From: Methanofastidiosum sp.
Lineage (GTDB): Archaea; Methanobacteriota_B; Thermococci; Methanofastidiosales; Methanofastidiosaceae
Length of the DNA: 64,000 nucleotides
Assembly: GCA_013178285.1 (NCBI GenBank)
Contig: JABLXD010000001.1
Location: 62,001 to 126,000 of the forward strand
Direction: 5' to 3'
A program made the position numbers and the translations under genes. Numbering within the stretch: the first letter of the stretch is position 1; each line of letters begins with the position of its first letter. Positions 1-64,000 of the stretch are shown here, in pieces. The notes below the pieces were generated by a model. It was given only the letters and a program-made list of their open reading frames with translations, did not search any database and was not told the DNA's origin.

Positions 1-406
1 GAAATTTATATTCGTTAAAGATCTTGCTTAATTTTTTGGCAACTAAAGGTGCATAAAATGCATTCTTATTTCCAATCACAGTTTCTTCTTCCATTTTACT
101 AATCCATGATTCTTTATCGGGTTCAGAGAGTAATATTTTAGTGTCTCTATTTTCAATTGTAAAATTCAAAAAATCCTCTAATTCATCTATAATTTTATTA
201 TTTTTATATTTTTTTGATTCAAGCTTTTCGATAGCTTTGCAATAAAGAATTATTATTCCGGAATAATCTGCTATGAAATCACAATTGTTTTCTTCATCAG
301 ATAATTTTCTCATAATTAACTCTGCAGTTGCTAGAAAATCCAATATCTCTTCTTTGTCCGAAGACTCAAGTTTTTTCTTTAGATCAGTTTTCATAGGATT
401 AGACAT
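1..406 (-). CDS. Hypothetical protein, 3' end outside the window
   Basis: The reverse frame is open from an ATG at 404-406 to the window edge with no stop, giving at least 135 residues (begins MSNPMKTDLKKKLESSD). The ATG directly follows the TAA (407-409) of the upstream TPR gene, so the two genes are almost certainly cotranscribed and translationally coupled. The product is charged, probably helical, and rich in Lys, Glu and Ile. I see no signal peptide and no motif I recognise. Its function is unknown; its placement makes it a likely partner of the TPR/coiled-coil protein. Confidence 0.7.
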   Translation of the reverse strand, partial: MSNPMKTDLKKKLESSDKEEILDFLATAELIMRKLSDEENNCDFIADYSGIIILYCKAIEKLESKKYKNNKIIDELEDFLNFTIENRDTKILLSEPDKESWISKMEEETVIGNKNAFYAPLVAKKLSKIFNEYKF

Positions 407-2470
407 TTATATCTCCAACTTTTTCCTCAATTCCTCTTTTATTTCCTCAAATTCATTGGGATACTTCTTCTTAAGAACATCTTTCACTTGTATAGTTTGT
501 TCTTGGATCTTTTCAACTTTATCGTCAATTGAATCTGTAGACTGTTTTATTTTTGTTAGTTTCTTGCCATATAGAGACATTAATGAACTTAGATTGTCTA
601 GTTTTTTATGAGTGAATCCATGTGCTTCCATGGCTTCTTTGTGTTGCTTATCCATTTTTTCTTCTAGTTTATTAAAATCAATTTCTATTTTAGATTTTGT
701 TATTTCTTCTTCCAACTCCTTCTTTAATCTTTCTTTTTCTGTTTCATCGTTTTCATGAATGAACTTCTGGATTTTGTTATAATCGGCTACAAATGTTTTT
801 AGCTCTTCATTCTTTAAAGTATCAAAACCTCTACTAAAGATTTCTTCACAAAGATTGTAGTTTTTTAATTCAAAAGAAATATTAAGTAAGTATCTATAAT
901 AATTATCGGGTAATTTTGAAATGCCTGCTAATTCTTTAATTAAATTTAATGCATCGTTTTTTAAGCCAAGGTTGGATAGAGAACTTATTTTCAATATTTT
1001 AGAATAGTTATTATTTGGATCTATTTCAAGAGATCGATCAGAAAAATAAACTACTTTAATAAATTCTTCTTTATTATAATATATAGCTTCATAATTATGA
1101 ATGAATTCAATATCATCAGGAAAATAATTATTATTACTTTTTAATACATTTAATGCTTCATCGTATTTTTTTAAGCTTATTAGCATCTCCACTTTATCGT
1201 TTAATAGCATTTTTAGCGTCGATAAATCATTTTTCTCTATTAAGATTGGAGCAAGATTATCCATTATAAATATACATTTATTAAAGAATTCTTTTGTCCA
1301 ATCTTCAAATCCTCCGCTAGATATTTTATTCCCAAAATAGAATAAATTAAAAGCATATCCAGATTTTCCAGATAAGTAGTATTTTTCTATATTAAAATTA
1401 TCAAGTATATCCATGGCTTCATGAATCATTTCTTTTTTTATCAACTCCTCAATAAATTCTGACATTATGTAATGGTCATAACCATAATTATTAGTTATTA
1501 GATTATTTGCTATATTTATAAGAAAATCAATTTCTTTAGCAAAGCAATTTGCATAGCCACACATTAACACCCAATCGTTAAATCTTAGATTTTCTGGATA
1601 TATTTCCAAAGCTATCTTAGATAATTCGTATTCGTCGTTGCCGCCCCCCATAACAAATAGAGGAATTTCTTCAAAATAAACTAAAAGTAAATTTGAATCT
1701 ATTTCGAAAGCTCTTTTATATAACTCTTTGGCTTTTGAATAAAAGTTCATTAAAATAAAAGATTCAGATAATTTTATAATAGTATCAAATTTGTCTTTAT
1801 CTTTTTCTAAAATCAAATTATAGTAAATCAATGAAGAAAAATAATTATTTAAACTACGATATAAATTTGCTGCGTTGTACAAAGCGCAAGTATAGTCAGA
1901 TTTAAGTTCAATAGACTTTTTAAAACAATTGATAGATTCAAAAAATGGATAATTATCTAATATATTCTTATTTTTTTTCATTTGGTTTAGTCCTAATTCA
2001 AATAACGAAACACCAAGATCGTTCCACATACTAAAATTATTTGGATTCTTTTCTACTAAATTTCTAAATATTCCCACTGCTTCTTCTAAATTTCCATTCA
2101 ACATTATTGCCCCTGCCTTATAAGAAACAGCTTCTAAATTATTAGGGTCACTTTCTAATGCTTTGTCAAAGCAATAAATTGAATCAAAATACTTAATAGT
2201 TTCTTTAGTTAATTCAAACCAATCAATTTCATTTTGTATTGATTTCTCTTTTTTAGAATACCTAATGAACGACCCTTCTTCAATCCATAACATATCAAAT
2301 AATAAAACTCCTTTAGAAAACCATGCAGAAGTATTGTTAGAATCCTTTTTAATAATATTCTCAATTTTAACTAATTCAGAAGTAATATCTTTTTTCTTTG
2401 TTGAATAATCTTTTTTATCCCATTCAAAGCTTAAATAAGAATCACGTTGATAAAATCCAAGAAGACTCAT
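407..2470 (-). CDS. Large TPR protein with C-terminal coiled coil
   Basis: This 687-residue protein has degenerate tetratricopeptide repeats over about residues 40-300 (for example the stretch around A-L-E-S-D-P-N-N) and again about 400-540, separated by a less regular helical middle. Residues about 570-687 are Lys/Glu-rich and read as a coiled coil. There is no signal peptide or membrane segment. TPR arrays are protein-binding scaffolds, so the partner cannot be read from sequence. It is followed without a gap by the partial gene at 1-406 and is divergent from the CARF regulator gene at 2599, sharing a 128-bp promoter region. The DNA is very AT-rich, which suggests an accessory origin. A fold is sure, a role is not. 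Confidence 0.85.
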   Translation of the reverse strand: MSLLGFYQRDSYLSFEWDKKDYSTKKKDITSELVKIENIIKKDSNNTSAWFSKGVLLFDMLWIEEGSFIRYSKKEKSIQNEIDWFELTKETIKYFDSIYCFDKALESDPNNLEAVSYKAGAIMLNGNLEEAVGIFRNLVEKNPNNFSMWNDLGVSLFELGLNQMKKNKNILDNYPFFESINCFKKSIELKSDYTCALYNAANLYRSLNNYFSSLIYYNLILEKDKDKFDTIIKLSESFILMNFYSKAKELYKRAFEIDSNLLLVYFEEIPLFVMGGGNDEYELSKIALEIYPENLRFNDWVLMCGYANCFAKEIDFLINIANNLITNNYGYDHYIMSEFIEELIKKEMIHEAMDILDNFNIEKYYLSGKSGYAFNLFYFGNKISSGGFEDWTKEFFNKCIFIMDNLAPILIEKNDLSTLKMLLNDKVEMLISLKKYDEALNVLKSNNNYFPDDIEFIHNYEAIYYNKEEFIKVVYFSDRSLEIDPNNNYSKILKISSLSNLGLKNDALNLIKELAGISKLPDNYYRYLLNISFELKNYNLCEEIFSRGFDTLKNEELKTFVADYNKIQKFIHENDETEKERLKKELEEEITKSKIEIDFNKLEEKMDKQHKEAMEAHGFTHKKLDNLSSLMSLYGKKLTKIKQSTDSIDDKVEKIQEQTIQVKDVLKKKYPNEFEEIKEELRKKLEI

Positions 2471-2598
2471 CAGTTCACCTTTATCCTTCTAAAAATATAT
2501 TTCCTAAATCAAATATATCTACCTTTCGACTTATCTTAAATTAATTTTGTTTAATATAAATAATAACTATTTAAATAGTTTAGTCATAAACGTTAATC
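2471..2598. promoter_or_regulatory. Divergent promoter region between TPR gene and CARF regulators
   Basis: This short AT-rich spacer separates two divergent operons. A TATA-like element (TATTTAAATA, near 2567-2577) lies about 25-30 bp before the ATG at 2599, so the CARF operon is probably transcribed with a very short or no leader. Because the CARF proteins carry DNA-binding domains, this spacer is the natural place for an autoregulatory operator, but I see no clear palindrome. Confidence 0.4.
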
Positions 2599-3279
2599 AT
2601 GAAGATACATATCGCTCTTTTAGGCGAAAATCCAAATCATATAAAGACATCATTTAGTAGGTTTGAAAGAATAGATAAGCTTTTACTTATAACAAGTGAG
2701 AAGTTCAAACAGAATGCAATAACTATACAAAAGAACTATTCAGATTTACTTGGTACCGATATATCTTATCACATAATTGATCCGTTCAACAAAGACAGCG
2801 TCCTTGGAATCTCGGATATAATAAAAAAAATAAGAATGGAAAATAAAGATGCCGATATCCTGATGAACATAACAGGTGGGACTAATCTAATGGCAGGAAT
2901 TGCCCTCTCGGCAGCTTTTATGATAGGTTGCGAGGAGGTATACTACTTACTTGATCCATCAAAAACTAATAAAGATCAAAGTGACCTAATAAAGATTCCA
3001 ATACCAAGGATTATTTTTCCTGAGATCATAAGAGATAAGCAGAAGGAGCTGCTTATGGCAATTAGTAATAAGCTTAAGCAGGACGATATTGAATGCATAA
3101 CTAACATCAGAAAATTCGCTGATGAGTTCTACCATAATAAGAAAGAGAATCCTGTCCAAACTATAATGGTCCATCTCAAGCCTCTTGAAGAAATGAATCT
3201 CATCAGAATAAACAGAGATTCGAAGGAGCGGAGGATAGAGCTAACAGAGGCAGGAAAAGTCATGCTGAGGTTCCTATGA
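2599..3279 (+). CDS. CARF-domain winged-helix regulator (first of a pair)
   Basis: This 226-residue protein has an N-terminal Rossmann-like CARF domain (residues about 1-140) and a C-terminal winged helix (about 150-226, ending in the typical EMNLIRINRDSKERRIELTE wing). The signature NITGGTN at 90-96, followed by a small-residue helix, is the ligand loop seen in CARF/Csa3-type proteins. The archaeal DUF6293-type regulators look similar. CARF domains bind cyclic oligoadenylates or related nucleotides, usually in type III CRISPR signalling. Here there are no cas genes or repeats in the window. It overlaps the next CARF gene (ATGA at 3276-3279), so the two are cotranslated and may heterodimerise. 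What it regulates is unknown. Confidence 0.85.
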   Translation: MKIHIALLGENPNHIKTSFSRFERIDKLLLITSEKFKQNAITIQKNYSDLLGTDISYHIIDPFNKDSVLGISDIIKKIRMENKDADILMNITGGTNLMAGIALSAAFMIGCEEVYYLLDPSKTNKDQSDLIKIPIPRIIFPEIIRDKQKELLMAISNKLKQDDIECITNIRKFADEFYHNKKENPVQTIMVHLKPLEEMNLIRINRDSKERRIELTEAGKVMLRFL

Positions 3280-3857
3280 TGAATGTTCACATAGCGCCAT
3301 CAGGTTCTGTGGGCCCTATAGAAGATGCCATAAAATACTTTAAGATTGACAAGCTTTACATAATAACAAGCGAAGAGAAAAAGCGGGATTTTGAAAAAAT
3401 AAAACAAATGCCCATCGAGATACTAGTCACCGATGCCTTTGACTTTCAGGCCATAGTGGATTCGATTACAGGCATATACAGCAAGGAAAAAGATGAAAAG
3501 ATCTATATCAACATTACTGGGGGGACGAATGTAATGTCTGTAGCCTCACATGTTTCTGCAATGTTCTTGGGATTGGAGTGTTATTACATGCCAATAAATC
3601 AGGGGCCCATCTACCCCGGAGTTCCCACTTTGTTTAAAAATCTAAAAGACGAAGACATACAGCTTATAAAAAATTCTTCTTCTAAGGGTACTCTTTATTA
3701 CAACAGAAGCAAAGCCCGTCGAGTAAACAAACTGAAAAGACTTGGGATATTTGAAATTAAAAGCAAGCAAGATAAGCATGGTAGAAAGATTAATTACGCA
3801 GAACCTACGCCCATCGGGAAATTCTTTTTGGAAATAATAAAAAAATCAAATATATAG
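3276..3857 (+). CDS. CARF-domain winged-helix regulator (second of a pair)
   Basis: This 193-residue paralogue of the preceding product begins MMNVHIAPSGS and has the CARF ligand loop NITGGTNVMS at about 79-88. The C-terminal part (about 126-193) contains a recognition-helix-like stretch (SKARRVNKLKRLG) and a wing, but the DNA-binding module is shorter than in its neighbour. The ATG overlaps the upstream stop; a second ATG follows immediately at 3279. The pair could form a heterodimer with one complete and one reduced winged helix. CARF assignment is solid on the loop motif. The ligand and target promoter are not visible. Confidence 0.82.
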   Translation: MMNVHIAPSGSVGPIEDAIKYFKIDKLYIITSEEKKRDFEKIKQMPIEILVTDAFDFQAIVDSITGIYSKEKDEKIYINITGGTNVMSVASHVSAMFLGLECYYMPINQGPIYPGVPTLFKNLKDEDIQLIKNSSSKGTLYYNRSKARRVNKLKRLGIFEIKSKQDKHGRKINYAEPTPIGKFFLEIIKKSNI

Positions 3858-3894
3858 TTTTGGTAGTTATTAGAGAGCCAGTTAGATGTTAGGA

Positions 3895-4038
3895 TCAAGC
3901 ACTTTGGAAGTGCTGCTCAATTAGTTCAGTGTAGGATTCAGAGAGCTCTACCAAGAGTTTCATGAGCTCCTTTTTCGAGGAGCTATTGAAGGCTGCTTCA
4001 AGCCTTCTTATTTGGTAGTTAAAATTTGTTGCGCTCAT
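3895..4038 (-). CDS. Possible 47-residue helical small protein
   Basis: An ATG at 4036-4038 (reverse) opens 47 codons ending in TGA. The product starts MSATNFNYQIRRLEAAF and is amphipathic and helical, rich in Leu, Glu and Ser. Its DNA is less AT-biased than the flanking spacer, which is the main reason to take it seriously. It lies in an otherwise geneless gap of about 300 bp and is convergent with the CARF operon. The ribosome site is weak. It could be an unannotated small gene, a relic, or chance. Confidence 0.35.
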   Translation of the reverse strand: MSATNFNYQIRRLEAAFNSSSKKELMKLLVELSESYTELIEQHFQSA

Positions 4039-4166
4039 GGCAAATCACGTACTCATATGGGCCAGGATTATATTAAAAAATTTTTATATATATTAAATAA
4101 ATAAAATTTAATATAAATAAGAATATTCTAATATATTTTTTGCATCTCTTTATTTGGGGTTTATTT

Positions 4167-4463
4167 ATGGATTATGAAAAACTATTCAAGGAATTTATGA
4201 ATAACGGCGTTATAGTTGTTGGATGCGTATGCCTTACGAAAGAAGGCGATATATTCAGTAGAGTGATATCCTCAAGTATTATTATAGATGTTTTAAAGTC
4301 AAGGCCAGATTCCGCCATCAAGATACAAGATGGGCTGTACGATTCTAGAAAACACTTATGCCAGCAGCTTGATGAGCTTATGGATCACATAGCCAATGGG
4401 TGCAACATCCCCATTGGCAGAAGCCCGGCCAAATATAATGTTAAAACCATATCGCATCCCTAA
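4167..4463 (+). CDS. Hypothetical protein, 98 residues
   Basis: I prefer the ATG at 4167 (MDYEKLFKEFMNNG) because GGGG lies 7 bases upstream; a TTG at 4140 would add nine unlikely residues. The product looks soluble, with an internal hydrophobic stretch (GVIVVGCVCLTKEGDIFSR) that resembles a beta hairpin of an alpha/beta fold. I recognise no family. It is 6 bases ahead of the TPR gene and probably shares its transcript. Confidence 0.6.
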   Translation: MDYEKLFKEFMNNGVIVVGCVCLTKEGDIFSRVISSSIIIDVLKSRPDSAIKIQDGLYDSRKHLCQQLDELMDHIANGCNIPIGRSPAKYNVKTISHP

Positions 4464-4484
4464 AAAACAATGAGAGAGATTATC

Positions 4485-5150
4485 ATGAAAGAATATGAGA
4501 AATATCTTGAAGAGGGAAAGTCCTTGTTAGAAAGCAGGAGATATAGTGAGGCCTTAAGGAAGCTCAATAAATCCATTAATATTAATCGTAACTGTGCCGA
4601 AGCCTATTGCAAGAGGGGGATTGCACTAAAAAAACTAAATAAAGACAATTATGCTTTACAGGATTTCGATAATGCAATTATTTTAGATCCAAACCTAGGG
4701 GAGGCCTATTTAGAAAAGGGGTTATTGTTAAAAAAATTTGGTCATTCGAATATAAATGAATACTTGGATTTGGCTATAGAAAAAGACCCCAAACTAGGCA
4801 AAGCCTATTCTTACAGGGGAATGTATTATTTTAATACTGGAAAATATGAAAAGGCCTACGAGGATATTAACAAGGCCTTGGAGTTGCCTGGAGCTTCCCC
4901 TAAATTGTATTATTACAGAGGGGTAATCCTCTACTTAAGAGGCGATATAGAAAATTCCTTTAAGGATTTCAACAAAGCGATTGAATTAGACCCTAAATGG
5001 TATGAGCCATACCGTGCTAGAGCCTTATGTTATTCTAAAAAAGGCCAAATAGAATTGGCGGTAAGAGACATTGAAGTATACAATAGATCTAAAATCACAT
5101 CTAGATCCGATTATCCGTGGAGACAAAGGCACTATTCTAGGCCCTATTAA
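4485..5150 (+). CDS. TPR-repeat protein
   Basis: About 221 residues with roughly five tandem TPR units covering nearly the whole chain (landmarks AEAYCKRGIALKKL, GEAYLEKGLLLKKFG, GKAYSYRGMYYF, PKLYYYRGVILYL, PYRARALCYSKKGQ). It is a soluble scaffold with a basic, aromatic tail. The ATG at 4485 has GAGAGA about 6 bases upstream; an ATG at 4470 is an alternative adding five residues. It follows the 98-residue hypothetical gene by a few bases. Partner unknown. Confidence 0.8.
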   Translation: MKEYEKYLEEGKSLLESRRYSEALRKLNKSININRNCAEAYCKRGIALKKLNKDNYALQDFDNAIILDPNLGEAYLEKGLLLKKFGHSNINEYLDLAIEKDPKLGKAYSYRGMYYFNTGKYEKAYEDINKALELPGASPKLYYYRGVILYLRGDIENSFKDFNKAIELDPKWYEPYRARALCYSKKGQIELAVRDIEVYNRSKITSRSDYPWRQRHYSRPY

Positions 5151-5511
5151 ATATCTTAATGCTTACGAAAATCTTTCTACAAAGTATTAAAAAAAGCTTA
5201 CAGAAATCTAATTGAAGAAGTTGAAAAACTATTGGAATAAAATAATTTAATATAATTAAAACGATTTATTAATCATGATTATACTCAACTTTGGAATAAA
5301 TAACCGAGTAGGACTAAAAATATAGAATTAATTACTATCATATTATTGTTGTTTTTTAAAAAAATAGATAAATTTATATATTATTTTCGTAAATAAAGTA
5401 AATTAAGAAGAATAGATATATGCTAACAAATATTAGATTTTTCATTTTTATTGAAAAATCTATCTAATAGGTATTTGTAGTTTTCAAAATTACATATATC
5501 GGGAGCATACA
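5151..5511. other. Gene-free spacer upstream of nurA
   Basis: Just after the TPR stop, short out-of-frame pieces (AYENLSTKY at about 5161, KAYRNLIEEVEKLLE ending in TAA at 5240) look like a decayed coding end, but the evidence is thin. Further on there is a TATA-like stretch (AAATTTATATAT near 5371) and a perfect inverted repeat at 5434-5462. Nothing else convincing is seen. Confidence 0.45.
5434..5462. repeat. 11-bp perfect inverted repeat ahead of nurA
   Basis: TAGATTTTTCA at 5434-5444 is repeated as its exact reverse complement at 5452-5462 with a 7-nt loop of mostly T. It sits about 50 bp before the nurA ATG and about 60 bp after a TATA-like box, so it would lie in the 5' leader. It could be an operator or an RNA hairpin. 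Confidence 0.6.
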
Positions 5512-6603
5512 ATGTCTTTAGAAACAATAGACCTTGAAAATGTAAAAAAAGAAATAAAAAAAGCGACTAAATATGAATTCCCAAAAATAGAAAAGCTCAG
5601 GGCTATTGTTAGAAATCTTAGTATTAATGAATTAAATTACAGACAGTGTCATGCAATTGCTCCTGTAGCAACTGATGGCGGGGAAAACAAACTCTATTTT
5701 GAGCCAATTAGTATTGATATAATAAGAGTTGTAGATTCTGAAGGCAAAGAGCACGTTCAAAAGATAATACCTATTTCAGCAGACTATGAGGTATACAAAA
5801 ATCTTTTTTATGAAACTCCAATACTAAAGAAGTTTCTAGATCGACTTTCAATAAGCTATGACGATGTATCTTATATGCTGCCAAATAAGGATGACAAAGA
5901 TGTAGAAGAGTCTAAAGTGGCACAGTATGTGGGAGTTTTTAGAGAAATCCTTGAATGGGCAGTTTTACTTGAAATGGCTTGGAATCCTGGCCCTTCAAAA
6001 GTTCTTTTGATGCGAGATGGCCTATTGAGAACGGCTAAATTCAAACCGAATACAGTGTCAAGGCTAGCTGATTCTTTTGAACAGGCCCATAAAGAAAATA
6101 ATTCAATGTTGATTGGAGTTGCCAAACACTCAAAAGTTCTGAATTATTTATCCCTGGCCCTTAATATTGAAGAAACTTTTATGAATGATTATCCCTGTTT
6201 TTGTGAGGTCCCTCTTGAGATAGAAAAGTCAAGCTATCCATGGTATAACAACTGGGTTTCAAACAAAAGAATATTTGGAAAAATGCATCTAGTAAAATTT
6301 AGCCCTAAACCTGATGGGGTAGTGTTCCCAGTAGATATACCTCCGTGGCTTATGGGAAAAAGAAAAGAAGTACTTGAATATGCAGCTGAAACTGCAAAAA
6401 CTTCTTTCCCATTAATTGGCTACCCTTACCCATTAATCAAAGCACATGAAAATGCTATGCTTGGAGGATTAGAAATGGAAATGTTATACGATTATCTAAT
6501 TAAAGCAGTTTTAGAAGAGTATGATGGAAAGAAAATAGAAAAAATATTGGCATACATTACATTAGGGAAAACTTTGTCTAGGGGCGGAGGAAACTATGAA
6601 TAG
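5512..6603 (+). CDS. nurA: NurA-family 5'-3' nuclease
   Basis: The 363-residue product has the NurA core: D55-G-G in a VATDGG strand, acidic residues E145/E148, D169 in LLMRDGLLR, K205-H-S-K in the IGVAKHSK motif, and H312 near the end in PYPLIKAHENAM. In the family these residues bind two Mn2+ ions and the chain dimerises on the HerA hexamer to resect DNA ends. The gene is followed with overlap by herA, the classic NurA-HerA pair. Unlike the usual archaeal repair operon, no mre11 or rad50 is adjacent; the neighbours are CARF, glycosylase-like and nuclease-like genes. It may therefore be a dedicated defence copy rather than the housekeeping repair enzyme. Confidence 0.88.
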   Translation: MSLETIDLENVKKEIKKATKYEFPKIEKLRAIVRNLSINELNYRQCHAIAPVATDGGENKLYFEPISIDIIRVVDSEGKEHVQKIIPISADYEVYKNLFYETPILKKFLDRLSISYDDVSYMLPNKDDKDVEESKVAQYVGVFREILEWAVLLEMAWNPGPSKVLLMRDGLLRTAKFKPNTVSRLADSFEQAHKENNSMLIGVAKHSKVLNYLSLALNIEETFMNDYPCFCEVPLEIEKSSYPWYNNWVSNKRIFGKMHLVKFSPKPDGVVFPVDIPPWLMGKRKEVLEYAAETAKTSFPLIGYPYPLIKAHENAMLGGLEMEMLYDYLIKAVLEEYDGKKIEKILAYITLGKTLSRGGGNYE

Positions 6604-8661
6604 AATCATCAAGCGAAAGATAGGATTTTTAGAGGATTTACAGAATCTGGATTAGAATTCAAGGCAGATATAGTTACACCTTACAATGTCCAAAATCATC
6701 CAATAATTGGCACCTTTCTTTTAGTATCTTTAGATCGAGAAACAGCACTATTGGGTAGAATAACAAAATTTTACCCAGTAGGAATAATGTCTTCAATGCA
6801 AGGTGATGATTACCTTGCACAAATGGGCAGAATGGAAAGAGAGATACCTGAAGACCTAAAAGAATCAAAGCTAAGATACAATGTCAGCATTAGATTATTG
6901 GGCATAATTTCTAGAAAACATGACAAATTTGAATATTCACCAAGCATAAGAAAACTTCCTCATCTTGGAGCTTGGGTTGGAGTTCCAACTGAAGAAGTAA
7001 TGCAGTATATTTGCGAAATTGGGGTAAAAGGAACCTCTCCTGCTTTAATTGGATACATGTCATTTGGAGATATTGTATATGATGGTTTGATGCAGTCACC
7101 TCAAATGCCAATAAAATTTGATATTGCTCAATTAGTTGGAAAAAGAACTTATGTTTTTGCACGTGCAGGATATGGTAAATCAAATCTAATCAAGTTACTA
7201 ATAACTAGATTATATGAAAATAATCAGCCTGTTGGAATGATAATATTTGATCCTGAAGGCGAATATGGATTTAGGGATAAAAAGGGGAGGCCTGGACTAC
7301 TTGATATCCCATTTCTAAGAGAAAAAATTTTAGTATTTACCAATAGGGATCTCAAAAACACTGAATATAAAAAATGGATTGGTGGAAGAGTAAAGATTAA
7401 TTTAGCCGATCTTCACCCTTCAAGTGTAGTAAGTATGTGTGTCAGCCCGGAAAAACAGGACACAGTCTTTGCAAATAGAGTTAGAGGGGCTAGCCCTGAA
7501 AACTGGAATAAGCTATTACAGCTTTTAGAAAAGGATGGGTATAGGGCTGAAGATTCTGAAATAGAGGAAATCCTCCATCTTAAGAATACAAGTGACGCTG
7601 CCATAATTAGTGCTGTTAAAAATAATATTGTTCCAATAGTAAAAACTCTACATGATAGTAAATCACAACTAATTGAACAGATAAAATACCAACTTAAAAA
7701 AGAAAGGATAGTCATAATAGATATTTCTCAATTATCTTCAAAACATGGAGAATGGATATCTGGATTGATACTAGATCTTATCTTAAAACATAACATAGAC
7801 AATTTCATAACAGGATCAAGCGATATGTTGATCCCTACAATTGCAGTTATTGAAGAGGCCCAGTCAGTTCTATCTAAATATGCAAGTGAAAGTTCTCCTT
7901 TTGTATCGTGGACAAAAGAGGGGAGAAAATATGAACTAGGCTCTATCTTAGTCACACAGCAACCTGGAGCAATTTCATCTAAATTATTAAGTCAAGGGGA
8001 CAATTTTTTTGCGTTTCATTTGATTAGTGCTAGTGATCTAAAAGAATTACAAAAAGTCAATTCAAATTTCTCTGATGACATTCTATCATTGATTCTTAAT
8101 GAACCAATAAAGGGAAACGCTTACTTTTGGTCTGCACCTGACCAGCCTTTTGTAATATCTTCCAGGATTCTAAATTTTGAGAAGTATGCGGAAGATACAA
8201 TTGGACTCCAAAAAGGGGCCCCTGCCCAAGAAACAGAATTTAAAACTCCTGCTGAGGAATTCAAAGAAGAAATGCCTGGGTTTGATAAAGAGTATACAAA
8301 AATAGTAATGGAGATAATACTAAATCAAAGCAATGTTCCAGTTTATGATAATGTGATTTTAGACAATGAGCCAAGAGAGGATCTACTTGCATTAAATAAA
8401 TGGAATTTGTTACTTACTGTTGGGGAATCTCTTTCTGGGGAGTTAGAAAGACTATACATAGAGTTCTTTGGAGATAATAAGAAAAAAGCTAAAGATAGCT
8501 CTTTATTAGATGTGCTCGAAGAGCGTTCAATTCTTGGGAAACCGTCAAACGCTTACAATGATGAAAGGAAATCATTTTTGTTACTATCAAAGCAAGAGAT
8601 ACTAAAATATAAGCCTAAAAAGATATTCAGAAATTCGATTTCTTTGAAATCAAAAGGATAA
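6596..8661 (+). CDS. herA: HerA-family DNA translocase ATPase, N-terminal frameshift
   Basis: The ATPase core is clear: Walker A ARAGYGKSN, the following FDPEGEYG strand, Walker B IAVIEEAQ, and the sensor SILVTQQPGAIS. Family members form hexamers that pump dsDNA to NurA. The obvious start is the ATG at 6596, preceded by GGAGG (6587-6591) and overlapping the nurA stop, but it reads only 19 codons before a stop. The HAS-barrel N-terminus (RIFRGFTESGLEFKADIVTP) continues in the -1 frame, open from 6604 and merging with the body. The first usual start in that frame is a TTG at 6751, which would delete about 50 conserved residues. One missing base near 6610-6625 explains everything; alternatives are sequencing error, true inactivation or recoding. 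Confidence 0.82.
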
Positions 8662-8778
8662 TAACATAAAGAAATAATTAATTATAAGATATTAAACTAA
8701 GTGTCCAATATTAACCGAAAAGAAATATAATAAAAACATAATACGTATAATAGAATTAACTATTGGAGGGGTATTATT

Positions 8779-9666
8779 ATTGAAGAATCTAATTTTAATA
8801 TTGCAAAATTAATATCAGAGTATAATATAGGCTACAAAGATGAATTTTTGATAAAAAAAGAAGACTTGTTTGGAAATAAAGAAAAGATTCTCAAGGATAA
8901 CACTCAAGCTATCTTATTTATGTTTAAATATATTTTTTATCAAGGGAGATCTGATAAAACTTCATATAATTTTAGAAAAAAAGCCGAAACTGTATTAAAT
9001 AATTATAATTGGAAGACAAAAAAGATAAAAAAAAGGATATATTCAAATTCTTTAAAAGAGAAAGAACGTTATAAACTACTGGACCCCGAATATAAAGATT
9101 TACTAAATAAATTAAAAAACGAGGGAGTTAATAAGCAAAGAGATCGCTATATGGTCGTAGATTTAATCAATTTTATTCAAAGTAACTGTGAAGATTATAA
9201 TATTATGGGGTATATAATTGAAAATATTAAATCAGGTGAAATAAAGAAAGTATATAGTGAATTGGATAGTATAATCTCAATAGGCCATAAAATAGCTTCT
9301 TTTATTCTAAGAGATATAGTTTATATATATAATTTAGAAGATGAATATCTAAAATCTGACGAATATGCATTTGTTTTTCCTTTGGATACTTGGGTTGTAA
9401 AGGTATCCAATAGTATAGGTATTTTAACAGAGAAAGAAAAAAAGCAATTAAAAAACTTAAATGGACTTCCAGATAACACAAAATTATCCCTATCTGCCTC
9501 AATTGCTGAAAGATTAAACACTAACGAAATAAATCCAATTCATTACAATCAAGGTGCATGGTATTTTGGTTCATGGATCGGGAATATTGGTCAGTCAGAA
9601 AAATTCGGGGACTTCATCAAGTATTTATTAAGTAAAAATATTAGTGTAAAAGATATGGAAAGATAG
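8779..9666 (+). CDS. HhH-GPD-like DNA glycosylase superfamily protein, apparent ATT start
   Basis: About 295 residues. Counting from the first internal TTG (8848), a helix-hairpin-helix loop SIGHKIASFILRDI places K148, and FPLDTWV places D180, the Lys/Asp pair that defines base-excision glycosylase/lyases such as OGG1 and AGOG. A late INPIHYNQGAWYFGS block also fits. A strong GGAGGGG (8765-8771) precedes three ATT codons (8773, 8776, 8779) and the frame EESNFNIAKLISEYN; no ATG, GTG or TTG exists between the upstream stop at 8731 and 8848, so ATT initiation is inferred. Very AT-rich. It lies directly after herA and before a nuclease-like gene, suggesting recognition of modified or damaged DNA. 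Confidence 0.65.
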   Translation: MEESNFNIAKLISEYNIGYKDEFLIKKEDLFGNKEKILKDNTQAILFMFKYIFYQGRSDKTSYNFRKKAETVLNNYNWKTKKIKKRIYSNSLKEKERYKLLDPEYKDLLNKLKNEGVNKQRDRYMVVDLINFIQSNCEDYNIMGYIIENIKSGEIKKVYSELDSIISIGHKIASFILRDIVYIYNLEDEYLKSDEYAFVFPLDTWVVKVSNSIGILTEKEKKQLKNLNGLPDNTKLSLSASIAERLNTNEINPIHYNQGAWYFGSWIGNIGQSEKFGDFIKYLLSKNISVKDMER

Positions 9667-9794
9667 AAATTTAGAAATTAATTTACTCATTTCTCTATTA
9701 CTTGTAAATCTCTCTAATTCTATTTTGGAAAACGATTACCAAAACCTTAAATATAGATTAACAAAATTTTATTGGTCGAAAAATAGGTGGTAAT

Positions 9795-10418
9795 ATGTTT
9801 TCTCTTGAAGGTATAATGTCAGAGTTAAGTAAAGAGCGCCGAATATTTCACTCAGAAGCTGATTTCCAACATGCTCTTGCTATGAAAATCTCTAAGATTT
9901 ATCCTAAATTAAATATAAGGGTAGAATACAATCCATGGGGAGAGGAAGATAATCAACATATAGATCTTTGGATAATTGATAAACAAGAAGAGTTCGCTAT
10001 TGAATTAAAATACAAAAAGAGACAAATTCTATACGAAGAAAACGGTGAAAAATTCATTTTAAACAGCCAACATGCGCAGGATATAGCAAGGTATGATTTT
10101 TGTAAGGATATTAAAAAACTCGAATCAATAAAGAGTAATAAAGATAATTTTACTAAATACGTCATATTTTTAACTAACGATCATCTGTACTGGGATTTAT
10201 CAAATTACAACACTAATGATGATAATTTTAGGATCCACGATGGGAAGGAGTTAACTGGAACCCTGAAGTGGCACTTGAATGCTTCTGAAGGTACTAAAAA
10301 TAATAGGGATGAAGATATCTCTTTGAATGGCAAGTACAAATTAAAATGGAATGACTACTCAGATATACCTAATCAAAAGAACGGCAAGTTCAGGTATCTC
10401 TTAGTCAAAACTAGTTAA
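9795..10418 (+). CDS. PD-(D/E)XK nuclease-like protein
   Basis: The 207-residue chain contains a restriction-endonuclease-fold signature: E21 in the first helix (FHSEADFQHALAMKI), D57 in HIDLWI and E70-L-K72 in FAIELKYK, the classical E...D...ExK metal site. The C-terminal half is Asn/Asp-rich and could bind target or partner. It is probably a DNA endonuclease; substrate unknown, and no methyltransferase partner is adjacent. The ATG at 9795 follows GGTGG; an internal ATG at 9816 is possible. It abuts the repeat-protein gene by one base, so they form a transcription unit behind nurA-herA-glycosylase. Confidence 0.72.
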   Translation: MFSLEGIMSELSKERRIFHSEADFQHALAMKISKIYPKLNIRVEYNPWGEEDNQHIDLWIIDKQEEFAIELKYKKRQILYEENGEKFILNSQHAQDIARYDFCKDIKKLESIKSNKDNFTKYVIFLTNDHLYWDLSNYNTNDDNFRIHDGKELTGTLKWHLNASEGTKNNRDEDISLNGKYKLKWNDYSDIPNQKNGKFRYLLVKTS

Positions 10419-10428
10419 AGTGACCAAT

Positions 10429-11367
10429 ATGCCCTATGAGTATGACAAGCACGGCTTTAATAAAAATGGCATCCATAAGGATACCGGGACTAGATTTAAT
10501 CCTTCAGGCCACGACATAGATGGCTATGATGAAAGAGGGTTTAATGCCTTCCTAAAACACAAGGACACAGGTACTGAGTACGATACAGATGGTTTTGACT
10601 TTTCTGGGTGGAATAAAGAAGGGATACACAAGTACACCAGAACTAAATTTGACAAAGACGGCCACGACAAGAGGGGCTTTGACAAGGAGGGCATTAACTT
10701 TCACACAGGGACGAGATTTGACAGTTTTGGCCTTGACATAGATTTTTGTGACGAATATGGATTTATTTTTCATGAGATCCACAGAGATACTGGAACTCGC
10801 TACGATCCGGATGGGTACGACTTCTTTGGGTGGAGCAAGGAAGGTATTAACAGGGACACAAAGACAAAGTACAATAAGCTAGGCTATGACATAGATGGCT
10901 ATGATCCTAATGGCTTTAACAGAAAAGGGATTCACAAAGGCACCAATACCAGATACAATAAAGAAGGGTATGATCTAGAAGGGTTTGACAGAAAGGGAAT
11001 CCACATAGATACAGGCGCATGTTTTGATTTGTTTGGGTATGATAAGAAAGGTTATGACAGAAAAGGCTTTGATAAAAAAGGCTTTGACATGGAGGGCATC
11101 CACAGAGACACAAATACCAAATATGATAAAATGGGGTTTGATAAAGAAGGCTTGCACATGAAAACACTGTTGCCTTACAATTCAGAAGGATACGACCAAG
11201 ACGGGTTTGATATTGGGAAATTTGATAGACTTGGCTTTGATAGGGAAGGTGTCAACATATTCACAGGGACAAAGTACGGCCCTGACGGTTTTGATATGAA
11301 TGGCCTTAACTACGAAGGAAAGTCAAGAGAAGAGATAGAAGCAGAGGATGATGACCCGCATAGATAA
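10429..11367 (+). CDS. Tandem-repeat protein, 11 units of a GIHxDTGTxYxxxGYDxxGFD type
   Basis: About 312 residues made almost wholly of 22-35-residue repeats. Each unit has a G-(I/V/L)-(H/N)-x-x-T-x-T-x-(Y/F) segment followed by one to four short (Y/F)-D-x-x-G-(Y/F/W) turns. I count eleven copies of the T-x-T-x-aromatic core, beginning GIHKDTGTRF and ending GVNIFTGTKY, then an acidic tail. Regular Gly/Asp/aromatic turns suggest a beta-solenoid or calcium/ligand-binding rod. No signal peptide or membrane segment. A GTG at 10420 is possible, but GTGA there fits as ribosome site for the ATG at 10429. Codon use is visibly more GC-rich than the nuclease gene just upstream, implying a different history. 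Confidence 0.78.
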   Translation: MPYEYDKHGFNKNGIHKDTGTRFNPSGHDIDGYDERGFNAFLKHKDTGTEYDTDGFDFSGWNKEGIHKYTRTKFDKDGHDKRGFDKEGINFHTGTRFDSFGLDIDFCDEYGFIFHEIHRDTGTRYDPDGYDFFGWSKEGINRDTKTKYNKLGYDIDGYDPNGFNRKGIHKGTNTRYNKEGYDLEGFDRKGIHIDTGACFDLFGYDKKGYDRKGFDKKGFDMEGIHRDTNTKYDKMGFDKEGLHMKTLLPYNSEGYDQDGFDIGKFDRLGFDREGVNIFTGTKYGPDGFDMNGLNYEGKSREEIEAEDDDPHR

Positions 11368-11368
11368 G

Positions 11369-11821
11369 TTAAGGCTCCAAATGAAAAGCGTCAGAAGCCC
11401 AAACACCTAGAGCTCTTTTGAAGCAGCCTATCGCTCTATTTAGGTTCTTTTCTCTATCGACAAATTGGCTTAGATTCAGGTAAGCATTTCCAAGATTGTA
11501 GTAAGACATGGCATTATATTCAGGGTAATCTTCAACTGGGTTTCTAGATACAGCTTCATCCAGATATTCAATTGATTTTAGTAGAGTGGATGTAGAATTA
11601 TCTTTTATTGGGAAAAGCATGTATGCAATGCCGAGCTGATTTATAAGGCCAGTCGCATCATCCCTGTACCCAGATTCAGTCAAAACTTTTAGTGCATTTT
11701 CCATTAGCTCAATAGCTTCAGGGAACTTTCCTTCGGCTACAAGTTTTGACCCTTCTTCCCAGTTCTTAATTGCTAGCTTTACTTCCTCTCTTTGATCCTC
11801 AACTAGTTTAGTTAGTGACAT
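11369..11821 (-). CDS. Small TPR-like helical protein
   Basis: About 150 residues (MSLTKLVEDQREEVKLAIKN) with TPR-like helix pairs: EEGSKLVAEGKFPEAIELMENAL, an unpaired middle, and AMSYYNLGNAYLNLSQF near the C-terminus. The start at 11821 has GTGAT 5 bases upstream; an ATG at 11836 would add five residues. It follows the archaemetzincin-like gene by a short gap on the same strand, and is convergent with the repeat-protein gene with one base between the stops. Scaffold-like; partner not known. Confidence 0.72.
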   Translation of the reverse strand: MSLTKLVEDQREEVKLAIKNWEEGSKLVAEGKFPEAIELMENALKVLTESGYRDDATGLINQLGIAYMLFPIKDNSTSTLLKSIEYLDEAVSRNPVEDYPEYNAMSYYNLGNAYLNLSQFVDREKNLNRAIGCFKRALGVWASDAFHLEP

Positions 11822-11843
11822 AAAATCACATGACATTATTAAA

Positions 11844-12449
11844 TTAGAAAAATAACTTCTCCAAACAGTCCTTGCAGTAGGCCTTATTCCTATTATCGAT
11901 ATCCTTTACATCTTTAGCAATGTTCATAGCACATCCTGGAGTGTTACATGCTTCAAGCCCAAACAGGTATCCAAAAACATGCAACGCTTCCTTTATTGTC
12001 TCGTCCTTTTTTAGAGAAGTGTCTTTACGGCTGTCCTTTAAGTTAGCTGTTGAAACTATTCCAATGTCGCCACCCTTCTCAGCTTCGCCGAATAGAATCC
12101 CATCGTGGCCCTCCCTGTAAATGTCGAAATCTGTGAGCATTATTATTTTAAGAAAGTTAGGTGATTTGACTATTTTACTTGTATCTTCCATTCTTTGCCT
12201 GCCGAAAAGGAAAAGAGCATTGGTACTGTATTTGCCCACTCTGGGATTATAGGCAGTGCTCGGGATATTGTAATTAAATATCCTCTCCTCTGAGTCTTTA
12301 CTTTGAGAAGGTAAACTGAAAAAACATTTTGCTTCAATTCCAACTGCATCATATACTAGTTTTTGGAATTCCTCCTTGAAGCTACGCAAGAACTCTTCAT
12401 CTAAATTCCCTATCGACACAAGCCTGATATTAAGCTTAGAATATACCAT
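11844..12449 (-). CDS. Archaemetzincin-like protein with degenerate protease site
   Basis: The 201-residue chain has the archaemetzincin length and its ending EALHxFGxLFGLxxC....CxM...CxxC. Family members carry HExxHxxGxxHC, binding catalytic zinc, plus a four-Cys structural zinc site. Here the catalytic stretch reads HVFGYLFGLEAC: Glu is Val, the second His is Tyr and the third His is Ala, so only one ligand remains. The structural cysteines (CNTPGCAM and CKDC, 16 residues apart) are intact. The fold should be retained without peptidase activity, implying a binding role. It lies upstream of the small TPR gene on the same strand. Start ATG at 12449. Confidence 0.82.
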   Translation of the reverse strand: MVYSKLNIRLVSIGNLDEEFLRSFKEEFQKLVYDAVGIEAKCFFSLPSQSKDSEERIFNYNIPSTAYNPRVGKYSTNALFLFGRQRMEDTSKIVKSPNFLKIIMLTDFDIYREGHDGILFGEAEKGGDIGIVSTANLKDSRKDTSLKKDETIKEALHVFGYLFGLEACNTPGCAMNIAKDVKDIDNRNKAYCKDCLEKLFF

Positions 12450-12555
12450 GACTTAAGATAAGCGCTAGAGCTATAAAAGAGTTATTGGGAGACATTTTTC
12501 CTATATTTAAGAACATTAAAAAAATAGGGAAAAGATAGTATCTAACAAATGATCC

Positions 12556-13365
12556 TCACTTCGCCCCAGTAAATATAAAATACCCAAATGAATCTCCTTT
12601 AAGCTCATCCTGGAACCTCTTCACAAACTTTAGCATCGGGCGCATCTTCCGCCTAAGATCCCTATTTATCGCCATATGGTAAAGCACTCTAATCGATATC
12701 ATTATCTTCTCAGCAAATGAATAGTCTCTTACAAAAATATCTTCATAGTAGTCATCTATCTTTATATTATTAAATCCGGCTTCCTTGAAGATATTCTCCC
12801 ACTCTTTAAGGGTCCTGATATCAGTTTCTGGCCCAATAATATTGGACATTATCATGATATTCTTCATCTCTTGATAAAATTCTGGGTCTAAAGACTCCTT
12901 CATGAATAGGTCAAGTGTGGCAACTTTTCCGCCTTTCTTTAAAACTCTCCTATACTCCTCTAAGACCATTACAGGGTCGCTGACCAAGGCTGTTATTGCC
13001 TCCCCATAGACTATGTCAAAGGAACTATCGACAAATGGAAGGCTCTCTGCACTTGCCCTCTCAAAACTAACATTAGCCAGATTTAATTTTTCTGATTCAT
13101 CTCTTGCGAGCTCTATAAGTATCTCTGATAGGTCCACCCCAACTATCTCACAGTCAAATTTTTGGGCCACATATCTAGTTATGTAACCTGTGGAGCAGCC
13201 GACCTCCAATATCCTTGGTTTCCCCATCTCTTTGATATCCAATAGCTCAATTAACCTATCAGTTCCCTTCCAGCCGCCGAATGTTGGCGAGGTCATGGCA
13301 CCAATATAGCCCTGGAACTCATAGAGCCCAATCTTTCCAATTTCTTGATTAGTTAACTTTCTCAT
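12556..13365 (-). CDS. SAM-dependent class I methyltransferase
   Basis: The 269-residue enzyme has the class I order: motif I ILEVGCSTGYITRYVA (about 52-67), acidic loop VGVDLSE, motif II-like SFDIVYGEAIT and post-motif KKGGKVATLDLFM. It resembles UbiE/COQ5 and Methyltransf_11 enzymes acting on small molecules or lipids. The C-terminal helical stretch (MISIRVLYHMAINRDLRRKMRPML) may cover the substrate. No signal peptide. It stands alone between divergent or spaced neighbours, so the substrate cannot be inferred. Confidence 0.85.
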   Translation of the reverse strand: MRKLTNQEIGKIGLYEFQGYIGAMTSPTFGGWKGTDRLIELLDIKEMGKPRILEVGCSTGYITRYVAQKFDCEIVGVDLSEILIELARDESEKLNLANVSFERASAESLPFVDSSFDIVYGEAITALVSDPVMVLEEYRRVLKKGGKVATLDLFMKESLDPEFYQEMKNIMIMSNIIGPETDIRTLKEWENIFKEAGFNNIKIDDYYEDIFVRDYSFAEKIMISIRVLYHMAINRDLRRKMRPMLKFVKRFQDELKGDSFGYFIFTGAK

Positions 13366-13455
13366 TCCAACATAATAATGGAATTTATCATATAAATAGT
13401 TAGTGCAGATTATCTACTAAAAGTTAAAAAAATAATTTAATTAAGATAATGAGGT

Positions 13456-13746
13456 CTACTCTATCTCGCACTTTGTAGGCTTTTTTGAGAAGAACTTCTT
13501 AGTCATGCAGACCATCCAGTTCCAGTGCAAGAGGAAGTGGAGTACCATCAAGATTACCATAAGAAGGCCAATGTACTCGTGGAAGAAGTTCCAGGAGTTC
13601 TTTGTTACTCCAAAGAAGGTCTGGTATCCGCCCTGCCTAACACCACTTTCAAAAAAGAAGAATAGGATTACGCCCGTTATCCCTACGATTATTAAGGACA
13701 ATGTCATCAAGACATCGACAATATAATTGGTATCTGCTCTTTTCAT
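13456..13746 (-). CDS. DUF4405-type membrane protein
   Basis: The 96-residue protein has two transmembrane helices (about 8-29 and 54-76). The second carries HEYIG and HFLLHWNW histidines typical of DUF4405/cytochrome b561-like proteins, which may ligate haem and pass electrons across the membrane. The tail is basic and ends outside the helices (FFSKKPTKCEIE). It is a single gene with its own promoter, divergent from the DUF2202 gene. Redox partners are not in the window. Confidence 0.75.
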   Translation of the reverse strand: MKRADTNYIVDVLMTLSLIIVGITGVILFFFFESGVRQGGYQTFFGVTKNSWNFFHEYIGLLMVILMVLHFLLHWNWMVCMTKKFFSKKPTKCEIE

Positions 13747-13853
13747 ATAATCACAGGATTTATGAATATATATTATCTAATAAAGTTTAGCTTTCTTATA
13801 ATTAGTAAGACACACTTAAATAATATAAAAAATAATACAAATAAGGCGGTCAA

Positions 13854-14549
13854 ATGAAAAAGAGTAATTACTACATAGCCATAGTTATAGTATTAATTTT
13901 AGTGCTCATAGGAAGCTACTATTTTTTATCGATGGGTAAACCTTCAGAGATAGCAACTGTCACCCAAGAAGGCTACACCTCGATTAATACAGAAAATCTG
14001 GAACAGAGTATCCCAACTACACAGAGTTTGACCTTAACAGATGCTGAAAAAGAAGACCTGCTCTACATGAGGGAAGAGGAAAAGCTTGCAAGGGACGTAT
14101 ACATTAAGCTCTATGAAAAATGGAATGTCCCCATATTCAGCAATATATCAAACTCAGAGCAGACACACACTGATTCTGTAAAGTTTCTAATTGATAGGTA
14201 TGGCCTAAACGATCCATCTGTAAATGAGGTTGGAAAGTTTACAAACAATGACCTTCAGGCCCTCTATGACTCACTAATAGAAAAGGGAAGCAACTCCTTG
14301 GAAGATGCTTTGGTAGTCGGCGCAACTGTTGAAGAGGTGGACATAATCGATTTGAAAGAAGCAATTTCACATACAGACAAAGCTGACATAAAGACGGTAT
14401 ACGAAAATCTAATGAAGGGCTCAAGGAACCACTTGAGGTCATTTGTGTCCAACATGAAATCCAGGGGCTACAGCTACATCCCGCAGTACCTTGCCCAAGA
14501 AGAGTTTGACGAGATAGTAAACAGCCAGATAGAAACAGGAAAAAATTAA
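13854..14549 (+). CDS. Membrane-anchored DUF2202 (ferritin-like) protein
   Basis: The 231-residue protein opens with a lipobox-free signal or anchor helix (residues about 6-26, YIAIVIVLILVLIGSYYFL) and a Ser/Thr-rich linker. Then comes a DUF2202 domain (about 60-225) with REEEKLARDVYIKLYEKW and SEQTHTDSVKFLIDRYG, the paired E/H helices that suggest a ferritin-like four-helix bundle. Family function is unproven, possibly metal binding or oxidative-stress protection outside the cell. It is divergent from the DUF4405 gene, sharing a promoter region with a TATA-like AAATAATATAAAAAAT. Confidence 0.85.
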   Translation: MKKSNYYIAIVIVLILVLIGSYYFLSMGKPSEIATVTQEGYTSINTENLEQSIPTTQSLTLTDAEKEDLLYMREEEKLARDVYIKLYEKWNVPIFSNISNSEQTHTDSVKFLIDRYGLNDPSVNEVGKFTNNDLQALYDSLIEKGSNSLEDALVVGATVEEVDIIDLKEAISHTDKADIKTVYENLMKGSRNHLRSFVSNMKSRGYSYIPQYLAQEEFDEIVNSQIETGKN

Positions 14550-14658
14550 TTTTATTTTTTAATTTTATTATTATAGATCACCTCATCTTACTATTTTTTG
14601 ACCGATCATATCTTTTAGTTTCCCATCTTAATCGGTAAAACTTTAATGAGGGGCATTC

Positions 14659-14680
14659 ATATTAACGGATCCGTTAATAT
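14659..14680. repeat. 22-bp perfect palindrome
   Basis: The sequence is self-complementary over all 22 bases, centred on GGATCC (left arm ATATTAACGG). It is the first of three dyads packed between the DUF2202 gene and the toxin-antitoxin nest. With no loop, protein binding is more likely than an RNA hairpin. Confidence 0.7.
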
Positions 14681-14689
14681 TCCCAACTT

Positions 14690-14721
14690 CTATTAAAAGA
14701 AAAGGCCTTTTTCTTTAATAG
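14690..14721. repeat. 32-bp imperfect inverted repeat
   Basis: The arms CTATTAAAAGAAAAGG and CCTTTTTCTTTAATAG pair except at two neighbouring positions, meeting at GGCC. As RNA it would be a long hairpin followed by an A-rich stretch. It shares the TTCTATTAAA word with the next repeat. Confidence 0.65.
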
Positions 14722-14726
14722 AAACT

Positions 14727-14765
14727 AATTCTATTAAAAAATAATCGAAAATTTTTAATAGAATT
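14727..14765. repeat. 14-bp perfect inverted repeat
   Basis: AATTCTATTAAAAA (14727-14740) is the exact reverse complement of 14752-14765, with an 11-nt loop. Together with the preceding repeat this gives four alternating copies of the word TTCTATTAAA in 80 bp, a pattern seen in multi-site operators and in ends of mobile elements. Confidence 0.7.
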
Positions 14766-14817
14766 AGCCCTAATAAAAGAGATTTAAGATAATAAAGAGG
14801 CCCTGACTTAAAATAAG

Positions 14818-14837
14818 TGGCCCTAAAAATAGATTAT
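14818..14837 (+). repeat. Short interspersed repeat, copy 1 (TGGCCCTAAAAATAGATTAT)
   Basis: This 20-mer recurs exactly at 15470-15489. A partial copy (TGGCCCTAAAATA) is at 16428-16440 and a near copy in reverse orientation is at 22573-22589. All are intergenic. Their role is unknown; it could be a transcription element or the scar of a small mobile unit. Confidence 0.6.
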
Positions 14838-14935
14838 ATTCTCTTTGTCCATATAAAATGTGCTTCAACTGCTCTTAAAAATCAATAAAGTTTTATATAT
14901 ACGAATATAGTATAATTGTTAAATGGGTGAGATTC

Positions 14936-15106
14936 TTGCAAGTTGAAGAGATTTTTGATAAAAAACTGCACAAACTAGAAGTACGGATAAACAAACTAGA
15001 GGACATAATGATAGACGCATTGAAATCAAACAATATCTTTGCCCTTGATCCTGAACTAAAAGAAATATGGGACAATGAAGAAGATGACCTCTGGGACAAT
15101 CTTTAG
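14936..15106 (+). CDS. Antitoxin of a MazEF/PemIK-type pair (56 residues, TTG start)
   Basis: The TTG at 14936 is preceded by GGTGAG (14926-14931) at 4-5 bases, a better start than the in-frame GTG at 14927. The product (MQVEEIFDKKLHKLEV then RINKLEDIMIDALKS) is a coiled-coil-like helix followed by an acidic tail ending LWDNL. Such small helical, acidic-tailed proteins are typical antitoxins whose tail blocks the toxin. It overlaps the MazF-like gene by 23-32 bases, so the two are cotranslated. A TATA-like TTTTATATA lies near 14891-14899. Confidence 0.72.
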   Translation: MQVEEIFDKKLHKLEVRINKLEDIMIDALKSNNIFALDPELKEIWDNEEDDLWDNL

Positions 15107-15443
15107 GCAGAGAGAAATAGTATTGGGACTATTTCCATTTGACGATAAAAAAGAGTTTAAGAAGAGGCCTTGCATTATCATTTCTAATGAAAAATATAAT
15201 CTAAGTCATACTACTGTTATTGCCATTCCTATCACAAGCAAAATAAGGAATTTTGAAGATGGTATGATTCTTGAAGATAAAGATCTGGAAGAAGGTTACT
15301 TAGTCAAGAAAAGTGAAATTTTGCCTTTCAAGATATTTACTATTAACAAATCTCTGATGTTAAAAAGTATTGGCCTAATAAATATAGATAAGGCCAAAGA
15401 GATAGAATCAATTATTTCTAAAATGATCGAGATCAATATTTAG
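15084..15443 (+). CDS. MazF/PemK-family mRNA interferase toxin
   Basis: The product (MTSGTIFRQREIVLGLFPF) has the PemK/MazF SH3-like barrel: the opening strand after GTIFRQREIV, the RPCIIISN strand with the conserved Arg-Pro, VIAIPITSK, and the closing GLINIDKAKEIE helix. Family members cleave mRNA at short motifs and are blocked by the cognate antitoxin encoded just upstream with overlap. An ATG at 15075 would add three residues. About 119 residues, normal for the family. Confidence 0.85.
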   Translation: MTSGTIFRQREIVLGLFPFDDKKEFKKRPCIIISNEKYNLSHTTVIAIPITSKIRNFEDGMILEDKDLEEGYLVKKSEILPFKIFTINKSLMLKSIGLINIDKAKEIESIISKMIEINI

Positions 15444-15469
15444 AGCTGACATGACTATTTTTAATTATT

Positions 15470-15489
15470 TGGCCCTAAAAATAGATTAT
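15470..15489 (+). repeat. Short interspersed repeat, copy 2
   Basis: Exact second copy of the 20-mer at 14818-14837, 27 bases after the MazF stop. The two copies bracket the antitoxin/MazF pair, as if it had been inserted or duplicated with this unit. Confidence 0.6.
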
Positions 15490-15555
15490 TAAAACAGGAA
15501 GATATTTTAACTTTGAAGCATCTACTTAATAAGTCAATTTGTAGGATTTGATTGA

Positions 15556-15750
15556 ATGAAACAGGTAAAAATTATAGTTGAGAAACATGTTGACGGATAT
15601 GTTGCTTATCCTATTGGCCTAAAGGGTGCAGTAGTCGGTGAAGGGAATACTTACGAAGAAGCTCTAGCAGATGTTAAATCTGCAATTGAATTCCACCTCA
15701 AAACATTTATTAAGGGCGCTTTTGTTGAAGAGGGCATTCATCTTTTATAG
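15556..15750 (+). CDS. HicB-like (UPF0150) small protein
   Basis: The 64-residue product has the partial RNase H-like HicB fold: VKIIVEKHVDGYVAYPIGLKGAVVGEGNTYEEALADVKSAIEFHL. HicB proteins usually neutralise HicA, but there is no HicA gene next to this one; the neighbour is a convergent RelE-type gene whose end overlaps by 13 bases. It also lacks a C-terminal DNA-binding extension. It may be an orphan antitoxin or a protein with another role. Confidence 0.75.
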   Translation: MKQVKIIVEKHVDGYVAYPIGLKGAVVGEGNTYEEALADVKSAIEFHLKTFIKGAFVEEGIHLL

Positions 15751-15995
15751 ACTACGCTTCTCCTGTTTATTGAGAATACAACTATACTGTCTTTTTCAAT
15801 TATATACAAAATCCGGTAATCCCCAACCCGTATCCTGTATGCGCTCTGCTTCAAGCTGACAAGCTTTCTAGCATCAGGAGGCATGGGATCATTTTCAAGC
15901 TTCTCAAGTTTGTCTATTATTCGGTAGGCGGTATCTTTATCTAACTTTTCAAGAAACTTAAGTGCATGCTTTTCTAATAGAATAGTACGGGACAT
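15738..15995 (-). CDS. RelE/ParE-superfamily toxin
   Basis: The 85-residue product carries the RelE fold: LLEKHALKFLEKLDKDTAYRIIDKLEKLENDP, then the core strands SAYRIRVGDYRILYIIEKDSIVVFSI and the terminal R-R-S-V-V-Y-K-R. RelE toxins cleave mRNA on the ribosome; the basic residues and terminal Tyr fit. It starts directly after the TGA of the upstream antitoxin, the normal antitoxin-toxin order. Confidence 0.87.
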   Translation of the reverse strand: MSRTILLEKHALKFLEKLDKDTAYRIIDKLEKLENDPMPPDARKLVSLKQSAYRIRVGDYRILYIIEKDSIVVFSINRRSVVYKR

Positions 15996-16187
15996 TCATA
16001 TCCCAAGCTGCTTTTTTGCATCCTTTAACGAAACAAGGTTTTCCTTGTCAAAACTTCTAATGTAAGCGTTGAACTCTTCCTCGCTCAAAGCATCTTCCTT
16101 TTCCATCATGTGCTGCTTGATATAGGTAAGATCTTCTTCTATCGAGTTTAGTTTTTCTACTATTATTTTCTCTAGCTTACTTTCCAT
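15996..16187 (-). CDS. RelB-like antitoxin
   Basis: I take the ATG at 16185-16187, giving 63 residues (MESKLEKIIVEKLNSIEEDL); a longer frame to 16256 would add an unlikely hydrophobic leader. The product is a long acidic helix ending DAKKQLGI, as expected for an antitoxin that wraps the RelE-type toxin encoded with no gap after it. There is no obvious ribbon-helix-helix, so autoregulation is not assured. Confidence 0.75.
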   Translation of the reverse strand: MESKLEKIIVEKLNSIEEDLTYIKQHMMEKEDALSEEEFNAYIRSFDKENLVSLKDAKKQLGI

Positions 16188-16512
16188 AATAATCAATTTG
16201 CTGTCAAATTTAAATAATTTACCCATGCAATTAATAAAGTCGTATGGGAAGATCATAGAAATGGCAACGACGACGATATCTACTTAGCTTACCTTGACGT
16301 CGTATGCGAAACAGTGAAAAATCCCTGCCAATAGAAAAGTTCATGAAGATACTTGGTCTATGGCCAAAAGAATAAATTTATTTTTTTTAATTAATAACTT
16401 TTCTTATATTTCAACTTAAGATAAATTTGGCCCTAAAATAACTAATTTCTAAATATATTTTTGGTAATTAAATACCATTAGTCTTAAATAGAATAATTCA
16501 GGCTATATTTTT
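16188..16512. other. Spacer with a probable frameshifted gene remnant
   Basis: On the plus strand, 16262-16326 reads NGNDDDIYLAYLDVVCETVKNPC then stops, and a second frame from about 16321 reads SLPIEKFMKILGLWPKE ending in TAA at 16374. Joined, they look like the C-terminus of one protein broken by a frameshift. I cannot name it. Beyond 16374 there is a T-rich run, a partial TGGCCCTAAAATA repeat (16428-16440) and a promoter for the next gene. Confidence 0.35.
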
Positions 16513-17988
16513 ATGAAAGAAAAAACATTTTTACTGGGGACGCTTATATTAATAATTAGTATATCTGCCGTTTCTGGCAATAATGGGGATTTTTACAACT
16601 TTTCATTTAATTCAGAGGATAAAGTAATTCATTTAGACGTCATGAATAACGATGTCGTTTATTTCACGCAGAACGGTAATGTCTATAGGGCCGATATGAA
16701 TTCAAACAAGCCGGTCCTCTTGGACTCGCTGGGCTCAAAGGTATCCCAGATCACATCTTCAGGCAACATGATATCAATTAGAACTGAAGACAAGAAGCTC
16801 TACGTGTTCAACCACGATGAGAGGGTTATATACAAGTTTGCAGCTTATGAGGGGGAGCTCCAGAGGGTTATAATCGATGATAGGGGATATCTAGCAGTAA
16901 TAACAATAAAGGACATAGCCCTTGGCACAAGGGAGTGGATAGGCTATGTTTACTCCCCATCAGGGGATTTAATTGCCCAGAACAGATCAAGCTCAGTTTT
17001 AACATCATTTATCTCTCTAAACGACAAGCTTGTCTTTGGAGAGGGAAGCGGCAATGTTTCAGTCTATGACAGCGTTGGCTCAACAAAACTATGGGTGAAC
17101 AATATAGGGACAAGGATAATGGGTTTCCAACACTACGGCGATGATGTCCTACTGGCCTCAGAGAAATCCATCTACAGCCTATCCTATGTAGATTCACCAA
17201 AGCTATCAAAGATACTCTCAATTGACGATTACCCAAGCCTCCTTGTAAGCGATAACGATAGGGTCGCAATTTCTTCTATTGAAGGCTGCCTTTACGTATT
17301 GAGCAACAATTCACTTCAAAATCAGTTCTCTTTCGACGGTAGTACGGTAATTAAAAGCTGCCAGCAAAATGACGATGTCAAGGATGTCTACCTGTTGGAG
17401 GACAAAACAGTTGTCCTGACTGAAACGGGGAAGATATTCGTAATCCAGGGCGGCGATAACAAGCTCACCATAAACACCCAAAATACAACTAACTCAAAAG
17501 TTTCCGGTTACACCGACAACGGGAAACTCTACATTGTGTCACAAAGTGATTACAAGCTCGATGTATATAATTATGATAATATTCTAGATTTAGAAAAAGA
17601 GATAAACGATGCCAAGTCTAGCTACAGCTCATTCCTTAACAAGATCAAGGAGGAGAAGGTTCCCACCTTTGAAGGGGAGGCTATGCTAAACGACATAGAA
17701 AGGAACTATAGCGGGGCATTGTCCTACTGGGATGCAGGCAATTACAAGGCATCAAAAGAATACCTAGACGAGTACAACTCCGGGATAAAGGATTATTTGG
17801 GGCAGAAGGAAACAAAGAGCACCAATCTATTCTCCATAATTCTGGTAGCAGCGGTCTTGATACTTGCTGTAGCGGCCATACTACTTTCAATGAGGAAGAA
17901 GAGCGTGGAGTGTCCAAAATGTGGCTATACTCTAAGGGATTACTGGAGCCACTGCCCCAGATGCGGAGAAAGGAAAGGGGGGCGATAA
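16513..17988 (+). CDS. Membrane-anchored beta-propeller protein with C-terminal zinc ribbon
   Basis: The 491-residue protein has a signal peptide (residues 1-22), an extracytoplasmic beta-propeller of WD/PQQ-like repeats (about 25-360), a helical stretch (about 365-435), one transmembrane helix (about 440-462) and a cytoplasmic zinc ribbon (CPKCGYTLRDYWSHCPRCG). The layout is that of a sensor that reads an external ligand and reports inside. It opens a run of same-strand genes (zinc-ribbon FHA, PP2C, kinase) with gaps or overlaps of a few bases, so it is probably the receptor or anchor of that module. Confidence 0.82.
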   Translation: MKEKTFLLGTLILIISISAVSGNNGDFYNFSFNSEDKVIHLDVMNNDVVYFTQNGNVYRADMNSNKPVLLDSLGSKVSQITSSGNMISIRTEDKKLYVFNHDERVIYKFAAYEGELQRVIIDDRGYLAVITIKDIALGTREWIGYVYSPSGDLIAQNRSSSVLTSFISLNDKLVFGEGSGNVSVYDSVGSTKLWVNNIGTRIMGFQHYGDDVLLASEKSIYSLSYVDSPKLSKILSIDDYPSLLVSDNDRVAISSIEGCLYVLSNNSLQNQFSFDGSTVIKSCQQNDDVKDVYLLEDKTVVLTETGKIFVIQGGDNKLTINTQNTTNSKVSGYTDNGKLYIVSQSDYKLDVYNYDNILDLEKEINDAKSSYSSFLNKIKEEKVPTFEGEAMLNDIERNYSGALSYWDAGNYKASKEYLDEYNSGIKDYLGQKETKSTNLFSIILVAAVLILAVAAILLSMRKKSVECPKCGYTLRDYWSHCPRCGERKGGR

Positions 17989-17989
17989 A

Positions 17990-18427
17990 TTGAAGTTTGG
18001 AAAAGATAGCTTTAATGATCCCAAAGTCAAGTGCCCAAGCTGCAACTCCAATGTCTCTGAAGTCCCAAAAGGCGATAGATTCTTCTGCCCATTTTGTGGG
18101 GAGAGTCTCAAGAGAAATTCTGTAGTCTTGAGTGCAAACGGGAACAGGATTAGGGTAATGGTAAATCCGATATCACCTTCAGGCAGGGAAGATTTTAGAT
18201 CATTCTTCCCAGAGTCAGTCCTATCATACATATCAAGGAGACACTTTAAGTTCACAGAAGAGCGTGGAGAAGTTTGCATTGAAGACATCGGGAGCGCAAA
18301 CGGGACCCTCTTAAATGGGAAGGAGATCAGGGGGGGCGGCCCATTTGTCATAAAAAAGGGCGATACTATTGACCTCGGCGGGAGGTTAAGAGTTACTGTT
18401 GAGGGGATTGAGTTTGAATCAATCTAG
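17990..18427 (+). CDS. Zinc-ribbon FHA-domain protein
   Basis: The 145-residue soluble protein has an N-terminal two-CxxC zinc ribbon (CPSC...CPFCG, residues about 14-39) and a C-terminal FHA domain (about 50-140) with the SRRHF, ED-IGSANGTLLNG and IDLGG motifs that bind phosphothreonine. The start is TTG at 17990 after GGGGGG; it is one base from the upstream stop. It is likely to dock onto phosphorylated Thr made by the kinases encoded nearby. The adjoining PP2C gene overlaps its end. Confidence 0.88.
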   Translation: MKFGKDSFNDPKVKCPSCNSNVSEVPKGDRFFCPFCGESLKRNSVVLSANGNRIRVMVNPISPSGREDFRSFFPESVLSYISRRHFKFTEERGEVCIEDIGSANGTLLNGKEIRGGGPFVIKKGDTIDLGGRLRVTVEGIEFESI

Positions 18428-20252
18428 TAGAAGGGCCTTTCTAACTATTCTTATTATCTTTTTATTATCCTCTTCAATTGTTTTGGGGGCGGATACCGGC
18501 TATGAAAGCTATGAAGATGAGATTATATCTTCAAACAATGCGATCACAGCTACTGAAAATAACATCAGGGACGCTAAACTAAACGATGCCTTGGATAATC
18601 TTTCCAACATCCCGAAGATACTTTTGGACATCAACGAGGTTTGGTACAGGGACTACTATACACAGCAGATAAAGGATTTATCTAGCGAGTATAAAGAGTC
18701 AAACAGCACTCTTATTGTTGAGCTTGATATGGCGAGAAATACCTCTTTAGAAGAAATGATTGCCACGCTTGATGTTATACTTCTAAAAAAAGATGAGATG
18801 GCAAAGCTAGACGCTTTTGAAGGCAAAGTGACAAATTTACGGAATAACATCAGCTCTTCCTATTACGAATACGAGATAATATCTAAGATACAGGTTGATT
18901 ACGGGAAACTATCGGGGTTTATTGACAAGCTAAGATCCATAGAGCCTGAAATAACAACTTACAGCATGGAAAATCCAGATTACCTGAAAAAGATTTCAAA
19001 TGATTATACCGCTATCCAGGAAGACCCACAATACCTTTCCCTGTTCAAAGAAGATGGGAACTGGGTAGAAAACAGGGCTTCTTTTTTCAATGATTTTTAC
19101 ATGGCGTCTCTTGATGTCAAAAATTTAGAGTCAACAAAAGTGGATAGTTACGACCCGATTATGCTTGAATTAGAAGCTCTAGGTAGAATTGTTCCCGATT
19201 TAAAGTTTGAAGAGGGCAAGGAAGCCACTATAAAAGAATCAATCAATAATAAGATAGCTTATGTGTCCCAGCTAGAAAACAACAAAAACAAGCTGAAATA
19301 CACCTACATTCTTATTTTGGCGATATCCTCCATAGTTGCGGTATCTGCCCTCCTTTACATCTTCATTATTTCAAATGGCAAAAAACAAAAGGCCAAGAAA
19401 AGCGCCGCGTCAAAGTTCTTGGAAGGGAGGACACTTCTAATCCTTGAATCAAGGAAGATTGGGACCCTCATACATCCAAAGGAGATAGAGTACTATGCGG
19501 AATCAGATGTCGGATTAAAGAGAGAGTTAAATGAGGACTCTATTGGGATCACGTTCAACAGGGACGCTTCAAAGGGGCTCTTTGTCCTTGCGGATGGTAT
19601 GGGCGGCCACAACGCCGGGGAAGTGGCAAGTAAGATTGCTATTCAAACTGTCTTAGAGCATGGAAAGGAGGAGCTTTTTACATACCAGAGGCTAAGTGGT
19701 AGCGACATAAAGGATATCCTAAGGCATATAGTCTACACCGCCCATGAAGAGATACTCAACATGTCAAAATGCAACCCTGAGATGTGTGACATGGGGACAA
19801 CACTTGAAGTTGTGTTCTTGGACGGGGACCATGTTTACTATGCCCATGTTGGCGATTCCAGGATTTACATGACTTATCTTGATGATGGGTATGAAGAGAG
19901 CATATCCAAGGTGACTACAGACCACTCTGAACTTGGGATATACATGGAAAGAAACGGCGTTACAGAAGAAGAGGCAAGGAAGAATGTGCCGTCAAATGTC
20001 ATTACCCAGGCTGTGGGCATCACATCCAATCCTTTAAGCCCGGACGTTGGCGATTTTAAAATCGGTAAAAATAATTGGATCCTAATTTGTTCTGACGGCC
20101 TTACAGATATGTTGCAGGACGATTGCTATATAGGAAAAGTAATTATTGACAAAAAGCTGGATATAAAGGGAAAGGTAAACGAGCTCGTTAGGGCCGCTAA
20201 GGATATGGGCGGCAAGGACAATATCTCCCTGATACTGTTTAGAAGAAGGTGA
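18414..20252 (+). CDS. Membrane PP2C-family protein phosphatase
   Basis: I use the TTG at 18414, 7 bases after GAGGGG (an upstream TTG at 18399 lacks a site). About 612 residues: an N-terminal signal/anchor (RRAFLTILIIFLLSSSIVLG), an extracytoplasmic helical region (about 25-290), a transmembrane helix (about 295-318) and a cytoplasmic PP2C domain (about 355-610). Catalytic motifs are complete: VLADGMGGHNAGE, MGTTLE, VGDSRIY, ICSDGLTDM and GGKDNISLI, giving the Asp residues that bind Mn2+/Mg2+. It dephosphorylates Ser/Thr, here presumably substrates of the kinase encoded 9 bases downstream. Confidence 0.9.
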   Translation: MNQSSRRAFLTILIIFLLSSSIVLGADTGYESYEDEIISSNNAITATENNIRDAKLNDALDNLSNIPKILLDINEVWYRDYYTQQIKDLSSEYKESNSTLIVELDMARNTSLEEMIATLDVILLKKDEMAKLDAFEGKVTNLRNNISSSYYEYEIISKIQVDYGKLSGFIDKLRSIEPEITTYSMENPDYLKKISNDYTAIQEDPQYLSLFKEDGNWVENRASFFNDFYMASLDVKNLESTKVDSYDPIMLELEALGRIVPDLKFEEGKEATIKESINNKIAYVSQLENNKNKLKYTYILILAISSIVAVSALLYIFIISNGKKQKAKKSAASKFLEGRTLLILESRKIGTLIHPKEIEYYAESDVGLKRELNEDSIGITFNRDASKGLFVLADGMGGHNAGEVASKIAIQTVLEHGKEELFTYQRLSGSDIKDILRHIVYTAHEEILNMSKCNPEMCDMGTTLEVVFLDGDHVYYAHVGDSRIYMTYLDDGYEESISKVTTDHSELGIYMERNGVTEEEARKNVPSNVITQAVGITSNPLSPDVGDFKIGKNNWILICSDGLTDMLQDDCYIGKVIIDKKLDIKGKVNELVRAAKDMGGKDNISLILFRRR

Positions 20253-20261
20253 TTTCTAGAG

Positions 20262-21443
20262 ATGTTAGAAGGTGGGGAGGAGCTAAGAGGTATTTCTGGG
20301 GTGACCTATAAAGTCACAAGGAAGCTCAAAGAGGGAGGAATGGGCGTAGTCTGGCTTGCAAAAAGCTCCCGTGGACTCCCTGTTGTTCTAAAGCTGCCCA
20401 AACTTGACGGGGAAAACGACGATATAAAAATAGAAAAGATACTGATTGAAAATGATTTTTTATCTAATCTGAAACATCCAAACATTGTGGAATACCTTGA
20501 CACCATAAACTATGTCTATCAGGGTATAAGATTCCCAATAATAGTTCTCCGCTTTATTGAAGGTAGGAGATTGAAAGAGGTATACTGGGGTTATCCAGCC
20601 TCTGAAGACGAAGCTATGCAGATTATTGTCCCAATTTTAAACGCTATCAGTTACCTTCACTCATTGAACATCATACACAGGGATATTAAACCAGAGAATA
20701 TCCTGATGGATAATAATAAGCCCGTACTAATTGACTTTGGCGCTGCAAAAAGCGGGTACAAGGAAGCTGAGCTTGTCATTGGCACACCAGGGTGGGCTGC
20801 ACCCGAGCAGCTTAACGGCAGTGCACCTTCTCCTCAAAGTGATATCTACTCTCTAGGCGCATTGATATTCTATCTAATGACAGGAAAGGAACCGAAATCC
20901 TATCTCCTAAACAACGGGCAGCTGTCGGTAGACCCGATCTCAATAAACAACAGAATGCCAAAAAAGATCTCTGATGTCATCAAAAAATGCCTCGATGTAA
21001 ACCCCTCTTTTAGATTCTTAACTGTGAGAGACATCCTAGAATATCTTACCAGCGGGAAGAGCATAGAGGGCGACTATTTCGGAATTCCCAGGATAATTAT
21101 ATGCGGTGAGGTGATACCTCTAGTAATGGACAGGTATACAATTGCAAGGGATAGGACACAGGGCGGAACTGGACTTGCCAACATCGAAATAATGGAGCCA
21201 GGACCTGTTTTCTATATATCTAGGGGGCCGCCGTCTTCAGGGTATCTGCAGCTAGAAATAATAGGGTATGAATGGTTTAGTTCCGATGTAAACACTGGAA
21301 ACGGCATATTCATCTTTAAGAATAATCAGTGGACACAGCTTGAAAAGAATGTTCCTAGAAGGCTAGACGATGGGGACCAGATATGCTTTGGGTACAACGC
21401 TAGCCAAGGCCCTTATATGCCCTTCTTATATAAAAAATATTAA
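20262..21443 (+). CDS. Ser/Thr protein kinase with C-terminal FHA-like domain
   Basis: The 393-residue kinase has all Hanks-type landmarks: glycine loop LKEGGMGVVWLAK, VVLKLPK lysine, HRDIKPEN catalytic loop, IDFGAAKSG (DFG), GWAAPEQ (APE) and the helix SDIYSLGALIFYLMTGKEP. The C-terminal 120 residues (about 275-393: YTIARDRTQ, YISRGPPSSGYLQLEI, LDDGDQICFGYN) resemble an FHA beta-sandwich without a classical Arg-Ser-His set. No membrane helix, so it is cytoplasmic. It follows the PP2C gene, a kinase/phosphatase pair. Confidence 0.9.
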   Translation: MLEGGEELRGISGVTYKVTRKLKEGGMGVVWLAKSSRGLPVVLKLPKLDGENDDIKIEKILIENDFLSNLKHPNIVEYLDTINYVYQGIRFPIIVLRFIEGRRLKEVYWGYPASEDEAMQIIVPILNAISYLHSLNIIHRDIKPENILMDNNKPVLIDFGAAKSGYKEAELVIGTPGWAAPEQLNGSAPSPQSDIYSLGALIFYLMTGKEPKSYLLNNGQLSVDPISINNRMPKKISDVIKKCLDVNPSFRFLTVRDILEYLTSGKSIEGDYFGIPRIIICGEVIPLVMDRYTIARDRTQGGTGLANIEIMEPGPVFYISRGPPSSGYLQLEIIGYEWFSSDVNTGNGIFIFKNNQWTQLEKNVPRRLDDGDQICFGYNASQGPYMPFLYKKY

Positions 21444-21452
21444 AAAATAAAT

Positions 21453-22439
21453 TTATAGAGCTTTGAACTCTATCTTCATCGATTTTCCTACTGTTATGAT
21501 GTCTGAGTGCTTTAGAAGGACCTTCTCTCCCTTTCTAACATCAACGCCATTCACCTTTGTGCCGTTGCTGCTTTCAAGGTCCTCTAGGTAGTACCTTACC
21601 TGCTCGGTCTGCTCGTTTAAGGCCATAGTTATCCTGAAGTGCCCACCGCTAGTTTTTCTAGAAATTGACTGGGCCTCTAGGGGTGTGACAAACCTCTCAA
21701 AGTCCTCCCTGCCAAAGATCCTGTGGATCTCGTTTACTACCCTAATAGTTTCCTGTGGGTGGTACAGGATATAAGATGGGTTTGCCGCTATCTCTACCTT
21801 CCTGCCTACAACAGTTTTATCGTCCTGAGGTACTGCCCCTGGCCTTCTTAGGCTATCTTGAAGTATCGTGTCGCCGTAGGAATCCCCGGGCCTTCTATAA
21901 GGCTGGGCTAAAGTTGGGTTTATCCTTACCCCGCCTGTTGTCGGTGGCTTGCTGAACAGTGTCTGCTCCGGCGCAGTTTCAGCTGGCCTTTTCTTGTCCA
22001 ATCTGAAGCTAATTGTGCCAACGTCCTCGATGTACTTGAAGTACTGGGCGGTCTGTTTGTGCAAGACCAGTAGGAGTATAACAACTAAAGATACCCCCAA
22101 TATAGGTAAAGGAAGCAAGAGAAGGCTTCCTATATACTTAATCTTCCCAAGTATCTCTCCCAGCTCTGGAACTGTAGTTGCGAGTAGGGATATGACTGAA
22201 AGTGCTGCTAGGAGTATTATAATCCCAAACCTTGCCCAATTTCTTCCCTTGTATACGAAGTACCCTATGATTACGAAAAAAACCCCAAATATTGCGGGCA
22301 GTATCATCACGGGCTCGTAAAAAATAACTGAGGAATAGATTGATGCCAGCACCAAAATAAATCCTAATAAAATTGATAGCGAGGAAACTAGAGTGACAAC
22401 TATTGGTACTCTATAAAATCCTCCTCTTGCTTGACTCAT
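21453..22439 (-). CDS. Four-helix membrane protein with C-terminal FHA domain
   Basis: The 328-residue protein has four transmembrane helices (about 11-36, 44-64, 71-88, 102-127), a Pro-rich cytoplasmic linker (about 145-215) and an FHA domain (about 235-325; RKTSGGHFRI, LEDLESSNGTKVNG, DIITVGKS). The linker carries two exposed threonine motifs, DTIL (T191) and DKTVV (T209), close to substrate motifs bacterial kinases use. It may be an FHA receptor that is itself phosphorylated. It is convergent with the kinase gene, with 9 bases between stops. Confidence 0.85.
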   Translation of the reverse strand: MSQARGGFYRVPIVVTLVSSLSILLGFILVLASIYSSVIFYEPVMILPAIFGVFFVIIGYFVYKGRNWARFGIIILLAALSVISLLATTVPELGEILGKIKYIGSLLLLPLPILGVSLVVILLLVLHKQTAQYFKYIEDVGTISFRLDKKRPAETAPEQTLFSKPPTTGGVRINPTLAQPYRRPGDSYGDTILQDSLRRPGAVPQDDKTVVGRKVEIAANPSYILYHPQETIRVVNEIHRIFGREDFERFVTPLEAQSISRKTSGGHFRITMALNEQTEQVRYYLEDLESSNGTKVNGVDVRKGEKVLLKHSDIITVGKSMKIEFKAL

Positions 22440-22634
22440 TACTTACCACCTCTCTATTTAGTACATATAACGGCTGATTTTTTATTATATTAACATTTCT
22501 ATGTTATTTAGCCGTAAAATCCAATCCGAACGGCTAACGCGCCTACTGGGATTGGGTGGGACCTTTATAAAAATAATCTATTTTTGGCCTATATAAGTAT
22601 ATGGAAAATTGAAAAATATGGCCAAATTGAGGTT
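22440..22634. promoter_or_regulatory. Structured spacer with competing inverted repeats
   Basis: ACGGCT (22470-22475), AGCCGT (22510-22515, extended to TTAGCCGT from 22508) and ACGGCTAA (22530-22537) can form two alternative stems; TAACAT/ATGTTA makes an inner hairpin in the first. CCAATCC (22521-22527) pairs with GGATTGG (22549-22555). A plus-strand TATA-like CCTTTATAAAAA follows at 22562-22573, then a reversed copy of the short repeat (22573-22589). It could hold a small RNA or an upstream control element. Speculative. Confidence 0.35.
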
Positions 22635-23552
22635 TCATAGCCTCAAAAGTGCATTGTCCCTGTTCCTGATAGCCTCTGTATAGTTTGGATCAATGGCTAT
22701 CGCCCTATCATAGCAGATTATAGCATCAGAATAGTTTCCCATGTTAAAATAGACAATCCCCTTATTGTTCCACGCCTGCTTGTAGTCTGGATTAATTTCA
22801 ATTGCCCTATCGTAGCAGGCTATCGCCTCATCGTATTTGCCCTGATTCTTTAGAGCTACCCCTTTGTCATTCCATGCATTTGCGTAGTTTGGGTCTACCT
22901 CAATTGCCTTGTCGTAGCAGATTATGGCTTCGGAGTACTTGCTCTGCTTATTGAATTCTATCCCTTTGCCATACCAGGAATATGCAAGGTATTCCCTAGC
23001 ATTTTGATTGTTTGGATTAATCATTACAACTTTCTCAAAGTTTGTTATCGCCTCGTCATAATTTTTTTCGTTGTAGTATGAAACGCCCTCCTCATAATAC
23101 CTGTTGACGTTATGCATTAATCCCAAAACAATCACAATAATTGATGATAACAATAAAACGGCGAATATAGATGCTAAAAATTTCTTAGAATAGGGCTTCT
23201 TATAGGACTTAAATATTTCATTTGAGGTATGCCCAATATTTCCACCATTAAACTCTGGATTCTGTTGAGCCACAGTAGGGGGGGCATTGCTATAGATCTG
23301 GGTTTTTGTTTCTATGGGGACGTTATCTGAATAGATCTGTGTCTTAGTTTCCACAGGTATATCACTGGGCGCTGGGCGAGCTACTGACCCATCGGTAACG
23401 GCTTGCCCGCAGTTAGGGCACTCCCTCCAGTTGGTGTTGATTATTTTTTTACAGTTTGGACATATAGTTTTGAGCTTGGAGTTACATTTAGGGCATGTTG
23501 ACATATTCTCGTCAATCTCAGAATTACAGTAAGGGCATGTTAACTGCACCAT
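22635..23552 (-). CDS. Zinc-ribbon/TPR membrane protein
   Basis: I start at the ATG at 23552 because a TATA-like box (TATTTATATA, about 23575-23590) puts transcription start near 23560, downstream of earlier in-frame ATGs. The about 305-residue protein has four CxxC zinc-binding knuckles (CPYC, CPKC, CPNC, CPNC; residues 6-48), a linker with a twice-repeated ETKTQIYS (68-75 and 81-88), one transmembrane helix (about 120-142) and at least three canonical TPRs. The repeated Thr peptides could be kinase targets read by the FHA proteins nearby. Confidence 0.83.
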   Translation of the reverse strand: MVQLTCPYCNSEIDENMSTCPKCNSKLKTICPNCKKIINTNWRECPNCGQAVTDGSVARPAPSDIPVETKTQIYSDNVPIETKTQIYSNAPPTVAQQNPEFNGGNIGHTSNEIFKSYKKPYSKKFLASIFAVLLLSSIIVIVLGLMHNVNRYYEEGVSYYNEKNYDEAITNFEKVVMINPNNQNAREYLAYSWYGKGIEFNKQSKYSEAIICYDKAIEVDPNYANAWNDKGVALKNQGKYDEAIACYDRAIEINPDYKQAWNNKGIVYFNMGNYSDAIICYDRAIAIDPNYTEAIRNRDNALLRL

Positions 23553-23650
23553 GGGACCTAACAAGGACATAATTTCAAAATATATAAATATATGGAAAAT
23601 CTTCGATTGCTCCAAAACACTTTAATAGAGCTTTTTTGAATTTTTGTCTA

Positions 23651-24667
23651 ATGAGTGCCATTGACAACAAGTATAGGCTCTTGACTTTGTTATCAAAAAA
23701 TGAGGTATCTTCTGTCTTTTTGGGCGAGTATATGCCTACGGGACGGTATGTAATCATTAAAATTCCAGTAGTCGGTCAGGAAAAGACAGCATTCGCACGA
23801 TTTGAAAAAGAATATAATATACTGGTGGGCCTTGATCATCCGAATATAGTAAGGGTTATTGATTTTTCAAATAGTTTCCCTTATTTAGTTTTGGAATATG
23901 TAGATGGGGAAAACGCTTTGGAGGCCTATAAGAATCGTTCTGTGCCTTTAGATGAAAGTTACGCACAGTTGCTCCAGCTTCACAGTTCAATAAAGTATCT
24001 ACACCAACAAGGATTCATACACAGGGATATCAAACCTTCAAATGTCATTATAGAAAAACATACAAAAAGGGCCGTACTAGTTGATTTTGAGACTGCAAGG
24101 GATATCCATGTGGAGGACAATACAGGGATCCATAGCGGGGACTTCTCGCCTCCCGAGCTAATAACTGGCCAGTCAGGTTACTTTACAGACGTATACAGCC
24201 TTGCAAAGATGGCTGTTTTCATGCTTTCAAATAAGAGTCAAACAGATAAGATCACTCTTTACCACCAGCTATCTTCATTAATGGAAGAAGACTACAGAAA
24301 AAGAAGCGTCTATGTGGACGGGATACTTTCTATACTACCAAAAAAAACTTTGGCCTATATTTACCAGGACGGTATTGTGAACAAGTTGTATCCAATAGCT
24401 GAGAGTGAAACAAGGATTGGCAGGGACAGAATTTGTGAAATAAAAATTGACGATATTAACGCCTATGTAGATGAAGTGCATGCCGTTATAAGAAAGGAAA
24501 ATCAGGCTTATGCTATCTATGACAATAACAGTATCAATGGTCTTTGGGTCTTTGATAGGGGAAATTATATCAGGGTCTCACGGCACATTTTAAGAAACAA
24601 TGATGTTCTCTCTCTAGGATGGAACAGCAGAAATGGGCCCTATATGACTCTGAGATTTTTTCTTTGA
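23651..24667 (+). CDS. Divergent Ser/Thr kinase-like protein with FHA-like C-terminus
   Basis: About 338 residues (start ATG 23651; a TTG at 23636 is less likely). The kinase domain keeps VIIKIP lysine and HRDIKPSN, but the glycine loop is replaced by SKNEVSSVFLG and the DFG motif by VDFETARD, so glycine is lost in both. The SPPE stands for APE. The C-terminal part (about 240-338: ETRIGRDRICEIKI, DNNSINGLW) is FHA-like. Activity is uncertain; it may be a weak kinase or a pseudokinase scaffold. It lies divergent from the zinc-ribbon/TPR gene and closes the signalling island. Confidence 0.82.
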   Translation: MSAIDNKYRLLTLLSKNEVSSVFLGEYMPTGRYVIIKIPVVGQEKTAFARFEKEYNILVGLDHPNIVRVIDFSNSFPYLVLEYVDGENALEAYKNRSVPLDESYAQLLQLHSSIKYLHQQGFIHRDIKPSNVIIEKHTKRAVLVDFETARDIHVEDNTGIHSGDFSPPELITGQSGYFTDVYSLAKMAVFMLSNKSQTDKITLYHQLSSLMEEDYRKRSVYVDGILSILPKKTLAYIYQDGIVNKLYPIAESETRIGRDRICEIKIDDINAYVDEVHAVIRKENQAYAIYDNNSINGLWVFDRGNYIRVSRHILRNNDVLSLGWNSRNGPYMTLRFFL

Positions 24668-24693
24668 AGTAAAAAATAAAAAAATATATTTTT

Positions 24694-25212
24694 TTAAGGA
24701 ACTACAGTCACCTTGCATGGAGCATACTTTGCCACGTCTTCTGCAACATGACCCATTGTAAGTCTCTTTAATCCTGTAAGCCCAGTTTTACCTACGATTA
24801 TGTGATTGCAGCACTTTTCATCTTCTGCAGTTTGGATAATAGTGTCGACAACTCTTCCGAGTTTCATCATTTTCTTTACTTTTACTCCCTGTTTTTCTGC
24901 ATACTTTGCCATCTCATCGAGCATCTTCTTGCCTCTCTTGCATACTGGGTCCTCCATCATGCAACTTAGTTGCTCTTCAAAGAATGGAGAATATCTCTTT
25001 ATGTCATCTGTTCCTTTGATCTTATCTTCCCACTCTGGGAGGTATTTATCCATAGCTTCAAATGATAATTTCATTTTATCTGCATCAATTACATGGAGCA
25101 GCATGATGCTTGCTCCAGTCTTACCTGCCACCCATGCGGCATATTCTATTGCTTTTTCTGAAGCTTTGGATCCATCCACAGGGACTAGAATCCCTTTTAT
25201 TAATTCAGCCAT
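24694..25212 (-). CDS. Universal stress protein (UspA family)
   Basis: 172 residues with the Usp fold: KGILVPVDGSKASEKAIEYAAW at the N-terminus and the terminal ATP-binding signature IIVGKTGLTGLKRLTMGHVAEDVAKYAPCKVTVV (G-2x-G-9x-G-S/T type, with one change). An inserted helical segment of about 30 residues with two cysteines (about 75-105) is longer than usual. Monocistronic, with a TATA-like region about 30 bp upstream of its ATG. Role is stress response, target unknown. Confidence 0.9.
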   Translation of the reverse strand: MAELIKGILVPVDGSKASEKAIEYAAWVAGKTGASIMLLHVIDADKMKLSFEAMDKYLPEWEDKIKGTDDIKRYSPFFEEQLSCMMEDPVCKRGKKMLDEMAKYAEKQGVKVKKMMKLGRVVDTIIQTAEDEKCCNHIIVGKTGLTGLKRLTMGHVAEDVAKYAPCKVTVVP

Positions 25213-25520
25213 TTTCTCACCACATACTATTGAATATTAAGATATTTAAGTGTTTCGAATTTTAATAATTTAACAAATATTCAATATTTTTGATTAATGA
25301 TTTAAAAAAAATATTATATATATTAAGTATAATTAAGAAATTGTTATTGATAGATTTTTAATCTAAAGATTTAGTACCAAACAGTATTCTGGTAACCGGT
25401 TTGGAAACTCCATGAGAAAGAAAGGGGTACAAAAAAAGGGCAAATTTTATCAGTAAATGAAAAACTAAAAGGTTAAAAGTAGCAGTTATTTATTCTTTAT
25501 CAGTCATAACGGTGATTATT
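25213..25520. other. Gene-free spacer
   Basis: This holds the promoter regions for uspA and the secreted-protein gene and an AT-rich middle (ATATATTAAGTATAATTAAG near 25316). The short dyad CCAAAC (about 25378) and GTTTGG (about 25400), flanking AACCGG, is too short to name. No small open frame or RNA gene is convincing. Confidence 0.4.
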
Positions 25521-25913
25521 GTGAAGAAAATATTTTCTATATTAATGGGATTGTTGCTACTAGGGAGCTCATTTGGAATAGTTTCTGTAATGGCCGAGGA
25601 GATTACTTGTTATGGGAAAGCGGGGGACACATTAACGGCATGGATCTATTACGAAGATACAGAATGCAGAACCTTTGAGATAACAAACACGGGGACATCT
25701 CAAATGGTGTTGATCTCTGGACCAGTATGTTTTGAAGAAGTGATTGGGGAGAAAACATACAAAGTTACAGAGTATGTTTACTATGTTAGGAATGCAGGGA
25801 CCCTGAATATTGCAGTTGATGGAGATCCTGATAGGCTTGAGTGCAATATTTTCCCAAGGCCATATCCAATGAAGAAATACATGGACATAGTTGGATTTGG
25901 GCAGAAAAAATAA
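25521..25913 (+). CDS. Secreted protein of unknown function
   Basis: I use the GTG at 25521, five bases after GGTGA; a GTG at 25512 would overlap that site. The about 130-residue chain has a signal peptide (KKIFSILMGLLLLGSSFGIVSVMA) and then a beta-rich domain with three to four cysteines (ITCYGKAG, DTECRTFEI, GPVCFEE, LECNIFPRP), likely disulphide-bonded. It resembles an Ig-like extracellular fold (TAWIYYEDTE, FEITNTGTSQMVLIS). No family recognised. Confidence 0.7.
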   Translation: MKKIFSILMGLLLLGSSFGIVSVMAEEITCYGKAGDTLTAWIYYEDTECRTFEITNTGTSQMVLISGPVCFEEVIGEKTYKVTEYVYYVRNAGTLNIAVDGDPDRLECNIFPRPYPMKKYMDIVGFGQKK

Positions 25914-26012
25914 ATTATTTTTAATTTTTACATAGGCCCTGAAAATTAAGACCAGTCTTTCTATAAATTTAAATAGTAGGGATTACAACTTGCTATTAGT
26001 ACGGTGGCTCAA

Positions 26013-26678
26013 ATGGAAAAAATCTGTATGCACTGCGGGGCAATCAATAACTATGAAAGTATATACTGCTCCAGCTGCAACAGGGTCTTCTCCGACTCAG
26101 ATATGCGCTACCTTTTCATTGACACTGAAACAAGCGGCCTTCCAAGAAGGAGATACGCCCCATATACAGACACCACAAACTGGCCAAGGCTTGTCCAGAT
26201 AGCCTGGATACTATGCGACCAGAACGGTAATGTGCTATCAGAGGAAGAGTATATAATAAAACCTGAAGGTTTTGTAATCCCTTTTGATGCCCAGAATATC
26301 CACGGGATATCAAATGAGAAGGCAGTTTCAATGGGAAAAGATCTAGGGCATGTTCTTAGTAGATTCTCTGAAGCGATAGATAGATCAACCCATCTAGTCG
26401 CCCACAATCTAGAGTTTGACTTTAACGTCATAGGGGCAGAGTTTGTTAGAAAAGGGATTCAAAATAGACTGACATACCTCAATAGGTTCTGCACGATGCA
26501 GGGGACAACGGAGTACTGCCAGATACCGGGCGGCCCATACGATTTCAAGTGGCCGAGTTTATTTGAGCTTTACTACACGCTTTTCAGCACTCCTTTTGAA
26601 GAAAAGCATGATGCCTTGTATGATGTAAAGATCTGCAAGGACTGCTTCTTTGAACTTATTAAGAGAGGCATAATCTAA
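26013..26678 (+). CDS. DEDDh 3'-5' exonuclease with N-terminal zinc ribbon
   Basis: The ATG at 26013 sits after GGTGGC. The about 221-residue protein starts with a zinc ribbon (CMHCG...CSSC, residues about 5-26), then a DnaQ-type exonuclease with exo I FIDTETSG, exo II HNLEFDFN and exo III HDALYD, giving the DEDD plus His set for two-metal hydrolysis. It resembles the epsilon-type proofreading or oligonuclease family. The zinc ribbon probably aids nucleic acid binding. Monocistronic, with the next gene 56 bases downstream. Confidence 0.87.
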   Translation: MEKICMHCGAINNYESIYCSSCNRVFSDSDMRYLFIDTETSGLPRRRYAPYTDTTNWPRLVQIAWILCDQNGNVLSEEEYIIKPEGFVIPFDAQNIHGISNEKAVSMGKDLGHVLSRFSEAIDRSTHLVAHNLEFDFNVIGAEFVRKGIQNRLTYLNRFCTMQGTTEYCQIPGGPYDFKWPSLFELYYTLFSTPFEEKHDALYDVKICKDCFFELIKRGII

Positions 26679-26733
26679 AACCCTGCAACACTTTAAATAG
26701 GCTAAACTCTTTTTTCGATAAAGGAAGATAAAG

Positions 26734-27426
26734 ATGGAAGAAGATACATTTTATAGGATACCTTCAAAAAAAGAAGCGGAAAAACTTGAGAATACAAAGC
26801 CGGGGGACACTGTCACCTTTGGTGATCCAGAAGCGCCACACTTTGAACCTAGATGGCTAGCTCCAGATGAAACGCCCTTTGAAGCTAGGCTTTTTGACTG
26901 CAGGGAGTACGCGCTCCACATGATCTCCAATACCCTAGACAAGAAGGTCTTAGAGAAGTACATCGAAATGCAGTCCTCTGATGGCAGGCAGTATATACAG
27001 AACAATTTTCAGGATGGCGTCAGGATAAAGTGCAACGTTGACTTTCCTTTCCCAGATGTTGATCTCCCCGAAGGCATTCTATTCAGGTCTGAGATGATGG
27101 AAGAGAAGTGGAACATCTATAAGTTTGAAAATCAGATGTACTTTGTCAGGAGCTGGACGGGGGAGCTAAGATACGTCACAGATTATGAAAAGACAGAAGA
27201 GGGCTTTGTGATAAAGGAAATTGCAATGGACAGGGAAACATTCGATGAAGATAAGATCAGTTTTTATGTGAATGAAGTCCACTTCCTTCTGATAAGCCAC
27301 GCTTTAGGGTATTTGATACCGCACCCTCTACCGCCTGACATTGAAGATTCCCCAGACTCGATACTGAAGTTCTCGTTTTCTGAGTTTGGAAACAGGGGAT
27401 ACTTTGGGTATTTTTCAGTAAAGTGA
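26734..27426 (+). CDS. Hypothetical protein, 230 residues
   Basis: Soluble, acidic and mixed alpha/beta. Recognisable only as stretches: an N-terminal PSKKEAEKLENTKPGDTVTF, a YFVRSWTGELRYVTDY strand pair, and a C-terminal NEVHFLLISHALGYLIPHPLP helix. No signal peptide or catalytic motif stands out. A TATA-like CTTTAAATAG lies about 30 bp upstream and GGAAGAT precedes the ATG. It sits between the exonuclease and a DUF6508 gene. Function unknown. Confidence 0.6.
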   Translation: MEEDTFYRIPSKKEAEKLENTKPGDTVTFGDPEAPHFEPRWLAPDETPFEARLFDCREYALHMISNTLDKKVLEKYIEMQSSDGRQYIQNNFQDGVRIKCNVDFPFPDVDLPEGILFRSEMMEEKWNIYKFENQMYFVRSWTGELRYVTDYEKTEEGFVIKEIAMDRETFDEDKISFYVNEVHFLLISHALGYLIPHPLPPDIEDSPDSILKFSFSEFGNRGYFGYFSVK

Positions 27427-27522
27427 ATTTAATCTATTTAAAATATATTTTTCTATATTCCCTCCAGTTATTATCCAAAGCAAAATATTATATACTATTC
27501 TCTCAAATTTTAAATGATTCAA

Positions 27523-27984
27523 ATGGCTGATGAATCGGTACTCCCAACGATGGAGCAGCTCAAAAGGATTATAGAATACCTTCCGTATTTTGAGGACAGT
27601 AAAAATAGGTTCTTTGAGTATGTGCCTATAAAGGAAGTTAGTTCTGGTGTGACTCGCCTTCCTTACTATATCTATTCTGAAAAGGTTAGTGAGTTCATAA
27701 AGTGCCTTGAAGACCACAAGTTCCTGATAGCTCCGTATGACCACAAATGCGTCAGGAAGTATTTTGGCCTTATCAAGGGAGAGGTGGATTCACCTGACCT
27801 AAGCATCCTCGATATCAGGAATATCTTCTCCTTTGTTTTAAGTGCAGATGGATTCTGTGAGGGTCAGATAGCAAGGGCGATTGAGAAAGGCATCTTTCTA
27901 ATGATGCTCCAGAGACTGAAAGGCATAACAGAAGAAATACAAATTCCCTCGGATCAATCATTAAAATGGACACACATTCTCTGA
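27523..27984 (+). CDS. DUF6508-type protein
   Basis: About 153 residues with the DUF6508 pattern: MEQLKRIIEYLPYFED, YYIYSEKVSEFIKCLEDHKFL, then FSFVLSADGFCEGQIARAIEKGIFLMMLQRLKGI. The family is small, cytoplasmic and of unknown function. A TATA-like TTATATAC (27488-27495) places transcription start near 27517, so the ATG at 27523 gives an almost leaderless mRNA; an ATG at 27514 is possible. Confidence 0.72.
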   Translation: MADESVLPTMEQLKRIIEYLPYFEDSKNRFFEYVPIKEVSSGVTRLPYYIYSEKVSEFIKCLEDHKFLIAPYDHKCVRKYFGLIKGEVDSPDLSILDIRNIFSFVLSADGFCEGQIARAIEKGIFLMMLQRLKGITEEIQIPSDQSLKWTHIL

Positions 27985-28054
27985 TACAAGGCCCAGATGA
28001 CTATCATCTCATAAACTCCCCGGTTTATATCTGGGCCTTTATATCAAAAAGTAT

Positions 28055-28552
28055 TTATGGTTTCCATATTTTAAAGGAAGTTAGCTTTTCAAAATCTTTA
28101 TCGTTAGTTGCAATATTTGTAATTTTGTATTCCTTACAAGTGGCTGCATGTATTGCGTCAGAAAATAATAGTTTAGAAGAAAAAGACAATGCAATCTGTA
28201 GTGTTTCAGGAGAAATATTTGCTATTTTCAAATTATTAAAAGCCATGATATCTTCAATTGTTTTTCTAGGTGTATCCATTTCTTGTAAGACGCCAGAATT
28301 ATTTTTTATGTAACTTGGAACATCGAGAGGGGGTATATCGTACTTTTCTGATATTTCCATAATAAGTATCTTGTGATAGATTTCATCCAATACTATTCCG
28401 TTTATTATTCCGTTTATCTCCATTTTCATAAGTTTAAAAAGAAAATTTTTAGAGTTTTCCTTTAGTGGGTGAGAGTGGGAGTTTGAATAAATAAAAATAT
28501 TTGAATCAATAAAAATTTCTCCAGAAGTAAAATTTTCTAATCTTTGAAACAT
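28055..28552 (-). CDS. PIN-domain toxin (VapC-like)
   Basis: The 165-residue protein opens after a short leader with EIFIDSNIFIY, the first Asp of a PIN nuclease, followed by the conserved LDEIYHKILI and later acidic sites (LLFSDAIHAAT and NIATNDKDFEKL), giving the three to four Asp/Glu residues for Mg2+-dependent RNA cleavage. It overlaps the upstream DUF104 antitoxin by one base (TAATG), the standard arrangement. Confidence 0.88.
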   Translation of the reverse strand: MFQRLENFTSGEIFIDSNIFIYSNSHSHPLKENSKNFLFKLMKMEINGIINGIVLDEIYHKILIMEISEKYDIPPLDVPSYIKNNSGVLQEMDTPRKTIEDIMAFNNLKIANISPETLQIALSFSSKLLFSDAIHAATCKEYKITNIATNDKDFEKLTSFKIWKP

Positions 28553-28767
28553 TAATCCACCAAAAGATCTATGTCTAGATCTACGACTTCGTCAATAATT
28601 TTATTGGAGGCATTTATAGTTTGTCTAAAAAGTTCCTTATTTTTTGTTTTATAAGAAGGGTTTTTAATCTCTAAAATAACTTCCCCGTCTTCAATCCCTA
28701 GTTTAGAGATATCTTCAAGCGGTTTTAGTACCCCTTTTTCTACTTTTGCATGAACAATTATTGACAT
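28552..28767 (-). CDS. DUF104 (AF2212-like) antitoxin
   Basis: The 71-residue product begins MSIIVHAKVEKGVLKPLEDISKL, a DUF104 signature, followed by a beta strand (DGEVILEI) and an acidic helix. DUF104 proteins in archaea are paired with PIN toxins, as here, and act as antitoxin and often as autorepressor. The stop overlaps the toxin start. Confidence 0.85.
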   Translation of the reverse strand: MSIIVHAKVEKGVLKPLEDISKLGIEDGEVILEIKNPSYKTKNKELFRQTINASNKIIDEVVDLDIDLLVD

Positions 28768-28867
28768 ATGAACTTACTATTCAATTTAATATAAATAGTT
28801 TATGTATCTATTTTCAAAATTAATGTTAAAAAGGATTAGATCTTATCTAGATAATTTCACCCCCAAT

Positions 28868-28928
28868 ATGTAATATATTTTTGACAAAATCGAAACCTTT
28901 ATAAATAAAATGTAATATATTTTTTACA
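28868..28928 (+). promoter_or_regulatory. Operators and promoter of the membrane/XRE operon
   Basis: Two 19-bp near-identical direct repeats (ATGTAATATATTTTT then GACA at 28868-28886 and TACA at 28910-28928) lie 42 bp apart centre to centre, i.e. four helical turns. Each is partly palindromic (TGTAA...TTACA). Between them is CCTTTATAAATA (28897-28908), a TFB-site/TATA pair; transcription would start near the second copy. Bound repressor would block it. The likely ligand is the XRE protein encoded third in this operon. Confidence 0.65.
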
Positions 28929-28945
28929 TTGCGGAGGTATTTGAA

Positions 28946-29377
28946 ATGATAATAGCAAAACCTGAATGGTTTACAAGAAGAAAGTACGGCGGATGGGGAC
29001 TTGGCATAAGGACATGGCAGGGGGCAGTCTACCTTGCAGCCATGTTTATCGCTCTTATAGTCCTGCTACAGATTGCGGGTGATTCTGTAGAAACAAAGCT
29101 AGTGGTAACAGGCATATGGATGCTCTTCCTTTTAGTCGATGTCTTTGACGTTATGTGGAAACTAAAGAAGGATGAAAGGGAGAGGATACATGAGGCAATA
29201 GCAGAAAGAAATGCAGCATGGGGCATGATGGTAGTCATCACTCTTGGTATTTTCGTAGAGATTATGTACAATGTCATGAACAATAGGATCTATGTCAATC
29301 CATTTTTAGCTGGGGCTTTGGCAGTTGGTGTTATAATAAAGTCTGTTACAAACTATAAACTAGAGAGGGAAAACTAG
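28946..29377 (+). CDS. Four-helix membrane protein of a DUF2178-like operon
   Basis: The 143-residue protein has transmembrane helices at about 26-45, 52-70, 90-110 and 118-135, with a charged cytoplasmic loop WKLKKDERERIHEAIAERN of the kind seen in DUF2178 proteins. The ATG follows GGAGGT (28933-28938). It is the first gene of a three-gene operon with a second such membrane protein and an XRE regulator. Proteins so arranged are thought to sense envelope state, but the function is not established. Confidence 0.75.
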   Translation: MIIAKPEWFTRRKYGGWGLGIRTWQGAVYLAAMFIALIVLLQIAGDSVETKLVVTGIWMLFLLVDVFDVMWKLKKDERERIHEAIAERNAAWGMMVVITLGIFVEIMYNVMNNRIYVNPFLAGALAVGVIIKSVTNYKLEREN

Positions 29378-29389
29378 GGGTAAGAAAAA

Positions 29390-29803
29390 ATGACAAGCAA
29401 AAAAGTTGTTACTAAGAAAGGTATGATTTACAGAGTCATATTCATAGCCATTTTGATGGTCCTTGGTATCACATTAAATCTCTATAACATTGGCTCAAAT
29501 GAGTTCTTTGGTCAGTCGACTGTGGGGAACTACCTCATCTACATCGGGTTTGTCATGATACTCGTGACATCAATAAGTTACTTTAAGAAGAGAGAAAAGA
29601 TAATCGATGAAAGGATAGAGATGTTAAGGTATAAGGCCGGGACAATGACCTTTATGTTCTTTATCTTCGTTGCTTTTGTCATAATAATCCTTGATGGGAT
29701 ACAGCCGATTACGATGAGATACTCTCTATTCATAAGCTACATGGTGTGCGCAATACTAGTCTTCTATGTCATAGCATACAAGGTCTTAGAAAGGAAGTAT
29801 TAA
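29390..29803 (+). CDS. Membrane protein, DUF2178-like paralogue
   Basis: The 137-residue protein has a basic N-terminus, four transmembrane helices (about 13-33, 45-62, 85-103, 112-130) and the loop [21 protein letters not shown] between helices 2 and 3, similar to its neighbour. It starts 12 bases after the previous stop and is followed by the regulator gene. The pair probably forms one complex. Confidence 0.75.
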
Positions 29804-29820
29804 TTGATAATGAGGACTAT

Positions 29821-30015
29821 ATGAAAACAAGGATAAGAGAGTACAGAAAAGAACAGAAGGTTACCCAAGAAGACCTTGCAGCTATGGTAGAGGTCACAAG
29901 GCAGACCATAAATTCTTTAGAGCAGGGGAGGTACAATCCTTCCCTGGAACTTGCATATAAGATCACTAAAGCTCTGAAAAAAGATAAGATAGAAGATGTT
30001 TTCATAATGGAATAG
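29821..30015 (+). CDS. XRE-family helix-turn-helix repressor
   Basis: I start at the ATG 29821 after TGAGGA; longer in-frame starts fall inside the preceding gene. The 64-residue protein is one [23 protein letters not shown], then [26 protein letters not shown], which is the YozG/DUF2178-linked Cro-like type. It likely represses its own operon through the two repeats at 28868 and 28910. Confidence 0.88.
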
Positions 30016-30121
30016 GTCTAATTAGTTAATTATTGTATAGATAGCCGTATTTACTGTTAATTCAACTTTTAATTATTTGAAAAGATTTAAATTGTCAAAA
30101 GTAACTTTAATATTAGATAAT

Positions 30122-30349
30122 ATGATACTCGCAAAATTTGAGATTTACTACGATGAAGATTATTGGTGTGCACGTGGTATAGGGGAGGATATTTTCACAC
30201 AAGGAAAAACTCTTGACGAATTAATGAATAATCTTAAAGAAGCATGTGAATTACACTTTGAAGAAGAAATTGAAAAAGGAGAAGAAGTAAGAGTTCTATC
30301 TATCTCAGAATTAGAGGTGGCAACTGGTGTAAAAACAGCCGGTTGTTAA
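30122..30349 (+). CDS. HicB-like antitoxin
   Basis: The product (MILAKFEIYYDEDYWCARGIG) has the partial RNase H-like HicB fold with the motif FTQGKTLDELMNNLKEACELHFEEE. A TATA-like GATTTAAATT sits at about 30085, so an upstream TTG start at 30077 would lie inside the promoter; the ATG at 30122 is preferred. It precedes and overlaps a HicA-like frame, the reverse of the usual hicAB order. Confidence 0.75.
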   Translation: MILAKFEIYYDEDYWCARGIGEDIFTQGKTLDELMNNLKEACELHFEEEIEKGEEVRVLSISELEVATGVKTAGC

Positions 30350-30575
30350 TTCAAAGTCCCTTATAAGATTACTAAATAATCTTGGATATGAAGTCGTTCG
30401 CCAAAAAGGTAGCCATATTAGATTAAAAAAAGTAAGCGAAAAAGGGATTCATAAAATAACAGTTCCAAATCATGAAGAAATAGCAAAGGGAACCCTAAAC
30501 GATATAATAACTAAAATATCCATCTGGAATGATATACCTAAAAATGAATTAATAATAATGCTAAAAGAAAAATAA
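30333..30575 (+). pseudogene. HicA-like toxin frame without a usable start codon
   Basis: The frame reads KQPVVNSKSLIRLLNNLGYE, then VVRQKGSHIRLKKVSEKGIHKITVPNHEE, the complete dsRBD-like HicA with its catalytic GSH (His) motif. But no ATG, GTG or TTG precedes the conserved PVV start. An in-frame GTG at 30327-30329 is followed at once by TAA (30330-30332). A change of that codon to AAA would restore a normal MKKQPVV start. It may therefore be an inactivated toxin, translated from a rare start, or a sequence error. Confidence 0.65.
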
Positions 30576-30619
30576 TTAATTAACTTCTAAATTGTGGTAG
30601 GTACTTCCAGCATTTTATT

Positions 30620-31081
30620 CTAATCCATAAACTGATCCAAGGTCTTATCGATACTCCTTTCATCAACTATGTGCTCTATCCCTATATCATAATTATTTTC
30701 TAGGATTATTTTCTCTAAATCCTCTGACACAAATCTCCTGTGGCAGTTATTATAATCCTTTTCAGCGCACATAAGTGCAACTGTCTTTTTATTAGAGATA
30801 ATCTCTCCCAAAAGTTCATGCAAAGCTTGACTGTATCTTTCTGATATTCTATACTGACTAAATCCTTCGGCGGGCATCCCTCCAAGTTTATCCCCTTTAT
30901 AGGCATATTCTATGCCGTTATCAATTAGCTTTCTAGAAATATTTTCTTTGTTATAGTCCGGGACATATTTACTGAAAGGAAATGTCCTTATATCTATCAA
31001 GACTTCCACATCAAACCTCTTCAATATAGAAATAAAATCTGTTATCTTCCTGTTGCTGTGGCCTATCGTATAGATTATCAT
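30620..31081 (-). CDS. DUF488 family protein
   Basis: 153 residues with the DUF488 marks: IYTIGHSNRKITDFI, VLIDIRTFPFSKYVPDYNK, and the MCAEKDYNNCHRR block (C-x-E-x6-CHR). The family is widespread and uncharacterised; the Cys/His set suggests a redox or nucleotide-related role. It is 5 bases from the RNase J-like gene on the same strand, so probably cotranscribed. Confidence 0.88.
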   Translation of the reverse strand: MIIYTIGHSNRKITDFISILKRFDVEVLIDIRTFPFSKYVPDYNKENISRKLIDNGIEYAYKGDKLGGMPAEGFSQYRISERYSQALHELLGEIISNKKTVALMCAEKDYNNCHRRFVSEDLEKIILENNYDIGIEHIVDERSIDKTLDQFMD

Positions 31082-31086
31082 GAATT

Positions 31087-32487
31087 TCAGCTTTTCTTGA
31101 AAAGCTTTGGATGCTCGGTGTGGACAGGGATTAGATTTTCTGGAGCGATCCTCTTTATCATGTCCCTTATCTCTGGTCCAGACGCATGACCTGAGGCGTG
31201 TGCAGAAACTTGGGAAATATTGAAGTGCTTTAACCAGTTCTGTTTTCTCTGCTCATCTAGCTCCATGTCATCATTAAAGGGCTCACAGCTTGACTTTATC
31301 CAGAGCGCATTTTTTGGCCTTATATCAATCAGCTGCCCCATTGACCATAGATTCATTGATAGTACAAAGCTATCCTCATTATTCTTTAGATCTTTGAAAG
31401 TGACTGAGTTTTCAAGATCTAAAAAATCCCTTTCCCACTTGTCATAGTCCTGCTCAACTTGCCCCCAGTTAAAATTGTCCTTTGTAATTAGTCCCCACTT
31501 TTTCCTCGGAACAAGTACCTTAACATCGCTAAGGCTGAAAGGGCTTAGCTCCCCCATCAGATTAATCAGGTAGGCAAGCTTTAGGCCAACGACAAACTCT
31601 CTTCCATTTTCTCTTGTTGAATCGAAGATGCTCTTTGCACGGTAAAGGTCCCTTATAGGATGCTCTATCAAGACAAGACCCTTCGCATCTGAGATTGCAG
31701 CAGATATGTCTTTTTTTACACCTTCCTCACTGTCTATCCTATCGCTATTAATCCTTGTACCTTCTGAGATCATCCATCTTGGGCTTTCTGCCTTTGCCCT
31801 TGAAACAAACTCCTTGCTCTGCTCTTCCACATACCCGTGGAATCTTATGTCGCCGGTATAAACTAAATTACCTTCATCAGAATAGATTATGAAACCGCAT
31901 GCCCCGGGGAGGGAATGGTCAACAGGTAGCATCTCAACTTCTAGAGATCCAATCCTGTATCGTTCATATGGCTTCATCAGAACATACTCTCTATTGTGGA
32001 CAAAATTTTGCTTTTTTCTATCGACCCTGCTAAGGCCTCCGCTTTTATTCTCATAGAATTCAAAGGACTCTAGATACGTCACAAGGTCTGAAAATCCCGA
32101 TGCGCCTGTAGTTTCAAGCGCTTCAAGGATCAGTTTAGATTCCCTTGTGCAAAATATTGGTATTTCTTTTCTTAAGAAATGTATGTACTGGGCATGGTCT
32201 GCATGGGCATGGCTCAAAAGCACTGCATCGACTTCTCTCTTTTCAGGGGGCAACTCCATGTGCTTTAGGTAGTCTTCCCTGTAGATCCCTTTTATCTCGG
32301 GGAGGAGGCCAAACTCAAAAAAATCTGTGAGGCACCCACACTTTCTAGGCTGGATAAACTCAGAAAAATACTTCCCACTCTCGCCAAAGCTCATCCCAAA
32401 GTCCAGGAAAATTCTAGTGCCTTTGTGCTCCAAAAGTATCTTGTTTCCGCCAATCTCGTTCTTTCCGCCAAATATCTTAATATCCAT
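31087..32487 (-). CDS. RNase J-type metallo-beta-lactamase/beta-CASP ribonuclease
   Basis: 466 residues with the full zinc set: HAHADH (93-98), the D at VYTGDIRFHG, then beta-CASP motifs ESPRWMISEGT and, near the end, SAHASGHASG and HTEHP. The layout matches archaeal aRNase J/CPSF-related proteins that degrade RNA 5'-3' or cleave precursors. The insertion between residues 110 and 190 is typical of this lineage. It is in a unit with the DUF488 gene. Confidence 0.85.
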   Translation of the reverse strand: MDIKIFGGKNEIGGNKILLEHKGTRIFLDFGMSFGESGKYFSEFIQPRKCGCLTDFFEFGLLPEIKGIYREDYLKHMELPPEKREVDAVLLSHAHADHAQYIHFLRKEIPIFCTRESKLILEALETTGASGFSDLVTYLESFEFYENKSGGLSRVDRKKQNFVHNREYVLMKPYERYRIGSLEVEMLPVDHSLPGACGFIIYSDEGNLVYTGDIRFHGYVEEQSKEFVSRAKAESPRWMISEGTRINSDRIDSEEGVKKDISAAISDAKGLVLIEHPIRDLYRAKSIFDSTRENGREFVVGLKLAYLINLMGELSPFSLSDVKVLVPRKKWGLITKDNFNWGQVEQDYDKWERDFLDLENSVTFKDLKNNEDSFVLSMNLWSMGQLIDIRPKNALWIKSSCEPFNDDMELDEQRKQNWLKHFNISQVSAHASGHASGPEIRDMIKRIAPENLIPVHTEHPKLFKKS

Positions 32488-32621
32488 GTTTTATTTTTAG
32501 AAAAGAACGTATATAATTTTAATCCTTATTTGCCAAGTTTCTTTTCCACGTTTTACTTATTTTTTTACATATTCCTAAATATAGGTAAAGCCATAATCAA
32601 ATTTAACAGGATTTGATAAAA

Positions 32622-32807
32622 ATGGCTGAAAAAGAAGTCCCCCTATGCGCCTACTGTAACTCCAACAGAGTAATACCTATTTTTTACGGCTACCCGACTT
32701 CAAAAGATTACCAAGAATATGAAAAGGGAAATCTCATATTTGGTCAAAGTATAACTCTAGGGCCAAAGTTCAACTGGCACTGCAAGAAGTGTGACAAAAG
32801 CTTCTAG
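32622..32807 (+). CDS. Small zinc-ribbon protein
   Basis: 61 residues (MAEKEVPLCAYCNSNRV) with CAYC and CKKC pairs about 42 residues apart and a loop GYPTSKDYQEYEKG, as in a single treble-clef or rubredoxin-like zinc ribbon. The ATG at 32622 is chosen over a TTG at 32613. No partner visible; likely a nucleic-acid or protein-binding module. Confidence 0.75.
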   Translation: MAEKEVPLCAYCNSNRVIPIFYGYPTSKDYQEYEKGNLIFGQSITLGPKFNWHCKKCDKSF

Positions 32808-32889
32808 ATCTCTTTTGCATAATTTTTTATATATGTAAGTTACCTTATAAATGGCCAATGCCTATCATTAGATATTGGAGGTAATTTTA

Positions 32890-33066
32890 ATGAAGGAAGA
32901 GACAGAATATATGTTGTTAAAGTTTATGACCGAAATTTTAAAGGAAATGAAGGCGATTAACAAAAATCTTGAAGCGATAAACGAAACTATCGAGGATGTC
33001 GGATTTATAGATTTCTACGATGACGATGAGGAAGAAGAGGCTCCTGAAGATCTAGAAGAAAACTAA
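32890..33066 (+). CDS. Small acidic helical protein
   Basis: 58 residues, MKEETEYMLLKFMTEILKEMKAINKNLEAINETIED then a strongly acidic tail (DDDEEEEAPEDLEEN). The start has a perfect GGAGGT (32877-32882) 7 bases upstream, which makes the gene credible. An amphipathic helix plus acidic tail fits a subunit that mimics nucleic acid or caps a partner. Family unknown. Confidence 0.65.
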   Translation: MKEETEYMLLKFMTEILKEMKAINKNLEAINETIEDVGFIDFYDDDEEEEAPEDLEEN

Positions 33067-33120
33067 TTTTCCTTTTAGATCCTAAATATATTTATTAAGG
33101 GAGTTATATACCCTAGTACA

Positions 33121-33405
33121 ATGGAGTGGTACTACACAGTTCTTATTGCCATCCTCGTGTTTTTTATAGTCTTGGCGGTTATAGTTTATGTCTTTAGGGA
33201 GCGATTATTTAACTGGGTCATGGCATCGATACTTGGACTATATATCGCATCCCCTATTGACCTCCTGCCTGACTTCATCCCTGTCGCAGGTTGGGGCGAT
33301 GACATTGCAGCATTTGTCCTGATGGTAGGATTTATTTATAGGGGCATAAAGATGATTAATAAGAACAAAGCAAAATCACGACCCAAAAGTGTTAGTTATG
33401 GATGA
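33121..33405 (+). CDS. DUF1232 membrane protein
   Basis: 94 residues, with one or two transmembrane helices (about 6-26 and the less hydrophobic 30-80) and the DUF1232 signature SPIDLLPDFIPVAGWGDDIAAF. Role unknown; widely found in bacteria and archaea. It overlaps the small membrane protein at 33398 by eight bases, so the two are coupled. Confidence 0.87.
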   Translation: MEWYYTVLIAILVFFIVLAVIVYVFRERLFNWVMASILGLYIASPIDLLPDFIPVAGWGDDIAAFVLMVGFIYRGIKMINKNKAKSRPKSVSYG

Positions 33406-33565
33406 AAAAGAACTATTTTACAGAAGGGAGAGGCTTGTCCCAAGAGAGCCTGTGCTTATAGAAAGAAAGCCCAAAGAAAAGGTCTTCACCGATCCATTGA
33501 TTTTAACATGTCTTGTAATCCTTATGATAATGATAATTATCGCACTTGTTCTGCACTTTACTTGA
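33398..33565 (+). CDS. 55-residue single-pass membrane protein
   Basis: Starts with the ATG at 33398, within the end of the DUF1232 gene. MDEKELFYRRERLVPREPV begins a charged cytoplasmic segment, and residues about 33-53 form a transmembrane helix (LILTCLVILMIMIIIALVLHF). Translation coupling and a clean membrane helix support a real gene. Function unknown. Confidence 0.65.
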   Translation: MDEKELFYRRERLVPREPVLIERKPKEKVFTDPLILTCLVILMIMIIIALVLHFT

Positions 33566-33636
33566 ATAATTTCGAATAATTTTAAATAGTTAGGAACCCT
33601 AGGTATGTCACTCAATAGTTTCCAAGTGGAGATCAG

Positions 33637-34419
33637 ATGGCAGATACACCTGACTTAGAAAAGATAAAGACAAAATATGAGAAGATATTTTCTCTCCTTG
33701 ATGAACTAAAGATTCAAGAGGCGAAAGAGAGGATTGAGAAGCTCTTAAAGAAAAGCAAGGGCGACTCATTTCTATTATGGTTAAAGGGTTATGTACTTCT
33801 CTACGAGGGAACAGATGATTTAGAAGAAGCGATTGACTCTTTTAACAAGGCGATTGAAATTGACCCAGACAATGCCTTTGCATGGGAGTTTAAGGCGATA
33901 GCTTTGAGGTCTCTTGGCAGGTATGAAGAGGCTATTGAATGTTACGACAAATCGATGGAGTTTGACCCCCTTGATTACTCTGCAATTTTTAGCAGGGCGG
34001 TATTGCTTGAAAGGCTTGGAAAGCAAGAAGAAGCTCTTGACTACTACTCTCTTGCAACAAAGATTGACTCTACTAACACTCTTGCATGGGAGGCAAAGGC
34101 CAATCTTTTAGAATCTTTACAAAGATTTGACGAAGCGGAGGAATGCAGAAGCAAGATAGAAAAGGACTACTCTGCAAGGATTGTCGAAAATGAACCTAAA
34201 ACACCTGACGAGTGGGTTCACAAGGGCGAAACCCTTGAAAAGCTTGGGAAGTACCTCTGGGCAAATCAATGTTATGATATGGCCTTAAAAATAGATGCAA
34301 ATCATCAGGCGGCACGTGACCTAAAATATATGCTTCTGCAAAAACATAAGTTTGATTCAGATGCAAGGAAGAATACTTTCAGGTCATTTATTAACTCAGA
34401 GAAGTTTGCGGTACAATGA
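33637..34419 (+). CDS. TPR-repeat protein
   Basis: 260 residues of TPRs: repeated KAIEIDPDNAFAWEFKAIALRSLGRYEEAIECYDKSMEFDP and two or three further copies, with a charged leader and a short tail. No signal peptide or membrane helix. Its stop is one base from the convergent MarR gene. Scaffold, partner unknown. Confidence 0.87.
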   Translation: MADTPDLEKIKTKYEKIFSLLDELKIQEAKERIEKLLKKSKGDSFLLWLKGYVLLYEGTDDLEEAIDSFNKAIEIDPDNAFAWEFKAIALRSLGRYEEAIECYDKSMEFDPLDYSAIFSRAVLLERLGKQEEALDYYSLATKIDSTNTLAWEAKANLLESLQRFDEAEECRSKIEKDYSARIVENEPKTPDEWVHKGETLEKLGKYLWANQCYDMALKIDANHQAARDLKYMLLQKHKFDSDARKNTFRSFINSEKFAVQ

Positions 34420-34420
34420 G

Positions 34421-34906
34421 TTAAGGCAATGTTGATATAAAGTTCTTTTTTGTTTCCTTATACTTCTGATCTATATTATCTTCCAACTTATTTAGAAGAT
34501 TATAGAGGTCTTTTAGCTCCTTGTCTGTCAAAGTGCTGAAAAGTGAACTTATGAACGAGATGCTCTCTTCTGAATTTGACTCCCAGTATTCTCTGTTCTT
34601 TTCAGTTAATCTTAATCTAATTACTCTTCTGTCCTTTTGATCCTTCTCAACTGAAATAAATCCCTTCTCCTGAAGCTTTAGGGCCAACTGTTTAACATTT
34701 TGATGTGTTGTGCACAGCACCTCAGCCACCTCACTCACTGAAGGAGGATAGGTAAAATACTTTCCTGTGACTGCTATAAGCTGCCACTGCTTTGTTGTAA
34801 GCCCGTCTTTTCTAAGCTCATTGTCTCCCAGATACTCAAGCCTATTGCTTAAGAAAAATATCTTACCAAAAATTTCGAATGATTCAGGCCTTATAGTTTT
34901 TTCCAT
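34421..34906 (-). CDS. MarR-family transcriptional regulator
   Basis: 161 residues with the MarR winged helix: LTTKQWQLIAVTG, PSVSEVAEVLCTTHQNVKQLALKLQEKGFISVEKDQKDRRVIRLRLTEKN, where the DRR wing is intact. It follows a membrane protein gene and very likely represses that operon through the palindromes at 35350-35424. The effector is not known. Confidence 0.9.
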   Translation of the reverse strand: MEKTIRPESFEIFGKIFFLSNRLEYLGDNELRKDGLTTKQWQLIAVTGKYFTYPPSVSEVAEVLCTTHQNVKQLALKLQEKGFISVEKDQKDRRVIRLRLTEKNREYWESNSEESISFISSLFSTLTDKELKDLYNLLNKLEDNIDQKYKETKKNFISTLP

Positions 34907-34924
34907 TTTTATTCCTCTTTAATT

Positions 34925-35332
34925 CTATATCTTACCAAGGACGTATTTTGCAACGACGTATGGGCCCACTGTTGTCCATACAAGCACAAGCGACCAGAGC
35001 CTTCCTTTCAAGAAGTTATAGTCATGCAATAGTTTTTCCCAGCTGTGGCCTATGATGTAATGACCAAACAGGAACTCAAATGCAACTGTGGCAAATAGGA
35101 ATGCTACTCCAATCACTATTAAGTTATGCGCTGTATAGAATGCGCCGGTATACCTAAGCCACAGATACATTACTATAAAAAACATAGTGATCCCAGTAAA
35201 GCAGCTTATTTGGTGTGCAGTTAGCTCATTCAATTTTGGACCGTATACATAATTTCTGATTATACCGTTGATGTTTGCTACAACGGCAAATAACAGCCAT
35301 ATCCCAATGGCCTGTAAATATATTTTTTCCAT
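34925..35332 (-). CDS. Four-helix membrane protein under MarR control
   Basis: 135 residues with four transmembrane helices (about 7-25, 42-61, 70-90, 105-128) and histidines (AHQIS, GHYIIGHSW). I do not recognise the family. It is the first gene of the operon with the MarR regulator 18 bases downstream, suggesting a small transporter, redox or detoxification membrane protein induced by a MarR ligand. Confidence 0.78.
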   Translation of the reverse strand: MEKIYLQAIGIWLLFAVVANINGIIRNYVYGPKLNELTAHQISCFTGITMFFIVMYLWLRYTGAFYTAHNLIVIGVAFLFATVAFEFLFGHYIIGHSWEKLLHDYNFLKGRLWSLVLVWTTVGPYVVAKYVLGKI

Positions 35333-35349
35333 AAATTTTTCCTCCTAAA

Positions 35350-35424
35350 TAGGTAATAAGTTACCTTTATTCAATTAATCAGGTAACTATTTATAAAGCT
35401 TTCTATTAGGTAATATATTACCTA
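35350..35424. promoter_or_regulatory. MarR-type operator cluster around the divergent promoter
   Basis: A perfect 18-bp palindrome TAGGTAATATATTACCTA lies at 35407-35424, an imperfect copy (AGGTAATAAGTTACCT) at 35351-35366, and a half site AGGTAAC at 35381-35387. A reverse-strand TATA (TTTATAAA) lies between, around 35389-35397. This is the expected layout for a MarR repressor blocking its own operon; the DUF1801 gene on the plus strand (35468) could also be affected. Confidence 0.75.
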
Positions 35425-35467
35425 TATTAATTAATTTTATTAACTATTGGCTCGATACCCTAATGAG

Positions 35468-35872
35468 ATGATGAAAAAAGAAGAATCTCCCTCCAGAATA
35501 AAAAAAGGTGAGACAAAAGACATTGATGAATATATTAAGGGCTTCCCCAAAGAAGTTCAGGACAGATTACAGAAGATACGAGAAATAATTAAAGAAGCGG
35601 CCCCCGATGCAGAGGAGAAGATAAGCTATGGGATGCCGACATTTACCCTTAAGGGAAACCTAGTCCACTTTGCAGCCTATAAAAACCATATAGGGTTTTA
35701 TCCTACACCTTCAGGAATTGAAAAATTCAAGAATCAAATCTCAGTTTATGCTTCGTCAAAGGGTGCTGTCCAATTCCCTCTCGATAAACCTGTTCCATAT
35801 GATCTTATTAGGGGAATTGTAGCTTTTCGTGTGAAGGAAAATTTGGAAAACTCTAAATCAAAAAATAAATAG
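35468..35872 (+). CDS. DUF1801-family protein
   Basis: About 134 residues. The domain (YdhG_co, DUF1801) is recognised from IDEYIKGFPKEVQDRLQKIREIIKEAAPDAEEKISYGMPTFTLKG and GFYPTPSG. Homologues include frataxin-like iron-binding and unknown proteins. I chose ATG 35468 over an upstream TTG at 35447. Its promoter is shared with the divergent MarR operon. Confidence 0.8.
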   Translation: MMKKEESPSRIKKGETKDIDEYIKGFPKEVQDRLQKIREIIKEAAPDAEEKISYGMPTFTLKGNLVHFAAYKNHIGFYPTPSGIEKFKNQISVYASSKGAVQFPLDKPVPYDLIRGIVAFRVKENLENSKSKNK

Positions 35873-35930
35873 AATCTTTCAAGGCAAAATCTCCAAAAGT
35901 AATTTTAACTAAAAAAACAATATTTTCTTC

Positions 35931-36560
35931 ATGAAAAATAATGCCTTTGACAAGGCCAGAAACGACCTTTATCTTCTCTTAAATAGGGGCTATCCAAAAT
36001 CTTATGCACTGCGATTTGTAAGTGACCATTTTGGCCTAAAAAATGAAGAAAGGTACATTCTTTCAAGGACTGTTTTTTCTGAGTCTTACATAAAGGAAAC
36101 TAAAGAGAAGAAGATGAATCTAAAAGATCTCAAAGGGAGCTCTTTGTTTATTGACGGCTATAATGTCATAATAACAACGGAGTCAGTTCTTATGGGTGAG
36201 GCATTTGTTTCTATGGATGGCCTATTGAGGGATACAAGGAATGTTTCGGGAAAGCACAGGATAACAAAAGATACCTTAGAATCGATTGACCTTATACTGG
36301 ACCTTCTAAAAAAATATCCTCCTGAGAAAACTCAAGTTTATTTGGATAAGATGATGAGTAAGAGCGGTAAGCTATCTCAGATTATAAGAGATGGGATGGA
36401 AGAGAGGGATCTAAATGGCGACTCTGAAACGGTGCCAAGTGTCGATCATACACTGAAAAAATGTAACGGGATTGTAGCAACAAATGACTCGGCCATAATA
36501 GCAGAGGTAGCGAAATTTATTGATCTCCCATCTAAGGTCAAAACTTCCAGGGGAAGTTGA
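35931..36560 (+). CDS. DUF434/PIN-like protein
   Basis: 209 residues with a helical N-terminus (DUF434: ARNDLYLLLNRGYPKSYALRFVSDHFGL) and a DUF5616 PIN-like part with LFIDGYNVIITTESVL, KTQVYLDKMMSKSG and IVATNDSAII. The acidic positions (D in IDGYN, D in YLDK, D in TNDS) suggest a nuclease-like fold. Archaeal family, function unknown. Its end overlaps the convergent phosphoribosyltransferase gene by 23 bases. Confidence 0.8.
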   Translation: MKNNAFDKARNDLYLLLNRGYPKSYALRFVSDHFGLKNEERYILSRTVFSESYIKETKEKKMNLKDLKGSSLFIDGYNVIITTESVLMGEAFVSMDGLLRDTRNVSGKHRITKDTLESIDLILDLLKKYPPEKTQVYLDKMMSKSGKLSQIIRDGMEERDLNGDSETVPSVDHTLKKCNGIVATNDSAIIAEVAKFIDLPSKVKTSRGS

Positions 36561-36945
36561 CGCATCCCTTAAACTCTTGAAGGAAATAGTCGCCCTTCCC
36601 AACTAAAACAAGTGACTTGATCCCAGAAGCGCCTTTTTCTTTCAGGATTTTTTTGGCAAACTCAATTGTTTCTCCACTTCTTGAGAGATCGTCTACGAGC
36701 AAAACCCTCTTTCCGGACAAATCATGATCGAAAGGCCTCATGAGTTTTGGCTTATCATGGACTCTTTCAGGAGGCATTCCCTCTCCGTATAGATTTAGCC
36801 ACAAGAGAAAAAGCTCTTTCTCATAAATAAATGACAAAATTGAAGAGGGTATTATACCGCCTCTTGCTATTCCAACTATAATATCAAAATTAAATGGGAT
36901 TTTAAATTCTTTTAAAGAATAAAAAATACTATGGAAATCTTCCAC
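36538..36945 (-). CDS. Phosphoribosyltransferase-family protein
   Basis: 135 residues with VGIARGGIIPSSIL (PPi loop) and VLLVDDLSRSGETIEFAKKI, the PRPP-binding VLxVDDxxxxG(E/D)T signature. It is short for a complete PRTase (usually 150-200), with a reduced hood. The substrate is probably a purine or pyrimidine base (xanthine/guanine type). It ends the operon gap-dnaG-pcc1-rps3ae. Confidence 0.85.
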   Translation of the reverse strand: MEDFHSIFYSLKEFKIPFNFDIIVGIARGGIIPSSILSFIYEKELFLLWLNLYGEGMPPERVHDKPKLMRPFDHDLSGKRVLLVDDLSRSGETIEFAKKILKEKGASGIKSLVLVGKGDYFLQEFKGCVNFPWKF

Positions 36946-36948
36946 AGT

Positions 36949-37548
36949 TTATGCAGCCTCTTTTGATTTGGGCTTATCAACGAGTTTAATCTTTGTGACT
37001 TCTACTCTCTTAAGTGGGTAGATCTTCCTTGCTTTCTTGTAAATCTCGCTTGACATCTTGCCGCTTGTTACTTCATCCAAGAACTGTGCAAAGTCGTTGT
37101 TTGTGCTGATTGTTGTTAGCTCTTGATTTATTATTTCTCTGATTGCCTTCTTCTGTGAAGTAAGTATCCTTGTGGTAAGGATTGCAGAAGTTGAGGCTCT
37201 TAAAGTGTACCCGTCCTTTGTCTTTATGTTGAAAATTGAGTCAACTTTTGAGTTTCTTCTTCTAATCTGACTTCTAAGGTATGATCTTGAAAGTTCCTGT
37301 CTGAAGAATTCGGTGTAGGCGTTTTCGCCTGTGACCTCTTTGACTCTAAAGACTAGTTTTATGTGACTCTTCTTTAGGTCTCCTGTAAGCTCCTTCATAT
37401 TTGTCTCAATCTTTCTACCCAATACCTTCTCAGGTTTATCGGATATCGTCTCACCAATCTCCTTCTTCTCAAACATATCAGGAGCATAAATGGTATACCA
37501 GTTCTTTGCCTTCCACGGGTCTTTTCCCGCTACTCTTTTTCTAGCCAA
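36949..37548 (-). CDS. rps3ae: 30S ribosomal protein eS1 (S3Ae)
   Basis: 199 residues beginning MARKRVAGKDPWKAKNWYTI and with FRVKEVTGENAYTEFFRQELSRSYLRSQIRRRNSKVDSI, matching archaeal/eukaryotic S3Ae. TTG start preceded by TAGGAGG. A ribosomal small-subunit protein at the platform near the mRNA exit. Cotranscribed with pcc1 and dnaG upstream, PRTase downstream. Confidence 0.94.
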   Translation of the reverse strand: MARKRVAGKDPWKAKNWYTIYAPDMFEKKEIGETISDKPEKVLGRKIETNMKELTGDLKKSHIKLVFRVKEVTGENAYTEFFRQELSRSYLRSQIRRRNSKVDSIFNIKTKDGYTLRASTSAILTTRILTSQKKAIREIINQELTTISTNNDFAQFLDEVTSGKMSSEIYKKARKIYPLKRVEVTKIKLVDKPKSKEAA

Positions 37549-37559
37549 TAAAATTCCTC

Positions 37560-37796
37560 CTATAATACTAATGTTTTTCTTATTGCCTCAACACATGCGA
37601 TAATATCATCTACAGTATTTTTAAGAGTCCCTATAGATTCAGACTCAGATTCTACTTCTAAGGTCTCTTTATATATTCTAGTAGAGATGGAAGTTCCTTT
37701 AAAAGGTTTATTATCAACGTAAATTCCGTTGTAATAAGCCTTGGCCATCTTTTCGCTGTCAAAGAAAAAAGAAAGTTTTACCTTAATTCTAGACAC
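37560..37796 (-). CDS. pcc1: KEOPS complex subunit Pcc1
   Basis: 78 residues with the Pcc1 pattern: IKVKLSFFFDSEKMAKAYYNGI, STRIYKETLEVESESESIGTLKNTVDDIIACVEAIRKTL. Pcc1 is the dimerising, tRNA-contacting part of KEOPS, which makes t6A37 in tRNA with Kae1, Bud32 and Cgi121. GTG start at 37796, overlapping the dnaG stop by eight bases. The operon link to ribosomal protein eS1 is common in archaea. Confidence 0.88.
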   Translation of the reverse strand: MSRIKVKLSFFFDSEKMAKAYYNGIYVDNKPFKGTSISTRIYKETLEVESESESIGTLKNTVDDIIACVEAIRKTLVL

Positions 37797-39120
37797 CTAC
37801 GGCTTCCATTTCTCCGCCCTGTTCCTTAAATGAAAGTACCTTTAAGTTAACAGGTTTCTTTGTTATGTTTCCAGTCTTAACACCGACAAGGAATTTAACT
37901 CCTTTTTCCCCAGCTATATCAACAAGTCTCTGTGTAACGACTCCGTCAAATACAACAGCCTCGTAATCCTCGGTGTATCTCATCGCGTCTACTAAATCCC
38001 TTACAGAAACCTTGTGCTTTACCTTTCCTTCTGCGTCTAAAAGATATGCATCAAGTGTTCCAGGTAGCTTTTCAATTATCTCTCCAAATCTGTCTAGATC
38101 AGAGTAAGGTTTCTTTTGCTGTACCGGCTCTGGTGGCTTTTGTTGTGGCTCGTAGTGGTGGTGCTTCTGGGGGTAATCTCTTTCCTCAGGTTTTGGCTGT
38201 GGCTTTGGAGCATCTGTTCTAGGTTTGTCAAGGTTTTCAACAATCCACTGCTCTGCCGGGATCTTGTTTCTTAAGGCCTTGATTATCTCTTTTTTTGTTA
38301 GATCCTCTACTTCCTTCCCCATTGGGGCCCTTGCTATGTAGTCAATCTCTGCTATCTGAAAAAGCTCCTTTAGTATTAGCTCTCCCCCTCTGTCCCCATC
38401 AACAAATGCAGTAACTGTCTTTTCATGGGAAACAGCTGCTATTGTCTTTGAAACACTTGTACCTTCAACAGCTATTGTGTTTTTAATTCCGTACTTCAGT
38501 AAATTTAAAACATCTGCCCTTCCTTCAACTACGATTATTGCATCGCTTTCGTCAACGTTTGGGCCTGCAGGGAGCTGGTCTTCTCCAAAGGACTTGATCT
38601 CTCCCATTCGAACAGATTCCTTTACCTCATCTGTCAGCTCAGAGCTTTCTGGTGTGATCTCGTCGACCATTGTTGTTAGGATAATCTTAGCTCTGTCAAT
38701 TACATAGTTTCTCTTTGATTTTCTGACGTCTTCAATTGTTGTTACATCGATTCTGGCGTTGCATGGGCCTACCCTATCGATGGTCTCAAGTGATGCAGCA
38801 AGTATTGCAGTTTCAACTTTATCAAGACTTGATGGCACTATTATTTCTCCAGTGCTTTTCCCATTCTTGGAGTTGATGTTGACTCTAATTCTCCCTATCC
38901 TTCCGGTCTTCTGTAACTCCCTCAAATCTAGGTCATCACTTAACAATCCTTCAGTCTGCCCAAAAATAGCTCCGACGACATCGGGCCTTTCAACAATACC
39001 GCTAGCTGTGATCTGTGCTTTGATGATGTATTTAGTTGTACCTACCTCTTCTTTTATATCCTTAAAATAATCGTCTCCCTTCTTCGATACAATATCCTCA
39101 ATAAAATCTTTATCACTCAT
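37789..39120 (-). CDS. dnaG: Archaeal DnaG-like primase
   Basis: 443 residues. The TOPRIM domain (about 195-280) has AIIVVEGRADVLNLL and TAFVDGDRGGELI. The N-terminal part (YIIKAQITASGIVERPDVVGAIFGQTEGLL) and the Pro/Gln-rich linker at about 310-350 are typical of archaeal DnaG. In archaea this protein has primase activity and also associates with the exosome. ATG after GAGGGAGGG. It is second in the gap-dnaG operon. Confidence 0.93.
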   Translation of the reverse strand: MSDKDFIEDIVSKKGDDYFKDIKEEVGTTKYIIKAQITASGIVERPDVVGAIFGQTEGLLSDDLDLRELQKTGRIGRIRVNINSKNGKSTGEIIVPSSLDKVETAILAASLETIDRVGPCNARIDVTTIEDVRKSKRNYVIDRAKIILTTMVDEITPESSELTDEVKESVRMGEIKSFGEDQLPAGPNVDESDAIIVVEGRADVLNLLKYGIKNTIAVEGTSVSKTIAAVSHEKTVTAFVDGDRGGELILKELFQIAEIDYIARAPMGKEVEDLTKKEIIKALRNKIPAEQWIVENLDKPRTDAPKPQPKPEERDYPQKHHHYEPQQKPPEPVQQKKPYSDLDRFGEIIEKLPGTLDAYLLDAEGKVKHKVSVRDLVDAMRYTEDYEAVVFDGVVTQRLVDIAGEKGVKFLVGVKTGNITKKPVNLKVLSFKEQGGEMEAVGV

Positions 39121-39144
39121 AATAAATTCCCTCCCTCAAAAGAA

Positions 39145-40146
39145 TTATAGAATGCCAAGGGCCTTGTTTGTCATTTCGATTGACTCGTCTCTCTTCTTAA
39201 GGTCAAACATGGCTCTTATGGCATCTACATTTTCTGGGACAATGTCTGATTCCTGATGAATAGCCTGGATATAGTAAAGTGTTCCGTCCTTAATATTAAT
39301 TGAATCCTTCCAGACATTAATTTCATACATGTCCCCTCTATTTCTACCCAGATTCTTTGCAAACTCCATAATATCTGCGGTAGAATCTATTCCATCTTCT
39401 TTACTTACTAAAATAACTCTTGATCTGTTATTGAATAAGTCTATTACGTCCTCCCTCTTTATATCCCTCTTTAAATCTACCATTATTGTGTGAAGGTGCA
39501 TCAATGTTGTTGGCACCTTTACGGCTATAGTCTCTATATCCACTGGGAGAACAGTCTTTAAATCAGGGCCATGATGAGATGGTACCTTTACTTCAGGTAC
39601 TATGGCATTTATAGGTCCCCTTTTGTTATCTCCTGGGTCTGCTGCCCTTCTGATCATTACAGCCTTGACCTTCTTTATGGCGTCGGCTTCATATAGGCAA
39701 CTTAGTGTCCTTGCAAGTCCAGTTGTATTGCAAGAAACAACCCTTATGTATTTCTGACCTACATTTTTATCAAAATTAGCGTGAGCGTTAAAGGAGGTAG
39801 CTATAGAAGCATCTTCTCCTCCCTGGAAAATGGCATTTAGACCAAGTGACTTATAGAGCTCCATGTTCTTAGCGCCCTGCTTTCCAGGTGCGCCGTCTAT
39901 GACTACGTCTACGGAGTCTTTAATATCCTTTAGGTAACCTTTTGTTTCCAATCCTCTCTTCTTGAAAGCGTCTACATCGGCACCTTCAACGCAATAAAGA
40001 TCAAAGCCCTTCTTTATCGCCTGTTCTGCATCAAAATCGGGCGTTCTCTTTGAAACGCCTATTATCTTCATATCCTTCTGGAGGGCGACTGCATCTGCTA
40101 CCCTCTTCCCAACTGTACCGTATCCATTTATGAATACATTGATCAT
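39145..40146 (-). CDS. gap: Glyceraldehyde-3-phosphate dehydrogenase, archaeal type II
   Basis: 333 residues. N-terminal Rossmann MINVFINGYGTVGKRVADAV; catalytic Cys in VVSCNTTGLARTLS; RRAADPGDNKRGPINAIVPE and PSHHGPDLKTVLP are archaeal type II GAPDH signatures. Uses NAD(P)+ for glycolysis/gluconeogenesis. The ATG at 40146 follows AAAGGTGA; a GTG at 40155 would precede the site. First gene of an operon with dnaG, pcc1 and rps3ae. Confidence 0.94.
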   Translation of the reverse strand: MINVFINGYGTVGKRVADAVALQKDMKIIGVSKRTPDFDAEQAIKKGFDLYCVEGADVDAFKKRGLETKGYLKDIKDSVDVVIDGAPGKQGAKNMELYKSLGLNAIFQGGEDASIATSFNAHANFDKNVGQKYIRVVSCNTTGLARTLSCLYEADAIKKVKAVMIRRAADPGDNKRGPINAIVPEVKVPSHHGPDLKTVLPVDIETIAVKVPTTLMHLHTIMVDLKRDIKREDVIDLFNNRSRVILVSKEDGIDSTADIMEFAKNLGRNRGDMYEINVWKDSINIKDGTLYYIQAIHQESDIVPENVDAIRAMFDLKKRDESIEMTNKALGIL

Positions 40147-40301
40147 GAAATTCACCTTTGTTAGAAATTATTGATGAGTAAATTAATTTCACCTTAAAGA
40201 TATTTGAAATCGGACGTTTATAAGCGTTTGCTATACATTTTTTTGCTAAAAAGTCTTATATCGATAATTAATTTTATATAAACGGTACTATTGCAGAGGT
40301 C

Positions 40302-42521
40302 ATGAAAAGCATAATGGTCTATGGAACAGTTCAGGCTGTTGGGTTTAGACCATTTGTCTATAGAATTGCCGTTGAAAATAAAGTAAGCGGCTATGTGAGG
40401 AACAGGGGGGAGTATGTAGAGATTGTAATTGATGGCCCTCCTGGAAAGATTGATACTTTTATTGAAGATTTAAACCTAAAAAAGCCCCCTCTTGCCAAGA
40501 TAGATAGGCTTGACATAAAGGACATATCTTCTGATGAAAATTTCAAAGAAAGTCTTTTTTACATAAAGGAGAGTAAAAGTGGGAATTCCAGTTCAGCTTC
40601 CATAATACCTCCCGACATTTGTGTCTGCGAAGATTGCCAGAGAGAGCTATTTCAAAAAACTGATAGGAGATACCTTTATCCATTTATTAACTGCACAAAC
40701 TGTGGCCCAAGATTTACCATTATTAAAAAGACCCCATACGACAGAGAAATGACTACTATGGGCAAGTTCAATCTGTGCTCTGACTGCCTTAAGGAGTACA
40801 CGGATGTTCTAGATAGGCGATACCATGCAGAGCCCGTTGCGTGCCCTTTATGCGGCCCACATTACTCTCTCTTTGATAGTTCAAAGAAAAGGATAGAAAA
40901 TCCCATTGAAACTGCAGCAAAGTTATTCGAAGATGGGAAAATCATAGCCATAAAAGGTCTAGGCGGGTACCACATCGGCTGTGATGCCTTAAATAAAAAT
41001 TCTGTCAAAGAGTTACGAAGGAGATTGGAGAGACCCTATCAGCCGTTTGCAATTCTTGCGAGGAATATAGGATCAATTGAAAAGGTCTGTCATGTCAGTG
41101 ATGAAGAGAGAAAGATTATATCCTCCCATGAGCGGCCAATCGTTGTATTGGAAAAAAAGGACTCTAAGACCTTTGAACCTGCATCCCCTGGACTTCATAA
41201 CGTCGGCATAATGCTTCCATACTCCCCGCTTCATTTCTTATTATTTAATTACACTTCACTTGACTTTTTTGTCATGACCTCTGCCAATATGCCCGGGGAT
41301 CCCATGATAACTGAAAATAGCTCTGCTTTTAATTCCCTAGATGTTGATTACTTCCTCTGCCACAATCTAAATATATACAATAGGTGCGATGACTCAGTCA
41401 TCCGTGACGGAAAGTTCATCAGAAGGTCAAGGGGGTTTGTGCCACAAGGTATTGAAATTCCCCATGCAAAAAAAGTATTGGCTTTCGGTGCAGAGCTTAA
41501 CAATGCATTTACTTTGACAAAGGAAAAAAAAGCATTTATCTCTCAGCACATTGGAAATACCACTCATTATGATACACTACTATTTTTTGAAGATGCGATA
41601 AAAAAAATGCTAACTCTTCTAAACATGAAGATGGAAGAGATAGAACTTTTAGTATCAGACCTTCACCCACAATACGAAACAACAAAACTTGCAGAAAGGT
41701 ACTCCAAAGAAACTGGGATACCTTTACTTAAGATTCAACACCATGTTTCCCATGCAAGGGCCGTTTTTACTGAGAACGATATAGAGGAAGGCGTTGCAAT
41801 AGTTTGCGACGGTACAGGCTACGGTCTTGATGGAAAGTCCTGGGGAGGAGAGGTATTTCACGTTACAGACAATAGTGAAGAAAGAATAGGCCATCTTAAG
41901 GAATACCCACTTCTAGGAGGAGACAAGGCCGCAAAGGAACCTTTGAGAGTTCTAGTTTCACTTCTAAATGATGAAGACCTTTCTGGATACTCAAACTCCT
42001 ACAAATACGGATTGCAGGGCATCAATGCATTAAAGAATCTGGTAAAAGAAGAAAGAGTTCATTCAACTTCTTGCGGCAGAATCCTCGACATGTTTTCTGT
42101 GATGCTTTTTGCTTGCTCTGAAAGAAGTTATGAAGGCGAGCCTGCCATGAAGCTAGAGTCACTTGCGTGGAATGGAAATGACCTTAAGATACCGATTGAA
42201 ATAGAAGGCAACATCTTGCAAATAAGTGAGTTTGCAAAAAAAATATTTGATTTAAGGAATAAAGAAAGCAAAAAAGATCTAGCAAAAACTGTCCATGTTT
42301 CCCTTGCAAAGGCATTTTCTGAGATTGCAATTGACGAAGCAAGAAAAGATCACCTCCCAATTGGCTTTTCGGGTGGAGTTGCCTATAACAAAATATTCTC
42401 AGATGTTATCAAAGAGAGTGTTGAATCACATAGGCTAAAGTATGTAGAACATAGGCTCATACCTTGTGGTGACGGGGGCGTTTCTTTTGGTCAGTCACTT
42501 TTTGCATACAAAAACATATAA
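40302..42521 (+). CDS. hypF: Carbamoyltransferase HypF, [NiFe]-hydrogenase maturation
   Basis: 739 residues in the full HypF order: acylphosphatase (about 1-90, R16 in GFRPF, N34), two C4 zinc fingers (CVCEDC, CTNCG, CSDC, CPLCG; about 108-185), YrdC-like adenylation domain (about 195-375) and Kae1-like carbamoyl transfer domain (about 385-735; HHVSHARAVF, CDGTGYG, IGFSGGVAYNK). It makes the CN ligands of [NiFe] hydrogenase with HypE. Its presence shows the organism makes [NiFe] hydrogenase; the structural genes are outside the window. Confidence 0.95.
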   Translation: MKSIMVYGTVQAVGFRPFVYRIAVENKVSGYVRNRGEYVEIVIDGPPGKIDTFIEDLNLKKPPLAKIDRLDIKDISSDENFKESLFYIKESKSGNSSSASIIPPDICVCEDCQRELFQKTDRRYLYPFINCTNCGPRFTIIKKTPYDREMTTMGKFNLCSDCLKEYTDVLDRRYHAEPVACPLCGPHYSLFDSSKKRIENPIETAAKLFEDGKIIAIKGLGGYHIGCDALNKNSVKELRRRLERPYQPFAILARNIGSIEKVCHVSDEERKIISSHERPIVVLEKKDSKTFEPASPGLHNVGIMLPYSPLHFLLFNYTSLDFFVMTSANMPGDPMITENSSAFNSLDVDYFLCHNLNIYNRCDDSVIRDGKFIRRSRGFVPQGIEIPHAKKVLAFGAELNNAFTLTKEKKAFISQHIGNTTHYDTLLFFEDAIKKMLTLLNMKMEEIELLVSDLHPQYETTKLAERYSKETGIPLLKIQHHVSHARAVFTENDIEEGVAIVCDGTGYGLDGKSWGGEVFHVTDNSEERIGHLKEYPLLGGDKAAKEPLRVLVSLLNDEDLSGYSNSYKYGLQGINALKNLVKEERVHSTSCGRILDMFSVMLFACSERSYEGEPAMKLESLAWNGNDLKIPIEIEGNILQISEFAKKIFDLRNKESKKDLAKTVHVSLAKAFSEIAIDEARKDHLPIGFSGGVAYNKIFSDVIKESVESHRLKYVEHRLIPCGDGGVSFGQSLFAYKNI

Positions 42522-42544
42522 GATTTTGACCTAAGTATCTATTT

Positions 42545-43060
42545 ATGGAGATAGAATACATCGAGATAGAAAAACTGAATACACATGAGCGTATTGTTCC
42601 CAGTGTTCTGAACAGATTAATGATTAAGATGGAGCGGGAAAAAAAATTCTCTGTTGCCATAATAGTTGATGCTAACACTATGACAATTCTCGATGGGCAC
42701 CACAGATTTGAGGCTGCAAAAAGGCTAGGCTGCAAAAAAGTTCCTTGCATTCTTGTTGATTACAATGACCCAGAGATTAAATTAGGCCAGTGGTTTCCCG
42801 TTATATATGGGGATGTTGGAAAGATAGTTGAAATCTTAGAAAAAAATGGTATGAGCGTGAGGTACGAGAAAACCTTAAAGAAAGCTTACTGGCTTCTCTA
42901 TTCTGAAAAAGCCGGCGCTATTCTAGTTCCAAAAAGAGTGACAAAAGAAGAAGTAGTAAAGACAGCAAGGCGCGGAGAACTTTTTCCCCCTAAAACTACA
43001 AGGCATATGCTCCCTAAACTAAACAAGTTTGTAGATATACCTCTTGAGGAGCTAGTATAG
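42545..43060 (+). CDS. ParB/SerK-like fold protein
   Basis: 171 residues with a ParB-like N-terminal domain: IEIEKLNTHERIVPSVLNRLMIKMEREKKFSVAIIVDANTMTILDGHHRFEAAKRLGCKKVPCILVDY. The DGHHRFEA motif is that of ParB/sulfiredoxin and of the archaeal free-serine kinase SerK, which is similar but longer. SerK makes O-phosphoserine for cysteine synthesis. I suggest SerK-like rather than a plasmid-partitioning ParB. It lies 23 bases after hypF. Confidence 0.75.
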   Translation: MEIEYIEIEKLNTHERIVPSVLNRLMIKMEREKKFSVAIIVDANTMTILDGHHRFEAAKRLGCKKVPCILVDYNDPEIKLGQWFPVIYGDVGKIVEILEKNGMSVRYEKTLKKAYWLLYSEKAGAILVPKRVTKEEVVKTARRGELFPPKTTRHMLPKLNKFVDIPLEELV

Positions 43061-43062
43061 TT

Positions 43063-44250
43063 TTATCTTGCGGCTGAAACAATCTTTATTATATCCCCAT
43101 TTTGAAGCTCGTAGTCATCTTTTATTCTCATTTTAGTTCTTGCGTTCACAGCGTATAGGAAGCTTTTTCCAATATCTGTATGAATCCTAAACGCCAAATC
43201 CCTTGGTGTTGACCCTTTCTCCATTAAGTAAGCATCAGGCAATACATTGCCCTTCCCATCCTTCATGTGAGACTCATCCTCTACAGGATAAACAACTATT
43301 TTGCCCAAGATATTGAAGACGACTTGATTGATGACATTCTGGACCCCAGTCCCCTCATTCTTCTCCATGAAATTTTTTATTTTGTTTAGGGCTTCTTTCT
43401 GTTTGTCCTTTAGATTTCCAGTTATCTCAAAGGATTTTTGAGAGGGGATGTATTTTAAAAGCCCCGCATTTGATGCCTTTCTTAAGACAAGCTCTGCTTC
43501 AGCACTAACTGTAAAGACCTCCCCGATCTTTTCTTTCAAGGCTTTGATATTCTCTGGTGGTGCTATATCCACTTTGTTTAGAACTATAGTGATTGGTTTT
43601 GATATCTTCCTAAGGGATCGTGCAAAGATTAGGAGCTCTTCGTCCTTCCAATGTATGCACTGTTCAGGATTTAGCCCAGTTTCTCTAATTGATGCTATGA
43701 CGTTTCCTTCTGTTATCCCAATGCCAGTGAACTGCTCAGCCACTATCTTACAGAAATCATGGTGGCCGGAACATACCTTTCTTGCAAATCTAAACCAGTT
43801 ATCATTTAGTATCCCAAAAAACCAGAGATTTATCTCTTCCTCTAAAAACTCAATGTCCTCAATTGGATTGTGCGTTCCTATGGGAACTGGATTTCCTTCT
43901 ATATCAGTTGATCCTGATGCATCAACAATGTGAATCAAAGTTTCTGCCCTTGAAAGGTCATTTAAGAACTTGTTTCCAAGACCTCTACCGGTGTGTGCAC
44001 CCTTTACTAGACCTGCAACATCGATTATCTTCAATGGGACAAGTCTCGTTCCATCGATGCATTTTGAATTTTGGGGTGAGCATGTAAGATTTAGCTCCTT
44101 GCAGGGGCATTTATACGTAACGTAAGTTGCCCCTATGTTTGAATCAATTGTCGTGAAAGGATAATTTGCAATTTCTGCCCCTCCAAGAGTCACTGCATTA
44201 AAAAAAGTTGATTTACCTACATTTGGTTTTCCGATAACTCCTACATCCAT
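43063..44250 (-). CDS. Archaeal YchF-type GTP-binding protein
   Basis: 395 residues: G1 GVIGKPNVGKSTFFN, G2/TT, G3 KIIDVAGLVKGAHTGRGLGNKFL, G4 LNKVD, and a C-terminal TGS domain (SFLYAVNARTKMRIKDDYELQNGDIIKI). The length and the CPCKELNLTCSPQNSKCIDG insertion are of the archaeal Obg/YchF family linked with ribosomes. The start overlaps the upstream isochorismatase-like stop by one base. Confidence 0.92.
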   Translation of the reverse strand: MDVGVIGKPNVGKSTFFNAVTLGGAEIANYPFTTIDSNIGATYVTYKCPCKELNLTCSPQNSKCIDGTRLVPLKIIDVAGLVKGAHTGRGLGNKFLNDLSRAETLIHIVDASGSTDIEGNPVPIGTHNPIEDIEFLEEEINLWFFGILNDNWFRFARKVCSGHHDFCKIVAEQFTGIGITEGNVIASIRETGLNPEQCIHWKDEELLIFARSLRKISKPITIVLNKVDIAPPENIKALKEKIGEVFTVSAEAELVLRKASNAGLLKYIPSQKSFEITGNLKDKQKEALNKIKNFMEKNEGTGVQNVINQVVFNILGKIVVYPVEDESHMKDGKGNVLPDAYLMEKGSTPRDLAFRIHTDIGKSFLYAVNARTKMRIKDDYELQNGDIIKIVSAAR

Positions 44251-44759
44251 TATATTTCCTCCTTTAGATAAAGACGAGGGAAATTCATAGTGGATACTGC
44301 ACTTGCCCCGTAATAGTCTCTAATATACAATACAGACTTCAGGTGAAGGTCCTTTTTGACATCGCAGCATGCATTTGTCAGCATGATACACTTGTAATCT
44401 CTGTAGTATGCATCTGCTGCTGTATGCCTTACAGAAAGAGACGTCTGAAGTCCCGAGAAGACAAGATTTCTAATACCCCTCTTTTCCAGAATTTCTTCAA
44501 GTTCCGTTCCGTAAAATCCACTATATTTCCTTTTTTTTATGATGAAGTCCCCTTCTTTTGCGGCGAGATCTTCTATTATTTCCTCTTCACAATCATTTTC
44601 TTTAAGGTCATTCAGGTATATCACGGGAAATCCTTTTTCTCTAAAAAGGGTTGATACATTTTTGATTGGCCCTATTATCTCTTTAGGATTCTCACATTTA
44701 TGTTCCCCAAAGACATACTCATTAATCATGTTTATGATGAGAAGAGCATATTTTTCCAT
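44250..44759 (-). CDS. Isochorismatase-like protein lacking catalytic residues
   Basis: 169 residues with the isochorismatase-like fold, but the usual catalytic D at LLVxDMQ is N here (LIINMIN) and the nucleophile C at TDVCV is S (TSLSV in SGLQTSLSVRHTAADAYYRD). The middle Lys (KKRKYSGFYGTELEE) is kept. Two of three triad residues are gone, so it is probably a pseudoenzyme. The one-base overlap with ychF suggests a shared process. Confidence 0.83.
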   Translation of the reverse strand: MEKYALLIINMINEYVFGEHKCENPKEIIGPIKNVSTLFREKGFPVIYLNDLKENDCEEEIIEDLAAKEGDFIIKKRKYSGFYGTELEEILEKRGIRNLVFSGLQTSLSVRHTAADAYYRDYKCIMLTNACCDVKKDLHLKSVLYIRDYYGASAVSTMNFPRLYLKEEI

Positions 44760-44829
44760 GTTAGTTAATCTAGGAGGGGCATATATAAAATTTGGCCTTA
44801 TAAAAAAATAAGATAAAAAATAAATTAAT

Positions 44830-46161
44830 TTATTTTACAACTTCTTTGTCAGAAACTTCTAGTGCTTTGTCAACGACATCAAGAGCTTCGTTTATCTGCT
44901 GTTCATTTATTGAAAGTGGTGGTGCAAACAATAGTGTTGAAACCATCTGTAAGAAGAATACCCCATTCTTCATGCATTCTCCTGCAACTTTTGCAGGTAT
45001 TGGTGCATGCCCTCTCATGAACTTTTCTTCTCTTGTTCCTGCCTGCTCTTTTGTCTGTGTATTCTTGATTAATTCAATTCCCCAGAAGAGTCCCTTACCT
45101 CTGACATCTCCTACTGACTTGTGGTCTTCCTTTATCTCGTTCAATCTCTTTTCCATTACCTTTTCCATCTTTGCTGCATTTTCAACAAGCTTGTTCTTCT
45201 TCATGTATTCTATTGTTGCAACTCCTGCTGCACATGCAAGTGGGTGACCTGCGTATGTGTGACCTTCAACAAACCAGTGGTCTTCAAAGTAGTCAGAAAT
45301 CTTCTTTGAGTATGTAGTTCCACCAAGAGGGACGTATGTTGCGGATAAGTTCTTGGCAGATGTAATTATATCTGGCTGGAAATTGTAATGCTCGTAAGCG
45401 AGCCATTTTCCAGTTCTTCCAAATCCGGTCATGACCTCATCGGCAACTAAAACTACGTTGTATTCATCACAAATCTCTCTTAACATAGGGAAGTATTCTT
45501 TTACTGGGGGGATAATACCATTTGAACCTACAATGGGCTCAGCTATTATGGCAGCAACTGTTTCCTTTGCCTCAAATCTGATCATGTCACCAATGTATCT
45601 GGCACACATGATGTCACAACTTGGGTATTCCATCTTGAATGGACATCTGTAACAGTAACAGTCTGGACCATGCAATATTCCTGGGTAACCTGGCTCATTT
45701 GGATACCTTCGTGGGTCTCCAGTTAGCATCATTGCTATACCGGTTGCTCCGTGGTAAGACTGGTAACGGGAAATAATTTTATATTTACCAGTGTACCATT
45801 TTGCAGCTTTAACTGCCGCTTCATTTGCTTCAGTACCGCTTGAAGAAAAGAATGTTCTCTTAAAGTTTGGACCTGCAATATCAGCAACCATTTTCCCTAA
45901 TTTTGCTCTTGCTTCACTGCCAAGCCCTGGACCTATGTAAGCATATTTGTTAAGCTGTTCAACAATCCCATCATTTATTTCTTTTACATTGTGACCGCAA
46001 CTTGTACTCATAAGTTGGGAAGAGAAGTCTGAGTATTTTTTGCCTGATTTATCCCAGAAGTATATACCTTCAGCCTTCTCTATCATGTTAACTTTGACAT
46101 CTGCTTGGCAAGACCAAGATCTCATAACGTATTCTTTTTCCATCTGTGCAAAATCTTCCAT
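44830..46161 (-). CDS. Class III PLP aminotransferase
   Basis: 443 residues with class III features: FSSSGTEANEAAVKAAKWYTG, YHGATGIAMMLTGDPRR, AAIIAEPIVGSNG, LVADEVMTGFGRTGKWLA and a PLP lysine in SAKNLSATYVPLGG. The C-rich stretch (CYCYRCPFKMEYPSCDIMCARY) in the middle is characteristic of a beta-alanine/taurine-pyruvate type clade. Same strand as a dihydropyrimidinase (170 bp upstream), suggesting beta-alanine as substrate in pyrimidine breakdown, forming malonate semialdehyde. Substrate inferred from context only. Confidence 0.88.
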   Translation of the reverse strand: MEDFAQMEKEYVMRSWSCQADVKVNMIEKAEGIYFWDKSGKKYSDFSSQLMSTSCGHNVKEINDGIVEQLNKYAYIGPGLGSEARAKLGKMVADIAGPNFKRTFFSSSGTEANEAAVKAAKWYTGKYKIISRYQSYHGATGIAMMLTGDPRRYPNEPGYPGILHGPDCYCYRCPFKMEYPSCDIMCARYIGDMIRFEAKETVAAIIAEPIVGSNGIIPPVKEYFPMLREICDEYNVVLVADEVMTGFGRTGKWLAYEHYNFQPDIITSAKNLSATYVPLGGTTYSKKISDYFEDHWFVEGHTYAGHPLACAAGVATIEYMKKNKLVENAAKMEKVMEKRLNEIKEDHKSVGDVRGKGLFWGIELIKNTQTKEQAGTREEKFMRGHAPIPAKVAGECMKNGVFFLQMVSTLLFAPPLSINEQQINEALDVVDKALEVSDKEVVK

Positions 46162-46331
46162 AAAAGGCCTCCTACATTCTAATAGGCACAGTTACTTAAT
46201 ATGTCTAGAGATTTATATAACTTTCGATTATAAATTGGAATATCTAGAAAATAGTTTAATAACACTTAATTAATTAGTCAAATATCCGATGAAAACTTGG
46301 TATTTTAAAAATAAAATAAAAATTAATTATT

Positions 46332-47711
46332 TTATAATGGATAGAATCTATCCCTCTTTACGAATTTACCCCATCCTTTTTCTCCTGTGAGCTTGCCATC
46401 TTCTACAACGACTTTTCCTCTTGAGAGTACAGTAACTGGGTAACCCTTTACTACCATTCCCTCCCAAGGAGTATAGTCAGTATTCTGGTGAAGATTCTTT
46501 ACAGAGATTGTTACTTCTTTCTCAGGATCGAATACTACTATGTCTGCATCTGATCCAACTGCTATTGTTCCTTTTTGTGGGAATAATCCAAACATCTTTG
46601 CAGGATTAGTTGAGTTAAGCTCTACGAACTTGTTTAATGTTATCCAGTCCTCAAGGACTCCTGCAGTATACATCACCGGTATCCTTGTTTCAACACCCGG
46701 TGCACCGTTTGGTATCTTTGCAAAGTTATCTTTACCCATTTCTTTCTGGCCTTTAAAGAAGAACGGGCAGTGATCAGTTGATATTACCTGAAGATCCCCT
46801 CTCTCAATTGCAAACCAAAGTGCATCCTGATCAAACTCAGATCTCAAAGGTGGTGACATGACATACTTAGCACCGTTAAAGTCCGGTTCAGTGTATCTTT
46901 CTTCGTCAAGAGTAAGGTACTGTGGGCATGTTTCTCCATAGATTGGAAGCCCTCTTTCTCTTCCCTCATGAATAGCTTCAACTGCCTCAAGGCATGAGTT
47001 ATGCACTATGTAAAGGGGTGCCTCTGCAAGTTCAGCAAGAGTAATTGCCCTCTGACAGGCCTCTCCTTCAAGAATTGAGGGTCTTGAAACAGCGTGGTAC
47101 ATTGGCTCTGTCTTATTCTCGGCCAACAATCTCTTTGTATATAGATCAATTATATGACCGTTTTCAGCGTGGAGCATAATTAGCCCTCCAAATTCACCGG
47201 CTTTTTCAAGAGCTTTGTAAAATGCATCGTCTTCGGCCATTAGTGCCCCTTTATAGGCAAAGAATAGTTTGAAACTTGGGATTCCCTCTTCCAATATCAT
47301 CGTTTCCATTTCTTTTAGTGTGTCATCATTAACATCCGTCATTCCCATGTGGAAACCATAGTCAATGTATGCATTTCCAGTTGATCTTTTGTTCCACTCA
47401 TCTAAGGCCGCCCTTAGGGTTCCTCCCTTTGATTGAATTATAAAGTCAACAACACAGGTTGTTCCACCAAAGGCCGCAGCCCTTGTTCCTGTTTCCCATG
47501 TGTCAGAAGAATATGTGCCCATAAATGGCATTTCAATATGTGTATGTACATCTATAAATCCCGGGAAGACCATCATTCCCTTCGCATCAATTTCCTTAGA
47601 GCCAGAAAGCTCCTTCCCAATGGCAACAATCTTTTCGCCTTCAATACCAATGTCTGCTTCATACATATCTGTTGCTGTAACTATCGTTCCGTTTTTAATA
47701 ACGAGGTCCAT
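46332..47711 (-). CDS. Dihydropyrimidinase (amidohydrolase family)
   Basis: 459 residues with the binuclear amidohydrolase metal set: DVHTHIEM, the carboxylated Lys in PSFKLFFAYKGALM, HAENG, the VHNSC histidine and STDHCPF. The mid-chain SPPLR and Asn-rich loop fit dihydropyrimidinase/hydantoinase rather than dihydroorotase. It opens 5,6-dihydrouracil or hydantoins to N-carbamoyl-beta-amino acids. The neighbouring aminotransferase supports pyrimidine catabolism; ureidopropionase and dihydropyrimidine dehydrogenase are not in the window. Confidence 0.9.
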   Translation of the reverse strand: MDLVIKNGTIVTATDMYEADIGIEGEKIVAIGKELSGSKEIDAKGMMVFPGFIDVHTHIEMPFMGTYSSDTWETGTRAAAFGGTTCVVDFIIQSKGGTLRAALDEWNKRSTGNAYIDYGFHMGMTDVNDDTLKEMETMILEEGIPSFKLFFAYKGALMAEDDAFYKALEKAGEFGGLIMLHAENGHIIDLYTKRLLAENKTEPMYHAVSRPSILEGEACQRAITLAELAEAPLYIVHNSCLEAVEAIHEGRERGLPIYGETCPQYLTLDEERYTEPDFNGAKYVMSPPLRSEFDQDALWFAIERGDLQVISTDHCPFFFKGQKEMGKDNFAKIPNGAPGVETRIPVMYTAGVLEDWITLNKFVELNSTNPAKMFGLFPQKGTIAVGSDADIVVFDPEKEVTISVKNLHQNTDYTPWEGMVVKGYPVTVLSRGKVVVEDGKLTGEKGWGKFVKRDRFYPL

Positions 47712-47786
47712 AACTATACCTCCCCTATACTTTTACGTCTTTATAACTTATAAAACTTGTGATTTCTAAAATATAAAAAAAATATT

Positions 47787-48305
47787 CTATTTTTCTATCA
47801 AAAAAATGTTATCTTCTGTAAGAAAATTAAAATGATTTCCATTTTTGAGTGATTTGCCTTTACCATTGATTATATCCATTATTCCCTTTATAGTTTCATC
47901 AGCATTTTCACTCAAAACTTCATAGATATTTTCTTCACTAAAGAGCTCTTTTACAGCATATATCTCGTAATCAAGAATCTCTGATAAAATGTTGTCCTTT
48001 ATTTTATCTTCAGAGTATCTTCTCTCACGTAATCTTTCTATAAGAACTCTGGGGTTGCATCTTAGGACAATAGCTTTTTCAGCTTTAAACGGTATGTGAG
48101 AATCTATAACTATGTCTTGAAGTAGATCTAATTTTTCGCCCATTAGATTTTCATCTATTATTATTTCATTCTCTTCAACTGGGAACTCAAAGTTGTCTTT
48201 TGCAAATTCACCGACATTAATATACTGCAAATTTAGCAGTTCAGACAGCTTTTTTCCTACAAGGGTCTTACCTACACCAGGTACTCCAGTGACCAAAAGC
48301 TTCAT
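47787..48305 (-). CDS. Adenylate kinase (Fap7/hCINAP-type)
   Basis: I use the ATG at 48303-48305 (MKLLVTGVPGVGKTLVGKKL); the frame continues upstream only by running through the tRNA-Ile gene. P-loop GVPGVGKT; NVGEFAKDN; LRCNPRVLIERLRERRYSEDKIKDNILSEILD, as in archaeal adenylate kinase of the Fap7/AK6 family. Fap7 also helps release the 40S/30S platform, so it may serve ribosome maturation as well as NMP interconversion. About 172 residues. Confidence 0.86.
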   Translation of the reverse strand: MKLLVTGVPGVGKTLVGKKLSELLNLQYINVGEFAKDNFEFPVEENEIIIDENLMGEKLDLLQDIVIDSHIPFKAEKAIVLRCNPRVLIERLRERRYSEDKIKDNILSEILDYEIYAVKELFSEENIYEVLSENADETIKGIMDIINGKGKSLKNGNHFNFLTEDNIFLIEK

Positions 48306-48362
48306 AATTATAAATACGAACGAAAATCTTAAATACGTTGTTAATATTTCCGTGATATACAT

Positions 48363-48437
48363 GGGCCCGTGGCTTAGATTGGTTATAGCGTCCGGCTGAT
48401 AACCGGGAGGTCCTGAGTTCAAATCTCAGCGGGCCCA
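48363..48437 (+). tRNA. tRNA-Ile (GAT)
   Basis: A full cloverleaf folds: acceptor GGGCCCG with CGGGCCC, D arm, anticodon arm TCCGG-CTGATAA-CCGGG giving anticodon GAT, TPsiC arm with GTTCAAATC, discriminator A. No CCA is encoded (ACTA follows). Plus strand, between two minus-strand genes. A T-rich promoter with TATA-like AAATACGT lies upstream. Confidence 0.95.
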
Positions 48438-48447
48438 CTATGTTCTT

Positions 48448-49068
48448 CTATCTATGTTTTAATACGCTTATTTTTGGGCAATATTTTTCAATTGGGCAGA
48501 TACTGCATTTTGGGCTAATAGGTACACAAACATTTTGACCGTATGTGACAAGAATATCATTATATTCAATCCAATGCTCCTGTGGGAGCTTTTCTCTCAG
48601 TGCGAACTCTGTTTGAATTGGATTTTTTGTTTTGACATAGCCCCATCTATTAGAAATTCTGTGAACATGAGTATCGACGCACACACCTTGCTTTGAATAT
48701 CCAAGAGTTATAACAATGTTTGCAGTTTTCCTTCCTACGCCTTTAAGTTTTAATAGCTCATCAATTGTATCTGGAACTTTTCCGCCATACTCATCAAGAA
48801 TTTTATGGGACATCTCAATAATCCTTTTTGCCTTAGTTTTATAGAATCCCACAGGATAAATCAATTTTTCAATCTCTGATTCATTCAGATTGATCATTTT
48901 ATTGGCTGTGTCTGCACGCTCAAATAGCTTGAGGGAAGCCTTCTTGGTAACTTCATCCTTTGTTCTAAGGCTCAAGACACAAGAGATAAGAACTTTGTAG
49001 GGGTCTCTATCGGCTGCAACTTCAGAAACTATAGGTACAGAAAACTTCTTTATCTCCTCTCTTAGCAC
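48448..49068 (-). CDS. nth: Endonuclease III (DNA glycosylase/AP lyase)
   Basis: 206 residues. HhH LLKLKGVGRKTANIVI with the catalytic Lys (GVGRKTAN), the catalytic Asp in VDTHVHRISNRWG, and a C-terminal C-x6-C-x2-C-x5-C iron-sulphur cluster (CVPISPKCSICPIEKYC). Repairs oxidised pyrimidines. Start GTG at 49066-49068. It follows the Nudix gene on the same strand. Confidence 0.93.
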   Translation of the reverse strand: MLREEIKKFSVPIVSEVAADRDPYKVLISCVLSLRTKDEVTKKASLKLFERADTANKMINLNESEIEKLIYPVGFYKTKAKRIIEMSHKILDEYGGKVPDTIDELLKLKGVGRKTANIVITLGYSKQGVCVDTHVHRISNRWGYVKTKNPIQTEFALREKLPQEHWIEYNDILVTYGQNVCVPISPKCSICPIEKYCPKISVLKHR

Positions 49069-49105
49069 ACCTAAAACCTCTGAGATGTTTGTATTATCGA
49101 TGATG

Positions 49106-49510
49106 TTAATCCCCTCTATATTTTTCTAAAAAATCTTGAAGTATCTTGTTATGATCAAAGGCAAGATTCTCCGGTATTTTCACTAAATCAAATAAGAATA
49201 ACTCTTTAGCATCGTCTCCTGCTTTTGGGGTACCTTTGCCCTCTCCATGAAAAACTATACTGATTGTATGTCCTCTTGGATCTCTATTTGGTTCTGAATA
49301 TACTCCAAAAAGAGTTAGTTTTGTAACTTCTAGTCCTGTTTCCTCTTTTGCTTCCCTTAGTGCGGCATTCTCAACTGTTTCACCGTACTCAACAAATCCG
49401 CCTGGAATTGCAAAGCTATCTTTGAATGGTTCCCTCTCTCTTTTTATAAGGACTAATTTATTATCAAAAAAAATTATTATGTCAACTGCCAGTGAAGGGA
49501 ACCTTCTCAT
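49106..49510 (-). CDS. Nudix hydrolase
   Basis: 134 residues with the Nudix box GGFVEYGETVENAALREAKEETGLEV (G-x5-E-x7-R-E-U-x-E-E-x-G-U). It hydrolyses nucleoside diphosphates linked to another moiety, such as ADP-ribose or oxidised nucleotides. It overlaps the signal peptidase gene by 4 bases and precedes nth, suggesting nucleotide-pool/repair function. Confidence 0.92.
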   Translation of the reverse strand: MRRFPSLAVDIIIFFDNKLVLIKREREPFKDSFAIPGGFVEYGETVENAALREAKEETGLEVTKLTLFGVYSEPNRDPRGHTISIVFHGEGKGTPKAGDDAKELFLFDLVKIPENLAFDHNKILQDFLEKYRGD

Positions 49511-49968
49511 ATCCTAACTCCAATAAGGCGCTTAAAGAAAATTGTCACGTATCCGAGTTTTGGAATCTTCATGACGCTCTTTCCGAGAATAGCGTAATCT
49601 GGTACGCCAGGAAGTTTCTTACCATTTTCAAAGTAAGAATCCTCAAAAGGATTATTGTCGCCCTTAGTCACAAAATATAGGGCTCCATCTTCTTCGATTA
49701 TATTAATTGCTCTGTGGACTATGGGTATGTCCTGGTAGGGCCTTTTGTAAACAACAATGTCTCCGACCTGTATATCGCTTGGATCAGTTCCCTTGATTAC
49801 AATAATGTCCCCTCTATAGTAAACAGGCTCCATGCTTCCAGAAATAACAACTGCCACGGGATTTTCAACTTTTAATGCATATGACAAAGTCAAACTAATG
49901 ACTAAGTAAAGCACAACGGCAATTACAATGCCCTCTACTATCTCCTTGCCTTCCTTCTTGTAATCCAC
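49507..49968 (-). CDS. Signal peptidase I, archaeal/ER (Sec11) type
   Basis: 153 residues. An N-terminal transmembrane helix (about 12-31) then VISGSMEPVYYRGDIIVIKG with catalytic Ser45, H85 in PIVHRAI replacing the bacterial Lys, and GDNNPFEDSYF with catalytic Asp. It removes signal peptides from secreted proteins on the membrane's outer face. Heads a three-gene unit with the Nudix and nth genes. Confidence 0.92.
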   Translation of the reverse strand: MDYKKEGKEIVEGIVIAVVLYLVISLTLSYALKVENPVAVVISGSMEPVYYRGDIIVIKGTDPSDIQVGDIVVYKRPYQDIPIVHRAINIIEEDGALYFVTKGDNNPFEDSYFENGKKLPGVPDYAILGKSVMKIPKLGYVTIFFKRLIGVRI

Positions 49969-50003
49969 TCTTTTTCACTTCCAAAACTATAGCTTAGTAC
50001 AAT

Positions 50004-50282
50004 ATGAGATATAAGAAACCTTTTAAAAGTTTATGGATAGTTCCAAGTGGTGATTTAATGGATGAAATGAGTGATGATTATGCTATTGAACCTGCCCATC
50101 CTGATGAAATAAGGGGCAGGATGATATTTGAGATATCTTACCAAGAAGTTTTTTTGGATCTACTCTTAAAGAAGCTTGAAGAGAAAGGCATTCTAAAAGT
50201 TGAAGAGTTTAAAAATGAAGTACAAAAAGAGATAGAGCAGAATTACGGATTCTATCTAGACAAGTACTATGCCAGAAGGTAA
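50004..50282 (+). CDS. Hypothetical protein, 92 residues
   Basis: MRYKKPFKSLWIVPSGDLMDEMSDDYAIEPAHPDEIRGRM then a helical C-terminal half (EVFLDLLLKKLEEKGILKVEEFKNEVQKEIEQNYGFYL). No family recognised and no membrane helix. Divergent from the signal peptidase unit and convergent with, and touching, the M20 peptidase gene. Confidence 0.6.
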   Translation: MRYKKPFKSLWIVPSGDLMDEMSDDYAIEPAHPDEIRGRMIFEISYQEVFLDLLLKKLEEKGILKVEEFKNEVQKEIEQNYGFYLDKYYARR

Positions 50283-51455
50283 CTATTTTACAAGCTCATA
50301 GATTACAGATGCCCATAAAACTGCACATTTTTCTAAATTTTCTATTTTAACATATTCATCAGAAATGTGCCAAGTATTATCAGAATCTGGAGAGTGGGCA
50401 ATTGCAGGTATTCCATTCAAATTAAATATCTTTGCGACTGTTATTCCAGATGACGTTTCAAATTCAAGCGGCATGCCTATTTCTTGGGCAGTTTTTTTGA
50501 ATATATCAATTAATTTACTATTTTGCTCTATTACATGAGGAAAGTGTCTTGTTGTGACCTCACCCAATCGTATATCTACATCATTGTCTTTACTTTTTAA
50601 AACATCTATTTCATCAGAGATTCTTTTTAGTATCATGCTCTCTGTTATTCCAACAGGATACCTTACATCTAGTGTAACTTTACATCTTGAAGCTACAATA
50701 TTAGGTGCATTTCCCCCAGAGATCATGCCGACGTTAACTGTTGGAGGTGTAAATCTAGAATCATATTTTAAATTGAAATCAAATTTTTCGAAGTCAGATA
50801 TAAGTTTTGATACTTTTATTATTGCATTGATCCCTAATTCTGGTGTTGATCCATGAGATTGTTTTCCATAGCTTTCAAGATCAAACCAGGCCGCGCCCTT
50901 TTCTCCGATAATTGCTTTGTTTATTGAACCGCTGTCTGGAACAATTGCATAGTCCGGTTTGAATCCCTTCTCTACAATATATTCAACACCGAAATGAGAC
51001 CCCATCTCTTCGTCAGAAACTGCACAAAAATAAATAGTCCCTTTAAATTTAAGCCCGCTTTTAAGTAGTGCTTTTATTCCAGCCCATGATGCGGCAAGGC
51101 TACCTTTGTTATCCAAAGCACCTCTGCCATAAATCTTACCATCTTTTTCATATGGCTGGAATGGATGCTGTGTCCAGCCTTCTCCAGAGGGGACAACATC
51201 CATATGAGATATTATGGCAACAGACGGATTTCCACTACCTATCCTTCCGATGTAATTAGGCCTCTTCTCATCCTTTGAGATTATTTCAACTTCAGCCCCA
51301 ATCTCCTTCATGCATTTCATTATTGTGTCATGCAATAGATACTCATCACCCGGTGGATTTACTGTTTCAGTTTCTATAAGACTAAATAGAAAATCTACCA
51401 TTTCCTGCCTATCTAGATTTGAACTAATCATTGACGCTATTTCATTTATCCCCAC
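50283..51455 (-). CDS. M20-family zinc peptidase/deacylase
   Basis: 390 residues. Metal ligands: SHMDVVPSG, GRGALDNKGS, SDEEMGSHFG, VPDSGS, and the final HSPDSDNTWHISDEYV. The dimerisation domain fills about 180-290. ArgE/DapE/ACY1/CPG2 clade; the exact amide substrate (peptide, acylamino acid or succinyl-DAP) is not decided. GTG start, overlapping by one base the upstream APH-like stop. Confidence 0.86.
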   Translation of the reverse strand: MGINEIASMISSNLDRQEMVDFLFSLIETETVNPPGDEYLLHDTIMKCMKEIGAEVEIISKDEKRPNYIGRIGSGNPSVAIISHMDVVPSGEGWTQHPFQPYEKDGKIYGRGALDNKGSLAASWAGIKALLKSGLKFKGTIYFCAVSDEEMGSHFGVEYIVEKGFKPDYAIVPDSGSINKAIIGEKGAAWFDLESYGKQSHGSTPELGINAIIKVSKLISDFEKFDFNLKYDSRFTPPTVNVGMISGGNAPNIVASRCKVTLDVRYPVGITESMILKRISDEIDVLKSKDNDVDIRLGEVTTRHFPHVIEQNSKLIDIFKKTAQEIGMPLEFETSSGITVAKIFNLNGIPAIAHSPDSDNTWHISDEYVKIENLEKCAVLWASVIYELVK

Positions 51456-52429
51456 TACAACTCCTCCGCATATTTTAAGGCCAAATAGAAGTATTTTTTT
51501 GTAAGTTCTTTGGCATTTCCATCTGCACTAGCCCTGTATCCATTGACCTTTGCCCTGACACACGCCCTATAACTTTTATAGAATAAGAGAAGATTCTGAA
51601 TTTCCTTATCATTACTCTCAAGGATATATTTCTCAGAAAAGATTTTTGATAGATCCTCTCTTCCAAGAAACTCTAAATCCATACATAAAAATGCGATTTC
51701 AGCTGCAACATCGGTGGTATTAATTGCTGGATTAAATTCAATGGCATCGAATATGTAGATATCCTCTGGCGCCACGAATATGTTTCCGGAATGCAAATCG
51801 CCATGTGTTTCTAGTATCTTACTTTTTTTTACTCTTTTGTCAAAAAGAGCGGAGTTTTTGTTCATGAACTCAAGATTTTTTCCAATGAGTGTGTTAAATT
51901 CATCGCTTGAAAATAGATCTCCTATAAAACATTCGAGGTCCTTAAAATTATCCATTACATTCTTTTTTACATTCGCCAGCGACCCATACTTTCCATTAGA
52001 ATCAACATTTGTCATTTTGTGAAATAATAGTATCTTCAAGGCTATTTCTTCAAGAGTTTCTTTTTCTATCTTATTGTTTTCAATTAAATTTTTCATTATA
52101 TATTTTTCAGGTATTCTTTTCATTATAATAGCATAGTCTAGAGGCATCTCAGATTCTGAAAGGACTAAATTATTACCTTCTTTAACTAGTGGAGATACGC
52201 CAAGATACATATCGGGGCTCAAAAGCTTGTTTATCTTAAACTCTTCTTTACAGAAAAATTCCCTATTGTCTAAAGTTGAATAGTCGAGAAATGAAAATTT
52301 AACATCTTTTTTAATTTTGTAAGCATGATCTTTCGTTAAAAATATGTACGAGATGTGTGTTTCTTTTACTTCTTCTATCTTTTCACCAAATGTTTCGTCA
52401 GAAACCATGGATTTAAGGTACTCGTTCAT
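51455..52429 (-). CDS. Aminoglycoside phosphotransferase-like kinase (COG2187-type)
   Basis: 324 residues with kinase features: KIKKDVKFSFLDYSTLDNREFFCKEEFKINKLL (N-lobe), the catalytic HGDLHSGNIF and the metal-binding IFDAIEFNP, which is the COG2187 variant of DFG. COG2187 members are often fused to a P-loop domain; this one has only the kinase half. Substrate unknown; possibly a small sugar or amino alcohol. Upstream of, and coupled to, the M20 peptidase. Confidence 0.8.
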   Translation of the reverse strand: MNEYLKSMVSDETFGEKIEEVKETHISYIFLTKDHAYKIKKDVKFSFLDYSTLDNREFFCKEEFKINKLLSPDMYLGVSPLVKEGNNLVLSESEMPLDYAIIMKRIPEKYIMKNLIENNKIEKETLEEIALKILLFHKMTNVDSNGKYGSLANVKKNVMDNFKDLECFIGDLFSSDEFNTLIGKNLEFMNKNSALFDKRVKKSKILETHGDLHSGNIFVAPEDIYIFDAIEFNPAINTTDVAAEIAFLCMDLEFLGREDLSKIFSEKYILESNDKEIQNLLLFYKSYRACVRAKVNGYRASADGNAKELTKKYFYLALKYAEEL

Positions 52430-52614
52430 TAGAAATATTGTATTATGTGCCCTTAAAAGGTTTTACGGCCTATAATAACGTTAGAAATTGAAAGAAGGCC
52501 ATATTGAGTTTTATTTTGATTTAATTGAAATAATTCATTTAGATTATTATTACGAAATAAGTGTTTCATCCGAAACTTTAAAATAGATATTAAAAGCTTT
52601 ATTTGTGTGGTTTC

Positions 52615-54354
52615 ATGTGTGGAATCGTTGGAATTATCAATGATGGCAAAATATCGATAAAAAATGACCTCTTAAAGTCATTGAAAAGACTTGAATATAG
52701 GGGTTATGACTCTGTAGGCTACGCGGATGTTGAAGGTAATGTAAAAAAAGATGTAGGCGAGATCTCTAAATTCATCAACTCTATAGAAGATTCTATCACG
52801 TCATGTGCTATTTCCCACACAAGGTGGGCAACACATGGGGGGGTTACAAAGACAAATTCCCACCCGCACTGGGACTGTAATAGAAACATATTTACTGTTC
52901 ATAATGGGATTATTGAAAATTATGAAGAGCTAAAGAAAGAACTAATTTCTAAAGGGCATGTTTTTATAACTGAAACTGATTCGGAAGTTATTTCACATTT
53001 TTTTGAAGAAGAGTTGAAAACAAAAAATATTATTGATGCTATAAAAAGTTTTATTAAAAGAATCGAGGGGACCTATGCCATTCTTATTATCGAGAAAGGC
53101 ACAAATAGAATTTACGCTATAAAGAAAGATTCGCCCCTAGTTTTAGGACTTGCTAATGATAGATTCTATCTTGCTTCAGATATTTATGCGTTCTCTGATA
53201 TTACAAACAAGGCAATATTTTTTGAAGATGAAGAGTTTGCTATAATAGACCCTGATAAGTATACGTTTTATGATGCTAGCGGGAATGAAGTAAAAAAAGG
53301 AATATATGAGTTCACTTGGGCAATATCTCAAGAAGAATCGGTTCAAGACTACCCACATTACATGTTAAAGGAGATCCATGAACAGCCGATTGCAGCTCAA
53401 AGACTAATAAACTCACTTGATGGTGAGCAACATGATAAGGTCAATAAGATTGCAAATCTAATAAAGAACTCAAAAAGGGTAGTTTTTACTGCAGCGGGTA
53501 GCTCCTATTACGCCTCCCTTCTAGGTATTTATTTCCTGAATAGAGTTGGTGTGAACGCTCACACATTGATTGCAAGTGAATTTCAGAATTTTATGCTTGT
53601 CGACAAAGACACCCTCTTTATAGCGATATCTCAGAGTGGGGAAACAATGGATGTCGTGGCGGCGACAAAGTGGGCAAGAGAAAGAGGTGCTAAGATAGTA
53701 TCTCTTGTTAACGTTCCACACTCAACACTACAGAGAATGTCTGATATATCCCTTGAGATACATGCGGGGCCTGAGATATGTGTAGCAGCCACAAAGACTT
53801 TTACAAATCAGGTTGTGGCACTCTTGTATTTATCTTACCTATTGGGTTTTTCTGTCAACATGAAAACAATCCCTGGAAAAATAGAGTATATCATTAAAGA
53901 AAATGAAGAGATTATCAAGAAGATGGCCGACGAGCTATATGATAAAAGAGACATATATATAATTGGAAGAGGCCTTTCATATCCGCCTTCGAGAGAGGTG
54001 GCCTTAAAGCTAAAGGAAATATCGTACATACATGCAGAAGGTATGATGGGAGGAGAACTAAAGCATGGTACTATCGCTTTGATAGAACCAGGAACTCCAG
54101 TTATCGCATTGATCCCAGGTAAGGACTTTGACATGTATTCAAACGCAAAAGAAGTTGAAGCTAGGGGGGCCAGAGTTATTAAAATAGCCAATATGATGGA
54201 TTCTGACTTTAAAATAGATGTCACGATAAATGACGGTAAGTTTGCAATTCTATCAGTTGTTATTGGACAGCTTCTCACATACTATATTGCAAGAAAAAAA
54301 GGACTCCCAATTGACAAGCCAAGAAACCTTGCAAAGTCTGTCACTGTAAAATAA
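52615..54354 (+). CDS. glmS: Glutamine-fructose-6-phosphate aminotransferase
   Basis: 579 residues beginning MCGIVG at 52615, so that Cys2 becomes the N-terminal nucleophile; a TTG at 52603 would bury it. Glutaminase domain about 1-210 (HTRWATHG, SHPHWD), then two SIS domains (SQSGETMDVVAATK and KELKHGTIAL-type motifs). Makes glucosamine-6-phosphate for UDP-GlcNAc. Stop immediately adjoins the convergent PUA gene stop. A TATA-like ACTTTAAAATAG lies about 35 bp upstream. Confidence 0.95.
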   Translation: MCGIVGIINDGKISIKNDLLKSLKRLEYRGYDSVGYADVEGNVKKDVGEISKFINSIEDSITSCAISHTRWATHGGVTKTNSHPHWDCNRNIFTVHNGIIENYEELKKELISKGHVFITETDSEVISHFFEEELKTKNIIDAIKSFIKRIEGTYAILIIEKGTNRIYAIKKDSPLVLGLANDRFYLASDIYAFSDITNKAIFFEDEEFAIIDPDKYTFYDASGNEVKKGIYEFTWAISQEESVQDYPHYMLKEIHEQPIAAQRLINSLDGEQHDKVNKIANLIKNSKRVVFTAAGSSYYASLLGIYFLNRVGVNAHTLIASEFQNFMLVDKDTLFIAISQSGETMDVVAATKWARERGAKIVSLVNVPHSTLQRMSDISLEIHAGPEICVAATKTFTNQVVALLYLSYLLGFSVNMKTIPGKIEYIIKENEEIIKKMADELYDKRDIYIIGRGLSYPPSREVALKLKEISYIHAEGMMGGELKHGTIALIEPGTPVIALIPGKDFDMYSNAKEVEARGARVIKIANMMDSDFKIDVTINDGKFAILSVVIGQLLTYYIARKKGLPIDKPRNLAKSVTVK

Positions 54355-54852
54355 TCAAATTCCCTGCCAGATTTTATCGCCTACATAATGAAGAGTCTTA
54401 ATAACTTTGCCTTCTTTCATTGAAGATATCTCCTCTGAAGAATACAAGGCTATCCCTACTGCGATGGGCTTACCATGTTTTTCATCTAGGATAATTACAG
54501 GTCCATCCTTTTCAATCTCACTATCAACTTCCTTTACCCCGGGCCTCATGACATCTGCACCTTTAGCTATAAATGGAACTGCCCCCATGTCGATTACTAT
54601 TTTCCGTGGTATCTCTTCTTTACTAAGTAAAACTAAAAGCTTTAATGAAGGTATGAAATAATTTTTCAGTTTTAAAAAAGAAGGTATATCGTTTACATAT
54701 ATCAAATCAATGTTTTCATCCAAATTTGATATTTTAAATGAAGACTTTGTATCTATACTCAGTAAAATATTTTCTCCAAAAAGATTTCTAATAGAGTTTA
54801 AAATCTCTTTTATTTCTCCTTTTTTTAAATCGTGAACCGGTTTTTTCTTCAT
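54355..54852 (-). CDS. PUA-domain RNA-binding protein
   Basis: 165 residues. C-terminal PUA (about 85-160) with VPFIAKGADVMRPGV, GPVIILDEKHGKPIAVGIAL; the N-terminal part (about 1-75) resembles the MCT-1/TMA20-type leader domain. Archaeal homologues are thought to act in ribosome recycling or tRNA binding. Convergent with glmS with no gap between stops. Confidence 0.86.
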   Translation of the reverse strand: MKKKPVHDLKKGEIKEILNSIRNLFGENILLSIDTKSSFKISNLDENIDLIYVNDIPSFLKLKNYFIPSLKLLVLLSKEEIPRKIVIDMGAVPFIAKGADVMRPGVKEVDSEIEKDGPVIILDEKHGKPIAVGIALYSSEEISSMKEGKVIKTLHYVGDKIWQGI

Positions 54853-54920
54853 ATAAGATTTATATGTCTTTATTATGTATTTAAGTTTATAGGAATATTT
54901 TTTTAAATTTTTTCGCCGTT

Positions 54921-54964
54921 AACTTTAAATACTATTTCATAATGATTTCATAATAGGTGATATA
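54921..54964 (+). promoter_or_regulatory. Promoter and ribosome site of the lsm operon
   Basis: A TATA-like CTTTAAATAC at 54923-54932 puts transcription start near 54955. AGGTGA (54955-54960) lies four bases ahead of TTG 54965, which decides the TTG start. The leader is thus only a few bases long. Confidence 0.6.
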
Positions 54965-55195
54965 TTGGCTCAAAGACCACTCGACATCATACACAGAGCT
55001 TTGGATTCCAATGTCCTAGTAGAGCTTAAAGGCGGTAGAGAGTTTAGAGGAACTCTTAAAGGTTATGATATTCATATGAATCTTGTAATGGAGGCTGCTG
55101 AAGAGCTTCAGAACGGAGAATCTGTAAGGAAGCTAGGGCATGTAGTTGTAAGAGGAGACAACGTTGTTTTGATTTCACCAAGTTTGGAGGATTAA
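54965..55195 (+). CDS. Sm-like (LSm) archaeal RNA-binding protein
   Basis: 76 residues, [47 protein letters not shown] (Sm1) and [14 protein letters not shown] (Sm2). Forms a heptameric ring that binds U-rich RNA. TTG start at 54965. Followed by the eL37 gene with one base between them, a widely conserved archaeal pair. Confidence 0.95.
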
Positions 55196-55196
55196 T

Positions 55197-55361
55197 ATGA
55201 GTAAAGGAACACCTTCCTACGGTAAGAGGAACAATAAAACACATGTGAGATGCAGAAGGTGTGGAAATCATTCGTATCATGCTTCTCATGGTATCTGTGC
55301 ATCATGTGGCTTTGGTAAATCTGCAAAGATGAGAAGCTACAATTGGTGTAAAAGGAAATGA
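55197..55361 (+). CDS. rpl37e: 50S ribosomal protein eL37
   Basis: 54 residues, too short to be picked up easily: [20 protein letters not shown] then CG...[23 protein letters not shown], with the two CxxC pairs of a zinc finger. One base after the lsm stop, and its stop overlaps the next ATG (ATGA at 55358-55361). Confidence 0.96.
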
Positions 55362-56218
55362 TTGACACAAGGATTATAGTTGAAGGAGTTTCTGATGTTG
55401 AGACCTTATCAAAGGCTATACAAGATCTAGCCTTGGGTTCTGAATTTGGAGTTACAATTTCTTCTATAATTCCTACTACCAACATTGAAATTGCTAAAAA
55501 ATCAATAGTTGGTGCAGATATTGTTTTAATTGCGACAGACGCAGATAGGTCAGGTAGAGAACTTGCCGAAAGGCTTTTTGAAGAGCTAAAAGGAAAAGAG
55601 ATCATAATAGAAAGAGTAAAGTTTCCAAAAGGCCGTGACCTGGAACACACAGATCTTTTTTTAGTATCAAAAGAAATTAAAAACAGCCTTGTTAGAATCG
55701 GATTAAAATCTCTTAAATCAATTGATTTATTATTAGAAAAAGAAAGATTCATGCGCTCTCTTGAAAAGGACATGTTTTCATTAAAGTTAGAAAATGATGA
55801 TTTAAAGAAGAAAACAAGGACTTTCGAGCAAACTCTTGAAGGTATAGAGAGTGAGAAGGAACTAATTAACAAACTTGAAGAGGATATAGACAGGCTAAAC
55901 GTTGAAAAGAATGAAATAGAACTTGAGAACTCTGAAATTAAAAAGGAACTCAAATCTAAAGAGGACAGGATTTTTGAACTTGAAGCAAGGTATAAGGATC
56001 TTGAAGCCAAGATTCTTAATATATTTGATCTTGAAACTTACTGGTCAAAAATATCCAATGATCAGTCCCCAACTGCTTCCGAGATAAGGAAGGCCATAGA
56101 GATTCTAGGGCTTGACCGTGTCGAAGCCTCTGATGACTTTATAGTTTCCCCATCTGAAGAAAATGTATACAAGGTATTAAAACTCATAAAGATGGGCCGA
56201 GAGCTTAATAAAAATTAA
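55358..56218 (+). CDS. TOPRIM-coiled-coil protein
   Basis: 286 residues. N-terminal TOPRIM (about 1-110): [32 protein letters not shown] (E and DxD metal sites) and [10 protein letters not shown]. Residues about 125-235 form a strong coiled coil, and the tail (about 240-286) is a small helical domain. TOPRIM proteins cleave or join nucleic acids; a lone archaeal TOPRIM with a coil may be a nuclease or RNA-processing cofactor. In an operon with lsm and eL37, pointing to RNA metabolism. Confidence 0.85.
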
Positions 56219-56952
56219 ATATTCCTATTTTGATCGATTTTGTCGATTTTCTCTTTTAGGTATTTAACTTCGTTTCTTAGTTTTTTTAGTTCTTTCATCA
56301 TTTCGTTTTTATCTTCAATTGCATCTTTATTTACAAAATAGGCAGATATTGTAGCCGTTACTACAGACATTAATCCAAGCCCTATGAAAATAACAAATAT
56401 TGCTAGGATTCTTCCATTAAAAGTTTTAGGCCATATATCCCCATATCCCACAGTGGCAATTGTTTCAATTGACCACCATGCACCGTCAAACAATGTGTAT
56501 CCATCTTCAATTGCAGAAAATAAAAATCCCGATAACAGTGTCAAAATAGTAGTTAATGTTAAGACGTATATCAAGGAATTTCTCGCATAAAAGTGACTTA
56601 GTTCTTTTGTGCCTCGCCGTATTACTGCAAACATAATTATAAGACGTGATAATCTCAGTAATCTTATCAGCTTAAATTTGTGGAAAAAAACAGTTGGAAA
56701 GGGAGGAGATAATAATATTACCAATAAATTTATCCAGTTATTTATCAAATATCTCTTTTTTTCCTTTGTAATTGAAAGCATTACTATTAATTCAAAGACG
56801 AAAGCCAACCATATGATTATATCTGCTATAGTTGCCCATAAAAGGAAGGTCTGATTTTTGCTAAATAAGAGTATGTAAACTACAGGTATAACTAGTAAAG
56901 AAAAGAAGATCATTATTGCATCAAATATTCCCTGCAACCTTTCTTCTTCCAT
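56215..56952 (-). CDS. Voltage-gated-like potassium channel
   Basis: 245 residues with six transmembrane helices (S1-S4 about 14-120 with Arg-rich KFKLIRLLRLSRLIIMFAVIRRGTK; pore helix and filter ATVGYGDIWP; S6 about 190-215) and a short cytoplasmic coiled coil. The TVGYGD filter selects K+. Its stop overlaps the TOPRIM gene by 4 bases. It is a close paralogue of the channel at 57112, with tRNA-Ala between them. Confidence 0.93.
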   Translation of the reverse strand: MEEERLQGIFDAIMIFFSLLVIPVVYILLFSKNQTFLLWATIADIIIWLAFVFELIVMLSITKEKKRYLINNWINLLVILLSPPFPTVFFHKFKLIRLLRLSRLIIMFAVIRRGTKELSHFYARNSLIYVLTLTTILTLLSGFLFSAIEDGYTLFDGAWWSIETIATVGYGDIWPKTFNGRILAIFVIFIGLGLMSVVTATISAYFVNKDAIEDKNEMMKELKKLRNEVKYLKEKIDKIDQNRNI

Positions 56953-57039
56953 GTTTATGTATATTAAAAAATGATATTTAAATATATGGAAGTGTCTATT
57001 CCATTAATTTTATAAATTAAACTTTAATGATAAACTTTA

Positions 57040-57111
57040 GGGCTGGTAGCGCAGTGGAAGCGCACTCCCTTGGCATGGGAGAGGCCGTGGGTTCAAATCC
57101 CACCCAGTCCA
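57040..57111 (+). tRNA. tRNA-Ala (GGC)
   Basis: Cloverleaf: acceptor GGGCTGG/CCAGTCC (one G-T pair), D arm GCGCAGTGGAAGCGC, anticodon arm CTCCC-TTGGCAT-GGGAG giving anticodon GGC, T arm GGTTCAAATCC, discriminator A, no encoded CCA. The TATA-like TTTTATAAATT at 57008-57018 sits about 27 bp upstream of the mature end. Plus strand, between two minus-strand channel genes. Confidence 0.95.
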
Positions 57112-57822
57112 CTACTTACTTTTCTTAAGTTCTTCTAACTCTTTGCTTAATTTATCAAGCTTTTCCAAAATCTGCTTCATCTCTCTGTTTGAATCTTTCT
57201 CAACGAAATAAGCAGAAATAGCTGCAGTAAGCATTGACATAAAACCTATTCCTAAAAATATCAGGACGATCCCTAAGGCTCTGCCTGCAGGAGTAAGTGG
57301 GGCTATGTCACCATATCCAACAGTTGAAACAGTTTCTATCGCCCACCAAATTCCATCAAAAAATGATTTACCTTTTTCAAATATTGAGAAGATAAAACCG
57401 CAAATAAAAACTAAAATAACAGTCAGGTATAAAACGTAGTTAATGGAATTTTTAGCGTAAAATTTCTTAAATCCTTTTGTCCCTCTGCTCAAAACTACAA
57501 ATACTCTCAATACCCTCAGCACTCTTATTATTCTTAAAGCCTCAAATCCTGGTAAGGCTCTGAGAGGTAATGGCGGAGATAATACAATAATAGCAAGATT
57601 TAACCAATTAGTCTTTACATACCGCTTTTTATCTTTTGTAACTGAAATCAATGTGACAAACTCTATTAGAAATGCAAGCCATATCAAAACGTCAATTACA
57701 AATGCTATACTTCTCAATAAAGGATTTGTACTGGTCATTTGTATATATAAAACTGGTAAAACGAGTATACCAAAGATAATCATTGGTATCTCAAAATAAC
57801 GTTCTAATTTATTTTCGTCCAT
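57112..57822 (-). CDS. Voltage-gated-like potassium channel (paralogue)
   Basis: 236 residues with the same six-helix layout as its neighbour: S4 FEALRIIRVLRVLRVFVVLSRGTK, filter STVGYGDIAP, S6 LIFLGIGFMSMLTAAISAYFVEKD and a short helical tail. The two share most pore-domain residues, so they arose by tandem duplication, or the tRNA was inserted between copies. They could form heterotetramers. The stop codon adjoins the tRNA 3' end with no spacer. Confidence 0.93.
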   Translation of the reverse strand: MDENKLERYFEIPMIIFGILVLPVLYIQMTSTNPLLRSIAFVIDVLIWLAFLIEFVTLISVTKDKKRYVKTNWLNLAIIVLSPPLPLRALPGFEALRIIRVLRVLRVFVVLSRGTKGFKKFYAKNSINYVLYLTVILVFICGFIFSIFEKGKSFFDGIWWAIETVSTVGYGDIAPLTPAGRALGIVLIFLGIGFMSMLTAAISAYFVEKDSNREMKQILEKLDKLSKELEELKKSK

Positions 57823-57903
57823 GCCTATATTTTTTTGTTCAAGTATTTAAATTTATAGATAGATTTCGATTAATCTTTAATATTCCAAAAACGAAGTAAT
57901 GGT

Positions 57904-58182
57904 GTGAATCAATCGAAAAATATACTGTCAAAAATATTCTATGGAGGAGAAGATCCAAATGACTATGGAGTAGGATACCTTCACTGGGTAGAAAAAAGAC
58001 CAACATTAAAGTATATTATATGTAGTGATATTTCTAGCTTTGATAGCTCAGGCATACACTTTGAAACAACTACAATCCCATTCCACAGGATAAAACTAAT
58101 TTTTAATAAAAATGGAGAAATACTTTTTAAAAAGGATGTAGAGGGGTTACTTATCTCATTGCCTAGAGATCTTTTTATTTAG
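57904..58182 (+). CDS. DUF504/MJ1316-domain protein
   Basis: 92 residues with the MJ1316 (DUF504) pattern: KNILSKIFYGGEDPNDYGVGYLHWVEKRPTLKYI, TIPFHRIKLIFNKNGEILFKK. The domain is proposed to recognise cyclic or modified RNA ends in RNA repair and quality control. GTG start at 57904. Its stop overlaps the convergent methyltransferase gene by 8 bases. Confidence 0.83.
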   Translation: MNQSKNILSKIFYGGEDPNDYGVGYLHWVEKRPTLKYIICSDISSFDSSGIHFETTTIPFHRIKLIFNKNGEILFKKDVEGLLISLPRDLFI

Positions 58183-58861
58183 GCTTGGTTCCACCGTATA
58201 CTGCAAAATTATAGTATTTCCATAAGACATCAGTTTCTTTAAATCCAATATCCTCTAACCAAGATAGTTGATCTAAAAGTATTTCAGGCCTATCCTCTTT
58301 GTGATGTTTTACCATCCAAGTATCCTCTATTTCATTTCCAGGTAGGCTTTTAGACATAAACTCTTTCCACTTCGATATATATTGCTCATGAAGATATTGA
58401 TTTGAACCTAGGATAATATCCGCATTATAAAATACTCCGCCAGGTTCAAGGGCATCAAATATTTTTTCATAAAATTTAATCTTGTCTTTTTTTGTTTCTA
58501 AATGATGCAATGCTAAAGAAGATACGACAGCATGATACTTCTTATTAAACTCAAATTTTCTTATGTCTTTTAGAATAAAGTTCACACCTTTGTACTTACT
58601 CAATCGGAGTTTAGCCTTAGCAATCATATTCTCGGCGAAGTCAAGGCAAGTTAGATTTGAATTAGGGAATCTTTCTTTTATATTCATTGATACATACCCA
58701 GTTCCGCATCCTAGGTCAATGACTTTAATAGGATCTTTTTGATTAAAAGGAATGGCTAAAACTAATGCATCGATCATTTGAGTATAATGTGGGACTAACT
58801 TAAGAATAATATTATCAAATTCTGAAGCTTCTTCTTCAAAGTGTTTTTTTACACCTTTCAT
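58175..58861 (-). CDS. SAM-dependent class I methyltransferase
   Basis: 228 residues. Motif I VIDLGCGTGYVSMNI, LTCLDFAENMIAKAK, VVSSLALHHLET and LEPGGVFYNADIIL. A small-molecule-type methyltransferase of the Methyltransf_25 type. The C-terminal region (EDRPEILLDQLSWLEDIGFKETDVLWKYYNFAVYGGTK) resembles that of other archaeal homologues. Substrate unknown; adjacent to a DUF504 gene and a DEAD-box helicase, so it could touch RNA, but context is weak. Confidence 0.86.
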   Translation of the reverse strand: MKGVKKHFEEEASEFDNIILKLVPHYTQMIDALVLAIPFNQKDPIKVIDLGCGTGYVSMNIKERFPNSNLTCLDFAENMIAKAKLRLSKYKGVNFILKDIRKFEFNKKYHAVVSSLALHHLETKKDKIKFYEKIFDALEPGGVFYNADIILGSNQYLHEQYISKWKEFMSKSLPGNEIEDTWMVKHHKEDRPEILLDQLSWLEDIGFKETDVLWKYYNFAVYGGTKPK

Positions 58862-58925
58862 GAATCTAAACTAATTTTAAAATAATTAAAGTTATCTATT
58901 AAAAAGAATAAAAAGAAATTATATA

Positions 58926-60155
58926 TTAATTTCCCTTGTGGTAACTGCGTGATTTATTTCTTCTTTGTGAATGTCTTCTGTCTTTCTGAGAATACCTTCT
59001 AGGTTCTTGAGAATATCTTTCGTTATCTACTGTAATAGCCATTATTTTCTTCAAATATGGTCTTTCAACACTTTCAATTGTAAATGATGGGTATGTGTCA
59101 AGTATTTTTGTAAAGTTATTGTAATCCCTATCAGTCAATAGATTAATCACTTTGCCAGACTCCCCAGCTCTTGCAGTTCTACCTATCCTGTGGACATAAT
59201 CGTTAGAATCATTTGAGATGTCATAGTTATAGATGTGAGAGACATTGTCTATGTGGAGGCCTCTTGCAGCAACATCGGTGCATACCAATACGCCTGACTT
59301 GGAGTTATTAAATTGCTTGATACTTTTTGTACGTTTATTTTGAGTTAAGCCACCGTGTATTGCAATTGCCCTAATATTATTTGCTTTGAGATTTTTTACA
59401 ACATAGTCTGTAGTGTTTCTTGTGTTGCAAAATATCATTGCAAGGTCAGAGTTTTCAGTTTGTAGTAGGTGAACGAGAAGGGATAGTTTCATATTTCTTG
59501 GTATATCGTAATAAACCTGTTTTAGTTTTTCTGGGTCAACCATCTTTTCTGCTGTCACACTTGTTGGTTTAATCATGTATTTGTTGGACAATCTCTTGAT
59601 TTCTCTTGAGATAGTTGCAGAGAAAAACAATGTTTGCCTATTTGTTGGGCATTGCATTATTATTCTTTCAACATCATCTAAGAATCCCATGTCTAGCATC
59701 CTGTCTGCTTCATCTAAGACTAGGATTTTGATTTTAGAAAGATTTATTGTTCCTCTTTGGAGGTGGTCCATTAATCTGCCAGGAGTAGCTATAACTACTT
59801 GGGCTTTTGGTATATCTTTAATCTGTTGATTAATAGATACTCCACCATATACAGGAATAACCTTCAAGTTTTTCTGATTAGAAATTTGTCTAAGGGATTC
59901 TTTCACCTGTTCTGCAAGTTCTCTAGTTGGTGTGAGAACTAATGCCTGTAACCCATCTTTTGGAGTTACTTGCTCAACTATTCCGCAGCCAAAGGCCAAT
60001 GTTTTGCCTGAGCCTGTTGACGATTCACCAATTATGTCTTTACCCTCCATAATGTCTGGTATTGACATTTTTTGTATCTCTGTTGGTGTGCTAAATCCTA
60101 ATTTTTTTATGGCGATAAGTAGCTCTCTACTTAAGCCTAAGCTTTCAAAATTCAT
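58926..60155 (-). CDS. DEAD-box RNA helicase
   Basis: 409 residues with all DEAD-box motifs: Q motif GFSTPTEIQ, I SSTGSGKT, Ia PTRELAEQV, II DEADRM, III SAT, IV FCNT, V CTDVAARGLHI, VI HRIGRTARAGE. The C-terminal tail is basic (RYSQEPRRYSQKDRRHSQRR), binding RNA nonspecifically. Archaeal helicases of this kind are cold-induced and unwind mRNA or rRNA. Confidence 0.94.
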   Translation of the reverse strand: MNFESLGLSRELLIAIKKLGFSTPTEIQKMSIPDIMEGKDIIGESSTGSGKTLAFGCGIVEQVTPKDGLQALVLTPTRELAEQVKESLRQISNQKNLKVIPVYGGVSINQQIKDIPKAQVVIATPGRLMDHLQRGTINLSKIKILVLDEADRMLDMGFLDDVERIIMQCPTNRQTLFFSATISREIKRLSNKYMIKPTSVTAEKMVDPEKLKQVYYDIPRNMKLSLLVHLLQTENSDLAMIFCNTRNTTDYVVKNLKANNIRAIAIHGGLTQNKRTKSIKQFNNSKSGVLVCTDVAARGLHIDNVSHIYNYDISNDSNDYVHRIGRTARAGESGKVINLLTDRDYNNFTKILDTYPSFTIESVERPYLKKIMAITVDNERYSQEPRRYSQKDRRHSQRRNKSRSYHKGN

Positions 60156-60322
60156 TCTATTTACCTCTTATTAAATTCAGCATTGCCCATAGAAAAAGCG
60201 AAATGTTCAAAAATTGAGCAAGTGCCCTCTCAAAATTAGTAATGCTACTAAACTTAAGGACCTAAAATTCATTTATAAGCGTTTCTAATAGAAAAAATAG
60301 AATTTTAAAAATTAAAATTAAT

Positions 60323-61222
60323 TTATGGAACAACTAGTTGTATTCTTATTGTATCAAAGATACCGCTTGGTGAGAACGCCACCATAGCAATATCGTATGT
60401 TCCCGATGGAACGTTTGATCCAACTGTAAATGTTGCGCTGTATGTTCCTATATTATGGGCCTTGATTGTCTGTGTATTTGGAGTTATTTCAACAGTTACG
60501 CCTTGTGGTAATCCCAAGAACTTAACTCTTGCATCGTTCTGTGTAAAGAATCCTCTGTTTTCTACCTGAATCATTGTCTGTTGCACACCAGGTACAACTT
60601 CAAATCCAGATAGTATTTTTCCGTCTTTTATGACTGTTGGTCCACCAGTTACAGAGAACTGTTCGATATCAACTTTTGGATAAAGTGCTTGTTTTCCCTT
60701 CTCACATGAACAAATTGAGTATAGTTCCCAAGAAAATTCAATTGGACATACAGGATACTCACTATCTTCTATAGTCTTGTTTTCGACTCTAACATGGGTT
60801 ACATAATTTAATAAGATGCCTGGAAAATATAGTTCTTGCTTTACCGATCCACAATCTTCACGCCCAAAAAATTTCATTACATATTCGTCATTTTCATCTA
60901 ATTTAATAAAATCAATGCCTTCAGGTAAATCTTTGAATCCTATACCTATTTCCCAATTAGGGAGGCAGTTCCCGCATTCTGTAGTGCCTTGTATTTCTAG
61001 AAGATACCAGCATTCATTAAGCACTACTGGTGGATAATATATCTTAGGGGAATCGCCAGCATTCAAAATTGCACTATCAGATTGAAGCATTTTTATTTGA
61101 TAACAATCAAAATTTGGAAATTCGCTATTTTCACTTTCCTCGTCGGTTTGCCCAAAAAGAGCTGGCAACGTGCCAATAGTTATTAATAATACTATACTTA
61201 AAGAAATATATCTTTTATTCAT
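60323..61222 (-). CDS. Secreted protein with C-terminal NEW3-like Ig domain
   Basis: 299 residues. Signal peptide (MNKRYISLSIVLLITIGTLPALFG), an N-terminal cysteine-rich region (CYQIKM, NECWYLLEIQGTTECGNCLP, GREDCGSVK, VCPIEF, SICSCEKG) likely disulphide-bonded, and an Ig-like C-terminal domain (about 205-299: QTMIQVENRGFFTQNDARVKFLGLPQGVTVEITPNTQTIKAHNIGTYSATFTVG), resembling NEW3/CARDB. Probably cell-surface or extracellular; function unknown. Confidence 0.78.
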   Translation of the reverse strand: MNKRYISLSIVLLITIGTLPALFGQTDEESENSEFPNFDCYQIKMLQSDSAILNAGDSPKIYYPPVVLNECWYLLEIQGTTECGNCLPNWEIGIGFKDLPEGIDFIKLDENDEYVMKFFGREDCGSVKQELYFPGILLNYVTHVRVENKTIEDSEYPVCPIEFSWELYSICSCEKGKQALYPKVDIEQFSVTGGPTVIKDGKILSGFEVVPGVQQTMIQVENRGFFTQNDARVKFLGLPQGVTVEITPNTQTIKAHNIGTYSATFTVGSNVPSGTYDIAMVAFSPSGIFDTIRIQLVVP

Positions 61223-61302
61223 AATTGCACCTTTACATACAAAATGACAAATCGATATTTAAATATATCCTTTTCTGCCGATATTAATTATCGTTGGCTT
61301 AC

Positions 61303-62295
61303 TCAAAAATCGTCTTGATCTATTTCATCCATAACATAATCTTCTTTTCCATTAAGCACTATTTCAAGCTCTTTTGGGGTCAATAAAGGTTTTTTGTACC
61401 TCTTTGCATCGTCAATTCCAATTCTTGGACAAGCACATACGACATAGCTATCATAATCAAATCCATATATCTTATCCGGTGAAACTTCATCCATCAAAAT
61501 TATATCTGCAATGAATCCAGAATCTTCTATCTTTCTCTTTAGTATTTTTGCTAAAGACATCCTCTTTTGTCCTTTCTTAGAGGAAACTATTACTCCAAAC
61601 TTCTTTGAATCTTTGGCCCTAAATATTGCCCCAAACCGTTCTTTTAGGATCTTATCCTTGTAATCATTCAACGAGTATATCCCATCACAATCAAAAGCAA
61701 AAACCTTCTTCTCAGTAGATATTGCAACTCCTAAAGGATGGAACCTTCCTTCCCCCACAAATATGAAAAAATCAACTTTGTCTGAAACACTTGAAGCGGA
61801 TGAAAAGTCACAACCCAAGACTTGTCCCGGATATTTTACTCTTGTATCCCCTTTTCCAATAAACACTTCAAATCCTTCATTTTCAAGATACTCTTTTACT
61901 TTTGGAAGTTCCTTCACATAATTTACAGTTGATACTAATCCGGCTCTTTTTCCTTCTTTTTTAAGTAAGCCTATATTTGATTTTAATATCTCCATGTATG
62001 GGAAAACAAAGTCAACATCAATAAATACCATTGGGATCTTACTTTCAACAGGTAGTGGTGCATGCCCAAAATTAACTAAACAGTCGCATACTTCATCGAA
62101 CTCAAGATTTGGTACATCACAAGCACCGTAGTTAAAGTTTCCCGAAATAACTACTTCGTATCCTTGTTTTTTAAGTTCGCTAGAGATGTAGTCTGCATAA
62201 ATTTTTAATCCTTCTGGTAATACCAATCCCACTCTCTTAACATTCAATTCTTTTAATCTCTTAAACAGTGGGCCTAAATCAAACTGATACTCCAA
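61303..62295 (-). CDS. dph2: Diphthamide biosynthesis protein Dph2
   Basis: About 330 residues; TTG at 62295 follows AGGAGTGG and gives a shorter overlap with the upstream gene than the TTG at 62331. The Dph2 radical SAM-like fold has three cysteines for the 4Fe-4S cluster: NYGACDVP, GQVLGCDFSS and VVCACPRIG. It makes a 3-amino-3-carboxypropyl radical from SAM to modify a His of elongation factor 2. Cotranscribed with the radical SAM gene upstream. Confidence 0.92.
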   Translation of the reverse strand: MEYQFDLGPLFKRLKELNVKRVGLVLPEGLKIYADYISSELKKQGYEVVISGNFNYGACDVPNLEFDEVCDCLVNFGHAPLPVESKIPMVFIDVDFVFPYMEILKSNIGLLKKEGKRAGLVSTVNYVKELPKVKEYLENEGFEVFIGKGDTRVKYPGQVLGCDFSSASSVSDKVDFFIFVGEGRFHPLGVAISTEKKVFAFDCDGIYSLNDYKDKILKERFGAIFRAKDSKKFGVIVSSKKGQKRMSLAKILKRKIEDSGFIADIILMDEVSPDKIYGFDYDSYVVCACPRIGIDDAKRYKKPLLTPKELEIVLNGKEDYVMDEIDQDDF

Positions 62296-63691
62296 TTCTC
62301 TTCCACTCCTTTTCTTTTGATGGAACAACAATTTCTCCTTTCTCTATTGCTTTACTGAAGGAAGAATAAGTTAGATTTTTATTGTTCTCTACACTGTCAA
62401 TAATAAACTTTCCAGTATCGCTTCCTCCAAGTGATATAACATACTGGATAAATGCACTCTTTAAATCTTCTATTCTGGCATCTTTTATATTTTTATTGAT
62501 ATATTTCATCTTCTCCTTTAATTCAGGGAAATTGAATACATAATCTTCAAATGGTGTGTGCGGCTTTGGGACAAATGGATTAAAGGATGATTTTGTCCTA
62601 ATTATTTTTCTTGATTTATTTATGAAGCTTATAATCCCATCCAGATCTCTCTGTTCTTCTGCAGGAAGCCCAAATATAAAATATAATTTTACTGATTTAG
62701 AGTATTTTTTTATAAGATTTATTTTTTCAAAAAACTCTTCATCTTTGTAGCATTTTCCTATTTCACATCTTAAGGATTCTGAAGATTCAGGGGCTAAAGT
62801 TATAGTATCTTGCCCAAGCAAAGGTATAGTGGCCTCATCTATGTCTCTAAGCTTTAGTGAAGGTAGGGATATCTGAAATCCTAATTCACTTAAACTTTTG
62901 ATAATTTTGTCAAGAGATGAAGGCATATCTGATCCAATCAAGGCGATCTTTTCAAACTTAGTCCTCTTTTGTCCTTCCTTGATTATATTAATTAATTCCT
63001 CTTTACTCCTCTCCCGATAAGGCCCCAAAGCATTTCCTGTGAGGCAGAATTTGCACCTGCTTCTGCAACCCCTTGATACCTCCAAAAGAAATGTTTTATT
63101 GAATGACTCCTCGAAATCCCCCCACTGAATAGGCTCATAAAGTGGGTGGTAAGAAAGTTTCTCTATTCTTCTTTTAATCGTATTTTCTTTATGAATTTCC
63201 GGGATGTAGAGGCCCTCTACCCTACTAAACTCTTCAATTTGTTTTTTTGGATCGTCGAGGCCAGAATAAATATCTAAGAACTCTACAAGTGATCTTTCTG
63301 CATCTCCTATAAATGCGATGTCAAAGACATCATCCAAAACAAATGGATTAACATTAAGTGGTCCACCAGTTATAACAAGATGCTCCTTTCTAGCCTCTCT
63401 TAGTAGGGGTATGTTATTCTTTTTTAAAATCTTTAGTAAATTAATTACCCCATACTCATAGTTCAATGAAAATAGTAATGCTTTGAAATTTTTTAACATG
63501 TCTTGAGTTTCTATCGATCTTTCAAAGTCTGAAAAAAATCTTTCTATTGAAAATCCTTCATTTTCATTTACAATATTATAGACGTAATGAAGTCCAAGAT
63601 TTGAGTTTCCGGCACGATACACGTCTGGATAGATTAAAGCAAATCTATTGGGCGCTTTTTTTTTAATAGTGCCGTATTCTATGAATCTCAT
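62279..63691 (-). CDS. Radical SAM protein of the B12-binding type
   Basis: About 470 residues with start ATG 63691, one-base overlap with the pcm stop and GGAGT five bases upstream. N-terminal Rossmann-like domain (about 1-150; ITGGPLNVNPFVLDDVFDIAFIGDAERSLVEFL) resembles the cobalamin-binding fold but has no DxHxxG, so cobalamin binding is doubtful. Radical SAM core has CRSRCKFC (CxxxCxxC), GSDMPS and TLAPESSESLR. Similar to archaeal TYW1-unrelated radical SAM proteins of unknown substrate. It overlaps the Dph2 gene. Confidence 0.83.
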   Translation of the reverse strand: MRFIEYGTIKKKAPNRFALIYPDVYRAGNSNLGLHYVYNIVNENEGFSIERFFSDFERSIETQDMLKNFKALLFSLNYEYGVINLLKILKKNNIPLLREARKEHLVITGGPLNVNPFVLDDVFDIAFIGDAERSLVEFLDIYSGLDDPKKQIEEFSRVEGLYIPEIHKENTIKRRIEKLSYHPLYEPIQWGDFEESFNKTFLLEVSRGCRSRCKFCLTGNALGPYRERSKEELINIIKEGQKRTKFEKIALIGSDMPSSLDKIIKSLSELGFQISLPSLKLRDIDEATIPLLGQDTITLAPESSESLRCEIGKCYKDEEFFEKINLIKKYSKSVKLYFIFGLPAEEQRDLDGIISFINKSRKIIRTKSSFNPFVPKPHTPFEDYVFNFPELKEKMKYINKNIKDARIEDLKSAFIQYVISLGGSDTGKFIIDSVENNKNLTYSSFSKAIEKGEIVVPSKEKEWKRIGVSV

Positions 63692-64000
63692 TACTCCTTC
63701 CACCCATCCTCTCCTACCAAGGGCACAAATACACAACCCCCGTATTTATTGGAGCCAAATGTGCCGTCCTTTTTCTTTTTTAATACTAAAAGCTCTTGGT
63801 AGTACCTTTCTCTACCAACAGGCGCTATTATCATACCTCCTTCTTTTAGTTGGTCCTTCCAGCTTTGTGGAACTTCTGGGGCTGCCGCAGTTGCAATTAT
63901 CCTATCGTATGGCGCATCTTCTTGGTATCCTTTTGTCCCGTCTCCAAGAGCTACCTTTACCTTGTATCCTGCTCGTTTTAGATTCTCCATCCCAAATTGA
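63691..64000 (-). CDS. pcm: Protein-L-isoaspartate O-methyltransferase, C-terminal part
   Basis: Open to the window edge, so the 5' end is missing; about 103 residues of the C-terminal half are present. VKVALGDGTKGYQEDAPYDRIIATAAAPEVPQSWKDQLKEGGMIIAPVG is the PIMT fold core (post-motif I to III). The enzyme methylates L-isoaspartate for protein repair. It overlaps the radical SAM gene by one base (TAATG). Confidence 0.9.
   Translation of the reverse strand, partial: QFGMENLKRAGYKVKVALGDGTKGYQEDAPYDRIIATAAAPEVPQSWKDQLKEGGMIIAPVGRERYYQELLVLKKKKDGTFGSNKYGGCVFVPLVGEDGWKE

Follow-up and report, generated by a model that had tools for sequence, protein, structure and literature searches.

The locus at 2599-11367 of the window (the whole 64,000-nucleotide stretch of Methanofastidiosum sp. 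DNA that was analysed) is probably a patchwork island with a restriction nuclease of Tdp-like type that is without a methyltransferase and has possibly decayed. Its solid core is the nurA-herA pair at 5512-8661, which, judged by sequence comparison, falls in a clade of its own kind; among solved proteins this clade is nearest to TdpA and TdpB rather than to Sulfolobus HerA. Because its relatives encode the nuclease and DNA pump with a DNA methyltransferase, the pair most likely works as a restriction system. The other genes of the locus are real but do not form one system with the pair; they are an unrelated mixture beside nurA-herA.

Nine open frames lie on the plus strand of the locus (Table 1). 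An earlier reading of the DNA, made without database searches (the sequence-only reading), had noted genes on one strand with overlaps or one-base gaps, and this is correct, as seen in the 4-base overlap of the CARF genes and the repeat protein gene that begins 1 base after that of ExK. The block consists of at least three transcription-unit-sized pieces and does not support a single operon, the intergenic gaps being 361 bp before nurA, about 120-190 bp before the HhH gene and 128 bp before the ExK gene. The gap ahead of nurA contains a TATA-like stretch at about 5372 and an inverted repeat at 5349-5396, and transcription of nurA-herA as a unit presumably begins there, from a promoter that we infer. 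A shortened upstream frame of 401 aa (locus L008, 5019-6224) resembles a helicase C-terminus, a part assigned by reading, joined to an endonuclease domain.

Table 1. Features of the locus, in window coordinates.
Feature	Position	Strand	Description
First CARF protein	2599..3279	+	C-terminal winged helix, DUF6293/Csa3-like
Second CARF protein	3276..3857	+	4-base overlap with first CARF protein
TPR protein	4470..5150	+	TPR_2, 84 bits
AT-rich gap ahead of nurA	5151..5511	+	361 bp
nurA	5512..6603	+	NurA-family nuclease, TdpB-like clade
herA	6596..8661	+	Predicted hexameric DNA translocase of TdpA-like clade
T run, site of herA frame change	6626..6630	+	
HhH protein	8848..9666	+	HhH-GPD-like by residues only; likely start near 8779
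ExK, small PD-(D/E)XK nuclease, 207 aa	9795..10418	+	Separate mobile family
Gly/Asp/Tyr-rich tandem-repeat protein	10420..11367	+	1 base downstream of ExK; without family

The identities first proposed for the CARF pair, the TPR protein, NurA and HerA are borne out by Pfam and PADLOC matches. NurA matches PF09376 with 30 bits (cut-off 21), and HerA matches PF01935 with 81 bits. Both proteins retain their catalytic residues; NurA keeps the clade-invariant D55, E148, W149, D169-G170, K205 and Y304-P305, and HerA keeps 136 of 203 clade-invariant positions, a third having been lost. The solved structures included those of TdpABC (PDB 8wet, 8wfd and 8y1k), with TdpA as HerA-like translocase and TdpB as nuclease. 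Among them HerA matched TdpA with E=3.8e-27 and Sulfolobus HerA with E=1.4e-11, and TdpA was also the best match with a two-sequence profile (E=6.8e-29). NurA matched only TdpB (8wet_G, E=4e-6). In a HerA tree the window sequence is divergent and has a very long branch, for which reason we took no evidence from its exact position. No Pfam match to a DUF4297 or Sir2 partner was found among the nine locus proteins.

The same genome carries a repair set, mre11-rad50-herA-nurA, on contig C14, and a third NurA-HerA pair with a methyltransferase nearby on contig C51. The C14 HerA shows the reverse preference, its best match being Sulfolobus HerA. Thus a second NurA-HerA beside mre11-rad50, which the sequence-only reading had suggested looking for, is present, and the window pair is not a sole copy adjoining mre11-rad50. 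Since the repair set sits elsewhere in the genome, the window pair is a non-repair copy, as had been supposed, and members of its clade are associated with genes for defence and modification.

All HerA homologues begin with MxLFPxxxxxGIFRGFxEGGLEF, and the window counterpart starts at ATG 6596, not at 6751 as originally proposed. This ATG falls inside the end of nurA and overlaps its stop (ATGAATAG; shared bases 6596-6603), and therefore nurA and herA are overlapping genes, as in their relatives. Comparison of the herA N-terminus with about 30 homologues showed the reading frame to be off by one base within the T run 6626-6630, past which the frame is 6604-8661. The change may be an assembly error, a real mutation or a programmed shift, which are indistinguishable here. 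Because of this frame break the window pair is possibly decaying.

The clade was found in 48 bacterial loci from at least 14 phyla, in one viral contig and in the archaeal genome G142; a scan of genome contigs for HerA found nothing with a single-protein query and succeeded with an alignment-based one. Members share about 40% identity, and their HerA is about 700 aa long. In the related loci the two genes either overlap or are direct neighbours, mostly at distances of -4 to +20 nt. Of the 33 loci with full flanks, 30 have a DNA methyltransferase no more than 3 kb away. This enzyme is of the N6_N4 type (PF01555) or, in Campylobacterota and one cyanobacterium, of the D12 type. Other neighbours, identified partly by reading, resemble genes of defence: in G142 DUF6079 and a methylase of 934 aa, in Bacteroidota a Septu-like ATPase with a short protein, and also type III R-M-like genes. 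Flanking proteins of 1000-1200 aa were also considered as type IIG enzymes like that of Thermus ICEth1, which they generally are not, many being spurious frames in high-GC DNA and some being methylases of type III R-M-like or DUF1156-like kind. On the IMG/VR contig the whole cassette lies between terminase-like and portal-like genes. Carriers include the cultured Thermovorax subterraneus and Sphingobacterium paucimobilis, and such named cultured organisms make the cassette directly testable. Neither PADLOC-DB nor NCBIfam contains a close model for the HerA or NurA of the clade, and a search of the open literature found no paper describing it as defence.

In the window itself, no N6_N4 or D12 methyltransferase lies within 3 kb of nurA-herA, and a genome search for the cassette methyltransferase returned no close homologue, only weak local motif matches. 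With a MAG of 102 contigs and 97% completeness, the gene could be absent from the assembly only. No TdpC-type phosphorothioation gene was found among the window neighbours, and a genome search for PF01507 (the PAPS-reductase family) found a single gene, which lies on contig C65 beside a ribonucleotide-reductase-like frame.

Recurrent linkage of the HhH, ExK, repeat, CARF and TPR proteins with NurA-HerA, expected if the island were a single system, was seen in 0 of 50 loci of the same NurA-HerA family, and the one-system claim fails for that reason. The first CARF protein matches CARF3 of PADLOC (PDLC01866, E=2.1e-39) and Pfam CARF_Card1 (36 bits, above cut-off), with DUF6293_C just under its cut-off at 26.7 bits. 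The second matches CARF3 (E=1.2e-24) and CARF_Card1 above cut-off, and it alone passes the cut-off for HFX_2341_N (44 bits). A search of the genome for the Cas10 palm domain gave no PF22335 match, and thus revealed no synthase that could supply the CARF pair with cyclic oligoadenylate. The first CARF protein has no homologue at E<=1e-8 in 60 relatives, and the TPR protein none in related NurA-HerA loci.

ExK is indeed a PD-(D/E)XK protein with a conserved D...ELK active-site motif, D57 and E70-L71-K72 being invariant in viral homologues and nearly invariant in a plasmid set. The nearest folds to its AlphaFold2 model (pLDDT 90.7) by Foldseek are HincII and EcoRV, at a weak E of about 0.007-0.05. 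Its homologues occur in prophages and BREX-5 loci without NurA-HerA beside them, a distant one adjoins a BsaWI-type restriction enzyme, and a relative is present in genome G004 without window-type NurA-HerA; ExK is a separate prophage/BREX-associated gene. The repeat protein has no family, its only matches being of repeat type on Cetobacterium, Fusobacterium and Gordonia plasmids.

The HhH protein is HhH-GPD-like by its residues. K148, R155, P178, D180, G236 and W238 are invariant across 6 homologues, and the protein resembles AGOG/OGG1 in its P-x-D motif, its all-helical predicted fold and its K148-D180 spacing of 32 residues, which equals that of AGOG sequences, although the motif alone is weak. 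However, comparisons of sequence, profile and structure gave no significant match: Pfam, PADLOC, NCBIfam and PHROGs gave nothing convincing, a profile comparison with solved structures gave nothing, and hhalign to 20 AGOGs scored under shuffled controls. With its AlphaFold2 model (pLDDT 77), Foldseek placed AGOG best and OGG1 next, but at E>=0.75. We call the protein glycosylase-like from Lys148, Asp180 and their surroundings. Upstream, its reading frame stays open as far as about 8779, and GGAGGGG stands at about 8765. Genomes G005 and G148 and two plasmids of Haloquadratum carry homologues that have no NurA-HerA beside them, and none was found in viral contigs and phages.

We propose that the TdpA-like HerA would assemble as a ring of six subunits and pump double-stranded DNA into the TdpB-like NurA nuclease, which would digest the DNA fed to it. 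In TdpABC, TdpC is the phosphorothioation enzyme and TdpAB is held off by the phosphorothioate marks that it places. In parallel, host DNA with the methyl mark would escape loading or translocation in the clade described here, and foreign DNA without the mark would be degraded. The window pair would rely on a methyltransferase elsewhere, or may be decaying, and the CARF pair, HhH, ExK and the repeat protein would have been acquired independently to give a patchwork defence island.

It is possible, though less probable than the Tdp-like reading, that the island is dead or dying, with herA frameshifted, the methyltransferase lost and the neighbours being mobile-element debris. The frame difference at 6626-6630, the missing methyltransferase, the low identity at clade-invariant positions and the shortened 401-aa helicase/endonuclease-like frame upstream would be consistent with this; however, all other frames are open, NurA and HerA keep their catalytic residues, and one homopolymer indel may simply be an error of the MAG. 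Transfer of DNA rather than defence must also be considered, because comparable Thermus genes serve DNA donation (PMC5365140). ICEth1 carries the same kinds of genes, namely a type IIG restriction enzyme, NurA (377 aa), the HerA-like TdtA and an N4-N6 methylase (410 aa), and deletion of tdtA abolishes donation, which drops by 4-5 orders of magnitude when nurA is deleted (PMC5365140). We nevertheless think export between cells unlikely for the window pair, as TdtA has 568 aa against about 700 aa in the window clade and resembles the canonical Thermus HerA-like protein TTC0147 (31% identity; PMC5365140), no integrase lies beside the pair, and the related cassette in a phage contig fits cargo defence better. 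A plasmid search for TdtA as a clade member was empty.

The sequence-only reading had seen in these genes a candidate new defence-like island; as one multi-gene system, HhH would read or excise modified bases in foreign DNA, NurA-HerA and ExK would degrade the DNA, and the CARF pair would regulate. The single strand and short gaps, the AGOG-like Lys/Asp spacing and the location of HhH and ExK where relatives have the methyltransferase all lend this some appeal, as does the precedent of Csa3b, a CARF winged-helix regulator whose overexpression in Sulfolobus raises nurA-herA expression (PMC7480081). It is quite unlikely all the same, given that homologues of HhH, ExK, CARF, TPR and the repeat protein are missing from all 50 NurA-HerA loci, that HhH and ExK are found elsewhere without NurA-HerA, that no Cas10 palm domain was found in the genome, and that gaps of about 118-361 bp separate the pieces. 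A further reading takes NurA-HerA-methyltransferase as an uncatalogued, widespread restriction system marked by base methylation, not phosphorothioation, with the Lys/Asp glycosylase-lyase-like HhH having replaced the methyltransferase in the window, so that base excision would discriminate self from foreign DNA there; this we regard as very improbable. We give the least weight of all to a second DNA-repair set. NurA and HerA families as such do act in end resection, but a complete set is present on C14, the best solved matches are TdpA and TdpB rather than SsoHerA, and what accompanies the relatives is methyltransferases and genes of defence type, not mre11-rad50.

The window is thus a poor, possibly broken example of the Tdp-like arrangement that we favour, and following it up exposed a compact cassette in many bacterial phyla, an archaeon and a phage-derived contig. 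Among known systems, archaeal repair NurA-HerA shares the same two protein superfamilies, but occupies a separate locus in this genome, and the window HerA is closer to TdpA. DUF4297-HerA, a proven phage defence of HerA and nuclease, likewise joins a HerA hexamer to a partner nuclease; however, that nuclease is DUF4297 (PD-(D/E)XK) and not NurA, and the system as described includes no methyltransferase and acts by abortive infection (PMC11291478). The Thermus ICEth1 tdtA operon has the order NurA, HerA-like ATPase, N4-N6 methylase, with a restriction enzyme upstream (PMC5365140), but TdtA is shorter, canonical HerA-like and used in DNA donation, its likeness being one of gene order. TdpABC offers the best sequence match for both HerA and NurA and the same adjacent or overlapping two-gene pump and nuclease. 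It differs in that relatives of the window pair have a DNA methyltransferase where TdpABC has a phosphorothioation enzyme, neither of which accompanies the window pair, and in that HerA of the window clade has about 700 aa against 586 for TdpA. If the cassette restricts phage, this would explain NurA-HerA pairs beyond the repair set in some genomes and would extend the Tdp principle, a modification-gated DNA pump with a nuclease, to ordinary base methylation.

The genome carrying the window (a 2.1 Mb archaeal assembly, 97% complete, in 102 contigs; window, G000:C1:62001-126000) holds three NurA-HerA pairs. The sequence-only reading had asked whether a second pair lies beside mre11-rad50, and one does: contig C14 carries the repair set mre11-rad50-herA-nurA, and the best solved-structure match of its HerA is Sulfolobus HerA. 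The third pair, on contig C51, has a PF01555 methyltransferase approximately 1 kb away. For both the window and C51 HerA proteins the best solved-structure match is TdpA, and the profile of the window NurA, when compared with solved structures, matched TdpB alone. A repair role for the window pair is very unlikely, since the repair set is that of C14 and the window HerA is nearest TdpA.

Features in the window (positions without a locus handle) and in fetched loci (L-numbers)
Feature	Location	Strand	Remark
Long TPR proteins	407-2470; L008 7611-9659	-	687 and 682 aa
Nine open frames: two overlapping CARF, 107-aa frame, TPR, NurA, HerA, 272-aa (HhH), 207-aa (ExK), repeat protein	2599-11367	+	
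AT-rich inverted repeats, TATA-like stretch	5349-5480		upstream of nurA
Archaemetzincin-like peptidase	11844-12449	-	PF07998, 62 bits
401-aa frame	L008 5019-6224	-	adjoins TPR frame
Third NurA-HerA pair and N6_N4 methyltransferase	L006 (G000:C51) 233-3620 and 4608-5528		methyltransferase on opposite strand; nearest TdpA
Complete NurA-HerA-methyltransferase cassette, phage contig	L069 (IMGVR_UViG_3300027968_000132) 3636-8091		
Archaeal cassette and neighbours	L019 (G142) 2643-15131		
Bacteroidota cassettes and neighbours	L022 7522-14594 (Elizabethkingia miricola); L025; L027		
ExK homologues, prophages	L117 4968-5609; L086 6001-6630; L088 5980-6609		
ExK homologues, BREX-5 loci	L089 6001-6642; L091 6010-6654		Halorarius halobius, Halocatena salina
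Distant ExK relative	L084 (G004:C115) 119-3633		same genus

The main interest lies in the cassette of relatives, more than in the window copy. Searching with an alignment of the window HerA and that of the archaeal genome G142 gave 48 loci, spread over 14 or more bacterial phyla, plus one viral contig. When their 865 predicted proteins were clustered, the recurrent genes were HerA (median 704 aa), NurA (382 aa) and a DNA methyltransferase (379 aa), with no others widespread. This methyltransferase is of PF01555, or D12-type instead in Campylobacterota and a cyanobacterium, and lies within 3 kb of NurA-HerA, usually touching, in 30 of the 33 loci whose flanks each extend for 2.5 kb or more. The viral cassette sits between genes that read as terminase-like and portal-like. 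PADLOC-DB and NCBIfam gave only distant matches for the clade HerA (at most 76 and 67 bits; NCBIfam cut-offs are at least 800) and, for its NurA, nothing except a chance-level pAgo match. In G142 the cassette has as neighbours a DUF6079 ATPase and a DNA methylase of 934 aa, an arrangement reminiscent of a larger, BREX-related block of defence genes; in three Bacteroidota it precedes an AAA ATPase and a protein of ~300 aa, Septu-pair-like by reading.

Within the window, the CARF, TPR, NurA and HerA identities are backed by Pfam, PADLOC and NCBIfam, in which ExK has weak matches, and HhH and the repeat protein have no convincing match. The sequence-only reading had joined these genes into one candidate defence-like island; their common strand and the non-repair nature of NurA-HerA stand, but a single nine-gene system does not. 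By tblastn against all fetched loci, neither CARF protein, nor the 107-aa frame, TPR, HhH, ExK, repeat protein or upstream 687-aa TPR protein occurs in any NurA-HerA locus; by linkage they are not partners, and the recurrent linkage of HhH, ExK and the repeat protein that the sequence-only reading had proposed as a check is absent from these loci. The genome yielded no Cas10 palm domain. Defence remains the reading for NurA-HerA only, the clade being nearest TdpA/TdpB and methyltransferase-linked in relatives. Around these genes, the neighbouring long TPR proteins upstream of the CARF pair share a C-terminal EELRKKLEI and are apparent tandem paralogues; the 401-aa frame, helicase C-terminus-like by reading and with a weak RE_endonuc match, is probably a truncated restriction subunit. 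The inverted repeats might serve the CARF winged-helix protein as an operator, and the peptidase gene lies immediately downstream of the island.

ExK was correctly recognised as a small PD-(D/E)XK protein (D57, E70-L-K72; model pLDDT 90.7), its nearest folds being HincII and EcoRV at weak E. Its homologues lie beside prophage capsid and portal genes, as though phage structural modules carried them as cargo, and within BREX-5 loci on two haloarchaeal plasmids, while the distant relative adjoins a BsaWI-type restriction enzyme and two N6_N4 methyltransferases. ExK is defence-flavoured yet independent of NurA-HerA. Homologues of HhH occur as two inverted copies near an integrase (G005), once in G148 and on two Haloquadratum plasmids, and all keep K148, R155, P178 and D180. 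The proposed glycosylase likeness is a lead rather than a result: its Lys and Asp stand 32 residues apart, just as in AGOG sequences, but AGOG, the first structural neighbour, scores E 0.75 and the profile comparison with it fails. Class-level relatives carry AGOG, as Thermococcaceae do, which points to a host that is probably of Methanofastidiosales type.

The herA gene was rightly called but started too late. Homologues share the N-terminus MxLFPxxxxxGIFRGFxEGGLEFHAD, whose window counterpart begins at ATG 6596, within the end of nurA (ATGAATAG), so that the two genes overlap, in agreement with the spacing in relatives (mostly -4 to +20 nt). From 6596 it reads MNRIIKRKIGF and then, in another frame, FRGFTESGLEFKAD; the switch, at the T run 6626-6630, may reflect misassembly, a true mutation or programmed frameshifting.

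No methyltransferase lies beside the window NurA-HerA, and the genome, searched with the clade methyltransferase, gave no match beyond short, motif-level ones. Nor was a TdpC-like partner found there, because the single PAPS-reductase-family gene (contig C65) adjoins a ribonucleotide-reductase-like frame. The window copy would either depend on another methyltransferase or be decaying; that it is decaying we consider rather unlikely, and this would concern the state of the copy, not the function of the family, so that it overlaps with the preferred explanation. The main alternative is that NurA-HerA serves DNA donation rather than defence, as does the Thermus tdtA operon, which has a similar gene set (PMC5365140). 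The defence reading draws on clade membership and methyltransferase linkage, both shown by the analysis. By analogy with TdpAB, DUF4297-HerA (PMC11291478) and NurA-HerA biochemistry, the HerA ring would most likely pump DNA into NurA for digestion, gated in complete relatives by methylation as the probable self-mark.

The window gene set is a methyltransferase-less version of a Tdp-like modification-gated pump-nuclease. TdpABC is a Thermus system in which DNA that lacks the phosphorothioate marks set by TdpC is degraded by TdpAB. The window gene set is without a TdpC-like partner; it resembles this system in having a HerA nearest TdpA and a NurA profile matching TdpB.
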